In this document: in pieces, positions 1 to 64,000 of the stretch
How positions within the stretch are numbered: the first letter of the stretch is position 1
How the letters are laid out: each line of letters opens with the position of its first letter
Source: Hansfordia pulvinata
Taxonomy: Eukaryota; Ascomycota; Sordariomycetes; Xylariales
Direction of reading: 5' to 3'
Assembly (NCBI GenBank): GCA_006538405.1
Contig: BJKQ01000002.1
Span: 4,365,770-4,429,769, forward strand
Length of the DNA: 64,000 nt
Notes under the pieces: generated by a model
The model's database searches: none
Told to the model about the DNA's origin: nothing
The model's input: the letters and a program-made list of their open reading frames with translations, nothing else
Program-made: the position numbers and the translations under genes

Positions 1-293
1 CATTTTGCACATTGGCGTTGGAATAGGTTAGAGTGATGTATAATAGATACCCGGAGTCAAGGATGCGACCACACAACATGTGCCGCTTAAAAGTACAAGA
101 GTAAATATCAGTGAACTCCCTTCGCGCGCTTGTCGGGTGAGATCAAAGTGCAAAGAAAAGAGAACACCATGTCACATGCTTTTCGACACCTTTCGGCTCT
201 TGACCCATCCGCCAATGGCTTATTGGACCCCCCGCCCCCCTTTGATCGTACAGTCATCTTACAAACGATGATCTTTGCGCAGCCGCTGGATAG

Positions 294-1780
294 CTAACGC
301 AACTCAACCCCGAACCTGTCCACAAGCAAGCTCCTTACTTGCTCGTGCATCTCGTTTGCTTGTGGGTGGGTGAGGGTGCGCTCGAGACTGCGGTAGTGGA
401 TGCTGTAGGCGAGGCTGCGGCGCCCCGTCTTGGGATGTGTAAATTCGTCAAAGAGACGAACATACTCGACTGTGTCGCCTGCCACCGTGCGTACGAGATC
501 GGCGACGTCGTTATCGTGTAAGTTGGCGGTAGTGTCGTCCTCGCTTTTTACTGGCAGCCAAAACGACACGTCCTTCTCGATGCCGGGATACTTGGAGAAA
601 GGCGCAAAGTGGCGCAAGCGGGTCAAGTCGTCAGAGACGCCGGAGAATTGGTCGAGGAAGCGCGGGTCGGTCGACCAGAACAGTCGGATATCCGGAATGT
701 CGAATAGGAGCATGGCAATGCGGTCGAGCCCGACCCCAAAGGCCCAACCGAGCTGGTCGGGTCGCCCGGCGTTTGAGTGCAGAGCATGCTGTACCACTCC
801 GCAGCCGAGCACTTCGAGCCACTCTCCGCCGAACAGAACCTCGAGCTCCCATGATGGGCTGGTGAAGGGGAAGTAGGCCTCGACCCAGCGCATCTGCAAG
901 GGCCGCGTCTCGCCCGCGGCTACCGCCGCCCGCGAGAAGATCTCGACAATCATCAGCTCCAAAGATCGCTTCAGATGCGCGGCAACGGCCTCGGCCTCGG
1001 CGGGCACGTGCTGCTCCTGCAGTGGGTTGCGGTCCGCGTGGAAAGGCGGGTTCGGATCCTCGACCAGCACATCGTGGGTCGGCAGTTTTTCTAGGTCCGA
1101 CAGGACCTGGGCGGCAACATCCCCATCGGCGCGCGACCACGACCGCGCGCCCTCCATTTGGTGAAAGATGGGGTAGTGGGAGCGGTCAATCTCGTCGCGG
1201 CGGTACACGTCGGCTGCTATGGTGTAGCCGGGCGAAGTTCCCTCGCGGAACGCATCGGCCTGGTGCGCGCTGGTGTGCGTGCGCAGCAGCTGGCTAGCTG
1301 ACAGGTAGTACGTGTCTGAGGGAGAGCGGCTGACATGGTCGGGAGGTGTCCCCAGCGAGTCGAAATTCTGGGCCACTGTCACCACGGGATCCAGCGTGTT
1401 GAGATGGCGATAAGTCGGGCCTGGGAAGCATCCCTCAATGATCTGGCGAGTGATGGCGACGGGGTGGTCATGCTGCAGATGCAAACGGCGGGGGATATTG
1501 GCGGCGATATTCGGGGGAAGGTTGAAGGAGTTGTCGGTAGGATGCGAGGTGCCGTTAATCGTTATAGAGCGGGAAAGCGGTTGCTCGATTTTGCGGCGGG
1601 GTGCTGTCGGTGGATGTAAGAGAAGAGAAAGATGCGATATTGTGATACCGACTTACCGGTGGTGCAGAGGGCGCGAACAAAAGGGCTGATCGGCCTCGTC
1701 AGACCGGCGCGACCAAGGCAGGTTGCCGGACGGGCAAGCCGGCGCACGCAGATGGACATTGTGGAGGATGCAGCCGCCAT
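294..1780 (-). CDS. MSF1: Mitochondrial phenylalanyl-tRNA synthetase (MSF1-type), 2 exons
   Basis: Charges mitochondrial tRNA-Phe as a monomeric class II synthetase in the matrix. Exons read complement(1657..1780, 294..1603); the 53-nt intron has a GTAAGT donor and CAG acceptor and joins in phase to give 477 aa, close to the ~470 aa of yeast Msf1. The N-terminus (MAAASSTMSI..., many R and no acids) looks like a mitochondrial presequence. Downstream come the class II core with LRTHTSAHQ at ~148-156, FHQMEG at ~188-193 and motif 3 WAFGVGLDR at ~328-336, then a C-terminal FDX-ACB anticodon-binding domain from ~374. The start is the first in-frame ATG (1780) before the presequence; an ATG at 1759 is an alternative and one at 1921 would give an unusually long leader. 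It is divergent to the carrier gene, with a 389-bp shared promoter. Intact, no frame problems. Confidence 0.95.
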
Positions 1781-2169
1781 CGTCCACGTCGTCGTCGTTT
1801 GAAAGGCCAGCCGTAACGTCGCGTCGCCGTCGCGCGCCCGCCTTCTAAGGCCGGGTCGCTCCTGCCTCGTGGTCAGTAGCGACAAAAACTGGGAAAAGCG
1901 GGCCCGACAGCAGGCAGCCAATCCCGGCTCGCCCCGACCTCGGGCGTTGGCTGCTCGGCCATCGCAGCGACAAGGCCGAGCCGCTCGAAAAATTAATGCC
2001 GGGCATCCGGGCCCACGCTGGCGTCACCGGCCCCCAGTGCGAACGCGCCGAAATCCCCATCGCAGCTCGTCCCTTATCAAAGCCAAGCCTCCCGCATCCC
2101 ACCGATGCCTGCTCGCAAGCCCCCGACTCACATTGAGTGTCCTGTGTCCGGCGCGTCCGCAATCTTGCC
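1781..2169. promoter_or_regulatory. Divergent intergenic region, MSF1 / mitochondrial carrier
   Basis: This 389-bp GC-rich stretch lies between the two divergent start codons and must contain both promoters and 5' leaders. No TATA box or recognisable operator was seen; apparent open frames here are chance reading in GC-rich DNA. Confidence 0.5.
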
Positions 2170-3230
2170 ATGAGTTCGACCACGCCGACGACCGCCTCGG
2201 CGGCGGCCCCTGAACTGCCTAGGCCAAAGCGTCAGAGGAAGACGCCCGTCGTCCCAAAGTCCGTCTCCTACCCTTTCTGGTTCGGAGGCAGCGCCAGCAG
2301 CATGGCCGCTTGCGTCACTCACCCTCTGGATCTGGGTATGTCTACAATCATTGCTCCCCTGCGAGCTTCGTAGGTCTTGAGACTGACTTTCCACAGTCAA
2401 GGTGCGCCTGCAGCTGCGATCTGGCGATGCCCCTAAGAATATGAGCGGCACCTTGATGCACGTCTTGCGCAATGAGGGGCCTCGAGGCCTGTACAGCGGC
2501 CTGACAGCTTCTCTGTTACGTCAAATGACCTACTCGACCGTCCGCTTCGGCGTCTACGAAGACCTCAAGGGCCGCTTCACAACGCCGGGGGAGCGGCCTT
2601 CGCTGCCTTTGCTGGTCGGTCTATCCACCTTCTCCGGTGCTCTGGGTGGCATTTCTGGCAATGCCGCCGACGTCGTCAACGTCCGCATGCAGCAAGATGC
2701 CGCTTTGCCTCCGTCAAGCCGCCGTGGCTACCGCCATGGTATTCATGGCATGTGGAGGATGCTGCGGGTTGAGGGATTGGGTAGCTGGTTCCGCGGTGTT
2801 TGGCCCAACAGCACGCGTGCCGCTCTCATGAACGCGAGCCAGCTAGCCTCATATGACACCATCAAGGTCGCGCTCATGACCCATGTGCCTGCTCTCGGCG
2901 GTGACAGCACTACCACCCACTTCGCGTCCAGTTTCCTCGCTGGCTTCGTCGCCACCACAGTCTGCTCCCCAGTCGACGTCATAAAGAGTCGTGTCATGAG
3001 CGCCGAATCATCTCAAGGCATCCTCACTCTGCTGCGCGAGATATACGCCAAAGAAGGCGTTCGTTGGATGTTCAAGGGTTGGGTCCCGGCTTTCCTGCGT
3101 CTTGGACCGTAAGTGTTCCTCGTTGATCACACAATGCCAATGCTGACCAATGCCCAGCCAAACTATATGCACATTCCTCTTTCTCGAGGCGCATCGTACT
3201 GCCTATCGGAGGGTCAAAGGTATAGAGTGA
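2170..3230 (+). CDS. DIC1: Mitochondrial carrier, dicarboxylate (DIC1)-type, 3 exons
   Basis: Inner-membrane solute carrier (SLC25 family), most like fungal dicarboxylate carriers that exchange malate/succinate for phosphate. Exons 2170..2335, 2397..3108 and 3158..3230 give 316 aa. The first intron splits the signature so that splicing restores PLDLVKVRLQ in repeat 1. Repeat 2 carries GNAADVVNVRMQ, with Ala in place of the usual Pro as in other DIC-like carriers, and repeat 3 SPVDVIKSRVM. The third exon supplies the typical ending after RLGPQ. The start is the ATG at 2170, giving an S/T/A-rich tail before the first helix. The dicarboxylate assignment rests on overall resemblance; the mitochondrial carrier family itself is certain. 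Confidence 0.93.
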
Positions 3231-3576
3231 GTACACTGACTCGAGCGGCAGTGAAGGAGCAACTAGATCTTGGATGGTGAGGAGTCTGGCGTTTCCGAAG
3301 CAGGGCCTGCTCTTGCGGTTAGACGATACAGCGTAGCCCACTACACACGTACATACATGAACACTTCGTAAATATACATCTGATATATTGCCTGAGTCCG
3401 ATCCCGCTCGTGCAATCGCTCCTCGTGGGCTGCCCGCTCCGCGTGTGGTCATGCCTTGGAGAAGAAGCCTCGCAAAGTCGAGTTTGAAGTCCGGCTTGAG
3501 TTGCTTCCACAAAAAAAATTGCTGAACGTCCTGGAAAGACGACGGTCATCAATGGGTGTAATGACAAAAGATAAAT
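3231..3576. other. Intergenic, carrier 3' end to tRNA-Phe
   Basis: About 350 bases downstream of the carrier gene and beyond the 3' end of the tRNA. It presumably contains the carrier 3'UTR. No gene, repeat or conserved site recognised. Confidence 0.4.
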
Positions 3577-3668
3577 TGCGGCGAGCCGGGATCGAACCAG
3601 CGACCTCCAGATTTCATCAACCGAAGTGGAACTTCAGTCTGGCGCTCTCCCAACTGAGCTATCTCCGC
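3577..3668 (-). tRNA. tRNA-Phe (GAA) with 19-nt intron
   Basis: Reading the minus strand, the 7-bp acceptor stem GCGGAGA pairs with TCGCCGC, with one A5-G68 mismatch. The D arm (GCTC/GAGC), anticodon stem CCAGA/TCTGG, T arm with GGTTCGATC and discriminator A are all present. The anticodon loop is CTGAAG-A, with anticodon GAA and a 19-nt intron right after position 37, the canonical eukaryotic site. Without the intron the tRNA is 73 nt. A and B boxes for RNA polymerase III are internal (D arm and T arm). Introns in tRNA-Phe are usual in ascomycetes. Confidence 0.96.
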
Positions 3669-3999
3669 TGATTCGGCTGTGATGGATGTAACCGATGAAA
3701 AAAGCGTGGCTGTATTGCAAAACATATCTCCCGGCTGTCTTCGTCTCGTACATTCTTGCGTCACTCTCTACTCAAGGGACGACAGGCACACACACCACAA
3801 GCCGCGGGCGACACGACGATAGAAATCTGATCTGATCAGGGTATCCCTCCTTTTACTTCCGGCTGGTACTTTAACCGTAACCCGGCCATGCTCGTTATGC
3901 CGTACTCCAGCTTTTGAATTAGAAAAAAGTCATAATGCAAGTTGAGCAGCAAGTTCCAGATACCGCTCGATGTGAACGCCAACCCGGTGAGATGGCCGC
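3669..3999. other. Intergenic, tRNA-Phe to RPB3 3' end
   Basis: 331 bases between the tRNA 5' end and the RPB3 stop codon. It holds the tRNA upstream region and probably the RPB3 3'UTR. Nothing else recognised. Confidence 0.4.
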
Positions 4000-5135
4000 T
4001 CACCAACCGCCTCCGCCACCAGAGTTACCATATGGCGTTGTGCCATACGCTGTTGCGGCACCACCGCCTCCCCACGTGCTCTGAGCCCCGCCGTTAGCGT
4101 AGGGCGTCGTGAAGCCATTGTCCTGCCACGCTGGTACGCCATCCGGGCTGCGTGGTCCCTCGTCGTATCCGGGCATGGCGGTTGCGCCTGCCACGCCATC
4201 TGTCTGCTCGCCCAGTCCGTGGATGAGCCCCGCGAGCTTGCGTTGGAGCTCTTTGATGCCCTCCTGAATAATGCCGTCCGGTTCGATGTTGCCTGCGCTT
4301 TCGACCGAGAAGTAAAACCGGCCAGGCACAGCGTCAAAGTCGAAGGGCTCGCCCTCGGCTGGAGGGTCCTCCCAGGCTGCGTACTCGGATTTGGGCCTGT
4401 CGGAAGAGACGTGGGGTCAGACAGAAGCCGCCAGACATTTGAGCTGAGAGAACTTACCATTCGGTCTCGGCGTCCTTCTCATACCACAGGTCCAGATGGT
4501 GCAACTTGTTGTGCGGGTCGTATTCAAAGCCTACAGCGGCAGTAGGCGCCCACTTCGCATGCTCTTTGGCAATACCCTTCTTCGCAATGACCGTCAACTT
4601 CAACTCCTGGTCGCGTCGCAGTTTGGCTATGAGAGAGCCTTGGCCGTCGGGGTCGGTGATAACAGGGTTGCCGATGTTAGTGCCGGGACGGTCGTGGCCG
4701 ACCATCAGGTCGCGGGCGTAGACCTTCATCACGTCGTCAGAGGTGCACCGAGCGTGTAGAGTCAGAGTTACGCTGCAGCGACCGCAGTATTGGTCGCAAT
4801 CACAGTCGCGACTATATAACATGTTGTCTATGTCGCGGGAGTCGAGAGGAATCAGGCCCAGGCGATGAGAGATGAATTCATCTGCCAGAACTGATGTATT
4901 GGTCTCGATTTCGACCAGGTCGATGGCAACTGTGGGAACTTCGGCTTGGATTACTCGGCGCAGTGAGTTGGCGAACGACAGGTCAACGTTGGAAAGCTCG
5001 AATTTCACAAGGGCAGAATCGGCCTGCTTCGTTAGCTTGGCGCAGGCAATGGGAGGAAGGGCGACGACGTACAGCCGAGATCTTTACCGACGGGCCTAAG
5101 GCCTCGCCGTCCATCATCATTGCGTCGTATTCCAT
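4000..5135 (-). CDS. RPB3: RNA polymerase II subunit Rpb3, 3 exons
   Basis: Third-largest Pol II subunit, the alpha-like partner of Rpb11 in the assembly platform. Exons complement(5088..5135, 4458..5023, 4000..4396) give 336 aa (yeast 318). Splicing is phase-consistent: 64-nt intron after PS, then a 61-nt intron through the Trp codon of TEW. Visible features are the dimerisation helix region [10 protein letters not shown], the loop [12 protein letters not shown], and four zinc-ligand cysteines in [10 protein letters not shown] (about residues 90, 92, 96, 99). After the second intron comes the conserved [18 protein letters not shown] segment and a helix ending in a Gly/Tyr/Thr-rich tail. The start at 5135 ([10 protein letters not shown]) is the only ATG fitting the first exon. 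Divergent to the DUF1992 gene. Confidence 0.96.
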
Positions 5136-5765
5136 GGTGGTCTGTGGGCGATGTGCCGGGACGTGTGGGCTTCGGTTGCTTTGTGATGTGCGTGCAAGCA
5201 ACGGGCCTGGCAGCGCAAGCAATGCCGCTGTCGATAGGGTGGGGAGACCGATGGGTGCGGGCGTATTGGGTCTGACCGTGACGATGGTGGTGGTGTTGAG
5301 GTGCGGGAACCTTGCTTGATCACAGCCTTACGCAAGGTGGCGTGGGTGGGTGGTTCGCAGGCGGCTTGGGAACGCGTCTGAGCCTCAGCCCGGTCGGTCG
5401 CCTTCCATTGAGCGCGGCAGGGACCAGAGTGGGTCCAAGGTTCTCGGGTCCTTTCAGCGCTGCAGGCACAGTACCACCTGAACTTGCGGCAATTGGACGG
5501 GCTCCGTTGTCGCCGGGCCAGATAGGTACCTGGCTTTACACACAGCCGCAGTGCGTGGTGCTCGTACTCTATACCCAAGGCTAACTTAGACTGACCTCCA
5601 GGTGCTCTGGCCTGCCAGACGTCATGAATCCCGGGCCTCGCCGGGACCCTCTTATAACTCCGTCCCGACCTCTCGTCCTCAACGTCTGCTCTCTTGGATT
5701 TTGTTAAATCTTGATCCCCAGCAACGCAGTCATGACCCCCTCGTCTACCTACGAGTGCTACGGCT
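5136..5765. promoter_or_regulatory. Divergent promoter region, RPB3 / DUF1992 gene
   Basis: 630 bases separate the two divergent start codons. No strong TATA-like box; a CCTATACCC-like stretch and pyrimidine-rich leader precede the downstream gene. No coding evidence on either strand. Confidence 0.4.
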
Positions 5766-7420
5766 ATGGTAAAACTCTCGCCTCAAATCTTCTTCCGCCA
5801 CCGCCGTGCCGCTGCCCTTCGCCCTCAGGCTCGGCTCCCGCCTTGGTCACAGTATCGCGCCCCCCGCCTCTACTCATCTAGAGCCGACCCCGACCAAAAA
5901 CCGAGAGCAGATTCTGAAGGGCTACATCATGAGACACGGAATGATGATAGCTCTGCCATGACCAGGCGTCTCGAGGCCGCCACCGAAGACGCCCTGCTTA
6001 CTGGGGGCCGCGCTGGTCGACGTGCTGTCGAGGATGCTGGGTTTTCCCCCGAGCTGAAGGAACGCCTGCTCGCCAAAGTGTCAAATGCTCGCTTCCAGTC
6101 AGAATATGCGTCAGCTTTCGCAATCGCCGACCTGCCCGATTCCACTCCCCGCGCCACACATCTCGACGCCGCTGCTACCCCCTGGACCGGCACCGAGACC
6201 CCCATCAACACCGCGCGGCGCATGCTCGAGGATGCCCACAAGCCTCTCCCCTCCGACCTTCGCGGTGGCCGTCCCCGCTTACCCGACCTACAGCCTGTGG
6301 ACATCCGCCTGCGCTCCGAGCCTCGGCTGACGCCGGGACAGAAGGTTGCTGGCGCGCGCGAAGCCGCTTCCGCTTATGCTGCTGCTGGCGACCAGCGGGA
6401 GGAGCTGCGCTCCCAGCTACGCGAGCGTTTCCGCCCAGCTGCTCGTGACGTGCCAGCCACTTTGACTGGCATGGCTTCACTGGCCAACGAGCGTATCGAA
6501 AACGCCATCGCCCGTGGCCAGTTTCGTCACATCCCCGTGGGAAGGGTGTTGGTGCCGACCCAAACGCCCGAGCCAGTAATCCTTTCATCGACACTACGGA
6601 GTATCTCATGAACAATATGATCAAGCGTCAGGATATCGTTCCGCCCTGGATCGAACGCCAGCAGGAGCTTGTTAAGGCTGCGAGCTCCTTCCGGTCGCGC
6701 CTACGCAACGATTGGACGCGCCATGCAGCGCGCTCCATTGCCAGCAAGGGCGGCTCTCTCGATGATCAGATTCGTCGCGCGCGCGCTCATGCTCGTGCCG
6801 AGGAGGCTCACAACCCTCGGGCGCGGACCATCCGGGACGCTGTGCCATCAAGTGTGACCGATGATCCTATCATGGCCAGCTTGAAAGCGGAAATAAACGA
6901 ACTCGTGCACGATGACGCCTTACAGCCTACGCAGCCGGCTGATCGTGGTCCGCAGGGTCATGGCTCAATGCTGGCTGCGGTGGGCGAAGACGGTGCGCAG
7001 TCGGGGAAAGTGGTGTGCGAGGTGGGGGCAGTGCCAGATCCCATCCTCCCTCCTTTTCGAGATTCTACCTGGCTGCGTACGGAACAGTCGTATCTCGACC
7101 TCTCCATCAAGCATCTCAATACATTGACGCGGTCATATAACCTCATGGCCCCCGAGTTGGCCAAGAAGTCATACTTCTCCCTCGAACGCGAGCTCAAGAG
7201 TTGCTACGCAGATGTTGCTCCTCGCTTGCCAAGTGTCATACGCGACCGTGCCAATCGGCGCCCTTCCTCCTCTTCAAACGCCCAAGTGTCCAGTCTCAGC
7301 GTTCTTGATCGCTTCACGGGCTCTGGTGTGTCTGCAAGAGTCTACGAATCCAAGAGCCCCAAGTACGGCTTCAAGGAGATGTGGAGGGACTTGTTCAGGG
7401 GCAAGGCGGGCGAAGCGTAG
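5766..7420 (+). CDS. DUF1992 (DnaJ-C28-type domain) mitochondrial protein, frameshifted
   Basis: Conserved fungal protein of unknown function. The first part is open from ATG 5766, with a mitochondrial-type N-terminus (MVKLSPQIFFRHRRAAALR), and reaches the DUF1992 core NERIENAIARGQFRHIP ending at residue 257. Right there the frame is lost: the expected RGKGVGADPN continuation is present but in another frame from 6536, running through PFIDTTEYLMNN and VPPWIERQ to a stop at 7420. The two frames join perfectly if one C is restored in the four-C run at 6533-6536. No intron fits, because the coding sense is continuous across the point. The C-terminal half is otherwise uninterrupted, about 551 aa in total. 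I regard the gene as functional and the break as a probable sequence error, but a real one-base deletion cannot be excluded. Confidence 0.85.
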
Positions 7421-9800
7421 GGAGTCACGGGCGATTCTATACGGGGCCGCCTGATGAGTGGAGGAAGGACCACGAGGCTTCTTGAAGCTCCCAGTACCAC
7501 AGGTGTGGACTAGCACATTGTGTTTCGTAAGAATGACGATCTGCAACTTTCTGAAATATTGTATTTTACAGCCGAGAAGCGGGTTAAACTGCTTTCCTCC
7601 TGCGCGGTACTCGTATCACGTAGCCCACAACGGTTCTGTACCAATAAGCACCGCTTCAAGCGGCCTTGCAGTCATTCAAAGTCCCTGTGATACAGCCGAA
7701 ACCTCGCGGTGGCTAACTGGCTTTCCGTGGTGTTTCGGGGTCAGTACACTCAAATGGTTGTCAACCTCCTGTCTGGCCCCTCGCCCCTCTCGTGCGATCG
7801 CGCGACTGGCACGTAAATTCAGCGAATGCCCGGCAGAACATAGACCGCCGCGACTGGGCGCCGATCAGACAAGCTGCCATGAGCGGTGACAACTGCGATG
7901 TTTGCTCGTAGCTCGGAAATCAGCACCAGGCGAAACCGATTATAGTAAACTGATCGTGCTTATTCGATTTCGGGCGTAGCCTGACCATGTCAGCCATTGC
8001 ATTGGGTGCCCTGTCAGCTACGAGTATTAGACTTGAGCCGCAAGCTTGGCTCAGTCTATTTCCTAACGGCGCATTTGGCAGCATACGGGTACGAGTATGT
8101 CGACGTGCTGCATGATGCGAGGCTAGGGACACTCTCGGGATTTGCTGTCAATAACTCTTCCGGTGGTCCCCCTGACCTTGATTCGTGATACGAGTAAGCA
8201 ACTTGGCCGGAGCTGGGAAGCAGTGAAGGCCCACACGAGTATGCTGACAATTCACAGGGAAGAGCTCTAAGGAGATGGATCAACATATCAGAAGGAAAGA
8301 CAGTGGAATAGCAAGTTTGGATCACTCAGTATGGTCCACTGGGCACCAGAGGCGCACGCGGGACTATCTTCAGGAGAGCTGACGCCCAATCCAGTTCCAT
8401 CTTAGGCGAAGTGCCCTGGAGGGTCACCTATGGCTGAGCGACGAACATAGTACAGCTGATCAGAACCGCGAGCAGTCTGAATGTTTATGAGGATGGTGGA
8501 TGGAAAGTCGGGAGCCCGGTTACGAGTACAGAGAGGCGACATACCCTGGCGGAGATGGCCATATGTATCTGCGTAATACGCACCCTACTAATATGTCAGA
8601 CGACTTTCAGACCAGCCATCTCCATGGCAGGGTCTGGCTGAATATATGCGGATAGGATATCGAGACAACCTATGCGACTGGCAGCCGGTTATACTGTCAA
8701 TCTATCCGGAGCGGCGATGCAAGCACTGCCATCCCCGCGCCAGCTTGCAAAATCTCGATAGACTACCAGACACACGAGAGACCGGCACCGATAGCAGTCC
8801 TACCTCATTACGACGACTCAACGCAGTCAATAAACGAAAGGAGCCCGTGCGGTCAGCAAACTCGGCGATGCACATGATCGAGGAGCAACAGTCCCCAAAT
8901 CGCTGGTTGCCAACGGTCGACACATGGGAAGCGAGTCCCCTACTAGGTACATAGGTGCAGAGCAGTAGGTGTGAGACACCACGTTGTGACGGTGTGCGAG
9001 AGTGTTGGCACGTGCCCGGGAGGCGCAGGCCGAATGTCCGGCACTCGTACGAGACGAGTGATACTCGTAAGCCAAGGGTTCTACTCCGTTGACGGAATGA
9101 AGACCATCCATCACTGCAATGCTTAAGCGGGACGGGATACAGCCTTCATGCGCTTCGATTAGCCTCACCGCGAGTTCCAAGGCTGAGGAGAGTTGGTCCG
9201 TAATACGAGTGCCTACTCGTACTTCTCCTTGATCGAGAGAGGCAGAATCCAGGCAAGCCCCCCCCAGCTCCCGGTGCTCCCAGTGCTCCCTCACAGCTTT
9301 TCCCCTTGTTCCCTCCCTCCATGCGGACAAAATCGGAGCACGTGGGTCACGTAATTACGCATGGGAGTGCCACTGCAGCCGTTTGGGTCATCACGGTCAT
9401 GAACCCTGATCAACAGCACCCCGTTAAGAAGCCATGCTGGTCGCCAGGCCTCGACGGCGCCATGCTAGACCGTAGTGCGGGCGGCCCGGAAGGCAAAAAG
9501 CAAAAAAGGAGAGCGAAAGGGGTCGGCGGGGGGAAGGACTGGCGCTTGACTGTTTGTGATTGTCACGAGCCGAGCCGGCCCGCACGCGCGGCGCTACTCG
9601 TTGCTTATGGCGCTAGGCTGGCCGACTCTTGACAAGCCGCGAGCAGGTCGAGACAAGCCCGCGGTTGCCTGAACCGCTTCGAGGGAAGGCGATGAGGGGT
9701 TTGCGTTTGGGTCCCCGCCGCGTTGCCTCGGCTCCAAGACGCGCGAAGCAGGGCGCGCCGTGAAGCGCCGTGAGCGTCTGTGGCGCGGCGCCGGTAGGAT
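7421..9800. other. Gene-free GC-balanced intergenic region
   Basis: About 2.4 kb after the DUF1992 stop without a supportable gene. Small open frames have no recognisable domains and no coherent splice structure. The octamer TACTCGTA or its complement occurs at 7608, 8019, 8090, 8189, 8521, 9062 and 9214, far above chance. The region could contain a lineage-specific or non-coding transcript, but the sequence does not show it. Confidence 0.5.
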
Positions 9801-9837
9801 CGAGAGGAGGGAGGGGTCGATGTGGTAAATGAGCAGC

Positions 9838-9920
9838 CAGACAGGCAGGCAGGCAGGCAGGCATGTGGGCATGTGGGCATGTGGGCAAGATGGCGGGCAA
9901 GGCGGGCAAGGCGGGCAGCC
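9838..9920. repeat. Microsatellite cluster (GGCA, GGGCATGT, GGGCAAGGC)
   Basis: A (GGCA)n run is followed immediately by three copies of GGGCATGT-type units and by GGCGGGCAAG-type units, three short tandem repeats back to back. No coding meaning is apparent. Confidence 0.85.
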
Positions 9921-10181
9921 AGGGTCACCACCAATATCGAGGCTGGTCGGTCAGCCCAGGACGGCATGCTCTTCAACGACCATCCCTGCTCAGGTACTCG
10001 TACGCGCACTACGTACCTAAGATAGGTACCTGTTTCCTGGGTAAGGCACGACGGGAGTGAGCACGGGATCCCTGGGTGCGTTCGCTCGTATGAGTATTAC
10101 GTAGATAGGATTCGTCCCGTTCATACATACTGGTATCCCTGAAGAACTTCCAGAGCAGCCATGCCATCATAATGTCTGGAC

Positions 10182-10233
10182 GACGGCGGCGGCGGCGGCG
10201 GCGAGCGCTCGCAGGAACGCACGCACGCACGCG
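10182..10233. repeat. (CGG)n and (GCAC)n microsatellites
   Basis: About seven CGG triplets are followed within 20 bases by a GCAC tetranucleotide run. Non-coding, in the long intergenic region. Confidence 0.85.
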
Positions 10234-10504
10234 ACGCCGGCCAAGCAGCCTCGCAGCCTTTTCCAGAAAGCTGGATCCCGGCAGACATCCCCGCGTTCGC
10301 TAACGGACTCGAGTTACGTTGACGCTGCCACGGGGGCCTGCAGAAGCGTGTGGCAGGAAGTCCAATCGGATCGGACCCTGGAACTTACGCTGAAGCTACT
10401 GTGATGTGAGGAATGCCAATTCCCTCAAGCTGCTGCGGCTACTGCTGCGGCTGCCACTAGGAACCGGTCTGGTATGATGAGCACCATACTCGTGGTGCGA
10501 GAGG

Positions 10505-10524
10505 TACTCGTACGAGTACTCGTA
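10505..10524. repeat. Triple TACTCGTA/TACGAGTA palindrome
   Basis: Three overlapping copies of the octamer in alternating orientation (starts 10505, 10511, 10517) make a 20-bp near-perfect palindrome. A further copy is at 10809 and another at 9995. This is the densest occurrence of the word in the window. Confidence 0.8.
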
Positions 10525-10735
10525 CGCACGAGTGATAAGAGAGAAGTGGACTCATACTCGTGCCTCTGCTGCGGCGCTGGCCCCGGCCGGCAGCCCGCGG
10601 GATGCATCCATATCAGTCTTTTTGACTGGTACTCGTTGGACACTTTGATCGGGGTGGGAATAAAAAAGGAAAGGAACAGGACTCGTGCTGATGTGACGAT
10701 AATGGATGTTGATGATGGAGATTGGATCATGACAA

Positions 10736-10746
10736 GCAGCCAGCAA

Positions 10747-10777
<31 letters not shown>

Positions 10778-10978
10778 CACATTCACCCTCCCCTCCACGA
10801 GGACGAGTACTCGTACCTGAAAGGGACTCGGAAATTCCCCTCAGGACCAGGAGGGATAAGACTCAGCTGTGGACGGATCAACGAGTGAGCGAGCCAGGCC
10901 CAGCCAGCCAGGTCCAGGCAGCCAGGCCCAGCCAGCCAGCTACGCCAGCCAGCCAGCCAGCTAGCCAGGTACCAGGTT
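10736..10978. repeat. (CAGC)n-type microsatellite
   Basis: A run of about nine CAGC/CCAG tetranucleotides lies at 10738-10775. Shorter, interrupted CCAG-rich tracts follow to 10978, with a TACTCGTA octamer in between. It looks like an old repeat with decayed edges. Confidence 0.85.
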
Positions 10979-11628
10979 CATTTCCATAAATCACAGGAAA
11001 CCGGGGACAGACGGACGGACGACTGGGATACTCGGACTGGCAAATGGGGAACAAGCGACCCTACGCGTATGTGCCTATGAGCGCCAGTCCCACCGAATCC
11101 GCCCGCTCCTAATGTAACGCCCTGCTGTTTGTGCCGCCACGGCCATCTGTCGACAGGACCAGGCCGGGGCGCCAATCAAGTCATAAACCTCGTCACCTCG
11201 TCGCTGCCCGCGCGCGTGTGTCCCAGGGCCCTGCTTGCTATTTACCTTCTTCTGTGTTTCTGTGTTCTGGCTCTGCTTTCGGCCCCGTTTCCGGCTCTGG
11301 TCCTCTGTCTTGTTTTCCTCCTCCGCCTGCGCCCCCTCGTCGTGAGTACGGTGGTAAGGAAGTATTGCTTACTTACCTACTACCTGTGCCTAACCTAACC
11401 TTTCCCCTACCTACCTACCTACCTACACAGGCGTGACAGGTAACCTGACCAACCCATTGGATACCTCACGTACGTACGAGTGAGTACCTCTGGTTGTCTT
11501 GCGCACGTGCATCCCGCCGGTGGAACCCCGAACCCAAACACCGTTGGAATTGTTGGTTGTTGGCTGCCGCCCGTTCCAACCAACTTGTCCTCCCCTACTT
11601 GTCCAACGCCCGCGGGGCGGCCCGCGAT
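10979..11628. promoter_or_regulatory. Upstream region of the methyltransferase gene
   Basis: 650 bases before the methyltransferase start. It is pyrimidine-rich around 11240-11340, followed by TACC/CTAC tandem units near 11375-11430 typical of fungal leaders. No specific operator was identified. Confidence 0.4.
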
Positions 11629-13565
11629 ATGGATCCCCAAAAGGCCCGTTCTCAGAGCCTGCCAGACGGGCCTACGTCGCCCCTGCACTCGCCGCTGCCG
11701 CCGCCGACGCCCACGCAGTCCCAACTGCGCCCCAGGCCCTCGTCGTCGGCCAGGTCCGCCCTGACTGAATCCGACCTGTCCGAGTCGTCCGTCAGTCTGC
11801 AGGCTACCGATTTCAATGTACGCGCTTCCCACCCCCCTTCCCCCTTCCCCCACCCTTCTCCCTTCTTAACCCGGCTCGCTGGCGCCCCTATGTGATCTGA
11901 TGATCTGGTCCGATCTGATCCGACTAACCGGCTGACTTGGCGATGGTGACGCACTGCAGGAGTTCGAGACGAGCGAGGGCTTCTGGCCCGGTCCGGACTC
12001 GGAGGATTCCGATGCTCCCGTCCAACCCAGTGGCATCAAGAGGTAGGGTGGACCGACCGACTGGCTGACTGCTACCCATCTCGGTGCACCCGCTGATCGT
12101 GCCTACAGAACCTCCAAGCCGGCTGGCTCGCGATTCTTCAGGTCGATGATGCAGAGATTCGGCAGGTCCTTCAATAAAAGTACGCTTGCCTGCCCGACGT
12201 CTGGCCCGGTGGGACGTCCGATAGGGGATGCCGTCCAATTGCTCACAGTACCACCAATTCTTATCCTTTAGGCTACGATTACCTCCCGAACGACGCCGTA
12301 GGTAACGCCTCGTTTTCCACAGCTGCGGCTGCGCTGACTCATCGCAGCAAGAAAGGGACAGGAACAGTAAGACCACCGTTGCCCCAGGGGCGGGAGGAAC
12401 GCCACGCTGACGCGCCCAGTATTGCAACATCGAATCATCACAGAAGTACTAGACGGGCGGCTCAGCCTCGCTCCTGTCGTCAGACCAAGGCGCGTGTTGG
12501 ATGTTGGGACCGGCCCGGGTCTCTGGGTCCTGGTATGTCTCAAACCCGCATGCACTGTACTGCACTGCACTGCACGCACGGCAGAGGCGCAAATCGTTCG
12601 CTAACGTTGAGTGCCGTACGAGTAGGATTACGGCAAGTCTCGGTGATGAACCGTCGTCACACAAAGCCCTGCTCCTGCTGACCTATCCAAAGCGAAAAAA
12701 CATCCAGAGGTAACCGTAGTCGGCATCGACGTGGAGCCGGTGCGCCTCCCGGTCAGGCCGCCGAATGTGCAATTCTCAACCGCCGACATACGCGGCAAGA
12801 GGTTCGAGGAGCCCTTTGACCACATCAACGTGCGCATGCTGGGCAACGTGCCGTGGAGGGAAGAGCTTGTCAACGACATGTACGAGAACTTGCAGCCAGG
12901 GGGCTGGGTCGAGTTCACCGAATGGGTCATGGTTGTACAGTCCGGGGACCGTTCTTTCGAAAACACGGCATTGCGTCGGTATTGCAACCTGCTTGACGAA
13001 GGTGAGCATCCTACCCAACCACCCAGCCGGGCATCCAGGGGAGCCCCCCTCGCACGCCAAGTCGCTGACAGCACAGGCGGCCGCCGGCTGGGAATGAACA
13101 CGATGTATCCGACAGAATATAAGCCACTCTTGGAGAAGAGGGGTTTCGTCAAGATTGCCGAGAGGAAGTATGCCGTGCCACTCAACCCTTGGGCCCCGGG
13201 CAAGAGGCTCAAGGTCATTGGCGAGATGATGTGCGAGAACCTGCTCTCGGTCATCGACGCTATTTCCCTCCCAGTGTTCACCCATGGACTTGGCTGGTCA
13301 CCGAAAGACCTGGAGGCGCTCTTGGAGAAGGTGCGCAAGGAAGTTGGGAACACGGATCTGCATGTCTATTGCACGCTGTAAGGCTTTCCCCCGCTCGGCG
13401 GTCTTCTCTTGCTCGACTAACGGCCATCACAGAATGACCGTGTACGCGCAGAAGCCGAGAGACAACGCGCAGTCCTCGTCCTCGTCTCTGCAGTCGATAC
13501 CACAGGGACGACGACCTTCCTCCCTACAGATCTGCTTGGACACAGTGCAAGGGCCTGTGTCCTAG
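11629..13565 (+). CDS. SAM-dependent methyltransferase, LaeA/UMTA type, about 9-10 exons
   Basis: Class I methyltransferase of the large fungal LaeA-like/UMTA group; target unknown. Supported exons are 11629..11817, 11960..12042, 12109..12179, 12272..12297, 12348..12366, 12420..~12533, ~12693..13001, 13077..13377 and 13433..13565. The low-complexity Ser/Pro-rich N-terminus leads to YDYLPND, then LQHRIITEVLDGRLSLAP, SAM motif I VLDVGTGPG, VVGID, LQPGGWVEF and a C-terminal MTVYAQKP. The last introns are clear: 75 nt in frame at 13002-13076 and 55 nt at 13378-13432. The junction between motif I and KKHPEV (12534-12692) is uncertain. The obvious donor GTATGT and the acceptor after CTGACCTATCCAAAG differ in phase, so a micro-exon (about 12592-12616) or a one-base error is needed. 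It is convergent with the lipase. Confidence 0.85.
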
Positions 13566-14330
13566 GCTGGGCAGCAGCGGGAAATTGACCCCCCAAGCAC
13601 CCACAGCGTGCTGTGCTACGATCGCACTGAGCTATCGAATTGATGATACCCCCGGAGTTCAAAACCGACAACTTTGTATTTACGATGCGCATGAGTGTCA
13701 GATGCCATGGTAGCAATATTTTTCCATTCCATTTCCATTTCATATGATCATACCAAATTGAAGTCTTGGCTTTTCTCTCTTGCCTCTTGGCCTGCCTCTT
13801 GGAGCCCAGAAAACCCACACTTCTAGGAAAAACGGTTTTGGTATATAGAGTATTTCCAACGGAACACTTCTCACATACGACCATACCATCTGGAAAATTC
13901 GGGATCCCGTCCGCTCTCCCATAGACAAGCCAGATAGGGCCGGATTAGTAGTTGGGTCGGTGACGACCAGCGAATCCCCGGTGTTGTATGTTTTTGAGGA
14001 TCTCATTGTCTTCTGATTTTTTTCGCCGTCACTTCGGCAAGAGTCCTCTCCCCCTTTTCTTTTATTCGAGGTCTCCTTTGTTGCCCTTCTCGTCTTGTTC
14101 TCCCGCCTTCTCTTCTTTGTCTCTCGCGCCGTGTCTGATCTGAGCGGTCTGCTTCTGCGGCCAGCCCAGCCAACGTCCCACAACAGAGCGCGCACGCAGG
14201 TACATCACAGCATTGAAACGGGGCCGATAAATTCAACCATCAGCTTTCGCGGGCGTTTGTGAGATTACGGTAAATAGCGAGTACAACGATACGGCAGCCT
14301 TGGCAACCCGCAAGCCCCAGCGTGCCCCCT
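13566..14330. other. Convergent intergenic region
   Basis: 765 bases between the stop codons of two convergent genes; both 3'UTRs should lie here. T-rich tracts near 14030-14110 may serve transcription ends on either strand. No gene recognised. Confidence 0.4.
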
Positions 14331-15788
14331 TTACGCTGTGCCGTAGGCGTATTGGTTCCATTCAAGGTACCAGTTCCTGTCCCTCTGGAATCGCGAGATG
14401 TCAAAGGCCGGCTCGTGTTTGACGGTCCGGCACCCCTTGCTCGCCTCCACCCCGGAAAATCTGTCCTTGATCCAGTCCAGCCAGACCTGCTGCCCGGCGA
14501 AGAGGACCGGTGTGTGATCCACGCCCTCAAACTCGGCGTATTCGATCTGGGCGCCGGGGACCGCTGCGCAGGTCTCGTCGACGGCCGTCCGAGTGCCGGC
14601 CACGTCAAGAGCCGAGTCGCTTGTCCCGTGGAGGACGAGCAGCGGACCAGCGAACGGCTGAGCGACCACAGTGGTCAGCTCTCGCCACGCGGACGCGTAC
14701 CAGGACTCGTTCCACCCTGGCCGCACCAGGTCCGAGTCGGTGAAAAGCTCAGCAGCTACTGACTGGCACCCTTGGAGGTCCTGGAGTAGCTCGACCAGGC
14801 GGACGCCCTTCTCCGTGAGCCATTCGCTGTAGTCGAAGGTTGGGAAAACCGACTTGACGCCAATGGCGACGCGGCTGATGATGGAGTTGGCGGCCGCCTC
14901 GGTGGGCTCGTTCTTGACCGCGTTATGGAAGTCGGTCCACGGGGATCCTGGAATGGTGCCGAGGTAGCCCTTCCGTAGCTCCTGGGCGTTGTCATCATCG
15001 CCGGCCAGCACCTGGGCGGCCCCCCAGGCAGCACCACCGCCCTGCGAGTGGCCCATGACCACATACTTGCTGCCAAGCTCGTCCCACGCACCCTGGGCAG
15101 CCTTGACTGCGTAGAGTATGTCCTTCCCGGAAGCCTGGTTGGCTAGATACTGGTGGGGCACGAAGTCGGTCCCGTCGTGGTCGACCCCCAAGCCGGCGTA
15201 GTCTGGCGCGACGACGACATAGCCCTGGGTGGCGGCAGTGTATATCATGAATTGGTACCAGAGGTTCCGGATGTGGCTTGGCCCACACTCGCCTGACCAT
15301 CCCGAGGTGCCGTGGCCCCAGCCGATCACGGGCCAGCCGTCGTTGGAGGCGAACCGGCGAGGCGCATATGGCCAGAGCACAAACGCCGAGGCGGGCACCG
15401 TGCTCCCGTTGGCGTTCTGCGATGTGAACAGGATCCGGGATATGGCCGTGGTGGGCGCGATGGTGTAGAATGAAGTATTGGTGTATTGCTCAACTTTGAG
15501 GATCGAGCCAGGCGCTGCTTCGCTCCAGTTGCTGGGGAGGTCGGTGTAGAACGGGTCAAGCCTGACCGACGTGCCGGCCCAGTTCGACCGCTCGTAGTTG
15601 AGTGCCGTGAGGACTGCGTCGGAGAGCTCTCGAGACAGCCCGGCCTCGGAGATCCTCTGCGCGGCCGTGGCCGGGTTGTAGGGCCCATGCGTGGCGTTGA
15701 AGGTGTTGTTCTGCACCTTGGCTTCAGGAAAAGCTCCGGCCGCGACTGTGGCAAGGCTCGAGGCCAGCATACAGGATAGGAGTCTCAT
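14331..15788 (-). CDS. Secretory lipase (LIP family, alpha/beta hydrolase)
   Basis: Probable extracellular lipase/esterase. The single exon encodes 485 aa from ATG 15788, where a typical signal peptide begins (MRLLSCMLASSLATVAAGA); the longer frame upstream would bury this signal, so I reject it. The fold is the fungal secretory lipase family known from Candida. The nucleophile elbow GHSQGGGAA has Ser at ~248, HGTSD supplies Asp at ~391 and GVDHTPV supplies His at ~425. The oxyanion/lid region GHGTSG is at ~158-163, and several N-x-S/T glycosylation sites are present (NNT, NAT, NWS, NTS, NGS). No frame problems. It is convergent with the methyltransferase and shares nothing obvious with the nitrogen cluster next door. 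Confidence 0.92.
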   Translation of the reverse strand: MRLLSCMLASSLATVAAGAFPEAKVQNNTFNATHGPYNPATAAQRISEAGLSRELSDAVLTALNYERSNWAGTSVRLDPFYTDLPSNWSEAAPGSILKVEQYTNTSFYTIAPTTAISRILFTSQNANGSTVPASAFVLWPYAPRRFASNDGWPVIGWGHGTSGWSGECGPSHIRNLWYQFMIYTAATQGYVVVAPDYAGLGVDHDGTDFVPHQYLANQASGKDILYAVKAAQGAWDELGSKYVVMGHSQGGGAAWGAAQVLAGDDDNAQELRKGYLGTIPGSPWTDFHNAVKNEPTEAAANSIISRVAIGVKSVFPTFDYSEWLTEKGVRLVELLQDLQGCQSVAAELFTDSDLVRPGWNESWYASAWRELTTVVAQPFAGPLLVLHGTSDSALDVAGTRTAVDETCAAVPGAQIEYAEFEGVDHTPVLFAGQQVWLDWIKDRFSGVEASKGCRTVKHEPAFDISRFQRDRNWYLEWNQYAYGTA

Positions 15789-16747
15789 TTTTTTTTCTTT
15801 CTGAGCCGAGGACACAAGTGTGGCGTATTTCATCATCGTAGCTGAGGGCAATGCTGGCAATTTGTACCCTCTCAACATTGCTTGCCGAGAACACCCAACC
15901 CGACGGCTCTCCCCACGTGCCTGTCCGTCGGTCTTGTCGCCGAGCCCGAGCCCGTCTCTGTGCCAAGAGAGTCATCATGGGTAGCCGGCTCCATCGTCAT
16001 GAGTTCCGTACGTGGTCAGTATACCCAGCCTCTTCCTGGTCTCTTAGCTTCATCGCGTTGCGGGAGAAAGGTCGTCGGCATACCCGTATTGGCTAATTTG
16101 CGGGGTGTTTCCCACGTGGAGAACGCGTTCTCGCAGGGATTTGCAGATGGGAGATGACTAGCCGGGGTAACTCTCCTCTCTTTTTGTGGGTGCAGTTGGA
16201 GCAATGCCGAGTTGCTCGCCCGTCCTCCGGGCCGGTAGGCGGAGAAATCGCGGGGAACCTGCGGAAAAGGGCCGTGTCAAGAGAGCTACTCGTGTGGAGG
16301 GGGCCTGGCACGCCTGGTTAATCGCTCAATACCCCACGATGATCAGCCCTGGCCAGGCCCTTGCGAACAGATCAAAGGTCGCTGCTGGAGACTGCACCGG
16401 ACAGACGCCATGAATGAATCTCTGGGGAAGCATTCTGCAGCTGCCTCCAAAATACCCAAGCTCGCGTCGACGACGTGCACGCGCTTGCCATGAAGTCCGT
16501 CGGCGGTTCCGAGATGGTCTGATTCACCTGAGCTGGTTCGACCGATGGTGTTCGAGCAATGTGGCAGAAGTATGGAGCGGATCACGCGACTGGCATTACC
16601 AGCTGCTCAATCATGGAGGCATTGGGGAACACCACGACAGTGGCCAGCGCGGATTCCGCTGTGTACGATGAGATGGCTTGCGTAGGGTATCCCCACAGCT
16701 TCCAAGACTCAGAGGATATGTCCAAGCATTCTATCAAATGGTATACA
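15789..16747. other. Intergenic, lipase promoter to NCS1 3' end
   Basis: 959 bases holding the lipase promoter (reading leftward) and the 3' flank of the permease. Short open frames exist on both strands but none shows a domain or splice pattern. Confidence 0.4.
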
Positions 16748-18587
16748 TCAACCTTCCCGGGTGCCAAGGATTTCCTTTTGCTTCTCGTTCTCGCTCAAGT
16801 ATGCCTCTCCCTGGTGGACCCTCTCGGTGCCATCGACCACTTCGACGTCCTCATGGACAGAGTAGGCGATGAGGGTGTCTAGCGCCGGGAAGGCCCAGTT
16901 GAGGGCGGCATGAACGGCAAAGGTCGACACAAATCCGTACAGGTAGAACATGTCGTAGAGATAGGATGCTCCGCCGATCTGCAGCTGGGGGTTGACCGCC
17001 GAGGCCAGGCCCGGGAGCAATGGAACAATCCCAACCAGGAGGGCCACGACTGCACGCCAGTTGGTGCCGGCCGCACTGCCGTAGCTGTACCTCGCCTTCT
17101 GCCGGTAGAGCGCCGGGACATCGATGGCCCGCTTCTTGACAACCCAGTAGTCACAGGCCAGCAAGGCTGCGATGGGGGCCAGGAAGACCCCAGGGCCCCC
17201 ATGAAGTTGAGCAGAGACTCGGCCGAGCTGACGATTTTCCACGGGACCATGACCCAGCACGCCGTGAACGTGACGAGGATGGCGCCCCGGCGGAGGTTGA
17301 CGTACTTGGGAAACAGGCACGCCAGGTCGTTGGAGCAGGAGATGACGTTGGCCGACAGGTTGGTGCCGATCTGCGCCACACACCACGAGAGGCCGACGAA
17401 GAAGGCAGCGGCGCGGCCACCGGGGCCTTCCCAGCGAGAGGCGAGGGCCAGCGGGTCCCAGATATACTCGCCGTAGACAACCTTGGCACACGACGTCCCG
17501 ATGATGCCGAACACCCCCAGGGACGTCATGAGGAAGGGCACGAAGAAGACCTGCCAGTAGACGCCCCTCTCGTGCTTCATGTAGCGGGTAAAGTCGGCCA
17601 CGTTGGTGCCCATGGTGGCCCAGCCGCCCGTCATGGAGCTCATGGAAGACACAATGAGCCACGCCCGCGTCGAACCCGTCACGGTCGGGCTCTGCACCCA
17701 GATGTCCCCGGCGCCGTTGGCCATGCGCGCCATGCCGATCACAGTCCCCAGGGCACAGGCGATGACGAGAACGGCCTTGAAGACGAAGAACCACCTGAGC
17801 CTGTAGGGGTGAATCAGGAGGAAAGGGAACTGGACCGTGAAAAAGACAAAGTGGGATACCATCTGCTGGGTCGTGATCCCGGCGGACTCGGGTAAGTGGT
17901 TGGGGATTCTGGCATCGTCAGCCGTCGCACGGCAGGGCAGGGCGTTGAGAGGGGGGGGCAGGCAGCGGTACGCACTCGAGAAACGACGGCCAGATGGCCC
18001 GGATGATTTGCGTCATGGCGGTTGACCCCGAGTACGATTGTATGGCTGCTTCCGTCAGAAACGCCACCTGGAGCAACGGCTGATATACTGACCATGCCAG
18101 AACAGAGCAGTCACCATGCGGATGACGACCGGGAACCGACTGAAAATCGAACCGAAGCTGGATCTTGCAATCACAGGGAAAGGGACGTGCAGCGCAGCCC
18201 CGGCAGCGCCGTTCAGGCACAAAGGCACCGTTATGGTGATCATGCCCAGGATCAAACAGTAGAGAGCCTCGCGCCTGTCCCACTCCGTCAAGTCAGCGTC
18301 TGCCCGCGAGGCAAGAACCAGGTAGGTGGGGAACGTTACCAGGTGAGGCCGACGGCGATGATGGCCGACGCCCCGGCCCAGCTCTGGGCAGAGAGGCCGT
18401 CGCTCATCCAGTACCCGAGTATTGTCCATCCGGACCAGGTCCGCTGTTCCGGGGGCGTGACATCGGTATCTCGGTTACTCCAGGTATTCTCGTCGGCGAA
18501 CGTGACTGTCTGTTTCTCGAGAAGCCACCCTTCTTTGCGAGTCTTGTTCGCCAAACCCCGCCTGATCGAGTGTAAGAGCTGAGCCAT
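16748..18587 (-). CDS. NCS1-family nucleobase/allantoin-type permease, 4 exons, frameshifted
   Basis: Plasma-membrane symporter of the Fur-like NCS1 group (uracil, uridine, allantoin, thiamine-type substrates). Exons complement(18340..18587, 18093..18274, 17976..18045, 16748..17908) join in phase with introns of 65, 47 and 67 nt. Key stretches are NRDTDVTPPEQRTWSGW before helix 1, SDGLSAQSWAG, AIIAVGLTWREALYC across intron 1, and the later ANVISCSNDLACLFPKYVNLRRG; about 12 hydrophobic segments are visible. In exon 4, after SLLNFMGAL, the frame breaks. The expected GVFLAPIAALLACDYW follows in another frame, and adding one base to the four-base C run at 17188-17191 (G on the coding strand) restores it, giving ~553 aa. 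It is divergent to the dioxygenase, suggesting co-expression. Exact substrate cannot be read from sequence. Confidence 0.92.
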
Positions 18588-19243
18588 GTTAGACAGGGGA
18601 GGGAGTCAAGTGCACCACGGTATGTCTCTGCGCCAGGTGAGTAGCCTATATCCATCATGACCATCTCGGCGAATGCTGTGGTATTTACATTGGTCTGAGG
18701 CGTACGCTTTTCCTCCATGTCCCCAAGCTTTGGCGCACGCTTCCCCGCGAGGCGAGGCCCGGATCGAGCCTCTGCTCTCTAAGTCGCAGATAAGATAGGT
18801 AGCTTCTCGTCGGAACTGGACTTCCATTCCGAACCGGGCGCCCTCAATCAGCTCGCAATCACAGCACCTTGCGACGACACATGGCTTGGGACTTGCCTAC
18901 TCCCTTGCCGATAGGACCCCTGCAATCGCTTCGCCGACGGGAGACGGGTCGTTCTTATCTGCGGCAGGACGACTCGCCGGCGGCCCGTCCGTTGGTTGTT
19001 ATCAACAGTGGGGCGGCACCTTCGGTTGTTACTGGGGCGTGCCGAACCGGGAATGCCTCTCTATGACGGACCAGACCGGCTGGCCAGTATACGTCGAGCG
19101 AGACGATGATTTATGAGGCCCCAGCACCCTGTACCAGAGCAGCCCTGATGGTTATCTTATCAGCCAGTGCCTGGTAGGAATCAGATCGAGCAGCAGCGAC
19201 CACCATCACCACCACCTCCACTAACACCATCATCACTACCACC
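18588..19243. promoter_or_regulatory. Divergent promoter with clustered GATA-factor sites
   Basis: 656 bases between the permease and dioxygenase start codons. HGATAR sites occur as an overlapping pair AGATAAGATAG at 18788-18798, CGATAG at 18909-18914, AGATAA (complement) at 18955-18960, and a second overlapping pair on the complement at 19152-19162. GATA pairs of this kind are the binding pattern of AreA/NIT2-type nitrogen regulators. CAC/ACC-rich leader sequence precedes the dioxygenase ATG. Confidence 0.65.
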
Positions 19244-20343
19244 ATGAGTTTCACTTCGTTCGCCGGTAACCAGAGGACCATCTCGTCCGACACGGCCAGA
19301 AAAGCCGGATTCAACGAGATCCCCGTCATTTCTCTGAAATCCCCCAGAGACACGCTGCTGGAACAGCTTCGGGACGCCTGTACCCGAGTCGGCTTCTTCT
19401 ACATCAAAGACCATGACGTGCCGCAGGCCAAGATCGACAGGCTGTTCCAGACGGCCGAGCAGTACTTCGCCCAGTCCCCCGAGAAGAAGAACGAGATCAA
19501 CTACAAAAATTCGCGCATCCTGCGAGGCTACGAGCCGCCGGCAGAGGTTCGCACGGACGAGACTCGCAAGCCTGATCTGAACGAGGCGTTCAACTGGGGC
19601 TATGAGAAGAGCCTCGATCCCCTGTGGGATGCCTCCAAGAAGGAAGCTCAAGGTAAGCCGGGGCTGGCCCCGAGCCCAGCGCGTGAAAACACGGATCGCT
19701 GACAGAGTCAGAATGGGCCGACAACCCCATGTCGGGGCCGAACGCGTGGCCGGACATGCCGGGATTCCAGGAGGCCGTGGGGAGCTACTACGCCGAGCTC
19801 CTGGGCCTCGCGCGTCAGATGATCAAGCTGTTCGCCGAGGTCTTGTCTCTGCCGCCCGACTTCTTCGACAGCCTCGTCTCGACCCCGGGGGCGATGGGCC
19901 GCCTGATTCACTACCCGCCCCAGGAGTCGTCGAACGCGGACGCGCTGGGGATTGGCGCCCATACCGACATTGAGTGCTTCACGATCCTGTGCCAGGGAAG
20001 CGTGCCGGCGCTGCAGGTCCTCAACAGCGCGGGGGAGTGGATCCAGGCGCCCCCCATCCCCGGGACGTTCGTGGTGAACATTGGAGACCTGCTGGCCAGG
20101 TGGACCAACGATCGGTTCGTGTCGACGGTGCATCGCGTGTGGAATGTGACGGGACAGGAAAGATACTCGATCCCCTTCTTCTTTGGCACCAACTACGACG
20201 CGACCATCTCGACGCTGCAGTCGTGTCTCGACGCCGGGGGCAAGTCCAAGTACGATCCTGTGCTGGCGGGAGACTATGTGTGGAAGAGGCTCTCGGCCAG
20301 TCGCAGCGATCAGAAGGAGCTGAGGGTGTCGGCTGCTGCGTGA
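19244..20343 (+). CDS. 2-oxoglutarate/Fe(II)-dependent dioxygenase (IPNS-like), 2 exons
   Basis: Cytosolic non-haem iron oxygenase of the isopenicillin-N-synthase-like family, which includes fungal thymine 7-hydroxylases. Exons 19244..19652 and 19706..20343 (53-nt intron, phase 1) give 348 aa. The N-terminal DIOX_N half runs from IPVISL to about residue 125. Iron ligands are H222 and D224 in AHTDIECF and H279 in STVHRVWN; R289 and S291 in RYSIPFFFG bind 2-oxoglutarate. The MSGPNAWP block just after the intron is characteristic of this fungal subgroup. Its place, divergent from an NCS1 permease and upstream of ureide-cleaving enzymes, suggests it oxidises the imported nitrogen compound. Thymine or another pyrimidine is plausible but unproven. 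Confidence 0.93.
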
Positions 20344-20897
20344 AAAATGTCTTTGTACGTACCGAAATCGATGGGAGATATTTGTTAGTAGAAGCCATCA
20401 TCGGTTCCAAGACTTGCGTGACATACGCGTACACGACACAACTCCGCAAGAGGCATGCGTCGATCTTGCACCATCTTGATGAGTGCGTGTGCCCCTACGG
20501 GTAGCTATCTACGAGTATCCGTTGGTAGGGGGTCGAAGGTAGGGGTCAGGCCCCACAGTTGAAGACCTGGCCTAGACCAAGATATTCAATCCCGTCCTAT
20601 CCTATTCTCATCCTAGGCAATCGTGTCCAGTCGATCGGAGTCTCCCGATAGCGGAGAAATCCCCGGACAGCGTGGAAGACCTGGCTGGCCAGCTGTGATC
20701 ACGAGCACAGGCGAGCCGCCGCTGCATTATAACCCGAGACAGCGCCAGGCTTGCGACGGACTGGACTTGGCGCCTGACGGGTATCCGTACGTTCGAATCG
20801 GAAGCACCCTCACCAATCGCAGCCGGCCGCAACTCTGTCTGTATTCTCTCTCTCTCTCTCTCTCTCCCTCTCCTCTGTTTCCCACTCTGTCAACAAG
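20344..20897. promoter_or_regulatory. Intergenic upstream of the allophanate hydrolase C-domain gene
   Basis: 554 bases. A CT dinucleotide run (about 20849-20876) ends ~20 bases before the next start codon, a common fungal core-promoter/leader feature. One CGATAG lies near 20645 and one TACGAGTA octamer at 20510. Confidence 0.45.
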
Positions 20898-21356
20898 ATG
20901 CCGCCGCCGCATGGGCAGAACTTTGTCTCGGTGGTGGTGGTCGGGGCGCACTTGACTGGGTTCCCTCTGAACCGGGATCTCGTCTCCCGCGGCGCTTCTC
21001 TGGAGAGCACGGCCGTGACATCCCCGTGCTACCGACTGTTTGCCCTTCACTCGGCCGGCGGCGTGCAGAAGCCCGGCCTCAAACGCGTCGCCAGCGGAGA
21101 GGGCGTGGAGATTGAGGTTGAAGTGTGGAGGCTGCCCGACAGCCAGCTCTGGAGCTTCATGTCCACCATTGCCCACCCGCTCGGTCTCGGGTCCGTCGAG
21201 CTCGAGGACGGCGGCTGGAGGCTCGGGTTCATCTGTGAGCCAATTGGACTGGCTGATGCCACTGACATTTCGGGCTTCGGCGGATGGAGAGCCTACAGTA
21301 AGGCGACGGCGGGGGCAGCAGCAGCAACAGCAGCGACGACACCTTCGGCTGACTGA
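20898..21356 (+). CDS. Free-standing allophanate hydrolase C-terminal domain protein
   Basis: Small 152-aa protein equal to the C-terminal domain of allophanate hydrolase (AtzF/DUR1,2 type). In the bacterial enzyme this domain turns over the N-carboxycarbamate released by the amidase domain, yielding ammonia and CO2. Matching blocks in order are VVGAHLTGFPLN (~14-26), YRLFAL, KPGLKRV, EVEVWRLP, HPLGLGSVELEDG, and GFICEPIGL...DISGFGGWRAY near the end; an Ala/Thr-rich tail follows. It is a complete single exon from ATG 20898. Normally this domain is fused behind the amidase domain. Here it is on its own, while the amidase half is encoded at 24314-26502. This suggests a two-polypeptide allophanate hydrolase. 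Homology is strong by eye; catalytic competence is inferred. Confidence 0.88.
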   Translation: MPPPHGQNFVSVVVVGAHLTGFPLNRDLVSRGASLESTAVTSPCYRLFALHSAGGVQKPGLKRVASGEGVEIEVEVWRLPDSQLWSFMSTIAHPLGLGSVELEDGGWRLGFICEPIGLADATDISGFGGWRAYSKATAGAAAATAATTPSAD

Positions 21357-21788
21357 GCAAAGATAGTGTTGGGTACGTTACCTAATATTTCGAGTCGGTA
21401 GAACTGCGAAGCAATACATGGATAACCGGAAGGGATCGCGGAGACAAGTGACCCCTGTCGCCTAGGTACCGTCACGCACGCTACTCGTACATGTACTACA
21501 TATACCTACCTGCCACCTATCCGATGTACCTACGGTATCCAATAACCCATATAGCCCGGCCCGTGAATGACCGACCGGCTGCCATTGTGTCGTGCTGTGT
21601 GGTGTGGTCTGGTGTTGGTGAAGGAGGGAAGGAGGGCTGGAGAGGTCCCAGAACACCCCGCCTTGCGCCTTCCGCGACGTGGGCACCCACATGGGATAAA
21701 GCACCAGTGTCAGCATCAGCCTAATCATCGTCATTAGCAACAACGACGACAGCAACCAGAACCACGACCACGGCGATATCGCCCAAAA
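21357..21788. promoter_or_regulatory. Promoter region of the Zn2Cys6 gene
   Basis: 432 bases between the C-domain gene and the regulator. Contains one TACTCGTA octamer (21482) and CA/AC-rich sequence before the ATG. No clear GATA site. Confidence 0.4.
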
Positions 21789-23675
21789 ATGTCGGCCCGA
21801 GCGAGGCCGTGCGATATGTGCCGCCTGCGCAAGACGCGGTGCGTCAGGCAGAACGACGAGGCCCAGTGCATCCTCTGCGCCTTCCACGACAAACGCTGCA
21901 CGTACCTACGAGGTCCTCGGCGCAGGCCGCTTCGCATCGACCAGTCTCCTCCAGCCGTGTCCCGAGAGCAGCAGAGGCAGCAGCAGCAGCAGCAGCCAGA
22001 CGATGACTCGTTTGTAGACGAGCTTCGAGACGAGCACATGGTGGTCAGCCCCGAGACCGAGACCGAGACGGACCCGGGCGGACCCGGGCCCGAGCCCCAG
22101 CAACACTGCCACGAAGCGCCGCTCTCGCTCCTGGACGGCACCCTGGGGCTTGATCTTGACACGCACCCGCAGTTCGTCGGCACCTCGAGCCATCGCGAGC
22201 CGGCCCTGCTGGACCTCCAGGCCGGGCCCGAGGGTGCAGGTGCGGGTGCGGGTGCGGGTGCAACAACAGGTGCAGGTGGCCCTCTTGATGGGGTCGCCGG
22301 AGGGGCCCGGACGCGCTCTCGCCGGGTCAACGACCGCAACGTCTTCCTCATCTGCCCCGACGACGGGGCGGCATCCGAGTCGCAGCGACTCAACGACTGC
22401 GACGCCATCGAGGAGAGCGTCGGGTTCATGGGCAAGGCCCTAGTCCAGCTCTACTTCCGGCTCGTCCACGCCAGCTTCCCGGTGCTGCACAAGGGCGTCT
22501 TCCTGGCCAAGCATGCCATATCGCACCAGATGTTCTCCCCGCCTCTACTGGCCGCCGTCTACCTCGTGGCGCTCGACTATCACGTGTACGACTCGAGCTT
22601 CGGCGAGCAGATGGCCGGCTTCAACCTGGCCAACGGCCAGATGACGCTCGAGGCCCTCGCCGACCGCACCATGGCCGAGGACCTGCGCAGGCCCAAGCTC
22701 AGCACCCTCCAGGCCGGGCTCCTCCTCCTCCAGCGGTCCCGCGCCGGTGCCGAGGCCGGCAACTGGATGTTCGCGGCACAGATGATCGCCCTGGCCCAGG
22801 GGCTGGGGCTGCATGCGGACTGTCAGGGCTGGGCCATCCCTGACTGGGAGAAGAGCCTGAGGCGACGGCTGGGCTGGTCGCTGTACATGCAGGACCGATG
22901 GGGAGCTTGTGTCCACGGCCGCCCGCCGCTTCTGAGCGACGACGACTGGGATCTGCAGGTCTGCACGCCGAGTGACTTTCCAGAGCCTCCGGCCCCGGAT
23001 GAGGTGCACGTGGTGGGCGCAGGCCGCCATGTTGACACGGATTCGGGAGCCGAGCTGTTCATCCGGCACACCGAGCTGGCGCAGATCTTGACCGATGTCA
23101 TCCGCCAGTTCTATGCCACGGCGGCCACCAAGCCTGGGGGCCGTCTCGACTGCATGGGACCCGTCGCCGCCGTCGAGATGGCGAAGCCCCTGATGCTGCA
23201 GCTGCGCAGTTGGCAGGCCGGGCTGCCGGATCGGCTGCGCCTCGAGTCCACCGAGCCGAGGAGACTCTCCGCCAACGCCTCGCTGCACGTTGCGCACCTG
23301 GCCGTGGAGGTGGCTCTCCACCGGGCCCTTGTGAGACTGCTGACCCCGGCCACGCCGTCGAACCTCGCGCACGCCGTGAGGCTGGCGGCCAAGAACCGAG
23401 TGCAGAGCGCGATCGGCCTCATGGAGTCACTGCGCCCGGAGCACATGGGGGCCTTCTGGGGCGGCTCGGCGGCGTACCAGATTGCCATCGTGGGAAGCTT
23501 GACGTGCCTGCTCTGGGCCACCTCCGACAGCCCAGACGAGATGGAGTGGTGCGTCGGGCAGATGGAGGACCTGCGCTGGGTCGTGCGAGTCAGAGCTCAG
23601 GGCGCCGTGTTCATGAAGGCGGCATTGAGGCTCATAGAGGCGGACTGGGACCGGTTGGTTCTGGACCGGCTTTGA
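21789..23675 (+). CDS. Zn2Cys6 transcription factor, likely cluster regulator
   Basis: Nuclear DNA-binding regulator of 628 aa in one exon. The binuclear zinc cluster is at the very N-terminus: Cys 8, 11, 18, 27, 30 and 37 (CX2CX6CX8CX2CX6C), with basic linker CRLRKTRC and a second basic patch RGPRRRPLR. A poly-Gln tract (~65-70), acidic/Thr-Glu repeats and a Gly-Ala repeat follow, then the fungal_trans regulatory domain from ~225, with FRLVHASFPVLHKGVF, WMFAAQMIALAQGLGLH, WSLYMQDRWGACVHGRPPLL and a distal helical region. It sits in the middle of the catabolic genes in the same orientation as three of them, so a pathway-specific activator is the natural reading. The inducer and binding site cannot be seen. 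Confidence 0.93.
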   Translation: MSARARPCDMCRLRKTRCVRQNDEAQCILCAFHDKRCTYLRGPRRRPLRIDQSPPAVSREQQRQQQQQQPDDDSFVDELRDEHMVVSPETETETDPGGPGPEPQQHCHEAPLSLLDGTLGLDLDTHPQFVGTSSHREPALLDLQAGPEGAGAGAGAGATTGAGGPLDGVAGGARTRSRRVNDRNVFLICPDDGAASESQRLNDCDAIEESVGFMGKALVQLYFRLVHASFPVLHKGVFLAKHAISHQMFSPPLLAAVYLVALDYHVYDSSFGEQMAGFNLANGQMTLEALADRTMAEDLRRPKLSTLQAGLLLLQRSRAGAEAGNWMFAAQMIALAQGLGLHADCQGWAIPDWEKSLRRRLGWSLYMQDRWGACVHGRPPLLSDDDWDLQVCTPSDFPEPPAPDEVHVVGAGRHVDTDSGAELFIRHTELAQILTDVIRQFYATAATKPGGRLDCMGPVAAVEMAKPLMLQLRSWQAGLPDRLRLESTEPRRLSANASLHVAHLAVEVALHRALVRLLTPATPSNLAHAVRLAAKNRVQSAIGLMESLRPEHMGAFWGGSAAYQIAIVGSLTCLLWATSDSPDEMEWCVGQMEDLRWVVRVRAQGAVFMKAALRLIEADWDRLVLDRL

Positions 23676-24313
23676 CAACATCGGCGAAGCGAAGCTCCCC
23701 AAGCAAGCCGCCCTCCCCTGAATCGATCGACCGGACAAGTTTCATGTGGTTAACGGTGCTGCCGCCCATTCACAAACACAGGCAGGCTCTGGCATATCCG
23801 CCATGCTTCAGGAAATGTACCGCCACCCCCACCACATGATGGACGGAACGGCTCTCCCTCCTCCTCTATTCGCTCGGCCTGGCCTGGCCCGCGGGGTGGA
23901 GGTGGAGTGGAGAGGAGATGGCCCCTCCCCGCCTGCATGATACGGCAGGGGTCTTAGTGTCGACGGGGTACGTTCGCGAGATATATTGATAGTACCTAGC
24001 CTCTCGATCCTCCGGAATGCCTGATAAGCCACCAAGCTACTCGTAGCGCCGCCGTCGCCGCAACTCGCCGACGGCCCGACGGCAGGACGACGGCGCTTTA
24101 GCTTGGCCTCCGAGACCCCCAGACGACGCCGATTAGTAACAGCAGCCGCATCGTCCAGTCTCTATCGCCGGTCACGCTCGCAGCTGGTTCACGAAAGACC
24201 AAATAAACGAAGCGTGGAAGGAGAGCATCTGGTTTCACTTCGTATCACACTCACGCCATCCGCGTTTGTACGTCACACATACATCCGTCCGCCCACGCAC
24301 GTCCGCCCACGCG
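23676..24313. promoter_or_regulatory. Promoter region of the hydrolase fusion gene
   Basis: 638 bases with several HGATAR sites: TGATAG near 23987, TGATAA at 24022-24027 and CGATAG (complement) at 24162-24167. One TACTCGTA octamer lies at 24039. No other gene seen. Confidence 0.5.
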
Positions 24314-26502
24314 ATGACCTTGGCGATGGCTTCAAATCATTCACCACTCGTCAGCTTCTCAACAGCCAAGCCCTATGTCTTCGACATTATCCCTTCTAAG
24401 ACGGCGCTGGTATTGATCGATCTCCAGCGTGACTTTGTGGACGACAATGGCTTCGGATCGGTCCAATGCGGGGATCCCGCCATTTTCGCGTCAGTGCGCT
24501 CCGTCGTCGGACGAGCACAGGGTGCCCTCGTCGCTGCAAGGCAGCTCGGCTTGCACATCATCCACACTCGCGAGGGCCACGCGCCAGATCTATCAGATCT
24601 CAGTTCCGCCAAGAGAGACCGCCAGGTTAACGCCCCAAGTGGGCACCACACGATGGGGATTGGGGACGCAGGTCCCATGGGTCGCCTCCTCGTCCGCGGC
24701 GAATACGGCCATGACATTGTCGACGAATTGCGGCCCAGGCCTGGAGAGGTAGTCATCGACAAGCCTGGGAAGGGCTCTTTCTGGAAGACGGATCTGCATC
24801 GAAGACTTATGGCAAGAGGAATCACGCATCTGCTGATCTGCGGCGTGACGACCGAGTGCTGCGTCACCACCACGGCCAGGGAGGCCAATGATCGCGGATT
24901 TCAGTGTTGCATTCTCACCGACTGCACCGGGGGCTTCGACGCCACCTTTGTACGGTCCTCCTTGGATATGATCTCCGCTTATGACGGTCTCTTCGGCTTC
25001 ACAGCGTCAAGCGCAGACTTGCTCCATGCGGCGCAGAGCACGGTGCCCGCAGCCCCGTCGACGACGCCCTCGGAGTGGGATGGGCTAGATCTGTCGCTCT
25101 CCACCTTGACCACCCTATACAAGCGAGCCGCCATCACGCCCGAGCTCGTGGTCGAGTCGGTCTACCGGCGGCTGGAGGAGTACAGCACCGTCGACCCCGC
25201 GGTATGGATCTCGCTGCGATCGAAAGACGACCTAATCAAGGAGGCCAAGGCATTGTTGCATTCGATGGGCCAAGACACAGAAAGACTCCCTGTTCTCTAC
25301 GGCGTCCCGTTTGCCGTCAAGGACAATTTCGATGTCGCCGGCATGGTAACGACCGCTGCTTTCCCCGGCACCCCTACTGCCACGTCCACCTCGACGGCTT
25401 TCGTTGTGCAGCGACTCAGGGATGCGGGTGCCATCCTTATCGGGAAGACAAACATGGATCAGTTTGCAACAGGCCTCAGCGGTTGCCGCTCGCCGTACGG
25501 CACGCCGTCAAGCGTCTTCGGCGACGGTGAATTCATCTCTGGTGGGTCCTCGTCGGGCTCAGGCGTGGCGGTCGGGGCCGGACTGGTCACCTTTGCGCTG
25601 GGCACTGACACGGCGGGGAGTGGCCGCGTGCCTGCTGCGCTCAACGGGGTAGTCGGCTACAAGCCCACGAAAGGGACGCTGTCGTCCATGGGTATGCTTC
25701 CGGCCTGCCAGAGCCTTGACACGACCTCGATATTCGCCAAGTCGACTGGGGACGCTCGGCGCGTTTGGTACGTGCTTGACCAGCACGACGACCGCGACGT
25801 GTTTTCCAAAGACCCCTCTTCTTTGCCCCTTGAACTGGCCGATTACAGGCCTTTGCACGAATCTCGTTTCACCTTCGCAACGCCTCCCCCGTCACGCTAG
25901 GCAAGTGCTGCCAGTCGTATCTGGTCGCCTTTGAAGAGGCTTGTCGACTGCTGGAAGCAATGGGTGGGCGCCGCTTGGTCCTGCCTGATGAAGTGTACGA
26001 GAACACGTTTCAGAAAGCGACTGATCTGCTTTATAGCGGTAGCCTCGTGTCTGAAAGAATTGCATGCATTGGCTATTCGTTCCTCACAAAACATTTACAC
26101 GAGCTGCACCCGACAACTCGCCAACTGTTCACATCGGTACTGGGGCGAGCAACCAGGGCATGGGAGATATATGCCGACCAGGCGGCGCAAAAGGAGGCCA
26201 CCAGACAAGTCGCGGATCTCTGCTCGAAGCAACCCGGGAAAGTGGACGTCCTTGTCACCCCAACCGTCCCTTACCATCCCACCATTGCTGCTATGGAGAT
26301 GGATCCGATCAACCTCAACGCGGATATGGGAGTCTTCACACATTTTGGGAATGTCCTGGACCTCTGCTCGATTAGTGTCGGCGCTGGTACCGTGCACGAT
26401 GGCATGCCGTTTGGAATCGGTCTGAATTGCCCCACTGGTCTGGACGGTAGATTGTTCGACCTGGCCGAGGCATTTGAAACTGCTATTAACTATGACCGTT
26501 AA
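24314..26502 (+). CDS. Cysteine hydrolase (biuret-hydrolase-like) fused to allophanate hydrolase amidase domain, frameshifted
   Basis: Bifunctional ureide hydrolase of ~729 aa. Residues ~24-240 are an isochorismatase-like cysteine hydrolase with triad D36 (LIDLQRDF), K150 (IDKPGKGSF) and C183 (GVTTECCV), closest in pattern to biuret amidohydrolases and ureidoacrylate hydrolases. From ~260 on it is an amidase-signature domain of allophanate hydrolase type: K336 (AVKDNFD), S412 (GGSSSGS) and nucleophile S436 (DTAGSGRVPA), plus DPAVWISL, DQFATGL and VGYKPTKGTLSS. The likely sequence is biuret to allophanate, then to N-carboxycarbamate, passed to the separate C-domain protein. After FATPPP the frame shifts at the five-C run 25886-25890; adding one C rejoins it to VTLGKCCQSYLVAFEEACRL and the rest, ending at 26502. 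Starts at 24314 or 24326. AT-rich repeat DNA begins right after the stop. Confidence 0.9.
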
Positions 26503-28220
26503 ATTTGAGTCAACCATACGAGCTTTTTAAATTAAAAATATTTGAAAAAAAGTTTAAAGATTCGATTAAACCTTTTTAAGTTTTTTCAATGTGGTAACTT
26601 AAATAGAAATCTTATACATAATTTATATATAACTATTTACGTTAAACTTTATTTATATTATTAAGTTATATGATATTTTAAAATAGTATTAGGCATGATT
26701 TTTTTTAAAAAAACTTGAGAAATAACATATTATTTAAGTATCATGATTTAAAAGAAGTTTTTCAATAAAGTATAAAACTACGTTACTTCGTTTATGAAAA
26801 TTTTAAATAAAGATTATACAATATAAAATAGATTAAAAATTACAAATTTTTTGGAAATTAATATTGATTAAAATTTAAGGATTTAATAACCTTATAATAT
26901 AAAGTAATTAACTTAAGAATTCATGTATAAATAAACGAAAGTTTAATTATAATTGGTTTTAAATAAGGATAAGATTATAATATTATTTTAAGAAAGATTT
27001 CAATGTTTTAATAAATTTTGAAAATTTATATATATATAAACTTTAAGTTACTTCATATATAAGTTTGACTTATATGTGCTATTTTAAATACGTAATATTA
27101 TTAACACCGAGTTTATAGAAAAGGGTTTAAAGACTTTATAAAAAGTATCGGTTTTTATTTTATATAATTAAATTAAGAAACTTATAAAATTTAAACTAAT
27201 TTATTAAACTTCACTTTAAATATATTAACTTGATTCAAGTATTTAAAAAGCTTATTTAAAGCCTTTTTTTTACGTTCATAAATCCGTGAGCTATCTTTTA
27301 TCTACCTTAATATTATATAAATCACACGAAATTAATAAAGTAAGCAACTTATATAAGTTTCCGATATATGAAAATTAATCCGAATAAATTTATTCTTAAC
27401 TTTATATATAATTCAGTTATTTTATCGATTTATATTATATATTAAGAATAATAAGTATTATTAATTTATTTTCCAATAAACAAGAGCTATTTATAAAGAT
27501 TCTATAGATGTTAAAGATAAAACGGTGATTATCAACGCTTTTTACGCTTATAAATTAAGTATCTCTTATAATGATTTAAAATTATCTTTATTTGTTATAT
27601 ATTATAAACTTAAAGTCAATTTCTAAGTCTTCATATTATTTAGCTTAAGTTTAAATATTAGTAAGTATACTTTACTAATCATTATTAAAACTCTTTATTT
27701 TAAGATCTTACTATTAATTATTAAATATAAAATACTTTTTATAATCATTATTAAAACTCTTTATTTTAAGACCTTACTATTAATTATTAAATATAAAATA
27801 CTTTTTATAATTACACTTCCTTTATGTGTTTCACTTATAAAACTTTGAATAATGTTTAATATAACTTACTTTACATATTATTAAATTAAAGATATTAAAC
27901 TTATAAATTAACTGATTATCAGCTTAAACTTATATAAACTTATATTAGTAATTTATATTATTAAATTTATTAACTTAAAATATTATTTATATCTTTATTA
28001 ATGTATTTCATAAATAAAATAAACATATATTTAATAACCTTAAAAATAAAATCGAAAACATAAAACAATTAAATCTTACAATAATTGAAAAGAACAATTA
28101 AATCTTAAAATAATTGAAAAGCTTTAAAGTGCTTATAAAGACATCTTAATATATTAAAGCTAAGAATACATAGGTTTAAAATAGGTTAGTTAAATATAGC
28201 CGAGTATAAATATCGTTATT
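26503..28220. other. AT-rich spacer with a 66-bp tandem duplication
   Basis: 1.7 kb of AT-rich DNA adjoining the gene cluster, with no MITE end recognised. It holds the 66-bp duplication at 27677-27808 and a weaker 29-bp direct repeat at 28064-28121 (unit AACAATTAAATCTTA...). Confidence 0.7.
27677..27808. repeat. 66-bp tandem duplication
   Basis: Two adjacent 66-bp copies (27677-27742 and 27743-27808) differ by one base by eye, T in AAGATCTTA against C in AAGACCTTA. That difference is a RIP-type transition. Confidence 0.9.
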
Positions 28221-28221
28221 A

Positions 28222-28690
28222 ATTATGGTTAATAATAAGTTAACTCGAGTTAACTCACGTGAGTTATTAACTCACATGAGTTAAACTCACGTGAATCCGG
28301 ATTTATGTGAGTTACTCACCTTACTGATTTAAAGTGACTATAAATCTGACTTACTCGTGAGTTAACTCATGGACTCACGGTAATTTATTTTCATTAAAAT
28401 AATAATTAATATTAAGATTTATTTCAACTTGAATAATTATTTAAAATTAAAGTTTAAATCTGATTAATTAATTTAATTCATTAATTATTTTTAAAGAATA
28501 TATTATTTAAAAAAACATCTTTTTTTACACTTTTTATACAGCTTTATACTTAAAGGTTACTTATTTTAAATCCGTGAGTTAACTTATAAGTAGCTTAAAG
28601 TAACTTATAATTCATATAAGTTAATTCACGTGAGTTGTTAACTCACGTAAATCAGTAAAATCATTGATTTAAAGATTAAAAATGGTTAAA
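28222..28690 (+). mobile_element. Degenerate CAGGGTT-family MITE
   Basis: The left arm starts near GGTTAATAATAAGTTAACTC at ~28222 and ends at CACGG (28380). A ~190-bp AT-rich core follows. The right arm starts at AATCCGTGAGTTAAC (28570) and fades at ~28690 without the AACCCTG terminus. No target duplication identified. Confidence 0.6.
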
Positions 28691-29194
28691 CGAAAATTGA
28701 GTACTTTTTAAATATAAGCCTATTTACTTATTTTAAATAATAGATTAAACTTATTATTTATAAAATTATAATAAAATCAGTTTTTAAAGATATTTTCAAT
28801 ACGTCTTTTATTTATAAATTTAATTTAATATTTATACGGATAAGATCTTTTTGATCGTGTGTTATAATCATTAAATAGTATAAACTGTAGGTTTTAAATT
28901 AATTTATAAATAAGCTATAAGTTATTTTAATTATAATAAATTTATAAGTTTATATGTCTATAAAAAGTCAAGCTTTATTAAACTTATAAATTGAAAAAAT
29001 CAAAGTTATTTCGATTCGGACTTTTAATTTCTATAACTCACTTTAAGTTATTTCTAAGTTAACTCGCGGATAGAAGAACTTTAACTGTATAACTTAAAAA
29101 AACCTTATTACGAAAGTGTTTATAAAGAAGTATTTAAATTCTTTTTTTAAAAGTTGAATATAATTATTTATCGGTAAAGTAATAGTGTAAGTAG

Positions 29195-30313
29195 CAGGGT
29201 TAATAATATAAATCATGAATCTTAAATAGATTCATAAGTAACTCACGTGAATCACTTTAAATCAATGATTTTACTGATTCACGTGAATCCGGATTCACTT
29301 GAATTTGATTTATATGAATTTAAATCAGTAAAGTGAGTGATTCATATAAATTTAAGTTACTTTAAATCAGCTTACTGATTTATATAAGTTACTTTAAGTT
29401 ATTCATAAATCGATTCACGGATTTAAAAATTTTAACTTTAACTTTAAATAAAGTTTACTTTAAAATAAAAAGTTATATTATCTTAAGTGATTGATATTAA
29501 GTAAGATGAATTACATTAAGTGATATAAATTATGTTAAGTAAGTTAAATTAAATTAAAATAAATAATAATAAGTAAAATGAATTATAATAATTAAAATAG
29601 ATTATATTAAGTATAACGAATTATATTAAGTAAAATAAATTACATTAAGTAAATTAAACTATATTAAGTAATATGAGTTATATTAAGTAAAATAAAATAT
29701 ATTAAGTAAATTGAATTAAATTAAAATGAATAATAATAAGGAAAATGAATTATAATAAGTATAATGGATTATATTAAGTAAAATGAATTATATTAAGTAA
29801 AATGAATTACATTAAATAAAATAAACTATATTAAGTAATATAAATTATATTAAGTATTAATAAGTAAAGTGAAAAATATGAATCTATTTATATAATTCTT
29901 TATAAAAAAGGATAAAGATCTTTAAATTATTAAGTTTACTCAATTTCTTTTTTTATATAAACTGTATAATAATTTATATAAGGTGATCTTATTATATATA
30001 GATAAATTATAATACTTTAATATATTATATAATTAGTTTAACTTAATCTAACTTAATTTTACTTACTTAATATTAAATGTTATTAATTAAATATGAATCC
30101 GTGAGTTAATTTATAAGTAACTTAGATTTATATAAGTTACTTTAAATTAGTAAGGTGAGTAACTTACATAAATACGGATTCATATAAGTCCAAACTCACA
30201 TGAATCTGATTCACGTGAATCTGATTTATATGAATCTGAAGCAGTAAAGTGAGTAACTCACGTGAATCCGGATTCACGTGAATCGGATTCGAGCTAACTT
30301 ATTATTAACCCTG
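29195..30313 (-). mobile_element. CAGGGTT MITE, long variant with satellite-like core
   Basis: Begins CAGGGTTAATAATATAAATC and ends TTATTAACCCTG. It is flanked by GTAAGTAG (29187-29194) and ATAAGTAG (30314-30321), an 8-bp target duplication with one G/A difference. At 1119 bp it is twice the usual size. The arms are standard, but the core (about 29480-29880) is an array of ATTAAGTAAAATGAATTAT-like units. Orientation follows the end order: right-type end first. Confidence 0.85.
29480..29880. repeat. Degenerate AT satellite (TTAAGTAAAATGAA units)
   Basis: About 20 imperfect units of TATATTAAGTAAAATGAAT-type sequence, period ~19-30, within the long MITE. Reverse-complement relatives occur at ~53400-54130 and ~60580-60830, and related units at 63600-64000. 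Confidence 0.75.
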
Positions 30314-31205
30314 ATAAGTAGTGAAAATAAACAATTACGCTTATAATAAGAACATTAAATAAAAGATTAAGTGAAGATTTTAAATACTAATAAATAAAAA
30401 TTTAAGGCTTAAAAATTATTGCATTAATTAAAACAAGGTATATTTAATTTACGGGCTAACGTATAAAAGCTCGAATTTATAAAATGCAACTTAAATTAAT
30501 AAAAAGAGTAATTTAACAAATTTGAATTAAAGGTATAAATAACTTATATAAGTTATTAATTCACTAAACTTCACTCCAGCTAATTTATTATGAGCATTTA
30601 AATATTTTAAAGTAGCTTATATAGATCGATAATTAAATTCAAAGTGTTTTACGTAAATTTTCATTAAGTTCACTTAAGATTCTAGAGTTATCTTATAAGC
30701 TAAGCTTATACCCGTTACCTCTTTTAAATATTAAAGACTTTCTAAATTCAGTTAAATTAATATTCTATGAAATATGATTAAAGTTTTATTTACGTCTTTA
30801 AAACCTGGTAATTAATAATATAATCATTTCAAATTTAGAAAGTTTAATGCTTAACTTTATTTACTTAAAAAAAAAGGTTATAATTCTGTTTATTATTTAA
30901 AAGAAGTGATATGCTTAACCTTTTATTTAAGCGTTACTTAGAATTTAAACATTAAAATTTAATCGGCACGTTATATTTTCTTTCGAATTAAACTACTCTA
31001 AACGTTAAAGGCTAATAGCTTTCGTTATTGTTTAATTAATTAACGATTTAAACATTAAGAAGATATTAGCTTTTAATCACGAACTATCGTTTTTTCACTT
31101 ATAGTTTCGATAATAAACATTTTATTTAACTAAAAATAAAGTTTAATAATCCTTTTTCAAGCTTTTATAGTAAATGATGTCCTTATCATTAAAGTTAATG
31201 ATATA
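30314..31205. other. AT-rich spacer
   Basis: About 0.9 kb of AT-rich DNA between MITE copies. No terminus, gene or tandem repeat recognised. Confidence 0.5.
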
Positions 31206-32190
31206 CGAAGTTAATATTATAAATTATAAGTTTTAAGTTAACTTATAAGTAACTCACGTGAGTTCATTCATATAAATCTTAAGTTACTTTAAGCTGCTTA
31301 TTAACCAGCTCACGGATTTAAAAAATGCACACTTTTAATATAAAATTATATAAAAAGTAAAAAAACGGATATTTTTTGAAGAAGTATATTATTAAAGAAT
31401 AAGTAATAATAAAGAGTAGTTAAATGAGTAGCTTAAGTATAAGTTAAAACCGTGTTGATTAATTAATTTAACTTGAAATCAATCTTAATATTAATTATTC
31501 TCTCAATTTAAATAAAACAATTTAAACTCGTGAGTTAACTTATGAACAGTGTTAGTATTATAAATCATGAATCTCAAGTTAACTTATAAGTAACTCACAT
31601 GAGTTACTTTGAATCACTGATTTCACTGATTCACATAAGTTAATAACTCACGTGAGTTAACTCACACTAATTATAAGTTACTTTAAGTTACTTATAAGTT
31701 AACTCAAGGATTGAAAATAAGCAAATCTTAAGTATAAAACTATATAAGAAGTATAAAAGAGATGTTTTTTAAAATAACCCATTATTAAAAATAAATTAAT
31801 AGATAGAATTAATTAATTAAATTTAAACTTTAAGTTTCAATAATTACTTAAATTAAAATTAAGTTATTCATATTAATTATAACTAGTATAAGTTAAAATT
31901 AAGGTTAATATTAACTATTATATTAATTAAAATAGATTACTATAAATCCGTGAGTTAACTCACGAATAACTTAAATTTATATGAGTTACTTTAAATTAAT
32001 AAGATGCGTAACTCACGTGAATCCGGACTTACGTGAGTTTAACTCACGTGAGTTAACTTAAGTTAGCTTATTACCAACCCTGCTTATAAGTAGCTTAAAG
32101 TCACGTAAGTTACTTTAAGTAACTCATGTGAATCCGAGTTTACGTGAGTTAAACTCACGTGAGTTAACTCGAGTTAACTTATTATTAACA
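31206..32190 (-). mobile_element. Degenerate outer MITE interrupted by a younger copy
   Basis: The left arm at ~31206-31320 (AGTTAATATTATAAATTAT start, CACGG end) and the right arm from ~31525 are split by the insertion at 31547-32082. The outer arm resumes at 32083 and ends TTATTATTAACATTA near 32190. Its own target duplication is not legible. Confidence 0.6.
31547..32082 (-). mobile_element. CAGGGTT MITE, 536 bp, nested
   Basis: Starts CAGTGTTAGTATTATAAATC and ends TTACCAACCCTG. Flanks are CTTATGAA (31539-31546) and CTTATAAG (32083-32090), which differ only by G/A changes in opposite copies, as if from an original CTTATGAG. It was inserted into the arm of an older copy at the TTATAAG site. 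Confidence 0.85.
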
Positions 32191-33629
32191 TTAATATATC
32201 TTAATTAAAGCTAACTTACGTGAGTTGTTAAGTTACGTGTGTTCCATTCAGGTAAGTCCGGATTTCAATAAGTTACTGACTTTATTAATTTAAAGTAACT
32301 CACTTAAATTTAAGTTACTTATAAGTCAATTCACGGATCAAGATTCTTTAAAATATGACTCTTTATAAAAAGCATGAAAAAATGTTATATTTAAATAGTG
32401 TATTATTAATATAATAGAGAATTATAAAAGATAATTTTTAAGTTTAAGTGCTTAAGTTATATTGAGTAATGCAATATATTAAAGCTATAAACGATTGAAT
32501 TCATTAATTAATTTAGAAATAAGCTTAAGATTATCTGTTTTATTAATCGATGTTAAATATATTAAATTCGTGAGTTAAGTTGAAGTTTATAACTTATAGT
32601 ATTAACCTTGTTTATAACATCTTAATACATTTTAATCCATTATAAACATCTTTTTCATAATATAAACCTTATCCTTTTAACATATTATACTTATAATTAT
32701 TTGAACTAGTTTATCAACGCACGCGAGTTACTTTAAGCCTATATCTTTATAAAGTATACATAGATTTATCTTAAATATTCAATTAATAATACTTACTCAC
32801 ATTAATTACATTCAGTAATATAAAACATATTAAGTAAAGAGATTATTATTGAATAAAAAAATGAAATATAATAAGTTAACTTAAGTAAGCTAAAGCTTAA
32901 TAAATAAAGCGAGGTTTATTACATAAAACAGTTCAAGTTAATTATAACGAGTTATTATAACATTAAAAAATATAATACGTGAAATAAATTAATGTAGAAA
33001 TAAATTAAGTTAAATAAGGCGATGAATTCTAAAAAGCCGAACTATGTTAAGCAGACTTCTATATATTAAATAAAATAAAACAAGCCAGATCTTATTTAAA
33101 ATTATAATTGAAAACTTATTATATAACTTATTTTATCTTCGCTCAACACTTTACTTTTTAAAAAGTACTTTTCAGTTTTTTAAAACGTTGAAAACGTCAA
33201 TTTTCAAATAAGAAGCTGTATCACTGTTTCCGATTATAAGCGATTTTCATAATAAAGCTATAACATTTATAATTAAAAAGGTTCGTTTTAATAAGAAAAG
33301 AGCTTTTAAGATATTAACTATTGTTAAACTGAAATTAATAGTAATAATAAGTTAATTCGAGTTACTCACGTTGATTATCAACCTAAGTTCGTTACTTACT
33401 GATTTAATTTAAATTAAATAAGTTACTCACTTTAATAATTAAAAGTAACTCACGTGGATTTGAGCTGTTAAGAAGTTAACTCACGGACTTCAATCACTTA
33501 ATTTAAACTACTAAAGGAATTTGAAATATGAAATATAAACTTAAATCTTGATTTAAATTAATTTAAAGTACTTTTTAAATATTAATTAATTTAATCTTTA
33601 TTATTTGATTCATTATCTTTATTCATTCA

Positions 33630-34090
33630 CAGGGTTGATATTATAAATCATGAATCTTGAGTTAATTCATGAGTAACTCATGAATTAATTCACGGATTTA
33701 AATAGTGTAAATTTATGGAAAAAGATGTATAAAAGTGGTAGAAAAGAAGTTAAAAAGACGTTTTTAAGAATAAATTATTATTAAAATAATTATTGTTAAA
33801 TAAAATAATTATAAAAAATGTGATTTTAAGTTTATATTAAAAAAATAAGGTTTTATTTATAATATTTATATTACTTAATTTAAGTTTAATTTAAATTTAA
33901 TATTAATTATCTTATTGATTACATTTAAATAAGTGAATCCGTGAGTTAACTTATAAATAACTCAGATTCACGTGACTTACTTTAAATTAATAAGGTGAGT
34001 AACTCACATGGTTCCGGGTTCACGTGAATCTGATTTATATAAATCCGGATTCATGTGAGTCGGAGTCGAGTTAACTTATTACTAACCCTG
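33630..34090 (-). mobile_element. CAGGGTT MITE, 461 bp
   Basis: Starts CAGGGTTGATATTATAAATC and ends CTTATTACTAACCCTG. The 8-bp duplication is TTCATTCA (33622-33629) / TTCATTTA (34091-34098), one C/T difference. Standard arms flank a ~215-bp AT core. Confidence 0.88.
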
Positions 34091-34169
34091 TTCATTTAGT
34101 AATTTCATACTTTATAAAAAATAAGCATTATAAAATAGCCCTTTTCACGCTCCTTATACTTAATTTAAT

Positions 34170-34680
34170 ATATTATTCAATCTGTGAGTTCACTTATAAA
34201 TAAGTAAATTAGCTTATATAAATTTATCGCTTAATTTAAAGTAGTTTAAACTGATATAAATTAATAAGATCGGTGATTTCAAGGAACTCACATAAGTTAC
34301 TTATAGAATAACTCACGGATATATAAGAAAAATTTAAGTATAAAAGCAGTATAAAAAGTTTTAAAAAGAATGTATTTAAAATAGTATATTATGAAAATAA
34401 TAAATAATAATTAAAGTAAATTATTCAAAGCTTGATTACAACTTTAAAGTAAGACTTATTATAATTAAAATGTAATAAAATAACTTAAACTTTAATAAAG
34501 TTTAAATAAAGGTATTAATAAGTAAATATATAATTGAAATTAAGTATTATAAATCTATAAGTTAATTTAAAAATAACACAAGCTCATTTAAATTACTTTC
34601 AACCAATAAAATAAGTAACTTATATAAACCCGGATTTATATAAGTCTTATTCGAGTTAACTTATTATTAACCTTGCTTAC
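34170..34680 (-). mobile_element. Degenerate MITE fragments
   Basis: An arm start AATCTGTGAGTTCAC (34178) runs directly into an arm end CTCACGGAT (34320), as in an internal deletion. A second arm ends TTATTATTAACCTTG near 34677. No clean duplication. Confidence 0.5.
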
Positions 34681-35298
34681 AATAGCTTAATAAAACCTAC
34701 TTTAACTTATATAATTTATTTTACCTTTAAAAAGTTATTTAAGTTATTAATTATCTTATTATAAATTATTAAAATAAATAATTATTAATTGATTACAAGC
34801 TATTAAAAAGAGATATTAATAAAGAGTTATATTAAAAAGAATAAATTTAAGCTATTTAAAATAAAATGTTATTGAGTAATTAAGAATCCGTAAGTTAATT
34901 TTTATATTAAAACTTATTAATAATTTAACTCACGTCAGCTACTTTATAATAAGGAGGTAAGTATTTCACGTAAGCAAACTTAGGTCTAATTATCTTTAAT
35001 GTTAAATCAATTAATAAATAAGATATAATGAGCTTACTTACGAACTAACGTACATTATTTAATTAATATTAATCACACTTTAAATTAAGTTATTAGTTGG
35101 ATTTCTTTTATAAAGAATAATAAACTTGATAAAACATATTAACTTATCCTTGTTATTATCGTTTATTATATAATTTTTTATTCTTATATGTAATAGTATA
35201 AATTTTATCGAAATGATTACGTATAGCGTTATTAAACTTTTTTGTTATTTTGTCTTCGTGATTTTTTTGAAAGTCATCGGTAAAAGTGCAGTTATTAT

Positions 35299-35915
35299 CT
35301 GGGTTGGAATTGTGAATCATGAGTTTTAAGTTAACTTATGAGTAACTAACGTGAGTTACTTTGAATCAGTAATTTTCTTAACTCACGTGAGTTATTAACT
35401 TATATAAGTTAACTCACGTGAATCTTAAGTTACTTTAAATCAGGCTATTAACTCACGTGAGTTACTTGAAGTTACTTATAAGTTAACTCACGGATTCACC
35501 GTATTTAATTTTACTTAATAAATTAATTCATATTAAGCTTAAATTAAGTTAAAACTCATTAAAAAGACTTCGAATAGCTTTTATTTACTTAAAAGCTTTA
35601 TATTTATATTAAGATTTTTTTTATATAATTAGTTATAATTAATAATTAGTTATTTAATAATATATTATTTAAAAAACCTTCTTTATCATACTCTTTATAC
35701 TATTATTATACAGAAATATGCATTTTTTAAATCCGTGAGTTAACTTATGAGTAATTCAAACTCACGTGAGTTACTTTAAATCAAAGGGGTGAGTAACTCA
35801 TGTAAGTTATTAACTCACGTGAGTTAACTCACATGAATCTGAATTAAAGGGGTGAGTAACTCACGTGAGTCATTAACTCACGAGGGTTGGAATTGAGTTA
35901 ACTCGACTTAAGTAG
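35299..35915 (-). mobile_element. MITE copy with displaced right end
   Basis: Starts CTGGGTTGGAATTGTGAATC (35299) with complete left arm, AT core and right arm. In place of the AACCCTG end there is an inverted AGGGTTGGAATTGAG start at ~35883, suggesting a second insertion or a rearranged end. Arms contain the GGGGTGAGTAACTCAC variant. Confidence 0.6.
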
Positions 35916-36304
35916 TATTATAAAAATAAGAATAAATAAGTGATGATTCATTCATTAATAATTAAGATTCATTAATTTAAGTAAAGGTAAAGATTACTAT
36001 TTATTATGCTGATAAATAATATTATTTTAAACGGTGCTGAAATGAATATAAACTTTCTTTAAGTATTTACCTCGATATAAACGGTATTTGTGATCATAAG
36101 TTTATAAGCTTATTAAGTAAGAGTTATTTTAAATATAATAATAGATAATAGTGAACTAAATGGTACTCGTATTGAAATTTCATGTTTTATTAATTAAGAA
36201 AGACTTTATAAGTTATTAATATAAGAGTTAAACTCTTTCTTTATGATAATAACGTTAGAAATAAATGTATTATAAAGTTTTATTTAAACTAATAATATGT
36301 TACC

Positions 36305-36785
36305 TCAAGTTAACGTTCGTGAGTTACTCACCCCTTTAATTTACATTTATAAAGTTACTCACTTTACTGATTAAAGATAAAGTAACCCACGTAACTATAA
36401 GTCATTCGTGACTTAGCTTACAAATTGAAACTATTCGATTATAAGTCATTGAATAACTCATTTTAAGCTTATTTTAAATTTCAATTAATTTAAGTGATAT
36501 TATTATCTTCCGTATACCTCATAACTGAATATAAGCTTCAACGGTAGCTCACTTAAATAATCTTATAAATTATTCATTATTTTAATATCCTTAAAAACTT
36601 TTATAATATAACATAAGTACATTTTCATTACCGTTCTTTAAAAAAACTAGTTTCTTTTTTTAAATCCGTGGGTGATTTTGCAAATTATATAAGCTAATTT
36701 ATATAAGTTGATAGCTTTATTTAAAGTAGCTTAAGTCATTAGTTTAAATAGCCCACGTGTGCCACTTAGGAGGTACCTTAAAATG
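36305..36785. mobile_element. Degenerate MITE arms
   Basis: Arm-like sequence at ~36305-36430 (CTCAAGTTAACGTTCGTGAG ... CTTACAAAT) and a facing arm at ~36662-36780 (AAATCCGTGGGTGATT start) surround an AT core. The termini are lost. Confidence 0.45.
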
Positions 36786-38098
36786 TATAATTCACATTAT
36801 TAACTCTTTATATTTATCGTATTAAGAGCCGTTAAGTGAATTATATTATACACTTCTTCATCAATAAGCTATAAAGTTACAAAAGGAGTTTAATCAATGA
36901 TTCATATTCAATTCACGGGGTAAAACAACTGAAAAAGTTTACTTGAAATTTAAAGCTTATATAAACAAATTATAGATTATTATTAATTAAAAGCGATAAC
37001 ACATTAAGATAAACCCCTTTCCGGTTCTTAAAAAAAAACGACGTCACCGTATTTATATTAGCTTCGTTTCATTTTTTTATAATGAAAGTAAGTAAATAAA
37101 TGATGAAATAAATAGATAAATAATCAAACTAGGAAAGTATTAAATATAAAGATTTTCAACTTAATTAATCCTTTGATTTTTTTAATATCCTTATAATAAG
37201 TAATACCGGGATACTTAATATTATAATATCGTTAGTAATTCGAAAAGCAAAATCTTCGAGTTATATTAATTGTTTAAAAACGTTTATTCATATTTATTAA
37301 AGTTCATTTATACGAAAAATTAAGTAAAGTAATAAACACAGTATTGAATGAACTTAAATAATAATATTTACAAATATCTTTTTTTTATTTAAGTTTTGTG
37401 AAATTAATACGTAAAAAAAGAATTCAAAAAATTATATTTTAAAGTTTAATAAGATTCAAATAAAAAAGATAAAATATAAATTTTTCATTTTTTATTATTT
37501 AATTCAAATGAAAAACAAAGTCAAGAAATGTTAAAAACGTTACTAAGCGCTTTCTTATTTATAAATAATAATTAATGTCCGTTTTTTAAGAGAAAGAGAT
37601 TAAACATTTAAAGTACTTAACTTAAAATAAGAAAGTAAAAAAGTTGAGAACGTAAGATAAAACTACGATTCACGAGTGATAATTACCGTTATTTATTCTA
37701 TTTTAATGTTTATTATAGTTTATTCTCATTTCTTATGAACACGAACTAAGTATTTAAGTTAATCTTTTTTTATATTTAATAATGTGTCATTCATTATCTT
37801 GATTAACTTACATTAGAAATTAAACAAAAAAGCTTATAAAAAGCTTAGTTTTTCAATGCGAAGTTATATTTTAAAATATTACTTAATAAAAGTCTTATAC
37901 CGTCTTAAATTTATATTAACTTACGTGTTATAATAATATAAGTAAGTAAATTAATATATATAAATACATATATATGTATATAATTAAAGTAATAATAATA
38001 TTGAATATTAATCTTTCAAATCGTTTATTAAGGAGTATGTCCTTTTTATTAATTTATATACCTTAAAAGAGAGCCTTGCTTATTACCGTATTATTATA

Positions 38099-38646
38099 TA
38101 AATTTAATAATAATTTAACTCGACTCCGACTCACATAAATCCGGATTTATATGAATCAGATTCACGTGAATCCGGATTCATATAAGTTACTCACCTTACT
38201 GATTTAAAGTAACTCACGTGAATCTGAGTTATTTATAAGTTAACCCACGGATTTACTTATTTAAATTTAATTAATAAGATACATAATATTAAGCTTAAAT
38301 TAACCTTAAAAATAAAACGATCAATTGAAATAGCTTGAACCCACTTTCATTTTTAATATAAACTTAAAATTATATTTTTTATATTTAATTTTAAATAATA
38401 ATTATTATTTTAATTAAACTCTATTAAACAACGTGTTTTATTCATTTTATACTACTTTTATACATAATTTACATTATTTAAATCCGTGAGTTAATTCATA
38501 AGTAGCTTAAAGGAACTCACGTGAAGCAGTAAGCTGATTCAAAGCAACTTAAATTCATATGAAAAAGTAAAATCATTGATTCAGAGTGACTCACGTGAAT
38601 TCCTTATGACTTAACTTAAGATTTATGAATTATAATACCAACCCTA
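38099..38646 (+). mobile_element. CAGGGTT MITE, 548 bp, mutated ends
   Basis: The left end TAAATTTAATAATAATTTAAC is a strongly C-to-T/G-to-A version of the family start; the right end reads ATACCAACCCTA. Flanks TTATTATA (38091-38098) and TTATTATG (38647-38654) are an 8-bp duplication with one G/A difference, which confirms the boundaries despite decay. Arms include TCACGTGAATCCGGATTC. Confidence 0.82.
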
Positions 38647-38689
38647 TTATTATGATTAGTCTTATAACAGAAATTAAAACTTTAAGCCT

Positions 38690-41600
38690 TAAGATTAAAT
38701 TATAAGTAGCTTACGTGAAATACTTTATATATATTAATTTTAATGACTTATATAGGTTATTAACTTACGTGTATTAAAAAATTCAAGTTATTATCTATTT
38801 TAAAGCAGCTTATAACTCTTTATAAGCTTTTTCACATTACTTATCAGTTAACCTATAAGTTTATATTTATTAACTTTTCAAACTTTGAAAGAATAATTTA
38901 AAGCACTATCATAAATAGTACATTATTTACGATTATAATAAGCAAATTTAAGCTAAGAATGAAAATATATAAAATATGTGTATATAATTTAAATTTAAGA
39001 TTACTTAAGAATTAAACTTAATAAGAGTTGTATACACATATATTTAATGAACTTCTTAACGAACTTTGCTTGAAGATGTTTTGCTTCTACTTAATAAAGC
39101 TTATTTTATATGCTTAACTTAAAGTGAATCATACTTATTTATATTATAATAAACATGAAAGGTTTTATAAAGTGAAACATAAAACCTTTTATATACCTTA
39201 TAAAAGTAAGTTTAATATAAGTAAATAGCTTAATTATGCTTATTAATATGAATATTAAATATCTTATTATATAAAAATAAGAGGTTTAAGACGTGGTTGT
39301 TTTTTTTTATAAGCTCGTTAAGGAGCTTAGTAATGAGACTATAAGAATATGAGCTTAGTTTAACTCACGTGAAGCATTAATCTACGTGGGTCATTTATTT
39401 ATAAGAAGCCGGAAATAAATCAAGTATTAACTTTGTTCTTTCAAAATGAGATATAAAATTTTAATTTATTTCTAAGTTAATTCGCGGGGAAAGAAAACTC
39501 GATAATACTCGAATCGGAGTATTTTAATTATACTTAAAATCATTTATAATCGTAACTTTACTAGCTTTTTATACTGTTAAGATTCTCATTTTTTATTATC
39601 AGCCTTAAACTTATTAATTATATACGTCTTTAAAGGTCTTTACACATTTTCGTTCTTCCGTCAGTTTTACTTATGAAAAGCTGAAAATAAGTTATTTAAT
39701 CTAAGCAGCAGATTTAAAGTAACTTAGATACACGTAAGTCGGTGACATCACGGGCTGGGAAAAAACTTATAAAAATGACTTATTAATAAAGATCTAAAAA
39801 AGTTCAATCGAAATAAGCCACGTGAATTATTAACTTAAATAAGTTACTTATCTTTTCATTTAAATTTATATAACTTTATATACGTAAGTCCTGATTTATT
39901 AATGTTAATATATTTGTTAAGTTAAAGTAAATCATATAAGTTTAAATTCTTTATAAGTTAACTTAAAAGCTTATTAATAATTAATAAGACTTAATGATTT
40001 AAAGTTGAAGTTTATTTATATAATAAGTTTAAAACTTGTAAGTAATCCGTCTTATATAATAAAACCATAATAAGATAAAGTTACTAATTTTCAAAATTCA
40101 AATTAATTGAATATATAAACTTTTTATTGTAATATAATCTAATTTATTTCTTAAAACTCTTTTTACTTCATTTATTAACTTAACTTAAATTTAGTTTTTT
40201 AAAAAAGACGTGAGGGCCTTTATAAAATTAAAGATCTAATTAAAGTAAAGCTCTTAAGTTAATAAGTTACCTTATAACGTATAGTCAATTTCAGTAATTA
40301 ATATAAGTTAATTATATACGTTAATAACATAATTCAAAGTAGCTTGAATTAAAGAAACTAAATTAATTTATAAATTGAAAGTAGTTAATGAACTGTATTA
40401 ATGATTAAACTTTAAACTTATAAGCTATATTATAAACCTTAATATTAAGGACTATATTAGATGATATAAAATAAATTAAGCTTTAAATAATTAAGTTTCG
40501 TTTTTTTAGGTTTTAATAATATATATTCTAATTGAAATAAAATTGTTAAAGAACCTATTCTACTCTGATTTTGAGTGATTTTCTATCCATAACATATTGT
40601 AATAAAAATATCTTTTCAATTTCTTAAAATTCAATTTTATTGAATATTTATAAGAAAGTAAGTCACTTAAGTGATAAGTAGCATAAACTTATATGAATAT
40701 AAATTAAGCGAAGAGTAGTTGACGTTAATTAATAACTTACTTAATATAACTTTAATTAACCTTTTTATAAGCCTTATTTCCCACGACTTTAATCAAGCTT
40801 TATAATTCATACATTGAACCGTGCTTATAAAGTAATATATACCTGATAAGTTATATAATATATTATAAACTTGAGTTAAAGAAAACGTAAGTTAATATTA
40901 ATATTTATAAATGAAAAGTGCAAATTACTCATAAAAATTAACTCGAGATAGCTTATTTTAACCTTGTTAGTATTTAAATTAAGAATAACCTCACGGACAT
41001 TATCAAGTTTCGTTAATAACTCACTTCTATAAATTAAACTAATATAAGTTACCCACTTTACAGATTTAAAGTAACTTTCGAGAATTTAATCTCCTCGTGA
41101 GTCACTCGTGAATTCAGAAACTTCACTTATGAAAGTTCTTATAAATTTATTTTAAAACCTGATAATATAATATTAAAAGATATAAGTTAAGTTAACTAAA
41201 TTAAATAAATATCTCGAATAATCACTATTGAGGTAAAAGTCTGAAAACTTGTATTTTAAAAAGTTCAATTTTAATAAACAGGTTATAATAAGGATAAAAA
41301 GTTAGAATAAGCGATGTATATCTTATAAACTGGGCTAAATACATGTTTATAAGAAGATTTTTCCTTTCTTAATAATGAAAGTGGGTATAAAGTAAATAAG
41401 TGCTTTTTATTCTTATTAACACGCCTTTTATTAATAATTTATTCCACTGTTACTTTGAAAATACAGAAAGACTTAATTAAAAGTATAAGTACTGAAAAAC
41501 AACGTGCCCTTTGAATTCAATCTTATTTAAAGGTAGCTTAAGTTATACTTAAACTTAAATAACATTTTTAATCTATTATAAACGTAGAAATAATATGGTA

Positions 41601-43950
41601 TTCAATTAAATTCGAATATAACCCTTTTCTTTTGTATCGGTCCTATTAAAATTCTTAATTATTTTAAGTAAATAAATTAATGTAAAGTTTCATCATGATA
41701 AGATAATGAATTAACAGTGTTTTTAATCTTTAAACTTATAATAAGTTAATTTACTTAATTATTAAGACTTGTTATTAAGTATAAAAGAAGCGAAGCTATA
41801 TAAAGTATAACGCTTAATACGTATAGAAGTAAGTATTAATTAATGATTATAATTAATAGACTTTAGAATAGTCTTAAGATTAATTGACATCATTAATTAA
41901 AGCTTATAGTATATAGAATAGCGTAGTATTACAAGCTATAATAAATATAAAGTGAGAAAATTTTATACTTAAATAATAAAAGAATTTTTAATTAAAAAGT
42001 CTTAAGCGTAGCGATCAAACGATAGCTTCATTCTTTTATGAAAGGTATATTATATTATAAAACAGTTTTAAATCCCATGATAATAATAAACGTATATATT
42101 ATTATAATTGTTTTACGCTTATACGTTATGAACTTGTTTTTATTCCCCTATTTTCCTTAAAAAATAAGAGATTTAAAACGAATTTCTTATAAGATTATAT
42201 TAAACTTGTTAATATAATACTTTCAGCGCTTGAAATATTATATAAATTTACAAAGAGATATTAATAAGAGTAATATACGACTTTTATTAGCTTGTTTATC
42301 ATAATTAATATCTTATATAAAGACTTTTCTAAAGTATAATATTGAATTATTAAACTAAAACATAATGAAAAATCAGGCTTAAATTAAAGTAAGCTTTTTA
42401 ATAATAAAAGTTTCATTATTACTTACTTAAAGGTGAAGTAAAAGATAAAGGTTTTACGTGAATTTTCAAGCTTTAAATTGAATTTTTAAAAAGAATAACT
42501 ACTTACTATTATTTAATTTAAAGACGTTGATAATATTATTAAAAGTGAAGTAGGTGTTTAAGTCTTATGTGAAAGCTGCTTTTTACTACTTATAAGTATT
42601 TTTTTAAAAAAGTAATAAACGGTTTTTTTAACTTATTTTAATTTTTTTAAGTATCAATAATTCAATCTTTTTAATTGATTAAAGTTTTGATTCATAAGTT
42701 TAAACGGGTTTAAAGGTGGCTTCAATATCCTTATTACGGTGTCTCTTATATTATTCTTATATAAAACGTGTATATAAAAGGTGCTAATGTTATTAAAGTG
42801 TATTTCTAAATATAAGTTTTATACAATAAAGGCTATTTTCTAAGTAAACAAATGTTGATTCATAATAAAAAGATAAAATAACTTAAGTTTTTTTTTAAGA
42901 AAAAGAAATACGTTTTAGATTTTAAAAAGATCGTGTACTAAAAGATAGAAATCTATTATATAATTATAAAGGACTTATAGTTTTTAAAAGTGTATTAACT
43001 ATTGATATAGTCTTATACGAGACTATTGAAATGTATTGAAGCCTTAATACGATTTTTTAAAAAGGCTAAATGTAAAAAGAGAATTTTTAAGTATCAAAGT
43101 CCGTTTGAATTAAATACTTAATCTTTTAATAGTAAGACCTTAAGAAAATTTCAATGATTAAAGCGGACTATTATAAGTGAGCTTTAAATGAATACTTATA
43201 ATACTTTTATTAAACCACCCTTTATTTAATAGCGTAATAGGTAATTAACTCATCATAAGCTAAATATAAATATAACTGTTTTTTAAAAAAGACTTTAAAT
43301 AGTAATTTCTTACTTTAAAGCGTTATAAGTAAAATTATAATTTATCATAAAGTTTGTCACGGGTTTAATTAATTATAAAAGCCTTAATAACTTTATCAAG
43401 TCTAAGCTTTAAGTAAAAGTAACTATATAAAGTTAAAACGTGATTTATCTTTTCTTATTATCTTTATTATAAGCTTTTTATATTCTTAAAGCCTTTTTAA
43501 AGCGTCTTATTTTATCGATAATAAAATGATTCACATCATAACGATTATGAATAATGACTTATAAAATTAATATTAATATACCACAAAACTTTATTTACAA
43601 AAATAAACGATTATACGAATCGAGGCTTTTTTATTTATATCATTTTAAAATAAAAAGCTATTTAAAAGTTTTCTGCATAACGCTTTTAAAATAAAAAAAT
43701 ATTAAAGAGCGACTTATACCATACAGGCTTATCATATATAATCGTAAAGCAGCGTAAGTTTCCTTTGATAATAAGTAATACTATATAAATAATATATTAG
43801 TCACTTAAAGCGGCCGACGTATTACGATTTTAAAGTCGTCTTTAAGTTTAAGCGTATAAGTCCTTCACGATAATGTTAATTTAATAAGTTTATAACATTT
43901 TTTTAAAGATTTTAAAGCTAATAAAGCACTCTTTCCATATTTTACTTAAT
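38690..43950. other. Long AT-rich spacer with scattered decayed arms
   Basis: About 5.3 kb with no intact element. Faint arm-like fragments occur near 38690-38860, 39355-39490 and 40985-41115 (TAACTCAC, CTCACGG words). The rest may be heavily mutated larger transposons, but no protein or terminal repeat can be recognised. Confidence 0.45.
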
Positions 43951-43954
43951 CGAA

Positions 43955-44507
43955 CTGGGCATTGTAAATTGAGAATTTTATGTTAATTTATAATTAACTT
44001 ACTTAAGGTAATATAAATAAATAATTTTCTTGATTTTAAGAACCTTTGTTAATTTGGATCAGGTTATTAATTCACGTGAATTACTTTAAGTTTTTATCAA
44101 CAAAATAAGGGTAACGAATTAAATATTTATACTTTGAAAATAGTTAAATAAAAATGAAATAATAATTAAATGAAAATTTATTAAAATTAAAACCAAAATT
44201 AAATAAAAACAATTGAATAAGACACGTTATAAGAAAAGATAAGTATAAAAAAGTTGAAAGTATTACTTTAAGCTGACTTAACTTTAAATTCAGTTTAAAA
44301 TAAATTAATGATTTAATTAAAATTAAATAGTTTAAATCCGTAAGATAACTTATAAATAGCTTAAATTAACGTGAGTATGGTAGATTAATAAAGTAAGTAA
44401 CTTATATAAATCTGGGCTCACGTGAATCTGATTCACGTGAGTTAATAGCTCACGTGAGTTAATGATTCTCGTGAATTAGCTCGAGTTGACTTATTATTCA
44501 CCTTGTA
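43955..44507 (-). mobile_element. Degenerate MITE
   Basis: Left end CTGGGCATTGTAAATTGAG near 43955. The right arm begins AAATCCGTAAGATAAC (44333), contains CTCACGTGAATCTGATTC and ends TTATTATTCACCTTG at ~44507. No duplication found. Confidence 0.55.
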
Positions 44508-44620
44508 TTTAAAATTTTATTAATACTATGCATTTTAAGATGTTAAAATCTTATATAAAATCATTATTAATACGAGATGTATAAATTTAAGTAACGCCTT
44601 GAAAGATTACTTTTACTTTT

Positions 44621-45742
44621 ACCGGTTAACTTTATGTTATAAATTCAAAGTATTAAGTTAGCCTATAAGCAAATTATATAAGTTATCTTAAGTTAATAAC
44701 TGTAATAACTTACGTAACTTCAAGCTAATTTGAATTAATTTACTTATCCACGTAAGTTACTTTACGTTATTTAGAAATTTACTCACGGATGTTACGATTT
44801 CAATGTAAAAAGAGGTTTTAAGTTTTTTTTAACGGTTTTTCAGAAAAACCGTAATGAAATCAAAGTAGTTCTTCAATATCACTCAGTTATTAAAGTATAT
44901 TAAAATGATAATCAAGAAAGAAATAAGTAAGATGTTAAGTTTAAGTGGAATAATAAAGTAAGTTAAAGCTAGAAATATAATTAATAATAAATTTAAGTTA
45001 AATACAGCTTATAATAAATCGATGAACTTAATAAAAGTGAATAATTATAATCCGTGATTCAACTTATAAACAAGGTTAGTAATGAGTTAACTCGAATTAA
45101 CTCACGTGAGTTACTCACCCCTTTGATTTAGATTCATGTTAGTTAACTCACGTGAGTTACTCACCCCTTTAATTCAGAGTGACTCACGTGAGTTTAAGTT
45201 ACTTATAAGTTAACTCACGGATTTAAAAAATGCATATTTCTATATAATAATAGTATAAAGAGTATAAAAAAGAAGAGTTTTTAATCAATATATTATTAAA
45301 TAGTCAATAATTAATTATAATTAATTATAAAAAATAAAACTTAATATAAATATAAAAGCTTTAAGTAAATAAAAGCTATTTAAAGTCTTTTTAATAAGTT
45401 TTAACTTAATTTAAGCTTAATATTAATTAATTTATTAAATAAAATAAAATACGGTGAATCCGTGAGTTAACTTATAAGTAACTTGAAGTAATTCACGTGA
45501 GTTAATAACCTGATTTAAAGTATCTTCAAATTCATGTGAGTTAAGTCACGTGAGTTACTTATAAGTTAACTCAAAACTCATGATTCACATTACTAACCCT
45601 GCTTATAAATAACTTAAGTTTACGTGAGTGACTTTTAACTAATATAATAAGTATTTCATATAAATCCAGAATCATGTATATTTAACTTACGTAAGGTAAC
45701 GATTTACGAGAGTGAGCTCGAGTTAATTTTTTATTAACCTCG
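44621..45742 (-). mobile_element. Older MITE carrying a nested copy
   Basis: Left arm ~44621-44790 ends TTTACTCACGGAT; the right arm starts TCCGTGATTCAACTTATAAA at 45051. It is interrupted by the insertion at 45071-45601 and resumes to TTATTAACCTCG at 45742. Its own target duplication is unclear. Confidence 0.6.
45071..45601 (+). mobile_element. CAGGGTT MITE, 531 bp, nested, perfect duplication
   Basis: Starts CAAGGTTAGTAATGAGTTAA and ends ATTACTAACCCTG. Flanked by identical CTTATAAA (45063-45070 and 45602-45609). Carries the ACTCACCCCTTT arm variant. Inserted into the older copy at 44621-45742. Confidence 0.92.
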
Positions 45743-47509
45743 CTTACCGTTCATAAACCGGTTTTAAAACTAGAATTTAATAAGATTTATAAGTATTTTC
45801 TTATAGGTTGAAGAATGCTTTAATAATGGGTAATACCTAGAATTATTTAATAAAATTTATAAATCTTAAAACAATTATATTATTATAAGTTAAAAATGCG
45901 TTAAGCGCTTTAAAGATTATTAATAGCGTTTTTATAACTTTTTAATTAATCTATCTTGATTTAAAGCTTGAATACGTAAGAAAGATCATAACCGTTTTTT
46001 AATTATAATTAGTAGTTTATGATATCTTTTAATAGCGAGTTCCTTATCTTTTAAAAATGATATAAAAAAAGCGAAGTAAAAAGATTCAATACTATTCCAC
46101 TTTATATTCATTATTTTATAATTAAAATAAGGTAATTGATTTTTAATTTATTGATCTACCTTAAATAACCGAGTCTTTACGGTTATAACAGTTGATTAAA
46201 GCCGTTTTTATCGGTTTTGACTGAGCAGCCATACCGTTTTCAGTAAGGCTCCTTATCATAAGTTTTAAATTAAGAATTTTATAAGCCGTTACAATATTTT
46301 TTTTAATTCACCTTCAAAAGTGTGAATAATAAGCTCACCTTATTATTATATATATTTATATTAATAATAAAAATAAAAAACCGAAGAAGACTATTAATAA
46401 CGCAGTTTTTTTTTCAACAATAGCTTCACGTATATAATATTAAAACGGCTTAAATAAATAGGAAGTTAAATTAAATATAGAAGAAGAATATTATGATAAA
46501 AACTTTAAGACTTTATAAAGTTACGCTTTATATTTTAACGAGGATTTATTTAACTCTATATACAAGCTTAGATAAAATAAGTTCAAAATAAGCTTTTTCT
46601 TATTAATACAGGTTTAGTTTATACCCGTTGATACTTTCAATAATTGAGAAACATGAGTTAAAAGGAAAAGAGTTTTATATAAAAGCAATGCTTTATATAA
46701 AGAGTTCTTAAACTTAAAATAAAATTTATTAAATTCTAATCGAATAGAAAAATTATAATAATCTTTATTAACAGCCCCTTATTATAATAATAAGTATGAT
46801 AATGTTAAGTAAATCGTAAATAATATAAAAGAACCTTATATATAATCATCAGCCGGTGTTGTTCAAATTTTAGCTTTTTAATAAAGATAAAATAATCATA
46901 ATATAAGCGGTAATTAACTTTTAAAAGATAACTTTAACCTTAATAACTATTATAAATAAAGGTAAAAGCTTGTTAAGAGCTGTCCCGTGTTTATTATACA
47001 TCAATAACGATTATATATAACCTGGTAAGCTGTATGAAAGCACGTCAGCTTTACATTCAACTTAAAGCTATTTCATAAATAAAATAAGTTAAATAAAACA
47101 TAAAAGTAGATAAATCTTATATTTAAAATAGGGTCGCGGTGTGAACGCTTTAACTTATATATGATATAAAGATAAGTTTATTTTAAACTTAATATAAAGG
47201 GTTAATATTAATATAACGGTACATATAAGCTGTAAAGATATATTTTTTATGAAAACGGCGCGTATAAACTTTACAGAACACTTATTATCATAATTAATTA
47301 AAAGAGCCTTATATATCAAGATTATTATAAAACTATAGGCTGTTTAAATAATATAATATAAATTCTTTACAACGTTTACTATATATAAGAATAAAAAAGA
47401 TTTACAGTTTTACTTTGAAAGTTTTAATATTATAAAATAAAAACTCTTAACTTATTAAGCCTTAAAACACAATAAAGTTGCTTATAAAGTAAGCATTAAG
47501 AGTTTTTAA
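45743..47509. other. AT-rich spacer
   Basis: 1.8 kb of AT-rich DNA, slightly richer in CG-containing words around 46190-46260. No gene, terminal repeat or tandem repeat recognised. Confidence 0.45.
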
Positions 47510-47517
47510 TTAAGAAG

Positions 47518-48185
47518 AGCGTTACGAGTAAGGCGGTAATACTTACGTGGGCGGTAATTGCTTACGTGGGTGGTACTTTACCCCCTTATATATTCTGTTT
47601 CAATTAACGAAAAAAAAAACTGCAGTTTGCTCACTGTTCGTAGACTTAAAAGGGTTAAAAAACGACGGTTTTAACCCTGCGCGCCGCACTTCGACTTAAG
47701 GTGTTTCGCGCCGCGCACGCCTCCTTGTAATATAAGTTCATTACCCCTTTTTTAAGCAATAGAACCACCTTTACCTTAACCCTTATCTTAAGGGCTGGAA
47801 TTACCCCCTTTTTTAATAATAAAGGAGAAAATCCACACTTAAACAAAAAGGGTTAAAAGCACACACTTTTAATAAAACTGCTCTTTTATATGATCACGCG
47901 CGCCCGCGCCCGCTTAAAGAGGCGTCGAAAGGGTGTAAGGGTAAGGGGAGGGGCGGTATGTGTGTGTGTGTATATGTGTGTGAGCGCGAGCTATAAAAAC
48001 GGTATGTTAAGCATAAGGGGGCAAAACCGGTAAATAAGGTTAAAAACACTGAGTTTAACACTTTTTTAGCTAACGAGTATACGCTGCGTTTCTTAGCAGT
48101 TTTAAGTTCTAATTAATTATTAAAACGGAGTACCGCCCTTTTAAGATTACCGCTTACGTAAAGATTACCGTCCGACTCGTAACGC
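47518..48185. mobile_element. Second MITE-type element with GCGTTACGAGT inverted ends
   Basis: Left end GCGTTACGAGTAAGGCGGTA and right end (complement) GCGTTACGAGTCGGACGGTA form imperfect inverted repeats of about 60 bp. They hold repeated CGGTAAT and CTTACGT words. Flanks TTAAGAAG (47510-47517) and TTATGAAG (48186-48193) match 7 of 8. At 668 bp it is visibly richer in G+C than its surroundings (GCGCGCCGCAC, CGCGCCCGCGCCC) and includes a GT-rich microsatellite near 47957-47985. It is unrelated in sequence to the CAGGGTT family, and only one copy was found here. A 63-codon open frame on its minus strand is probably not a gene. Confidence 0.75.
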
Positions 48186-48884
48186 TTATGAAGAACCGTG
48201 TTAAATAAACGTAATTTTTTATTTTGAACCTTTTAAAACAAATATTATTAAACTTATATCGTGTTATAAAAAACTTATTATCTTGCTTTAAATTCTTTTC
48301 TTTATAAGAATTTATAACCGCTATTTTAATTCAATAAATCTTAAGATATAATTTTAGGTCGAATAAATATAAGATTAATTAAGTTAAATTTTTAAAGATT
48401 AAAGTGATATTATTTTTGAATAAAAAATAAAAAAGTAAATAAGTAACAAATAAGGCAATAATAAATCTCACGATATATATAATTATTAAAATTTCAAAAT
48501 ATAACCGTTTTTAAGCCGTTTTTTTATTATAAAGTTAATATTAAACTTAATCTTAAGTAAGATTTTAATATAATTAAATAAAAATTAAAAATGTTTAATT
48601 AAAGTAATAAACACGTTAATATTATTAATAAGAGTTTTTAAAATAAAAAGAAACGATTGAAAAAAGGCCTTATAATGTATAACGTTAAGTCTCGGTTTAA
48701 AATAGTAAGAAGTAGTTTGAATTTCAATTTCAAAAGTATAGACTTAATATATAAAAGCGATATCATTATGAAGTAAGATTGTATTAAAAACGGTAATTTA
48801 AAATTATCTATAATAATAATTATCACTTTAATCAAAGCGAATATAATCAATTAATCTGGATCGGTTAAAGCGTTATTAATCATT

Positions 48885-50323
48885 ATTTTTTAATAATAAG
48901 TTGACCTGAGATAACTAACGTAAGTTATTAAGTTACATGAGTCACTCACCCCTTTAATTTAAAGTCACTTACGTTAATTTAAGATATGTATACGGTAGCT
49001 TACGGACTTACAGTTGTTTAATAGTAATTAATCTTAATTAAGTTGAATTAACTTATATTAATTTAATTTATCTATATTAAAGTACTTTATCAAAGTAAGC
49101 TATTTAAAAGAGGCTTTCATAAGTTATATAAAGTTTATAATAGTTTTAAATAGATTTAAAATAACTTAAAGAGTTAGAATAAGCTTATATAAGTTAATGT
49201 AAGCTAGTTCAATTAAGTAACTGAAGTAGAATTTAACTAATTAAGATATATCGACTTAATTGAAATAAACTGATATTACTTAACGTAAGTTATTTAAGTT
49301 AAATAAGTTAGAAAATTAAACAAATTTGAGTAGTTGAAGTGTAATAGAGTTATAAAATTAGGTTTATATAAGTTAATGTAAATTATATAAGTTATGAAAA
49401 TGTGAATAAGCTTAATAAGTTATGTAAAAATGGAATATTGATAAGTAATTTATAATCAATATAAAGTGTATAAACATATATACATATGACTTAAATTAAT
49501 TAAAATCAACTCATTTCAAGTTCATTCAACTTGCTTATTTATAGCTTATCTTAGTAAGTTTTACTTAATATTTTTTGTAAAATAACTGAAAATTTCATTA
49601 AGTTAAAAACTTTAAATCCGTGAGTTAACTTATAAGTAACTGAAAGTAATTCACAGGGTTAATAATGTGAATCATGAATCTTGAATCGATTCATGAGTAA
49701 CTCACGTGAATCACTCTGAATCAGTGATTTTACTGATTCATATGAATCTAAGTTACTCTGAATCAGCTTACTGATTCACGTGAGCTACTCTGAGTTACTC
49801 ATGAATCAACTCACGGATTCACTTATTTAAATTTCATTAATAAAATAATTAATGTTAAGCCTAATTCAAGCTTTAATAGAAAATAATGAGTTTAAATAAC
49901 TTAAAACCACTTCTCTTTTTAATTTAAACTTAGAATTATATTTTTATATTTAATTTTAAATAATAATTATAATTTTAATAATATTGTATTTAAAAAAATG
50001 TCCTTTTTATTCATTTTATACTACTTTTATACATAATTTACATTATTTAAATCCGTGAGTTGATTTATGAATAACTCAGACTCACGCGAGTTACTCTGAA
50101 TCAGTAAGGTGAGTAACTCACATGAATCCGAGTTGAGTTAACTCATTACCAACCCTGGTAACTCACATAAATTAATAGCCTGGTTTAATATAGCTTAAAA
50201 CTCACGTGAGTCAACTTATATACGTTATCAACACACGTGAGTTAATATAAATACTATTTCAAAGTAACTTACGTGAGTTACTTTAAAGTTAACTTAAAAC
50301 TTATAATTTAGAATATTAACGGT
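48885..50323 (-). mobile_element. Older MITE carrying a nested copy
   Basis: Left arm ~48885-49010 starts TTTTTAATAATAAGTTGACC and ends CTTACGGACTT; the AT core is ~600 bp. The right arm starts AAATCCGTGAGTTAAC (49614), is interrupted by 49654-50157 and resumes to ATATTAACGGTG (~50323). Target duplication not legible. Confidence 0.6.
49654..50157 (-). mobile_element. CAGGGTT MITE, 504 bp, nested
   Basis: Starts CAGGGTTAATAATGTGAATC and ends CTCATTACCAACCCTG. Flanked by GTAATTCA (49646-49653) and GTAACTCA (50158-50165), one C/T difference. Removing it with one duplication restores a normal arm of the surrounding copy, so the nesting is clear. Confidence 0.92.
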
Positions 50324-50343
50324 GTTATTTATATACTTAACAA

Positions 50344-50887
50344 CGGGGTGAGTATTAAGTTAACTCGAATCCGATTCATATAAATCCGAATTCATGTGAG
50401 TTACTCACCCCCGTAATTCAGATTCATTAGTTTACTCACCCTACTGATTTAAAGTAACTTTTATAAGTCTAAATTACTTATTAATTAACTTACGGATTTA
50501 AACATCGCATAGTTTAAGTATAAAAAGAATAAATAGAGTATATTTTTAAATAATTTATTATTAATAGAATAAGTAATAATAGGTTTTAAGAAATAAAAGT
50601 TAAGTTCTTAAGTTATATTAATAAATAAAGTATATCAAAGATATAAATTATTCAATTATTAAGTTTAAATTAATAATAAGCTTAAAATTAATCATTATAT
50701 TAGTAAAAAATAAATTAATTAAACCCGTGAGTTAATTTATAAGTAACTTAAGGTAACTTAGATTCACGTGAGTTACTCATCTTACTAATTCAGATTCATA
50801 TAAATCAGTAAAATCATTGATTCAGAGTGATTCACGTGAGTTACTCGTGAATTAACTTAAGATTTATGATTCATAATATTAACACTG
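50344..50887 (+). mobile_element. CAGGGTT MITE, 544 bp
   Basis: Starts CGGGGTGAGTATTAAGTTAA and ends ATATTAACACTG. Flanks CTTAACAA (50336-50343) and CTTATTAA (50888-50895) match 6 of 8, so the duplication is probable rather than certain. Standard arms and core. Confidence 0.75.
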
Positions 50888-51426
50888 CTTATTAATATAA
50901 AAGTTCTTTTAAATAAAAATATAAAGATCGTAAAAGGTTTTTATTATAATGTTAATATAACATTTAAATTGAAGTGAAGTTATATTTATGATTAAATCCG
51001 TGATAATTTTACTTTAATAATTAATAAGCTTTATTAAGTTATAAAAAAAATATAGCTTTAAAGTATAAGCGTATATATATAATTTTTCATTATATAAGTC
51101 TCACCTTTTTTACTTTAAATAATTTTCTATTATAATATTAAGCGTGTATATTAATAGGTTAATACAGAAAAATCCATTTACGTAATAAATATAAATGGTT
51201 TTTTATTTATAAAAAGCTAACGTATATTATTATTTTAATCGTTTATAATTAAGTAATTATCCAAAAAAAAAACAGTTACCTTACTTTTTATATAATATTT
51301 TTATTATCGGTAAATATAAAAGTAAAATTAATTAATACTTATAATAAAAAGGTTTAACTTAAGGCTTACGGTTATAAATAGAATGAAACAAAGATTAATT
51401 ATCATTATATTAATATATTATATAAG

Positions 51427-51962
51427 CAGGGTTAATAATAAGTTAACTCGAGTTAACTCACGTGAGTTACTCACGCCTTTGATTTAAAGTAACTCACGTG
51501 AGTCTGAGTTACCTATGAGTTAACTCACGGATTCACTTATTTAAATTTAATTAATAAAATAACTAGTATTAAGCTTAATTTAAACTTAAAATAAAAAAGA
51601 TAAGTTCAAATGATTTAAAGCCACTTCTCATTTTAATATAAACTTAAATTATATTTTTATTAATTAATTTTTATTTTCATTTATCATTTAAATACTATAT
51701 TATTTTAAATACGTCCTTTTTAATACCTTTTATGCTGCTTTTATATATAAATATGCATTTTTAAAATCCGTGAGTTAACTTATAAGTAACTTAAAGTAAC
51801 TCATATAAGTTAATAACCTGAGTCAGAGTAACTTAAGATTCATGTGAGTTAACTCACGTGAGTTATTAACTCACGTGAATCAGTAAAATCACTGATTTAA
51901 AGTAACTCACGTGAGTTATTTATAAGTTAACTTAAAACTTATGATTCACATTACCAACCCTG
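51427..51962 (+). mobile_element. CAGGGTT MITE, 536 bp, perfect duplication (reference copy)
   Basis: The cleanest copy. Begins CAGGGTTAATAATAAGTTAA and ends CACATTACCAACCCTG. Identical flanks TATATAAG at 51419-51426 and 51963-51970. The left arm (~115 bp) ends TTAACTCACGGATT, a ~230-bp AT core follows, and the right arm starts AAATCCGTGAGTTAAC at 51767. There is no coding capacity, so it is non-autonomous. Confidence 0.95.
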
Positions 51963-53203
51963 TATATAAGTAAGATAAGAATAAAGTGGAGTAGGTATGT
52001 AAATACGATATAAACACAGAATATAAGAGTGAAGAAAAAGCTTTTAAAGTTTAAGTTGAATAAAAGCGGGGTGAGATAATAAGCAAGTTATTGAAAAGTA
52101 AGAATAAAGATCATACTTAATATAAAATTAAAAGGTTTTTTAACCTTATGTTACGTTTAACTTAAGACTTAAGGTCTTATTATTTTAAACTTATTATAAG
52201 AGTAAAAGGCGTAAATGTAAAACCTATGCAACATTTAAAGATAATAACCGCTTTATACTTATAACGAGCCGTGAATATATGCTATAAACTTATATATAAT
52301 ATGAAATATTAACCGCTTAATGTATGTAATAAAGAAATATATCTACTTTAAGTAAGGCCGTAAATTATAAGTTTAAACTTCAAATTATATCTTAAAATAT
52401 ATCATAAAAGCACTTTATAAGCCTTAATATTATCTCTTTAAGTTTTTTTCAAAAACATATTACATTCACGTCTTTTCATTAAAATCGTTCATAGATAATT
52501 TACATTATAACATATTTGATATATTATACAAACTATTTATACTGTAATTATATAAAGTGATGAATCTTAACTTATTAAAACGTAGTTATTAAGAATTTTT
52601 ATAAATTCGGGCTCTATAAGCTTATATTTATAAGTTTATAGAAGCTTGAAAATTTAAACTCGGTTTAATTAAATCTTTAACCTAAGTATAATTTGAAATG
52701 CTATTTAATAAATTACTTATTATAGTATGACTATTATTTAATATTTATAATTAAAGTGTTAATATCAATAATAATTAAAGACATTCATCGTGAGTAACTT
52801 AAAAGATACATTATATAAATAATTAATTAAAAGTTATTAAAAATTAAAAATATAACGAAAAGCTTAATAAACTACTTATTAAGATAAAACTTGAAATTTT
52901 AAATTATTCAAAGAATTATTTTAAACTTTTAAATAAAGTCTACTCAATAAAGTTATTTTAATTAATTATCTATTAAGTTTTTATTCATGTAGCTTAAACT
53001 TGCTTTAAAGTAATTTATATAACTTCAACTTATTTAAAGTCTAATCCATAAATATGATCATATAATATCAAATGAGATTAATAGCTTTTATTATATGTAA
53101 GTTAAAGTTATTAAGCTACTTTATAAACTATAGCGTTAGCTTAAAAAATCATACGTTAATGATCTTTAATTAAGTGAAGACTATTATATTTCTCCTTCAT
53201 ACG

Positions 53204-55036
53204 CAGGTTTAATAATAAGGTAACTTAAGGTGACTCACATAAGTAACTCACCTCTTTAATTAAAATTTATATGAATCAGATTTATATAATAAATATTCGG
53301 ATTTACGTGAATTACTTACCTTTTTTATTTTAAGTAACACACGTGAGTCTGGATCACCCGTGAGTAAGCTTAAAGATTTATAAGTAACAAATCTTTACTT
53401 ATCTTACTTTATAAAAATCTTTTTACTTAATTCACTTCATTATTTTAATTTGATTTACTTAACTTAACTCGCTTAATTAACTCGGTCCGTCTTACTTACT
53501 ATAATCGATCTCTTTTAACTTACTTCGTTTTTTTAAATATAAGTATTTTTCTTTAATCTCTATTAATTAAGATAACAGAATTCGATTTACTTCATATGAT
53601 TCAATTTTAATAAGCTTAATTCGCCTTACTTAATATAATAGAATAACTGAGTAAGGCTTATTTCTATTACTTTAATTAGCTTTTACTTATTTTATTTATT
53701 TATTTTAAAGTGTTTAACTTTGTTTAACTTAACTCGTTTTATGTATCGTAATTTGATTTACTTATTGAAACTTAATTCATTAATATAAATCACTTTATTA
53801 AAAGTTATTCGTTAAGTTCTTGCTTGATCCGTTTAAATTAATAAGCTTAAGTCTATTTAAATTAACTTATTCTACTTCATATAACTTTTTTACTTTATAT
53901 AATTCGTTTTAACTCATATAATTTGTTCTTTTTACTTACGTTATTACAATTAATATATCTTAATTAACTTGTTATCACTTACGTTATTATATTTAAATTA
54001 TCTTAATTAAGTTATTTCATCTTCATTATAAGTACTTTATTCCGCTTTAATTTATTTTATTCGGTGTTTCTTATTTAATTCGTTTCATCTGGTATAATCT
54101 TTTTCTACTTAACGTATTCTGTTTTACATTAAATACTTTTTCTTTGTTTATTAAATAAGCTTTATAAAACATAATGTATTTAACTTAATAAAGCTGAAAA
54201 AAGATAAAGTTAAAGAAAATAAACCCGTGATTTAATATAAACAGCTTAAACCAACTCACGTGAACTAATAAACTGATGTAATATAATTTGTATTTACGTA
54301 AGGTTAATAATAAGTTAACTCGAATCCGATTCATGTGAATCCGGATTCATGTAAGTTACTCACCCTTTTAATTCAGATTTATATAAATCAGATTCAGGTG
54401 AATCCGGATTTATATAAGTTACTTACTTAACTGATTTAAAGTAACTTACGTGAATCTAAGTTACTTATAAATTAACTCACAGATTTATGGTTTTTAATTT
54501 TATTAAAAGTATTAATTTATTATAAGCTTAATTTTAACTTAAATTAACTTTAAGTTTCAAAATTAACTTTAATTTACTTAATTACTTATTATAAACTTAA
54601 TATTTAAATTCTTATAATTAATAAATATTATATTATTTTAAGTACGAGTTTTTTATACTTTCTATACTGCTTTTATACTGTTTTATACTTAAAATTGCTT
54701 CTTATAAATCCGTGAATCGATTTATAAGTAACTTAAAGTAACTCACATGAATTAGTAAGCTGATTTAAAGTAACTTAGATTTATATGAGTTACTCACTTT
54801 ACTGATTTAAATTTATATGAATCAATAAAATCACTTATTCAGAGTGATTCACGTAAGTTACTTATAAATCTACTCAGGATTTATGATTCATAATACCAAC
54901 CCTGTATTTACGTGAGTGACTTATTTTATTAATATAAGTTTATACTAATTAATATTAGTATTCATTAAAATTAACTTATATAAGTTACTTTACTTATAAC
55001 TTAATCAAAGATGTAAAATTCATAGTATTAATCTTA
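53204..55036 (+). mobile_element. Long MITE variant with satellite core and nested copy
   Basis: Left end CAGGTTTAATAATAAGGTAA (53204), arm to ~53380. A ~800-bp core of CTTAATTTACTTAA-type units (relatives of the 29.5-kb satellite in reverse) follows. The right arm from 54222 is interrupted by 54299-54904 and resumes to AGTATTAATCTTA (~55036). No clear duplication. Confidence 0.6.
54299..54904 (+). mobile_element. CAGGGTT MITE, 606 bp, nested, perfect duplication
   Basis: Starts TAAGGTTAATAATAAGTTAA (RIP-type changes of CAGGG) and ends AATACCAACCCTG. Identical flanks TATTTACG at 54291-54298 and 54905-54912. Sits in the right arm of the long variant. Confidence 0.92.
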
Positions 55037-55211
55037 TTTATAATTCAATCACCTATTCATCTTAAAGTGTTTAAAAAGCTTATTGTATTACCTATAATTA
55101 AGAAAGCTTAAGAAAATTTAACTCGATTTAGCTCACGCGAGTTTTTACCTTCCGTAATTTACCCGTTCTTTTAATTAAATGTTAGTTACGGGGATTTAAT
55201 TTATTTTTAAT

Positions 55212-55908
55212 CAAGGTTAATAATAGATTAACCCGAGTTAACCCACGTGAAGCATTACCGTATATAAGGTGGATTTACGTGAATTCAGGTTTATAAATCA
55301 GCTTCACGTGAGTTTAAGTTGATATGAGTTACTTACTTTTTTAATTTAAAGTGACTGGCGTGAATTTAAGTTATTTCTATATTACTCACGGAATCACGGT
55401 ACTTTATATAAGTTAATAAAAGAAAATTAAGCTTAAGTTTGGTTTATATTTCTTATAATAAGGACTTAAAGCTTTAACTTGTAGTTTTCGTTAATATAAT
55501 CTTAAAGTCTTAACTTGCTTAATTGATTTTCGGTTTTAATTATTATTATATTAATATCCTCTTAATTATCGGAAACTAACACTTTTAATAGGATTAAAGG
55601 CCATATAATCGTTAGGTTTAAACAATCAAAAGACCTATTTATCAAAATAGGTTTTTTACTCTTTTTAAATATAATTAGAAGTCTTAATAAAATTATTAAT
55701 CTATAATAATGAAAGGGATGTTATTTAAACAGTACTTTATCCACATTCTTTATATTGTTTTATACTTAATAATCAGTTCTTATCAGCTCGCGATTTGACT
55801 TTTAAGTCATTTGAAGTAATTTATATTTATTTATAGCTTAAATTAAAGTAATGTATAAGAATCAGTAATATAATTTATTTAAAGTAAGCTACGTGACTTA
55901 CTTATAAG
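55212..55908 (+). mobile_element. Degenerate MITE, right end interrupted
   Basis: Left end CAAGGTTAATAATAGATTAA (55212); arm ends TTACTCACGGAAT (~55395). The right arm from ~55785 (CAGCTCGCGATTTGAC) runs to CTTATAAG at 55901-55908, where another copy starts. Confidence 0.6.
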
Positions 55909-56410
55909 CAGGGTTAGTATTATGAGTTATGAATCTTAATTTAACTTATAAGTAACTCACGTGAGTTACTTTAAATCAGTGATTTTACTGATTTACATAA
56001 ATCTAAATCAGTAAGGTGAGGAACTTAAATGAATTTAAGTTACTTTAAATTACTTATGATTTAACTCACGGATTTAAAAAAAAAGCAATTATTAAGTATA
56101 ACGTAGTATGAGATAATATAAGAAGCATGAAAAATAAGGATTTAAAATCATATAAAATAAAAATGAAAATAACAATAAAAAATGAATTAATTAAACTTAA
56201 AGTATAAGTTTAAGTTATTAATTCAACTAGATTTAAGTTAATAGTATTTAGTATAGTTAATATAAGTTAAAATTAAGCTTAATATTGATTATTATATCAA
56301 TCAAAATAGATCACCGTGAATCCGTGAGTTAACTTATAAATAACTTAGACTTACGTTCGTGACTTTAATTAAATTAAAAAGATGAATAGTTCACATGAGT
56401 CTGAAATTTA
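55909..56410 (-). mobile_element. CAGGGTT MITE, truncated at its 3' end
   Basis: Starts CAGGGTTAGTATTATGAGTT just after CTTATAAG. Left arm, AT core and right arm (AATCCGTGAGTTAAC, 56318) are present, but the arm stops near 56410 without AACCCTG or the second CTTATAAG. A deletion took away its end and the rest of its host copy. Confidence 0.75.
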
Positions 56411-57438
56411 TATATAAATGAAATGTAATTATATATTTTAATTGAACGCTTAAAATAACGGATTTCGTGATTTTAAAAAAGAATTCTAATCAGTTAATGC
56501 TTTTATAGAAAACGAAACTTATGAACATTGAAGAAAATAAAATAATAGCGTACGTGATATTTACTTATCTCGTTTCACTTAAGCTAATGACTTGAGAACG
56601 AGAAAACAAATCTAAATATTATTAATAAAATCACATTAATTGCGTTTATTAATAAGAAACGCCACTTCTTAAGATTGAAATATTTATGCGTTATTTAAGA
56701 AGCTCGAATTAAGACGCGAGTAATATACTTATTTTAATAGATTAACTTTTAATTATACGCAGGGTTAATAATGAGTTAACTCGAATCAGGTTTATATAAA
56801 TCCGGATTCACGCGAGTTACTCACTTTACTGATTTAAAGTAACTCACATGAATTTAAGTTACTTATAAATCAACTCACGGATTCAGATTTTTTATTTCAA
56901 TTTAACCTATTAATTTGTTATAAACTGACTTATAAGGTTATATAGCATAAATTATTGTATAGTACTTTATTTTACTTGATACATTAATTTAAACTTATAC
57001 TATTAATTAATATCAAAGTTTAAATTGCTTTTTTTATTTGTAAACCTATTTTCAAAATCAATATTTAAGTTTAAATAACTTGAACCATTGTTTTTATCAG
57101 CTTCCACTTACTTTATTCATTAATTTAAACTTATTATCTTAATCAATACTTAAGTTTAATTAGCTTAAGTTATTTTATTTAATTTGAATTTAATGGATTT
57201 ATTAACTTATACTTATAGTCTTAATGAATATAAAGTTTACATAAGCTAAACTATTATTTTCTACTTTTATTTACTTTATTTATTAATTTTAAGTTATAAT
57301 TTCAAACTAGATGTTTCTTATTTTTATCTTAATACTTTATAGAACTTACATATTAGTTATTTTACACGTTTTTACTTAATACATTTCCTTAAAATTTTAT
57401 TAAGTTTAAAATTTTAAATCTGTGGATTAACCTACAGG

Positions 57439-58021
57439 CAGGGTTGATAATGTGAATCATAAGTTTTAAGTTAACTCATAAGTAACTCACGTGAGCTACT
57501 TTAAATCAGTGATTTTTTTAACTCACGTGAGTTAACTTACATGAATCTTAAGTTACTTTGAATTAGGTTATTAACTCACATAAGCTACTTTAAGTTACTT
57601 ATAAGTTAACTCACGGATTCACTTATTTAATTTTATTTAAAATAATTATTATTATTAAGCTTAATTATAACTTATATTAAGTCTTAAAATTATTATTAAC
57701 TTAGAAATACTTTAATTTTAAATAAAAACTTGGATTTAAATTTATAATTAATTTTAATAAATAATAATTATTATAATAATATTATATTTTAAAAACGTCT
57801 CTTTTTTATACTTTTTATTCTGCTTTTATATATAAATATGCATTTTTTAAATCCGTGAGTTAACTTATAAGTAACTTAAACTCATATAAGTTACTTTAAC
57901 TAAAGGGGTTAGTAACTCACATGAGTCATTAACTCACATGAATCTAAATTAAGGGGGTGAGTAACTCACGTGAGTTATTAACTCACGTGAGTTAACTCAA
58001 GTTAACTCATTATTCACCCTG
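57439..58021 (-). mobile_element. MITE C: inserted across the left end of B
   Basis: Starts CAGGGTTGATAATGTGAATC and ends TTATTCACCCTG; 583 bp. Flanks CCTACAGG (57431-57438) and CTTATAGG (58022-58029) differ by two C/T changes. The duplication spans the junction between A and B, which orders the events: B first, then C. Confidence 0.88.
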
Positions 58022-58103
58022 CTTATAGGGTTGGTATTATGAATCATAAGTTTTAAGTTAACTTATAAGTAACTCACGTGAGTTACTTTAAGTTACTTAT
58101 TAG

Positions 58104-58576
58104 CAGGGTTTATGATATAAATCATGATTCTTAAGTTAATTCATAAGTAACTTACGTGAATCACTTTAAATCAATGATGTTAGTGATTTACATAAATCTA
58201 AATCAGCAAGGTGAGTAGCTCACGTGAATCTGAGTTACTTTAAGTTACTCATTAATCGATTCACGGATTTAAAAAAAGCAATTTTAAGTATAAAAGCGGT
58301 ATAAAAGCAGTATAAAAGATAAAATAAACCGAACTTAAAATAATATATTATTTAAATAATAATTAATGATTAAATTCAATTATAAAAACTTAAATATTAA
58401 GTTGAAAATAAGTAATTAAGTAAATTAAGATTAATTATAATTAAATAGTATAAATCAGTGAGTTGATTTATAAGTAACTTAACTTCACGTGAGTTACTTT
58501 AAATCAATTAAGTAAGTAACTCACATAAATCCGGATTTATGTAAATTGGATTCGAGTTAACTTATTATTAACCCTG
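58104..58576 (-). mobile_element. MITE D: inserted in the left arm of B
   Basis: Starts CAGGGTTTATGATATAAATC and ends TTATTAACCCTG; 473 bp. Flanks CTTATTAG (58096-58103) and CTTATAAG (58577-58584) match 7 of 8. Removing it rebuilds the TTATAAGTTAACTCACGG arm end of B. Confidence 0.9.
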
Positions 58577-59604
58577 CTTATAAGTTAACTCACGGATTCA
58601 CTTATTTTATTTCATTTAATAAAACTATTTACTTTAAGCTCTATTTTAACTTAAGTTAATCTTAAATTATTTTAATACTTTGAAATAACTTAATTGCTTA
58701 ATTTAAACTTAATATTTCAATTATTATAATTTATTTTCATTATTATTTATTGATTAAATAATACATTATTGTAAATATGTCTTTTTTGTTCCTTCTATAC
58801 TGCTTTTATACATAAATATGCATTTTCTGAATCCGTGAGTTAACTTATAAGTAACTCAGATTCATATGAGTTACTCTGAATTAAAGGGGTGAGTAACTCA
58901 CGTGAGTTAATAATCTGCATCAAGGGGGTGAGTAACTCGCGTGAGTTATTAACTCAAGTGAGTTAACTCGAGTTAACTCATTACCAACCCTGTTAACCTA
59001 TAAATAACTCAGTGTAATTCACATATATTAATAGCTGATTCAGAGTAACTTAAATTTATGTTAATCACTCACTTTATTAATTCACATTTATATAACTTAG
59101 TAAAATCACTGATTCAGGGTAACTCGCGTGAGTTACTTATGAATTAACTTAAGACTCATGATTCATTAAACCAACCTTCAATTTACGTATACATTACTTA
59201 TACTATACTTTATTAATGAAATAGCTTATATAAGCTTAAGTTATTAAAACTTAAAAGTCAACTTATAAGTTAAAAGTAAAATAGTAACAGAATTTTAAGT
59301 AAGTTTATTTCTATTTCAGTAATTATAATTAATACTTTATTAAGATTAAGTTTAATAAAAATGTATTAAAAAAGCCCTTAAAAAATGCTTAAAGCTTTAT
59401 ATAAATTAAAACCTACTGTGTTTTTCATTATTTATATAAAGCTTATAAAATGAGTTAAACATTTGTTGAATGAGTTTGTTTTATTATTAATCATTAAAAC
59501 TAATATATTAAAGCTATAACATTAACATATATAAGTTTATAATCAATTTAAATACAAAAGGAACTAAAAGATATAAAAGTCTTATCGTTAAGATTAATAA
59601 TAAG

Positions 59605-60124
59605 CAGGGTTCGAAATGAGTTAACTCGAGTTAACTCACGTGAGTTAAACTCACATGAATCCGGATTCACGTAAGTTACTCACCTTACTAATTCAGAGTA
59701 TCTCACGTGAGTCTGAGTTACTCGTGAGTTAACTCACGGATTCAAAAAATGCGTATTTTAATGATAAAACTGGATAAAAGATATAAAAAAGGGTTTTTAT
59801 TAAGAATATTAAACTATTAATAAATAAATAAAAGTTAAACTTATCTTTTTAAGTTAAGTAAGATATATATTATAAAAAATACTTTACGTTTTAAGTAAAA
59901 ACGTCTTTTTCTATTAATTTAATTTACAATTAAGCTTTATATTAATTATTTCATTAAATAATAATAAATAATGTGAATCCGTGAGTTAACTTATAAGTAA
60001 CTCAAAGTAACTTAAGATTTAAATGATTTAACTTACGTGAGTTAATAAAAATGCTGATTCAGAGTAACTCACGTGAGTTACTCACGAGTTAACTCAAAAC
60101 TTATTATTCACATTACCAACCCTG
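59605..60124 (+). mobile_element. CAGGGTT MITE, 520 bp, perfect duplication
   Basis: Starts CAGGGTTCGAAATGAGTTAA and ends CACATTACCAACCCTG. Identical flanks ATAATAAG at 59597-59604 and 60125-60132. Arms retain many intact CACGTG palindromes, so it is among the least mutated copies. Confidence 0.94.
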
Positions 60125-60132
60125 ATAATAAG

Positions 60133-62762
60133 CTGGCTTGAGCTTAATCACGTGAAATCATAACTCATTAAGTAGCTCACTCCCTCAATTTAAGTTTATT
60201 TCGATTTGATTTATATAAATCCAGATTTATATGAGTTATTATTAAACATTTCACGGAAATATATATAATTAATATTAAATAAGCAAAGCTTTATTTACTT
60301 AATAATACTTATAATAAAAGTTTAACATTTAAGTATATAATAATATCGAGTTATATAGTGAATTAAATCAGTTTATATGGTAAATGAAAATTAAATAAGC
60401 TTAATATTTAAAATAAAGCTTCTTAATTTTAAAAACCCGCGTAATTGAATTTATACCTTTAAATTAACGTATAACACCTGGATTATTCTACGTGGCTCCA
60501 TTTTATTTAACGTGGCTTTATTAATAAATTAAACTTAATTCAATTTCTATTCTTCCGTTTTCTCTGTTTTCCGTACTTTATGTCTTTTCAAGTTCTTTCA
60601 ATTCTTTAACTTAATATAATTCAATTTATTTAATCGGCTTAAATTATATTTAAGTCTTTTTTAATGTAGTGTGTCATATTTAAAACAATTTGTTTTACTT
60701 AACTTAACTTTTTTAATTAATTATATTCGTATTATATTATATGATTTAATTATATAACTTACTTTGTTTAATTTGACCTAACCCGCTTTACATTATTTTG
60801 TTTTTAATATTTAATTTATCTTAAGAAATTAAGTTGACTTATTTAATCTTATTATTATGATTTGAGTCTTTTAATATATAAAACCTTATTTATTTTAATA
60901 AAAAATTTTTTAAGTAACTTAAGTACACGTGAGGTATTTACTTTACTGATTTGAGCTCACATGAATCAGTAAAATCAGTAATTAAAAGTATCTTATATAC
61001 GTTGATTATAAATTATTTTATTGTTTAAAAGACATGATATCAAGCTTACTTAGTAATAAATATATTATCATTTTATCAACACTTTTTATCTACAATATTC
61101 ATTTAATACACGTTGAATATTATATAAGTTTACTTTAAAAAGATAATGATACATTTTAAATTAAACCGTGTTTTATATTTTGAACTAAGAACTTTACTTA
61201 ATATCATGCTTTAAAGTTTAAGAAAAACGACTTTATAGTTTTATCAGTTTTCTTTTATTAATATTGTAACTAATTGTAAGGAATCCAAGGCTATATGATT
61301 CTTTTTCTTTATAATTACTTTAAGAGTTTTTTATCCCTCTTTATAAATAACTTTTCAAATCGTATAGATATGTTTATAGTTTTTTCTAGGGAAATATAAA
61401 ACTTATACTTATTATAACGTGTATATTACCTGGGATTAAGTAGTTATATTAGTAAATAAGGTATTAAAAAACCGTGCTGTGTATTTTATTGTTTATTATA
61501 TAACCTATGTAATATAACGAAAAGCATTAAAGTGGCAAATTAAGGTATCGTTAACGAACTCGTTTAAAAAAATATCGCTTAAAAAGATAAAGTTCTTGAC
61601 ATTGATTGTATAAAACGGAAAACTTGAGAAAAAAATTTAACATAAATAAAAAAAGTTAATAAAGCTTATATAAGATAATAATATAAGGCTATTAAATCCA
61701 ATAAACTAAGGTTCTTTTTAATAATAAGTGTATATAAAAAATTACTTCATTCTTCATCCGGGCTCGGTTTAATTAAAGTAGACTTAATATTGAAAACGAG
61801 TATGTTATAACGCTTTAATATAATAAGACTTCGTATAAGATGCAGTTTTATAAGCAAAATATGTATAAGTTTCTTAATAAAGAAAAAGCATAGTTTTTAA
61901 GTTTACCGGCGCGAGGAATGTTACTCATTGTTTATTATTATTATAAACTTTTGAACTTATTATTAAAAGTAACTAAATTGATTAATAAACCTGCGTTATC
62001 TTTGTATAAATCTTTAATGTTTTATCATAATTTTAAAATCAGTTTATTTACTTAAACATTATAAAGTCTATTAACTTTTATTGAATACTAATGTTAATAT
62101 TTAAGTAATAAATCTTAGGTTAATTAATAAGGTACCCAGGTACGTTCCTCTGAATTAATGACTTTACTGATTTATATAAATTTAATTGACTTTGAATGAG
62201 GCTTTTAATTTATATAATCTACTCGTAAGTTAACTCACGGATTTAAAATTCTAAACTTAATAAAACTTCTTAAGATTTTATAGGGACGATATAACTGTTC
62301 ATTGATATCCGCTTTTATATAAAGTAGTAAAATAATAGATATAAAAAAAAATAAGTTTATAAGCTTTTAGCTTTACTTTAACTCAATTAAAAATATATAA
62401 AAGCTAATTATATGATTACAAGTTCATTTGATTCAAAATGACACTTATAAATAAAGAGTTAATCAATGAAAATTAAATACCGTGAATTTATAAGTTAACT
62501 TATTATTGAATTAAATTAACGTGAGTTACCTTAAATTAAATGTATAAATAGCTTAATAAATTTAAATTAAAGAGGTAAGTAACTCACGTGTGTGGACTTA
62601 AGTTAACTTATTATAAACCTTATTAAATATAATATAAGTAATAAGACATTATTTTATATTAATAAAACGTGTTTGCTTTACTCGCGTTAACTAAGAATAA
62701 GATAAATAAAACGAGATTTTTTGAATTTCTTTAATTAAGATCTCTTTCTATATTTAACTTTA
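60133..62762. other. AT-rich spacer with satellite-like units and one decayed arm
   Basis: 2.6 kb. CTTAACTTAATTTGTTT-type units at ~60580-60830 resemble the cores of the long MITE variants. A decayed arm with CTCACGGATTT lies near 62130-62250, and a facing one near 62480-62620 ends TTATAAACCTTA. No gene. Confidence 0.5.
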
Positions 62763-62770
62763 CTTTTCTT

Positions 62771-63308
62771 TAAGGTGAATAGTAAGTTAACTCGACTCCG
62801 ATTCACATGAATCCGGATTTATATGAATCAGATTCACGTGAATCCGGATTTATATAAGTTACTCACCTTATTAATTTAAAGTAACTCTAATGAATCTGAG
62901 TTATTTATGAGTTAATTCATGGATTCACTTATTTAAATTCAATTAATAAGATAATTAATATTAAACTTAAATTAAACTTAAATTAAGTAATATAAATATT
63001 ATTAATAAAAATCTTCTTTTTTAAATATAAACTTAAAATTACATTTTTTATAATTATTTTAATAATAATTTATTTTAAAAAGTCTTTTTAATTCCTTTTA
63101 TACCACTTTTATACATCTTTTTACATAAACTTACATTATTTAAATCCGTGAATTAATTTATAAGTAACTTAAAGTAACTCACGTGAATCAGTACGCTAAT
63201 TTAAAGAAACTTAAATTCATATGAATCAGTAAAATCACTGACTTAAAGTGATTCACGTGAGTTACTCATGAATTAACTTAAGATTCATGATTCATAATAC
63301 TAACACTG
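62771..63308 (+). mobile_element. CAGGGTT MITE, 538 bp, perfect duplication, mutated start
   Basis: The left end TAAGGTGAATAGTAAGTTAA equals the family start with C-to-T and G-to-A changes; the right end is ATACTAACACTG. Identical flanks CTTTTCTT at 62763-62770 and 63309-63316. Confidence 0.92.
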
Positions 63309-63338
63309 CTTTTCTTAAATCTTATTTTAATTTAAAAG

Positions 63339-64000
63339 CAGGATTAGTATTATAAATCATGAATCCTGAGTTAATTCATAAGTAACTCACGTAAATCACT
63401 TTAAATCAGTATTTTACTGATTCATATAAATTTAATCAGTGAAGTAAGTAACTCACGTGAATCTAAGGTACTTTAAATCAGCTTACTAACTTATGTGAGT
63501 TACTTTAAATTATTCATTAATTGATTCACGGATTTAAAATTTTTCACTTAAGATTTATTTATAAAGTTTATTTTAAAATAACTTATAAGATTTATCTTAA
63601 AAAAACTTATTAAGTAGAATAAGTTAAAGTAAGTAAAATAAAGTATAATAAGAAACATAAAGTATTATAAGTTATGAAAAGTATAATGAATGATATAAAG
63701 TATTATAAGTAGAAAAGGTATGTTAAGTAAACTAAGTTATATAAAGAAAAGCAATTTAAGTAAAATAAAATAAATTAAATTTGATAAAATAAATCATTTA
63801 AAATAAATAAGTAATAAAAATAAAAATAATATATAATTGAAAAAGATTAAGTTATTAAAATAAGTAAAATAAGCTAATTTAAGTAAAATAAGTTTTATTA
63901 AATAACACGGTGTATATTAAGTAAAACGAATAACTTAATAATAATAAGTAAAACAAATTAAATTAATAATAATATGTAAAACGAGTTAAATAATATAATA
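63339..64000 (-). mobile_element. CAGGGTT MITE, long variant, cut by window end
   Basis: Starts CAGGATTAGTATTATAAATC (63339). The left arm ends TTGATTCACGGATT (~63535) and is followed by AAGTAAAATAAATTAA-type satellite core to the window edge, as in the copy at 29195. The right end lies outside. Confidence 0.7.

Follow-up and report, generated by a model that had tools for sequence, protein, structure and literature searches.

A putative nitrogen-scavenging gene cluster with a split allophanate hydrolase in Hansfordia pulvinata

We consider it rather likely that five consecutive genes in the 64,000-nucleotide stretch of Hansfordia pulvinata DNA analyzed here (the window) form a nitrogen-scavenging module, which would import and oxidize a heterocycle or ureide and convert a biuret-like intermediate via allophanate to ammonia and CO2. 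This reading rests on the gene content, the catalytic residues, the linkage of the dioxygenase and fusion genes, an excess of GATA sites, the single AH_C gene, and the finding of no urea carboxylase.

Organization of the gene cluster

The original prediction had placed five protein families in a row. Searches with Pfam and NCBIfam profiles detected all five, consecutively and in the order claimed, between 16748 and 26502: an NCS1 permease, a 2-oxoglutarate dioxygenase, a stand-alone allophanate hydrolase C-terminal domain (AH_C), a Zn2Cys6 regulator, and a fusion of an isochorismatase-like hydrolase with an allophanate hydrolase amidase. The features are as follows.

16748..18587, minus strand: NCS1-type nucleobase/ureide permease; PF02133 in three pieces; exon model with GT-AG introns
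18275-18339, 18046-18092, and 17909-17975, minus strand: permease introns of the GT-AG exon model
18588..19243, no strand: divergent promoter of permease and dioxygenase; seven HGATAR sites and two CCGAACCGG dyads
19244..20343, plus strand: 2-oxoglutarate/Fe(II) dioxygenase, 348 aa; PF14226 (DIOX_N) and PF03171 (2OG-FeII_Oxy); 53-base intron 19653-19705
20898..21356, plus strand: stand-alone AH_C, 152 aa; PF21986
21789..23675, plus strand: Zn2Cys6 transcription regulator, 628 aa; Fungal_trans PF04082; six-cysteine motif 21810-21899
24314..26502, plus strand: PF00857-PF01425 fusion gene; both Pfam domains; TIGR02713 and NF050097 below cut-off
24365..25048, plus strand: isochorismatase-like domain of the fusion; aligned with 6xix (TrtA) and 6xjm (a biuret hydrolase chain)
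25076..26502, plus strand: allophanate hydrolase amidase domain of the fusion, in two frames; Lys-Ser-Ser kept; no AH_C attached
26503..64000 (window end), no strand: AT-rich block (about 20% G+C) with RIP-like dinucleotide indices, starting directly after the fusion gene

The eight flanking frames tested comprised a Phe-tRNA synthetase, a mitochondrial carrier, an RNA polymerase subunit, a DnaJ-related protein, a lipase, and three frames without a match.

AH_C and the amidase domain of the fusion

The AH_C protein scored 154 bits against PF21986 (cut-off, 27), and its nearest solved relative was the allophanate hydrolase entry 4ist/4iss. It was the single AH_C match found in the 46.8-Mb genome, and it lies within the cluster. 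A six-frame search of the genome gave no match to the urea carboxylase domains PF02682 and PF02626 (control matches were obtained in 6 of 14 genomes), and on this ground we rejected the idea that urea carboxylase supplies the allophanate. A DUF1688 gene, presumably of the URC4 type, sits on a contig other than that of the cluster. The genome also contains a urease. According to PMC7700744, allophanate can decay spontaneously to urea, so urease could complete the release of nitrogen without allophanate hydrolase.

In regard to the fusion, PF00857 and PF01425 were both present in all 120 listed relatives. The Lys-Ser-Ser of the amidase signature was kept in the window, and its three residues were found in 120, 118 (with two Thr), and 120 of the 120 relatives, respectively. 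The second reading frame of the window encodes the LLYSG and SER motifs; the Tyr and Arg of this LLYxG...ER stretch, which we take to bind allophanate, were kept in 118 and 117 of the 120 relatives, with gaps in the rest. Allophanate hydrolase residues were sought in PMC5770610 and not found there, and no further open-licence PMC paper giving such residues was found.

The two window pieces scored 284.7 and 124.3 bits against TIGR02713 (cut-off, 511.05). Intact fusions scored 412–457 bits, also below the cut-off, as expected for proteins without AH_C. All eight intact fusions scanned stopped before AH_C, with the match ending at position 445–453 of 600 in the PRK08186 profile, and the split between amidase and AH_C therefore looks general among the fusions. 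We rejected the idea that the AT-rich block cuts the fusion short, because the intact relatives terminate at nearly the same position.

Isochorismatase-like domain of the fusion

Among solved structures, the first domain came closest to the triuret hydrolase TrtA (6xix, 210.6 bits), followed by a biuret hydrolase (6xjm, 207.8 bits). This similarity favors simple scavenging of biuret or triuret, in which the fusion would be a biuret hydrolase and an allophanate hydrolase in one protein and the neighboring dioxygenase would have another job. The catalytic Asp-Lys-Cys (D24, K129, and C162 of TrtA) was present, and these residues were conserved in 118 (with two gaps), 120, and 120 of the 120 relatives, respectively. 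Moreover, Phe35 and Glu160 agreed with TrtA and Ser at position 134 with the BiuH consensus (PMC7948467), and the available part of the same paper states that some fungi have triuret metabolism. Biuret hydrolase homologues are said to occur across a broad range of microorganisms (PMC7700744, in a passage citing other work). However, the substrate-contact Gln (Q202 of TrtA, Q215 of BiuH) was replaced by Tyr in the window, positions 41, 187, and 205 agreed with neither enzyme, and the linkage to the dioxygenase described below was recurrent. Among the 120 listed fusions, the residue at the Gln position was Y in 69, F in 18, Q in 31, N in 1, and H in 1; Tyr or Phe accordingly occupied it in 87, including all 12 dioxygenase-linked ones. 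The first domain scored 226.5 bits against NF050097 (biuret hydrolase; cut-off, 370), and eight intact fusions scored 206–231 bits. We regard simple biuret or triuret scavenging as unlikely, and the label "biuret hydrolase" is not secure for the fusion. Its substrate may be a larger, N-substituted biuret-like compound.

The proposal of nitrogen scavenging through a split allophanate hydrolase thus held up, on the strength of the one AH_C in the genome, the missing urea carboxylase match, the linkage, and the GATA sites. Biuret itself as the intermediate did not: the Tyr at the substrate-contact position and the NF050097 score speak against it.

Linkage in other fungi and in bacteria

We counted shared contigs among the matches listed for the fusion (120 rows), the dioxygenase (120 rows), and AH_C (119 rows; P0221 was without a listed contig), taking contigs of equal listed size as the same contig. 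Relatives of the dioxygenase and the fusion shared a contig in 12 cases among the matches listed (0.115 expected), and the locus tags were consecutive in all four pairs with readable tags. The fusion and AH_C shared a contig in one case (0.105 expected) and the dioxygenase and AH_C in none, again among the matches listed. No matching dioxygenase contig was present in the listed rows for 108 of the 120 fusions. The two genes lay on different contigs in Phlyctema vagabunda (fusion of the Gln type) and, for the listed fusion of the Tyr type, in Venturia inaequalis; in Pestalotiopsis sp. NC0098, AH_C and the dioxygenase were on different contigs. Across distant fungi, the dioxygenase and fusion genes seem to stay together. 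Lack of a conserved neighborhood in related genomes had been named as one of two findings that together would speak against the original prediction, and conservation was found for this pair alone; the one contig coincidence gives a weak indication of AH_C beside the pair.

Bacterial loci around dioxygenase relatives were examined in the best 80 of at least 536 confirmed stretches. Nucleobase-type genes occurred in 12 of these 80 loci and a weak isochorismatase match in one, and none contained a match to the allophanate hydrolase amidase or AH_C. The permease pieces of the window gave no match to the 80 loci at E 1e-4, which indicates that the bacterial NCS1 proteins are distant. No bacterial locus with the whole pathway was found among the best 80 of at least 536, and a search of viral contigs gave no match.

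Dioxygenase

The AlphaFold model of the dioxygenase (pLDDT 89) had TraH and SpoC as close folds, and thymine-7-hydroxylase among its closest solved ones. If the locus served to salvage thymine or a related pyrimidine, the dioxygenase would be a thymine-7-hydroxylase and the other genes incidental. The Fe and 2-oxoglutarate ligands of thymine-7-hydroxylase were kept, as were Arg190 and the stacking Phe292 (numbering of that enzyme), which fits such a role. But thymine salvage yields uracil without any need for allophanate hydrolase. In addition, the thymine contacts Asn87, Tyr217, and Asn294 aligned with Leu, Ile, and Gly, so that of four contacts Phe292 alone was kept; the position of Glu122 fell in a poorly aligned stretch. 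These replacements carry less weight than they might, as the available part of PMC4787775 reports that the N294A mutant is still active and that Tyr217 can be replaced by Phe or Trp. Overall, thymine salvage is very unlikely.

Some dioxygenase relatives carry the source-given names ppzC or isopenicillin N synthetase. These names, together with the closeness of the TraH and SpoC folds, would suit a gene of a secondary-metabolite cluster. No synthase backbone, however, was present in the eight flanking frames tested (part of the frames in 1-16700), allophanate hydrolase and AH_C are catabolic, and the divergent promoter has an excess of GATA sites. Membership of a secondary-metabolite cluster is highly improbable.

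Permease and promoters

Two permease pieces scored 45.1 and 52.3 bits against PF02133 (gathering score, 23.5), and a further piece scored 137.4 bits. FurE binding residues, sought in PMC10788122 for permease specificity, were not found there.

The promoter shared by the permease and dioxygenase genes contained 7 HGATAR (GATA-factor) sites against 1.48 expected, a count reached in one of 1000 shuffles. The AH_C, regulator, and fusion promoters each lacked a GATA-site enrichment of their own. Across the whole window there were 190 sites, fewer than the shuffle mean of 270, a figure dominated by the AT-rich block. The excess in the divergent promoter suggests nitrogen control and, like the dioxygenase-fusion linkage, lends independent support to the nitrogen-scavenging reading. 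The same promoter contains the CCGAACCGG dyad twice in identical form, at 18829 and at 19042, and these were the only copies in the window (0.23 expected; two reached in 2 of 100 shuffles, for a motif picked after it had been sighted).

Frame breaks

As assembled, the fusion carried one net single-base frame change between about 25868 and 25900, and the permease a net one-base frame break near 17188-17191, across which the PF02133 profile runs on at position 356. Each break falls within or next to a short G/C run, and may thus reflect either an assembly error or recent decay. An intron in place of the fusion break was rejected: the nearest intact relatives have equal length across the frame change and no intron, and each of the 21 GT-AG candidates that would reconnect the frames (donors 25600-25897, 40–200 bases) removes 17–67 residues, of which 3–25 are invariant in ten relatives. 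The mildest candidate, a 50-base intron at 25799-25848, may be real instead of a frame break.

If the locus has decayed in this strain, the permease and fusion would be pseudogenes bordering a block mutated by RIP, and the pathway would not function here. The two net one-base breaks and the AT-rich block beginning at 26503 are consistent with decay. So is the identity of the fusion to its two nearest relatives, which was 73–74% before the break and 63–65% after it (BLAST); five pairs of intact relatives dropped just 1.6–6.1 points over the same places (MAFFT). On the other hand, G/C runs are a frequent place of assembly errors, the dioxygenase, AH_C, and regulator have open frames, the catalytic-site residues of the fusion are still kept past its break, and the dioxygenase-fusion linkage elsewhere in fungi is unaffected. 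We judge decay to be fairly unlikely. With two genes perhaps broken, the pathway of this strain may nonetheless be inactive. Decay in this strain is compatible with the nitrogen-scavenging reading for other fungi.

Proposed pathway and comparison with known systems

In the proposed module, the NCS1 permease would take up a nucleobase-like heterocycle or ureide, which the 2-oxoglutarate dioxygenase would oxidize. The isochorismatase-like domain would cut the resulting biuret-like compound, which probably bears an N-substituent, to allophanate. From this the fused amidase would release a first ammonia, and AH_C, as a separate protein, would complete the breakdown to ammonia and CO2. The Zn2Cys6 regulator would control the pathway and a GATA factor would exert nitrogen control. 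We infer the order of the steps, allophanate as an intermediate, the substrate class, and both kinds of regulation.

The URC uracil pathway is comparable in that it obtains nitrogen from a pyrimidine, with enzymes other than those of the cluster. The bacterial biuret/triuret route (TrtA, BiuH, AtzF) likewise feeds an allophanate hydrolase from an isochorismatase-like hydrolase, and the Asp-Lys-Cys and Lys-Ser-Ser residues are shared. Here, in contrast, the hydrolase and amidase are fused, AH_C is a separate gene, Tyr replaces the substrate Gln, a dioxygenase and an NCS1 permease adjoin, and the host is a eukaryote. The yeast and fungal urea amidolyase DUR1,2 also contains an allophanate hydrolase with an AH_C domain, whereas here AH_C is split off, no urea carboxylase was found, and allophanate must come from elsewhere. 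Thymine-7-hydroxylase of Neurospora and HxnY of the Aspergillus nicotinate cluster share the dioxygenase superfamily, the fold, and the N-heterocycle context, but the thymine contacts differ and the dioxygenase here is linked to an allophanate hydrolase fusion. HxnY has no assigned reaction in the available part of PMC9304392.

We found no description of the fusion or the cluster in the fungal literature on allophanate hydrolase, biuret, isochorismatase, 5-azauracil, and dioxygenase, as covered by titles and abstract openings of open-licence PMC papers, or in the available passages of PMC10805520, PMC7948467, PMC2409186, PMC7928374, and PMC7700744. The text of PMC6158834 mentions neither biuret nor allophanate.

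We tentatively propose an undescribed fungal oxidative route to allophanate without urea carboxylase, although we would not yet put it above even odds. The dioxygenase would turn an imported nucleobase-like heterocycle into an N-substituted biuret, the hydrolase-amidase fusion with its aromatic pocket would channel this to ammonia, and AH_C would act in trans. Candidate heterocycles are a triazine such as oxonate, hydantoin or allantoin, and another purine-derived ring. The Tyr/Phe-for-Gln change and the dioxygenase linkage flag those fusions for which plain biuret is probably not a substrate. If true, this proposal would provide a testable function for many fungal proteins now named "allophanate hydrolase" or "glutamyl-tRNA amidotransferase subunit A", and would represent a widespread route by which fungi obtain nitrogen from a heterocycle of soil or plants, with entry at allophanate and no urea carboxylase.

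Organization of the cluster

Profile searches confirmed the original prediction of five consecutive gene families: all were found in uninterrupted order at 16748–26502 of the window, which belongs to a Hansfordia pulvinata genome of 46.8 Mb in 63 contigs.

18587 down to 16748, minus strand: NCS1 permease (PF02133), three short introns
19244–20343, plus strand: 2-oxoglutarate/Fe(II) dioxygenase, one 53-base intron
20898–21356, plus strand: allophanate hydrolase C-terminal domain (AH_C, PF21986)
21789–23675, plus strand: Zn2Cys6 regulator, cysteine motif at 21810–21899
24314–26502, plus strand: fusion of an isochorismatase-like hydrolase domain (PF00857) and an allophanate hydrolase amidase domain (PF01425)

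A long open frame for a secretory-lipase-type protein (PF03583; 14331–15971, minus strand) adjoins the cluster. An AT-rich block (~20% G+C) spans 26503–64000, so that its edge practically coincides with the stop codon of the fusion gene (a few bases apart), and its TpA/ApT ratio is RIP-like (1.23 vs 0.64 in 1–26500).

Proposed supply and hydrolysis of allophanate

The AH_C gene of this cluster was the one copy found in the genome, and the genome search detected urease and neither of the urea-carboxylase domains. AH_C and the amidase are thus kept in a genome that seemingly has no means of turning urea into allophanate; the obvious candidate for its source is the amidase's own fusion partner, the isochorismatase-like domain. 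The scan covered eight intact fusions, and in each the amidase part ended ahead of AH_C, so the split appears to be general. Of the 120 AH_C matches listed, 4 are stand-alone proteins under a fungal name (P0125, P0130, P0132, and P0200). Allophanate hydrolase uses its N and C domains one after the other (PMC5770610), and allophanate may decay spontaneously to urea (PMC7700744). Urease could thus bypass the allophanate hydrolase steps.

Substrate pocket of the isochorismatase-like domain

The top solved relatives of this domain were triuret hydrolase TrtA (6xix) and a biuret hydrolase chain (6xjm), the latter presumably the Rhodococcus enzyme. In the TrtA alignment, the window fusion retained the catalytic residues, Glu72, and Lys132, and the position of Gln202 was occupied by Tyr. 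Phe35 and Glu160 were shared with TrtA and Ser134 with the biuret hydrolase consensus, whereas positions 41, 187, and 205 were unlike both. In TrtA the catalytic residues are Asp24, Lys129, and Cys162, and Gln202, from the other subunit, contacts biuret and triuret (PMC7948467). Since Tyr replaces this substrate-contact residue and the pocket differs elsewhere, we did not class the fusion as a biuret hydrolase. It may work like one, and the simplest inference from the sequence is that its substrate would be a biuret-like compound with a bulkier N-substituent.

Among the 120 fusions listed, the Gln202 position was Tyr in 69, Phe in 18, Gln in 31, Asn in 1, and His in 1. All 31 Gln sequences fell, together with the Asn and His sequences, in a single 33-member clade (support 99) of the maximum-likelihood tree, which was rooted at the midpoint for drawing only. 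One named strain, Thozetella sp. PMI_491, has both a Tyr-type and a Gln-type fusion (P0001 and P0096), so the two types can coexist; there they presumably differ in substrate. The public name is "glutamyl-tRNA amidotransferase subunit A" for several of the 120 and "urea carboxylase" for one, in both cases at odds with the domain content.

Frame breaks in the fusion and permease genes

As assembled, both genes are interrupted, in or beside short G/C runs. The fusion contains a single reading-frame change within about 25868–25900, inside the amidase domain, and its nearest intact relatives are uninterrupted and of equal length across this site. Twenty-one GT-AG stretches (40–200 bases) could rejoin the frames; each removes 17–67 residues, 3–25 of which are invariant in ten relatives, and the mildest, 25799–25848, may be a true intron. 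The permease frame shifts near 17190, while the Pfam profile runs unbroken at position 356. The breaks may stem from sequencing error or from recent decay, and relatives carry intact copies. BLAST identity of the fusion fell from 73–74% before the break to 63–65% after it against the two nearest relatives (68–74% to 56–65% against five), vs a drop of 1.6–6.1 points across the same places in five pairs of intact relatives (MAFFT). This steeper loss leans slightly towards relaxed constraint.

Linkage in other fungi

Linkage was approximated by equal length of the longest contig listed for each protein, taken as the same contig, and the expectation by shifting lengths by 1–200 bases (400 offsets). 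Fusion and dioxygenase coincided in 12 cases (mean expected 0.115; 120 by 120 proteins listed), namely nine named fungi and three metagenome contigs; 108 of the 120 fusions had no matching dioxygenase listed. Locus tags were consecutive in all four of the 12 pairs whose tags could be ordered (Pestalotiopsis fici, Zasmidium cellare, Oleoguttula mirabilis, and Meristemomyces frigidus); the Dothistroma numbers were not orderable. The two proteins were listed on different contigs in Phlyctema vagabunda, whose fusion is of the Gln type, and in Venturia inaequalis, whose fusion is of the Tyr type. Linked fusions were all of the Tyr/Phe kind (12/87 vs 0/33 others; Fisher p 0.035, with proteins treated as independent of ancestry), and two large clades held six each.

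Fusion and AH_C coincided once, at 6,674 bases (0.105 expected), for the second-best fusion match (P0002) and the best AH_C match (P0121), which have a common source. The same comparison of listed proteins gave zero coincidences of dioxygenase with AH_C, and for Pestalotiopsis sp. NC0098 the two are listed on separate contigs. In this comparison, conservation of the neighbourhood was seen for the dioxygenase–fusion pair, plus a single length coincidence of fusion with AH_C. Such sequence evidence would speak for a linked pair, short of an inherited five-gene unit.

A metagenome fragment (P0260; 204 aa, 1,361-base contig) was 99% identical to the window dioxygenase over 59% of its length and evidently comes from a closely related fungus sampled elsewhere.

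Promoter motifs

HGATAR is the consensus for the nitrogen GATA factor AreA (PMC8478523). The divergent permease/dioxygenase promoter (656 bases) contains seven copies vs 1.48 in shuffles, a count reached by 1 of 1000. Four cluster promoters pooled contain 13 (5.36 expected; 0 of 1000 shuffles), or 5.71 per kb vs 1.38 per kb over 1–16700 including coding parts. The AH_C, regulator, and fusion promoters were not individually enriched (observed counts reached in 501, 613, and 125 of 1000 shuffles). Two identical copies of the dyad CCGAACCGG lie in the permease/dioxygenase promoter and none elsewhere in the window (0.23 expected; two reached in 2 of 100 shuffles, for a motif chosen post hoc); these are candidate sites for the Zn2Cys6 regulator.

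Dioxygenase and possible substrate class

The predicted dioxygenase model (pLDDT 89) was closest to TraH, thymine-7-hydroxylase, and a reconstructed ethylene-forming enzyme, with dozens of dioxygenases for other substrates scoring almost equally. On mapping to thymine-7-hydroxylase residues (PMC4787775), Phe292 was retained along with the ligands of Fe and 2-oxoglutarate, and Asn87, Tyr217, and Asn294 were not. Some fungal relatives are named HxnY; the HxnY of the nicotinate cluster is reported to have no assigned reaction (PMC9304392).

We analyzed the best 80 of at least 536 bacterial loci around dioxygenase relatives (36–48% identity). Sequence clustering placed one ABC-transporter ATPase family in 29 of these 80 and one permease family in 27, both resembling the NCBI "putative B6 ABC transporter" at scores under its cut-offs. 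Cytosine-deaminase homologues occurred in 9, NCS1 permeases and PucR purine regulators in 6 each, XdhC in 2, and xanthine-dehydrogenase subunits in 1; at least one such nucleobase-type gene was present in 12 of the 80, as raw counts. The 80 loci gave no match to the allophanate hydrolase amidase or AH_C, none to the window permease pieces at E 1e-4, and one weak isochorismatase match. These contexts would point to a substrate of the nucleobase-like class rather than to a shared pathway. Six loci (L039, L040, L051, L054, L055, and L067) combine an NCS1 permease with a cytosine-deaminase homologue and may represent an undescribed bacterial route of nucleobase oxidation.

A DUF1688 gene, which we take to be of the URC4 type, lies outside the window on another contig (G000 C15:1204186–1205865) and suggests a separate uracil route; two in-frame stops in one of its matched pieces may reflect a read-through intron. 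By our own reasoning, the biuret unit is absent from pyrimidines and purines and present in triazines such as oxonate or 5-azauracil, and oxidative C–C cleavage of a hydantoin would directly yield allophanate. Searching the literature for 5-azauracil together with biuret gave no result. On balance, we favor, with some reserve, the reading that the cluster is a nitrogen-catabolic module ending in allophanate.
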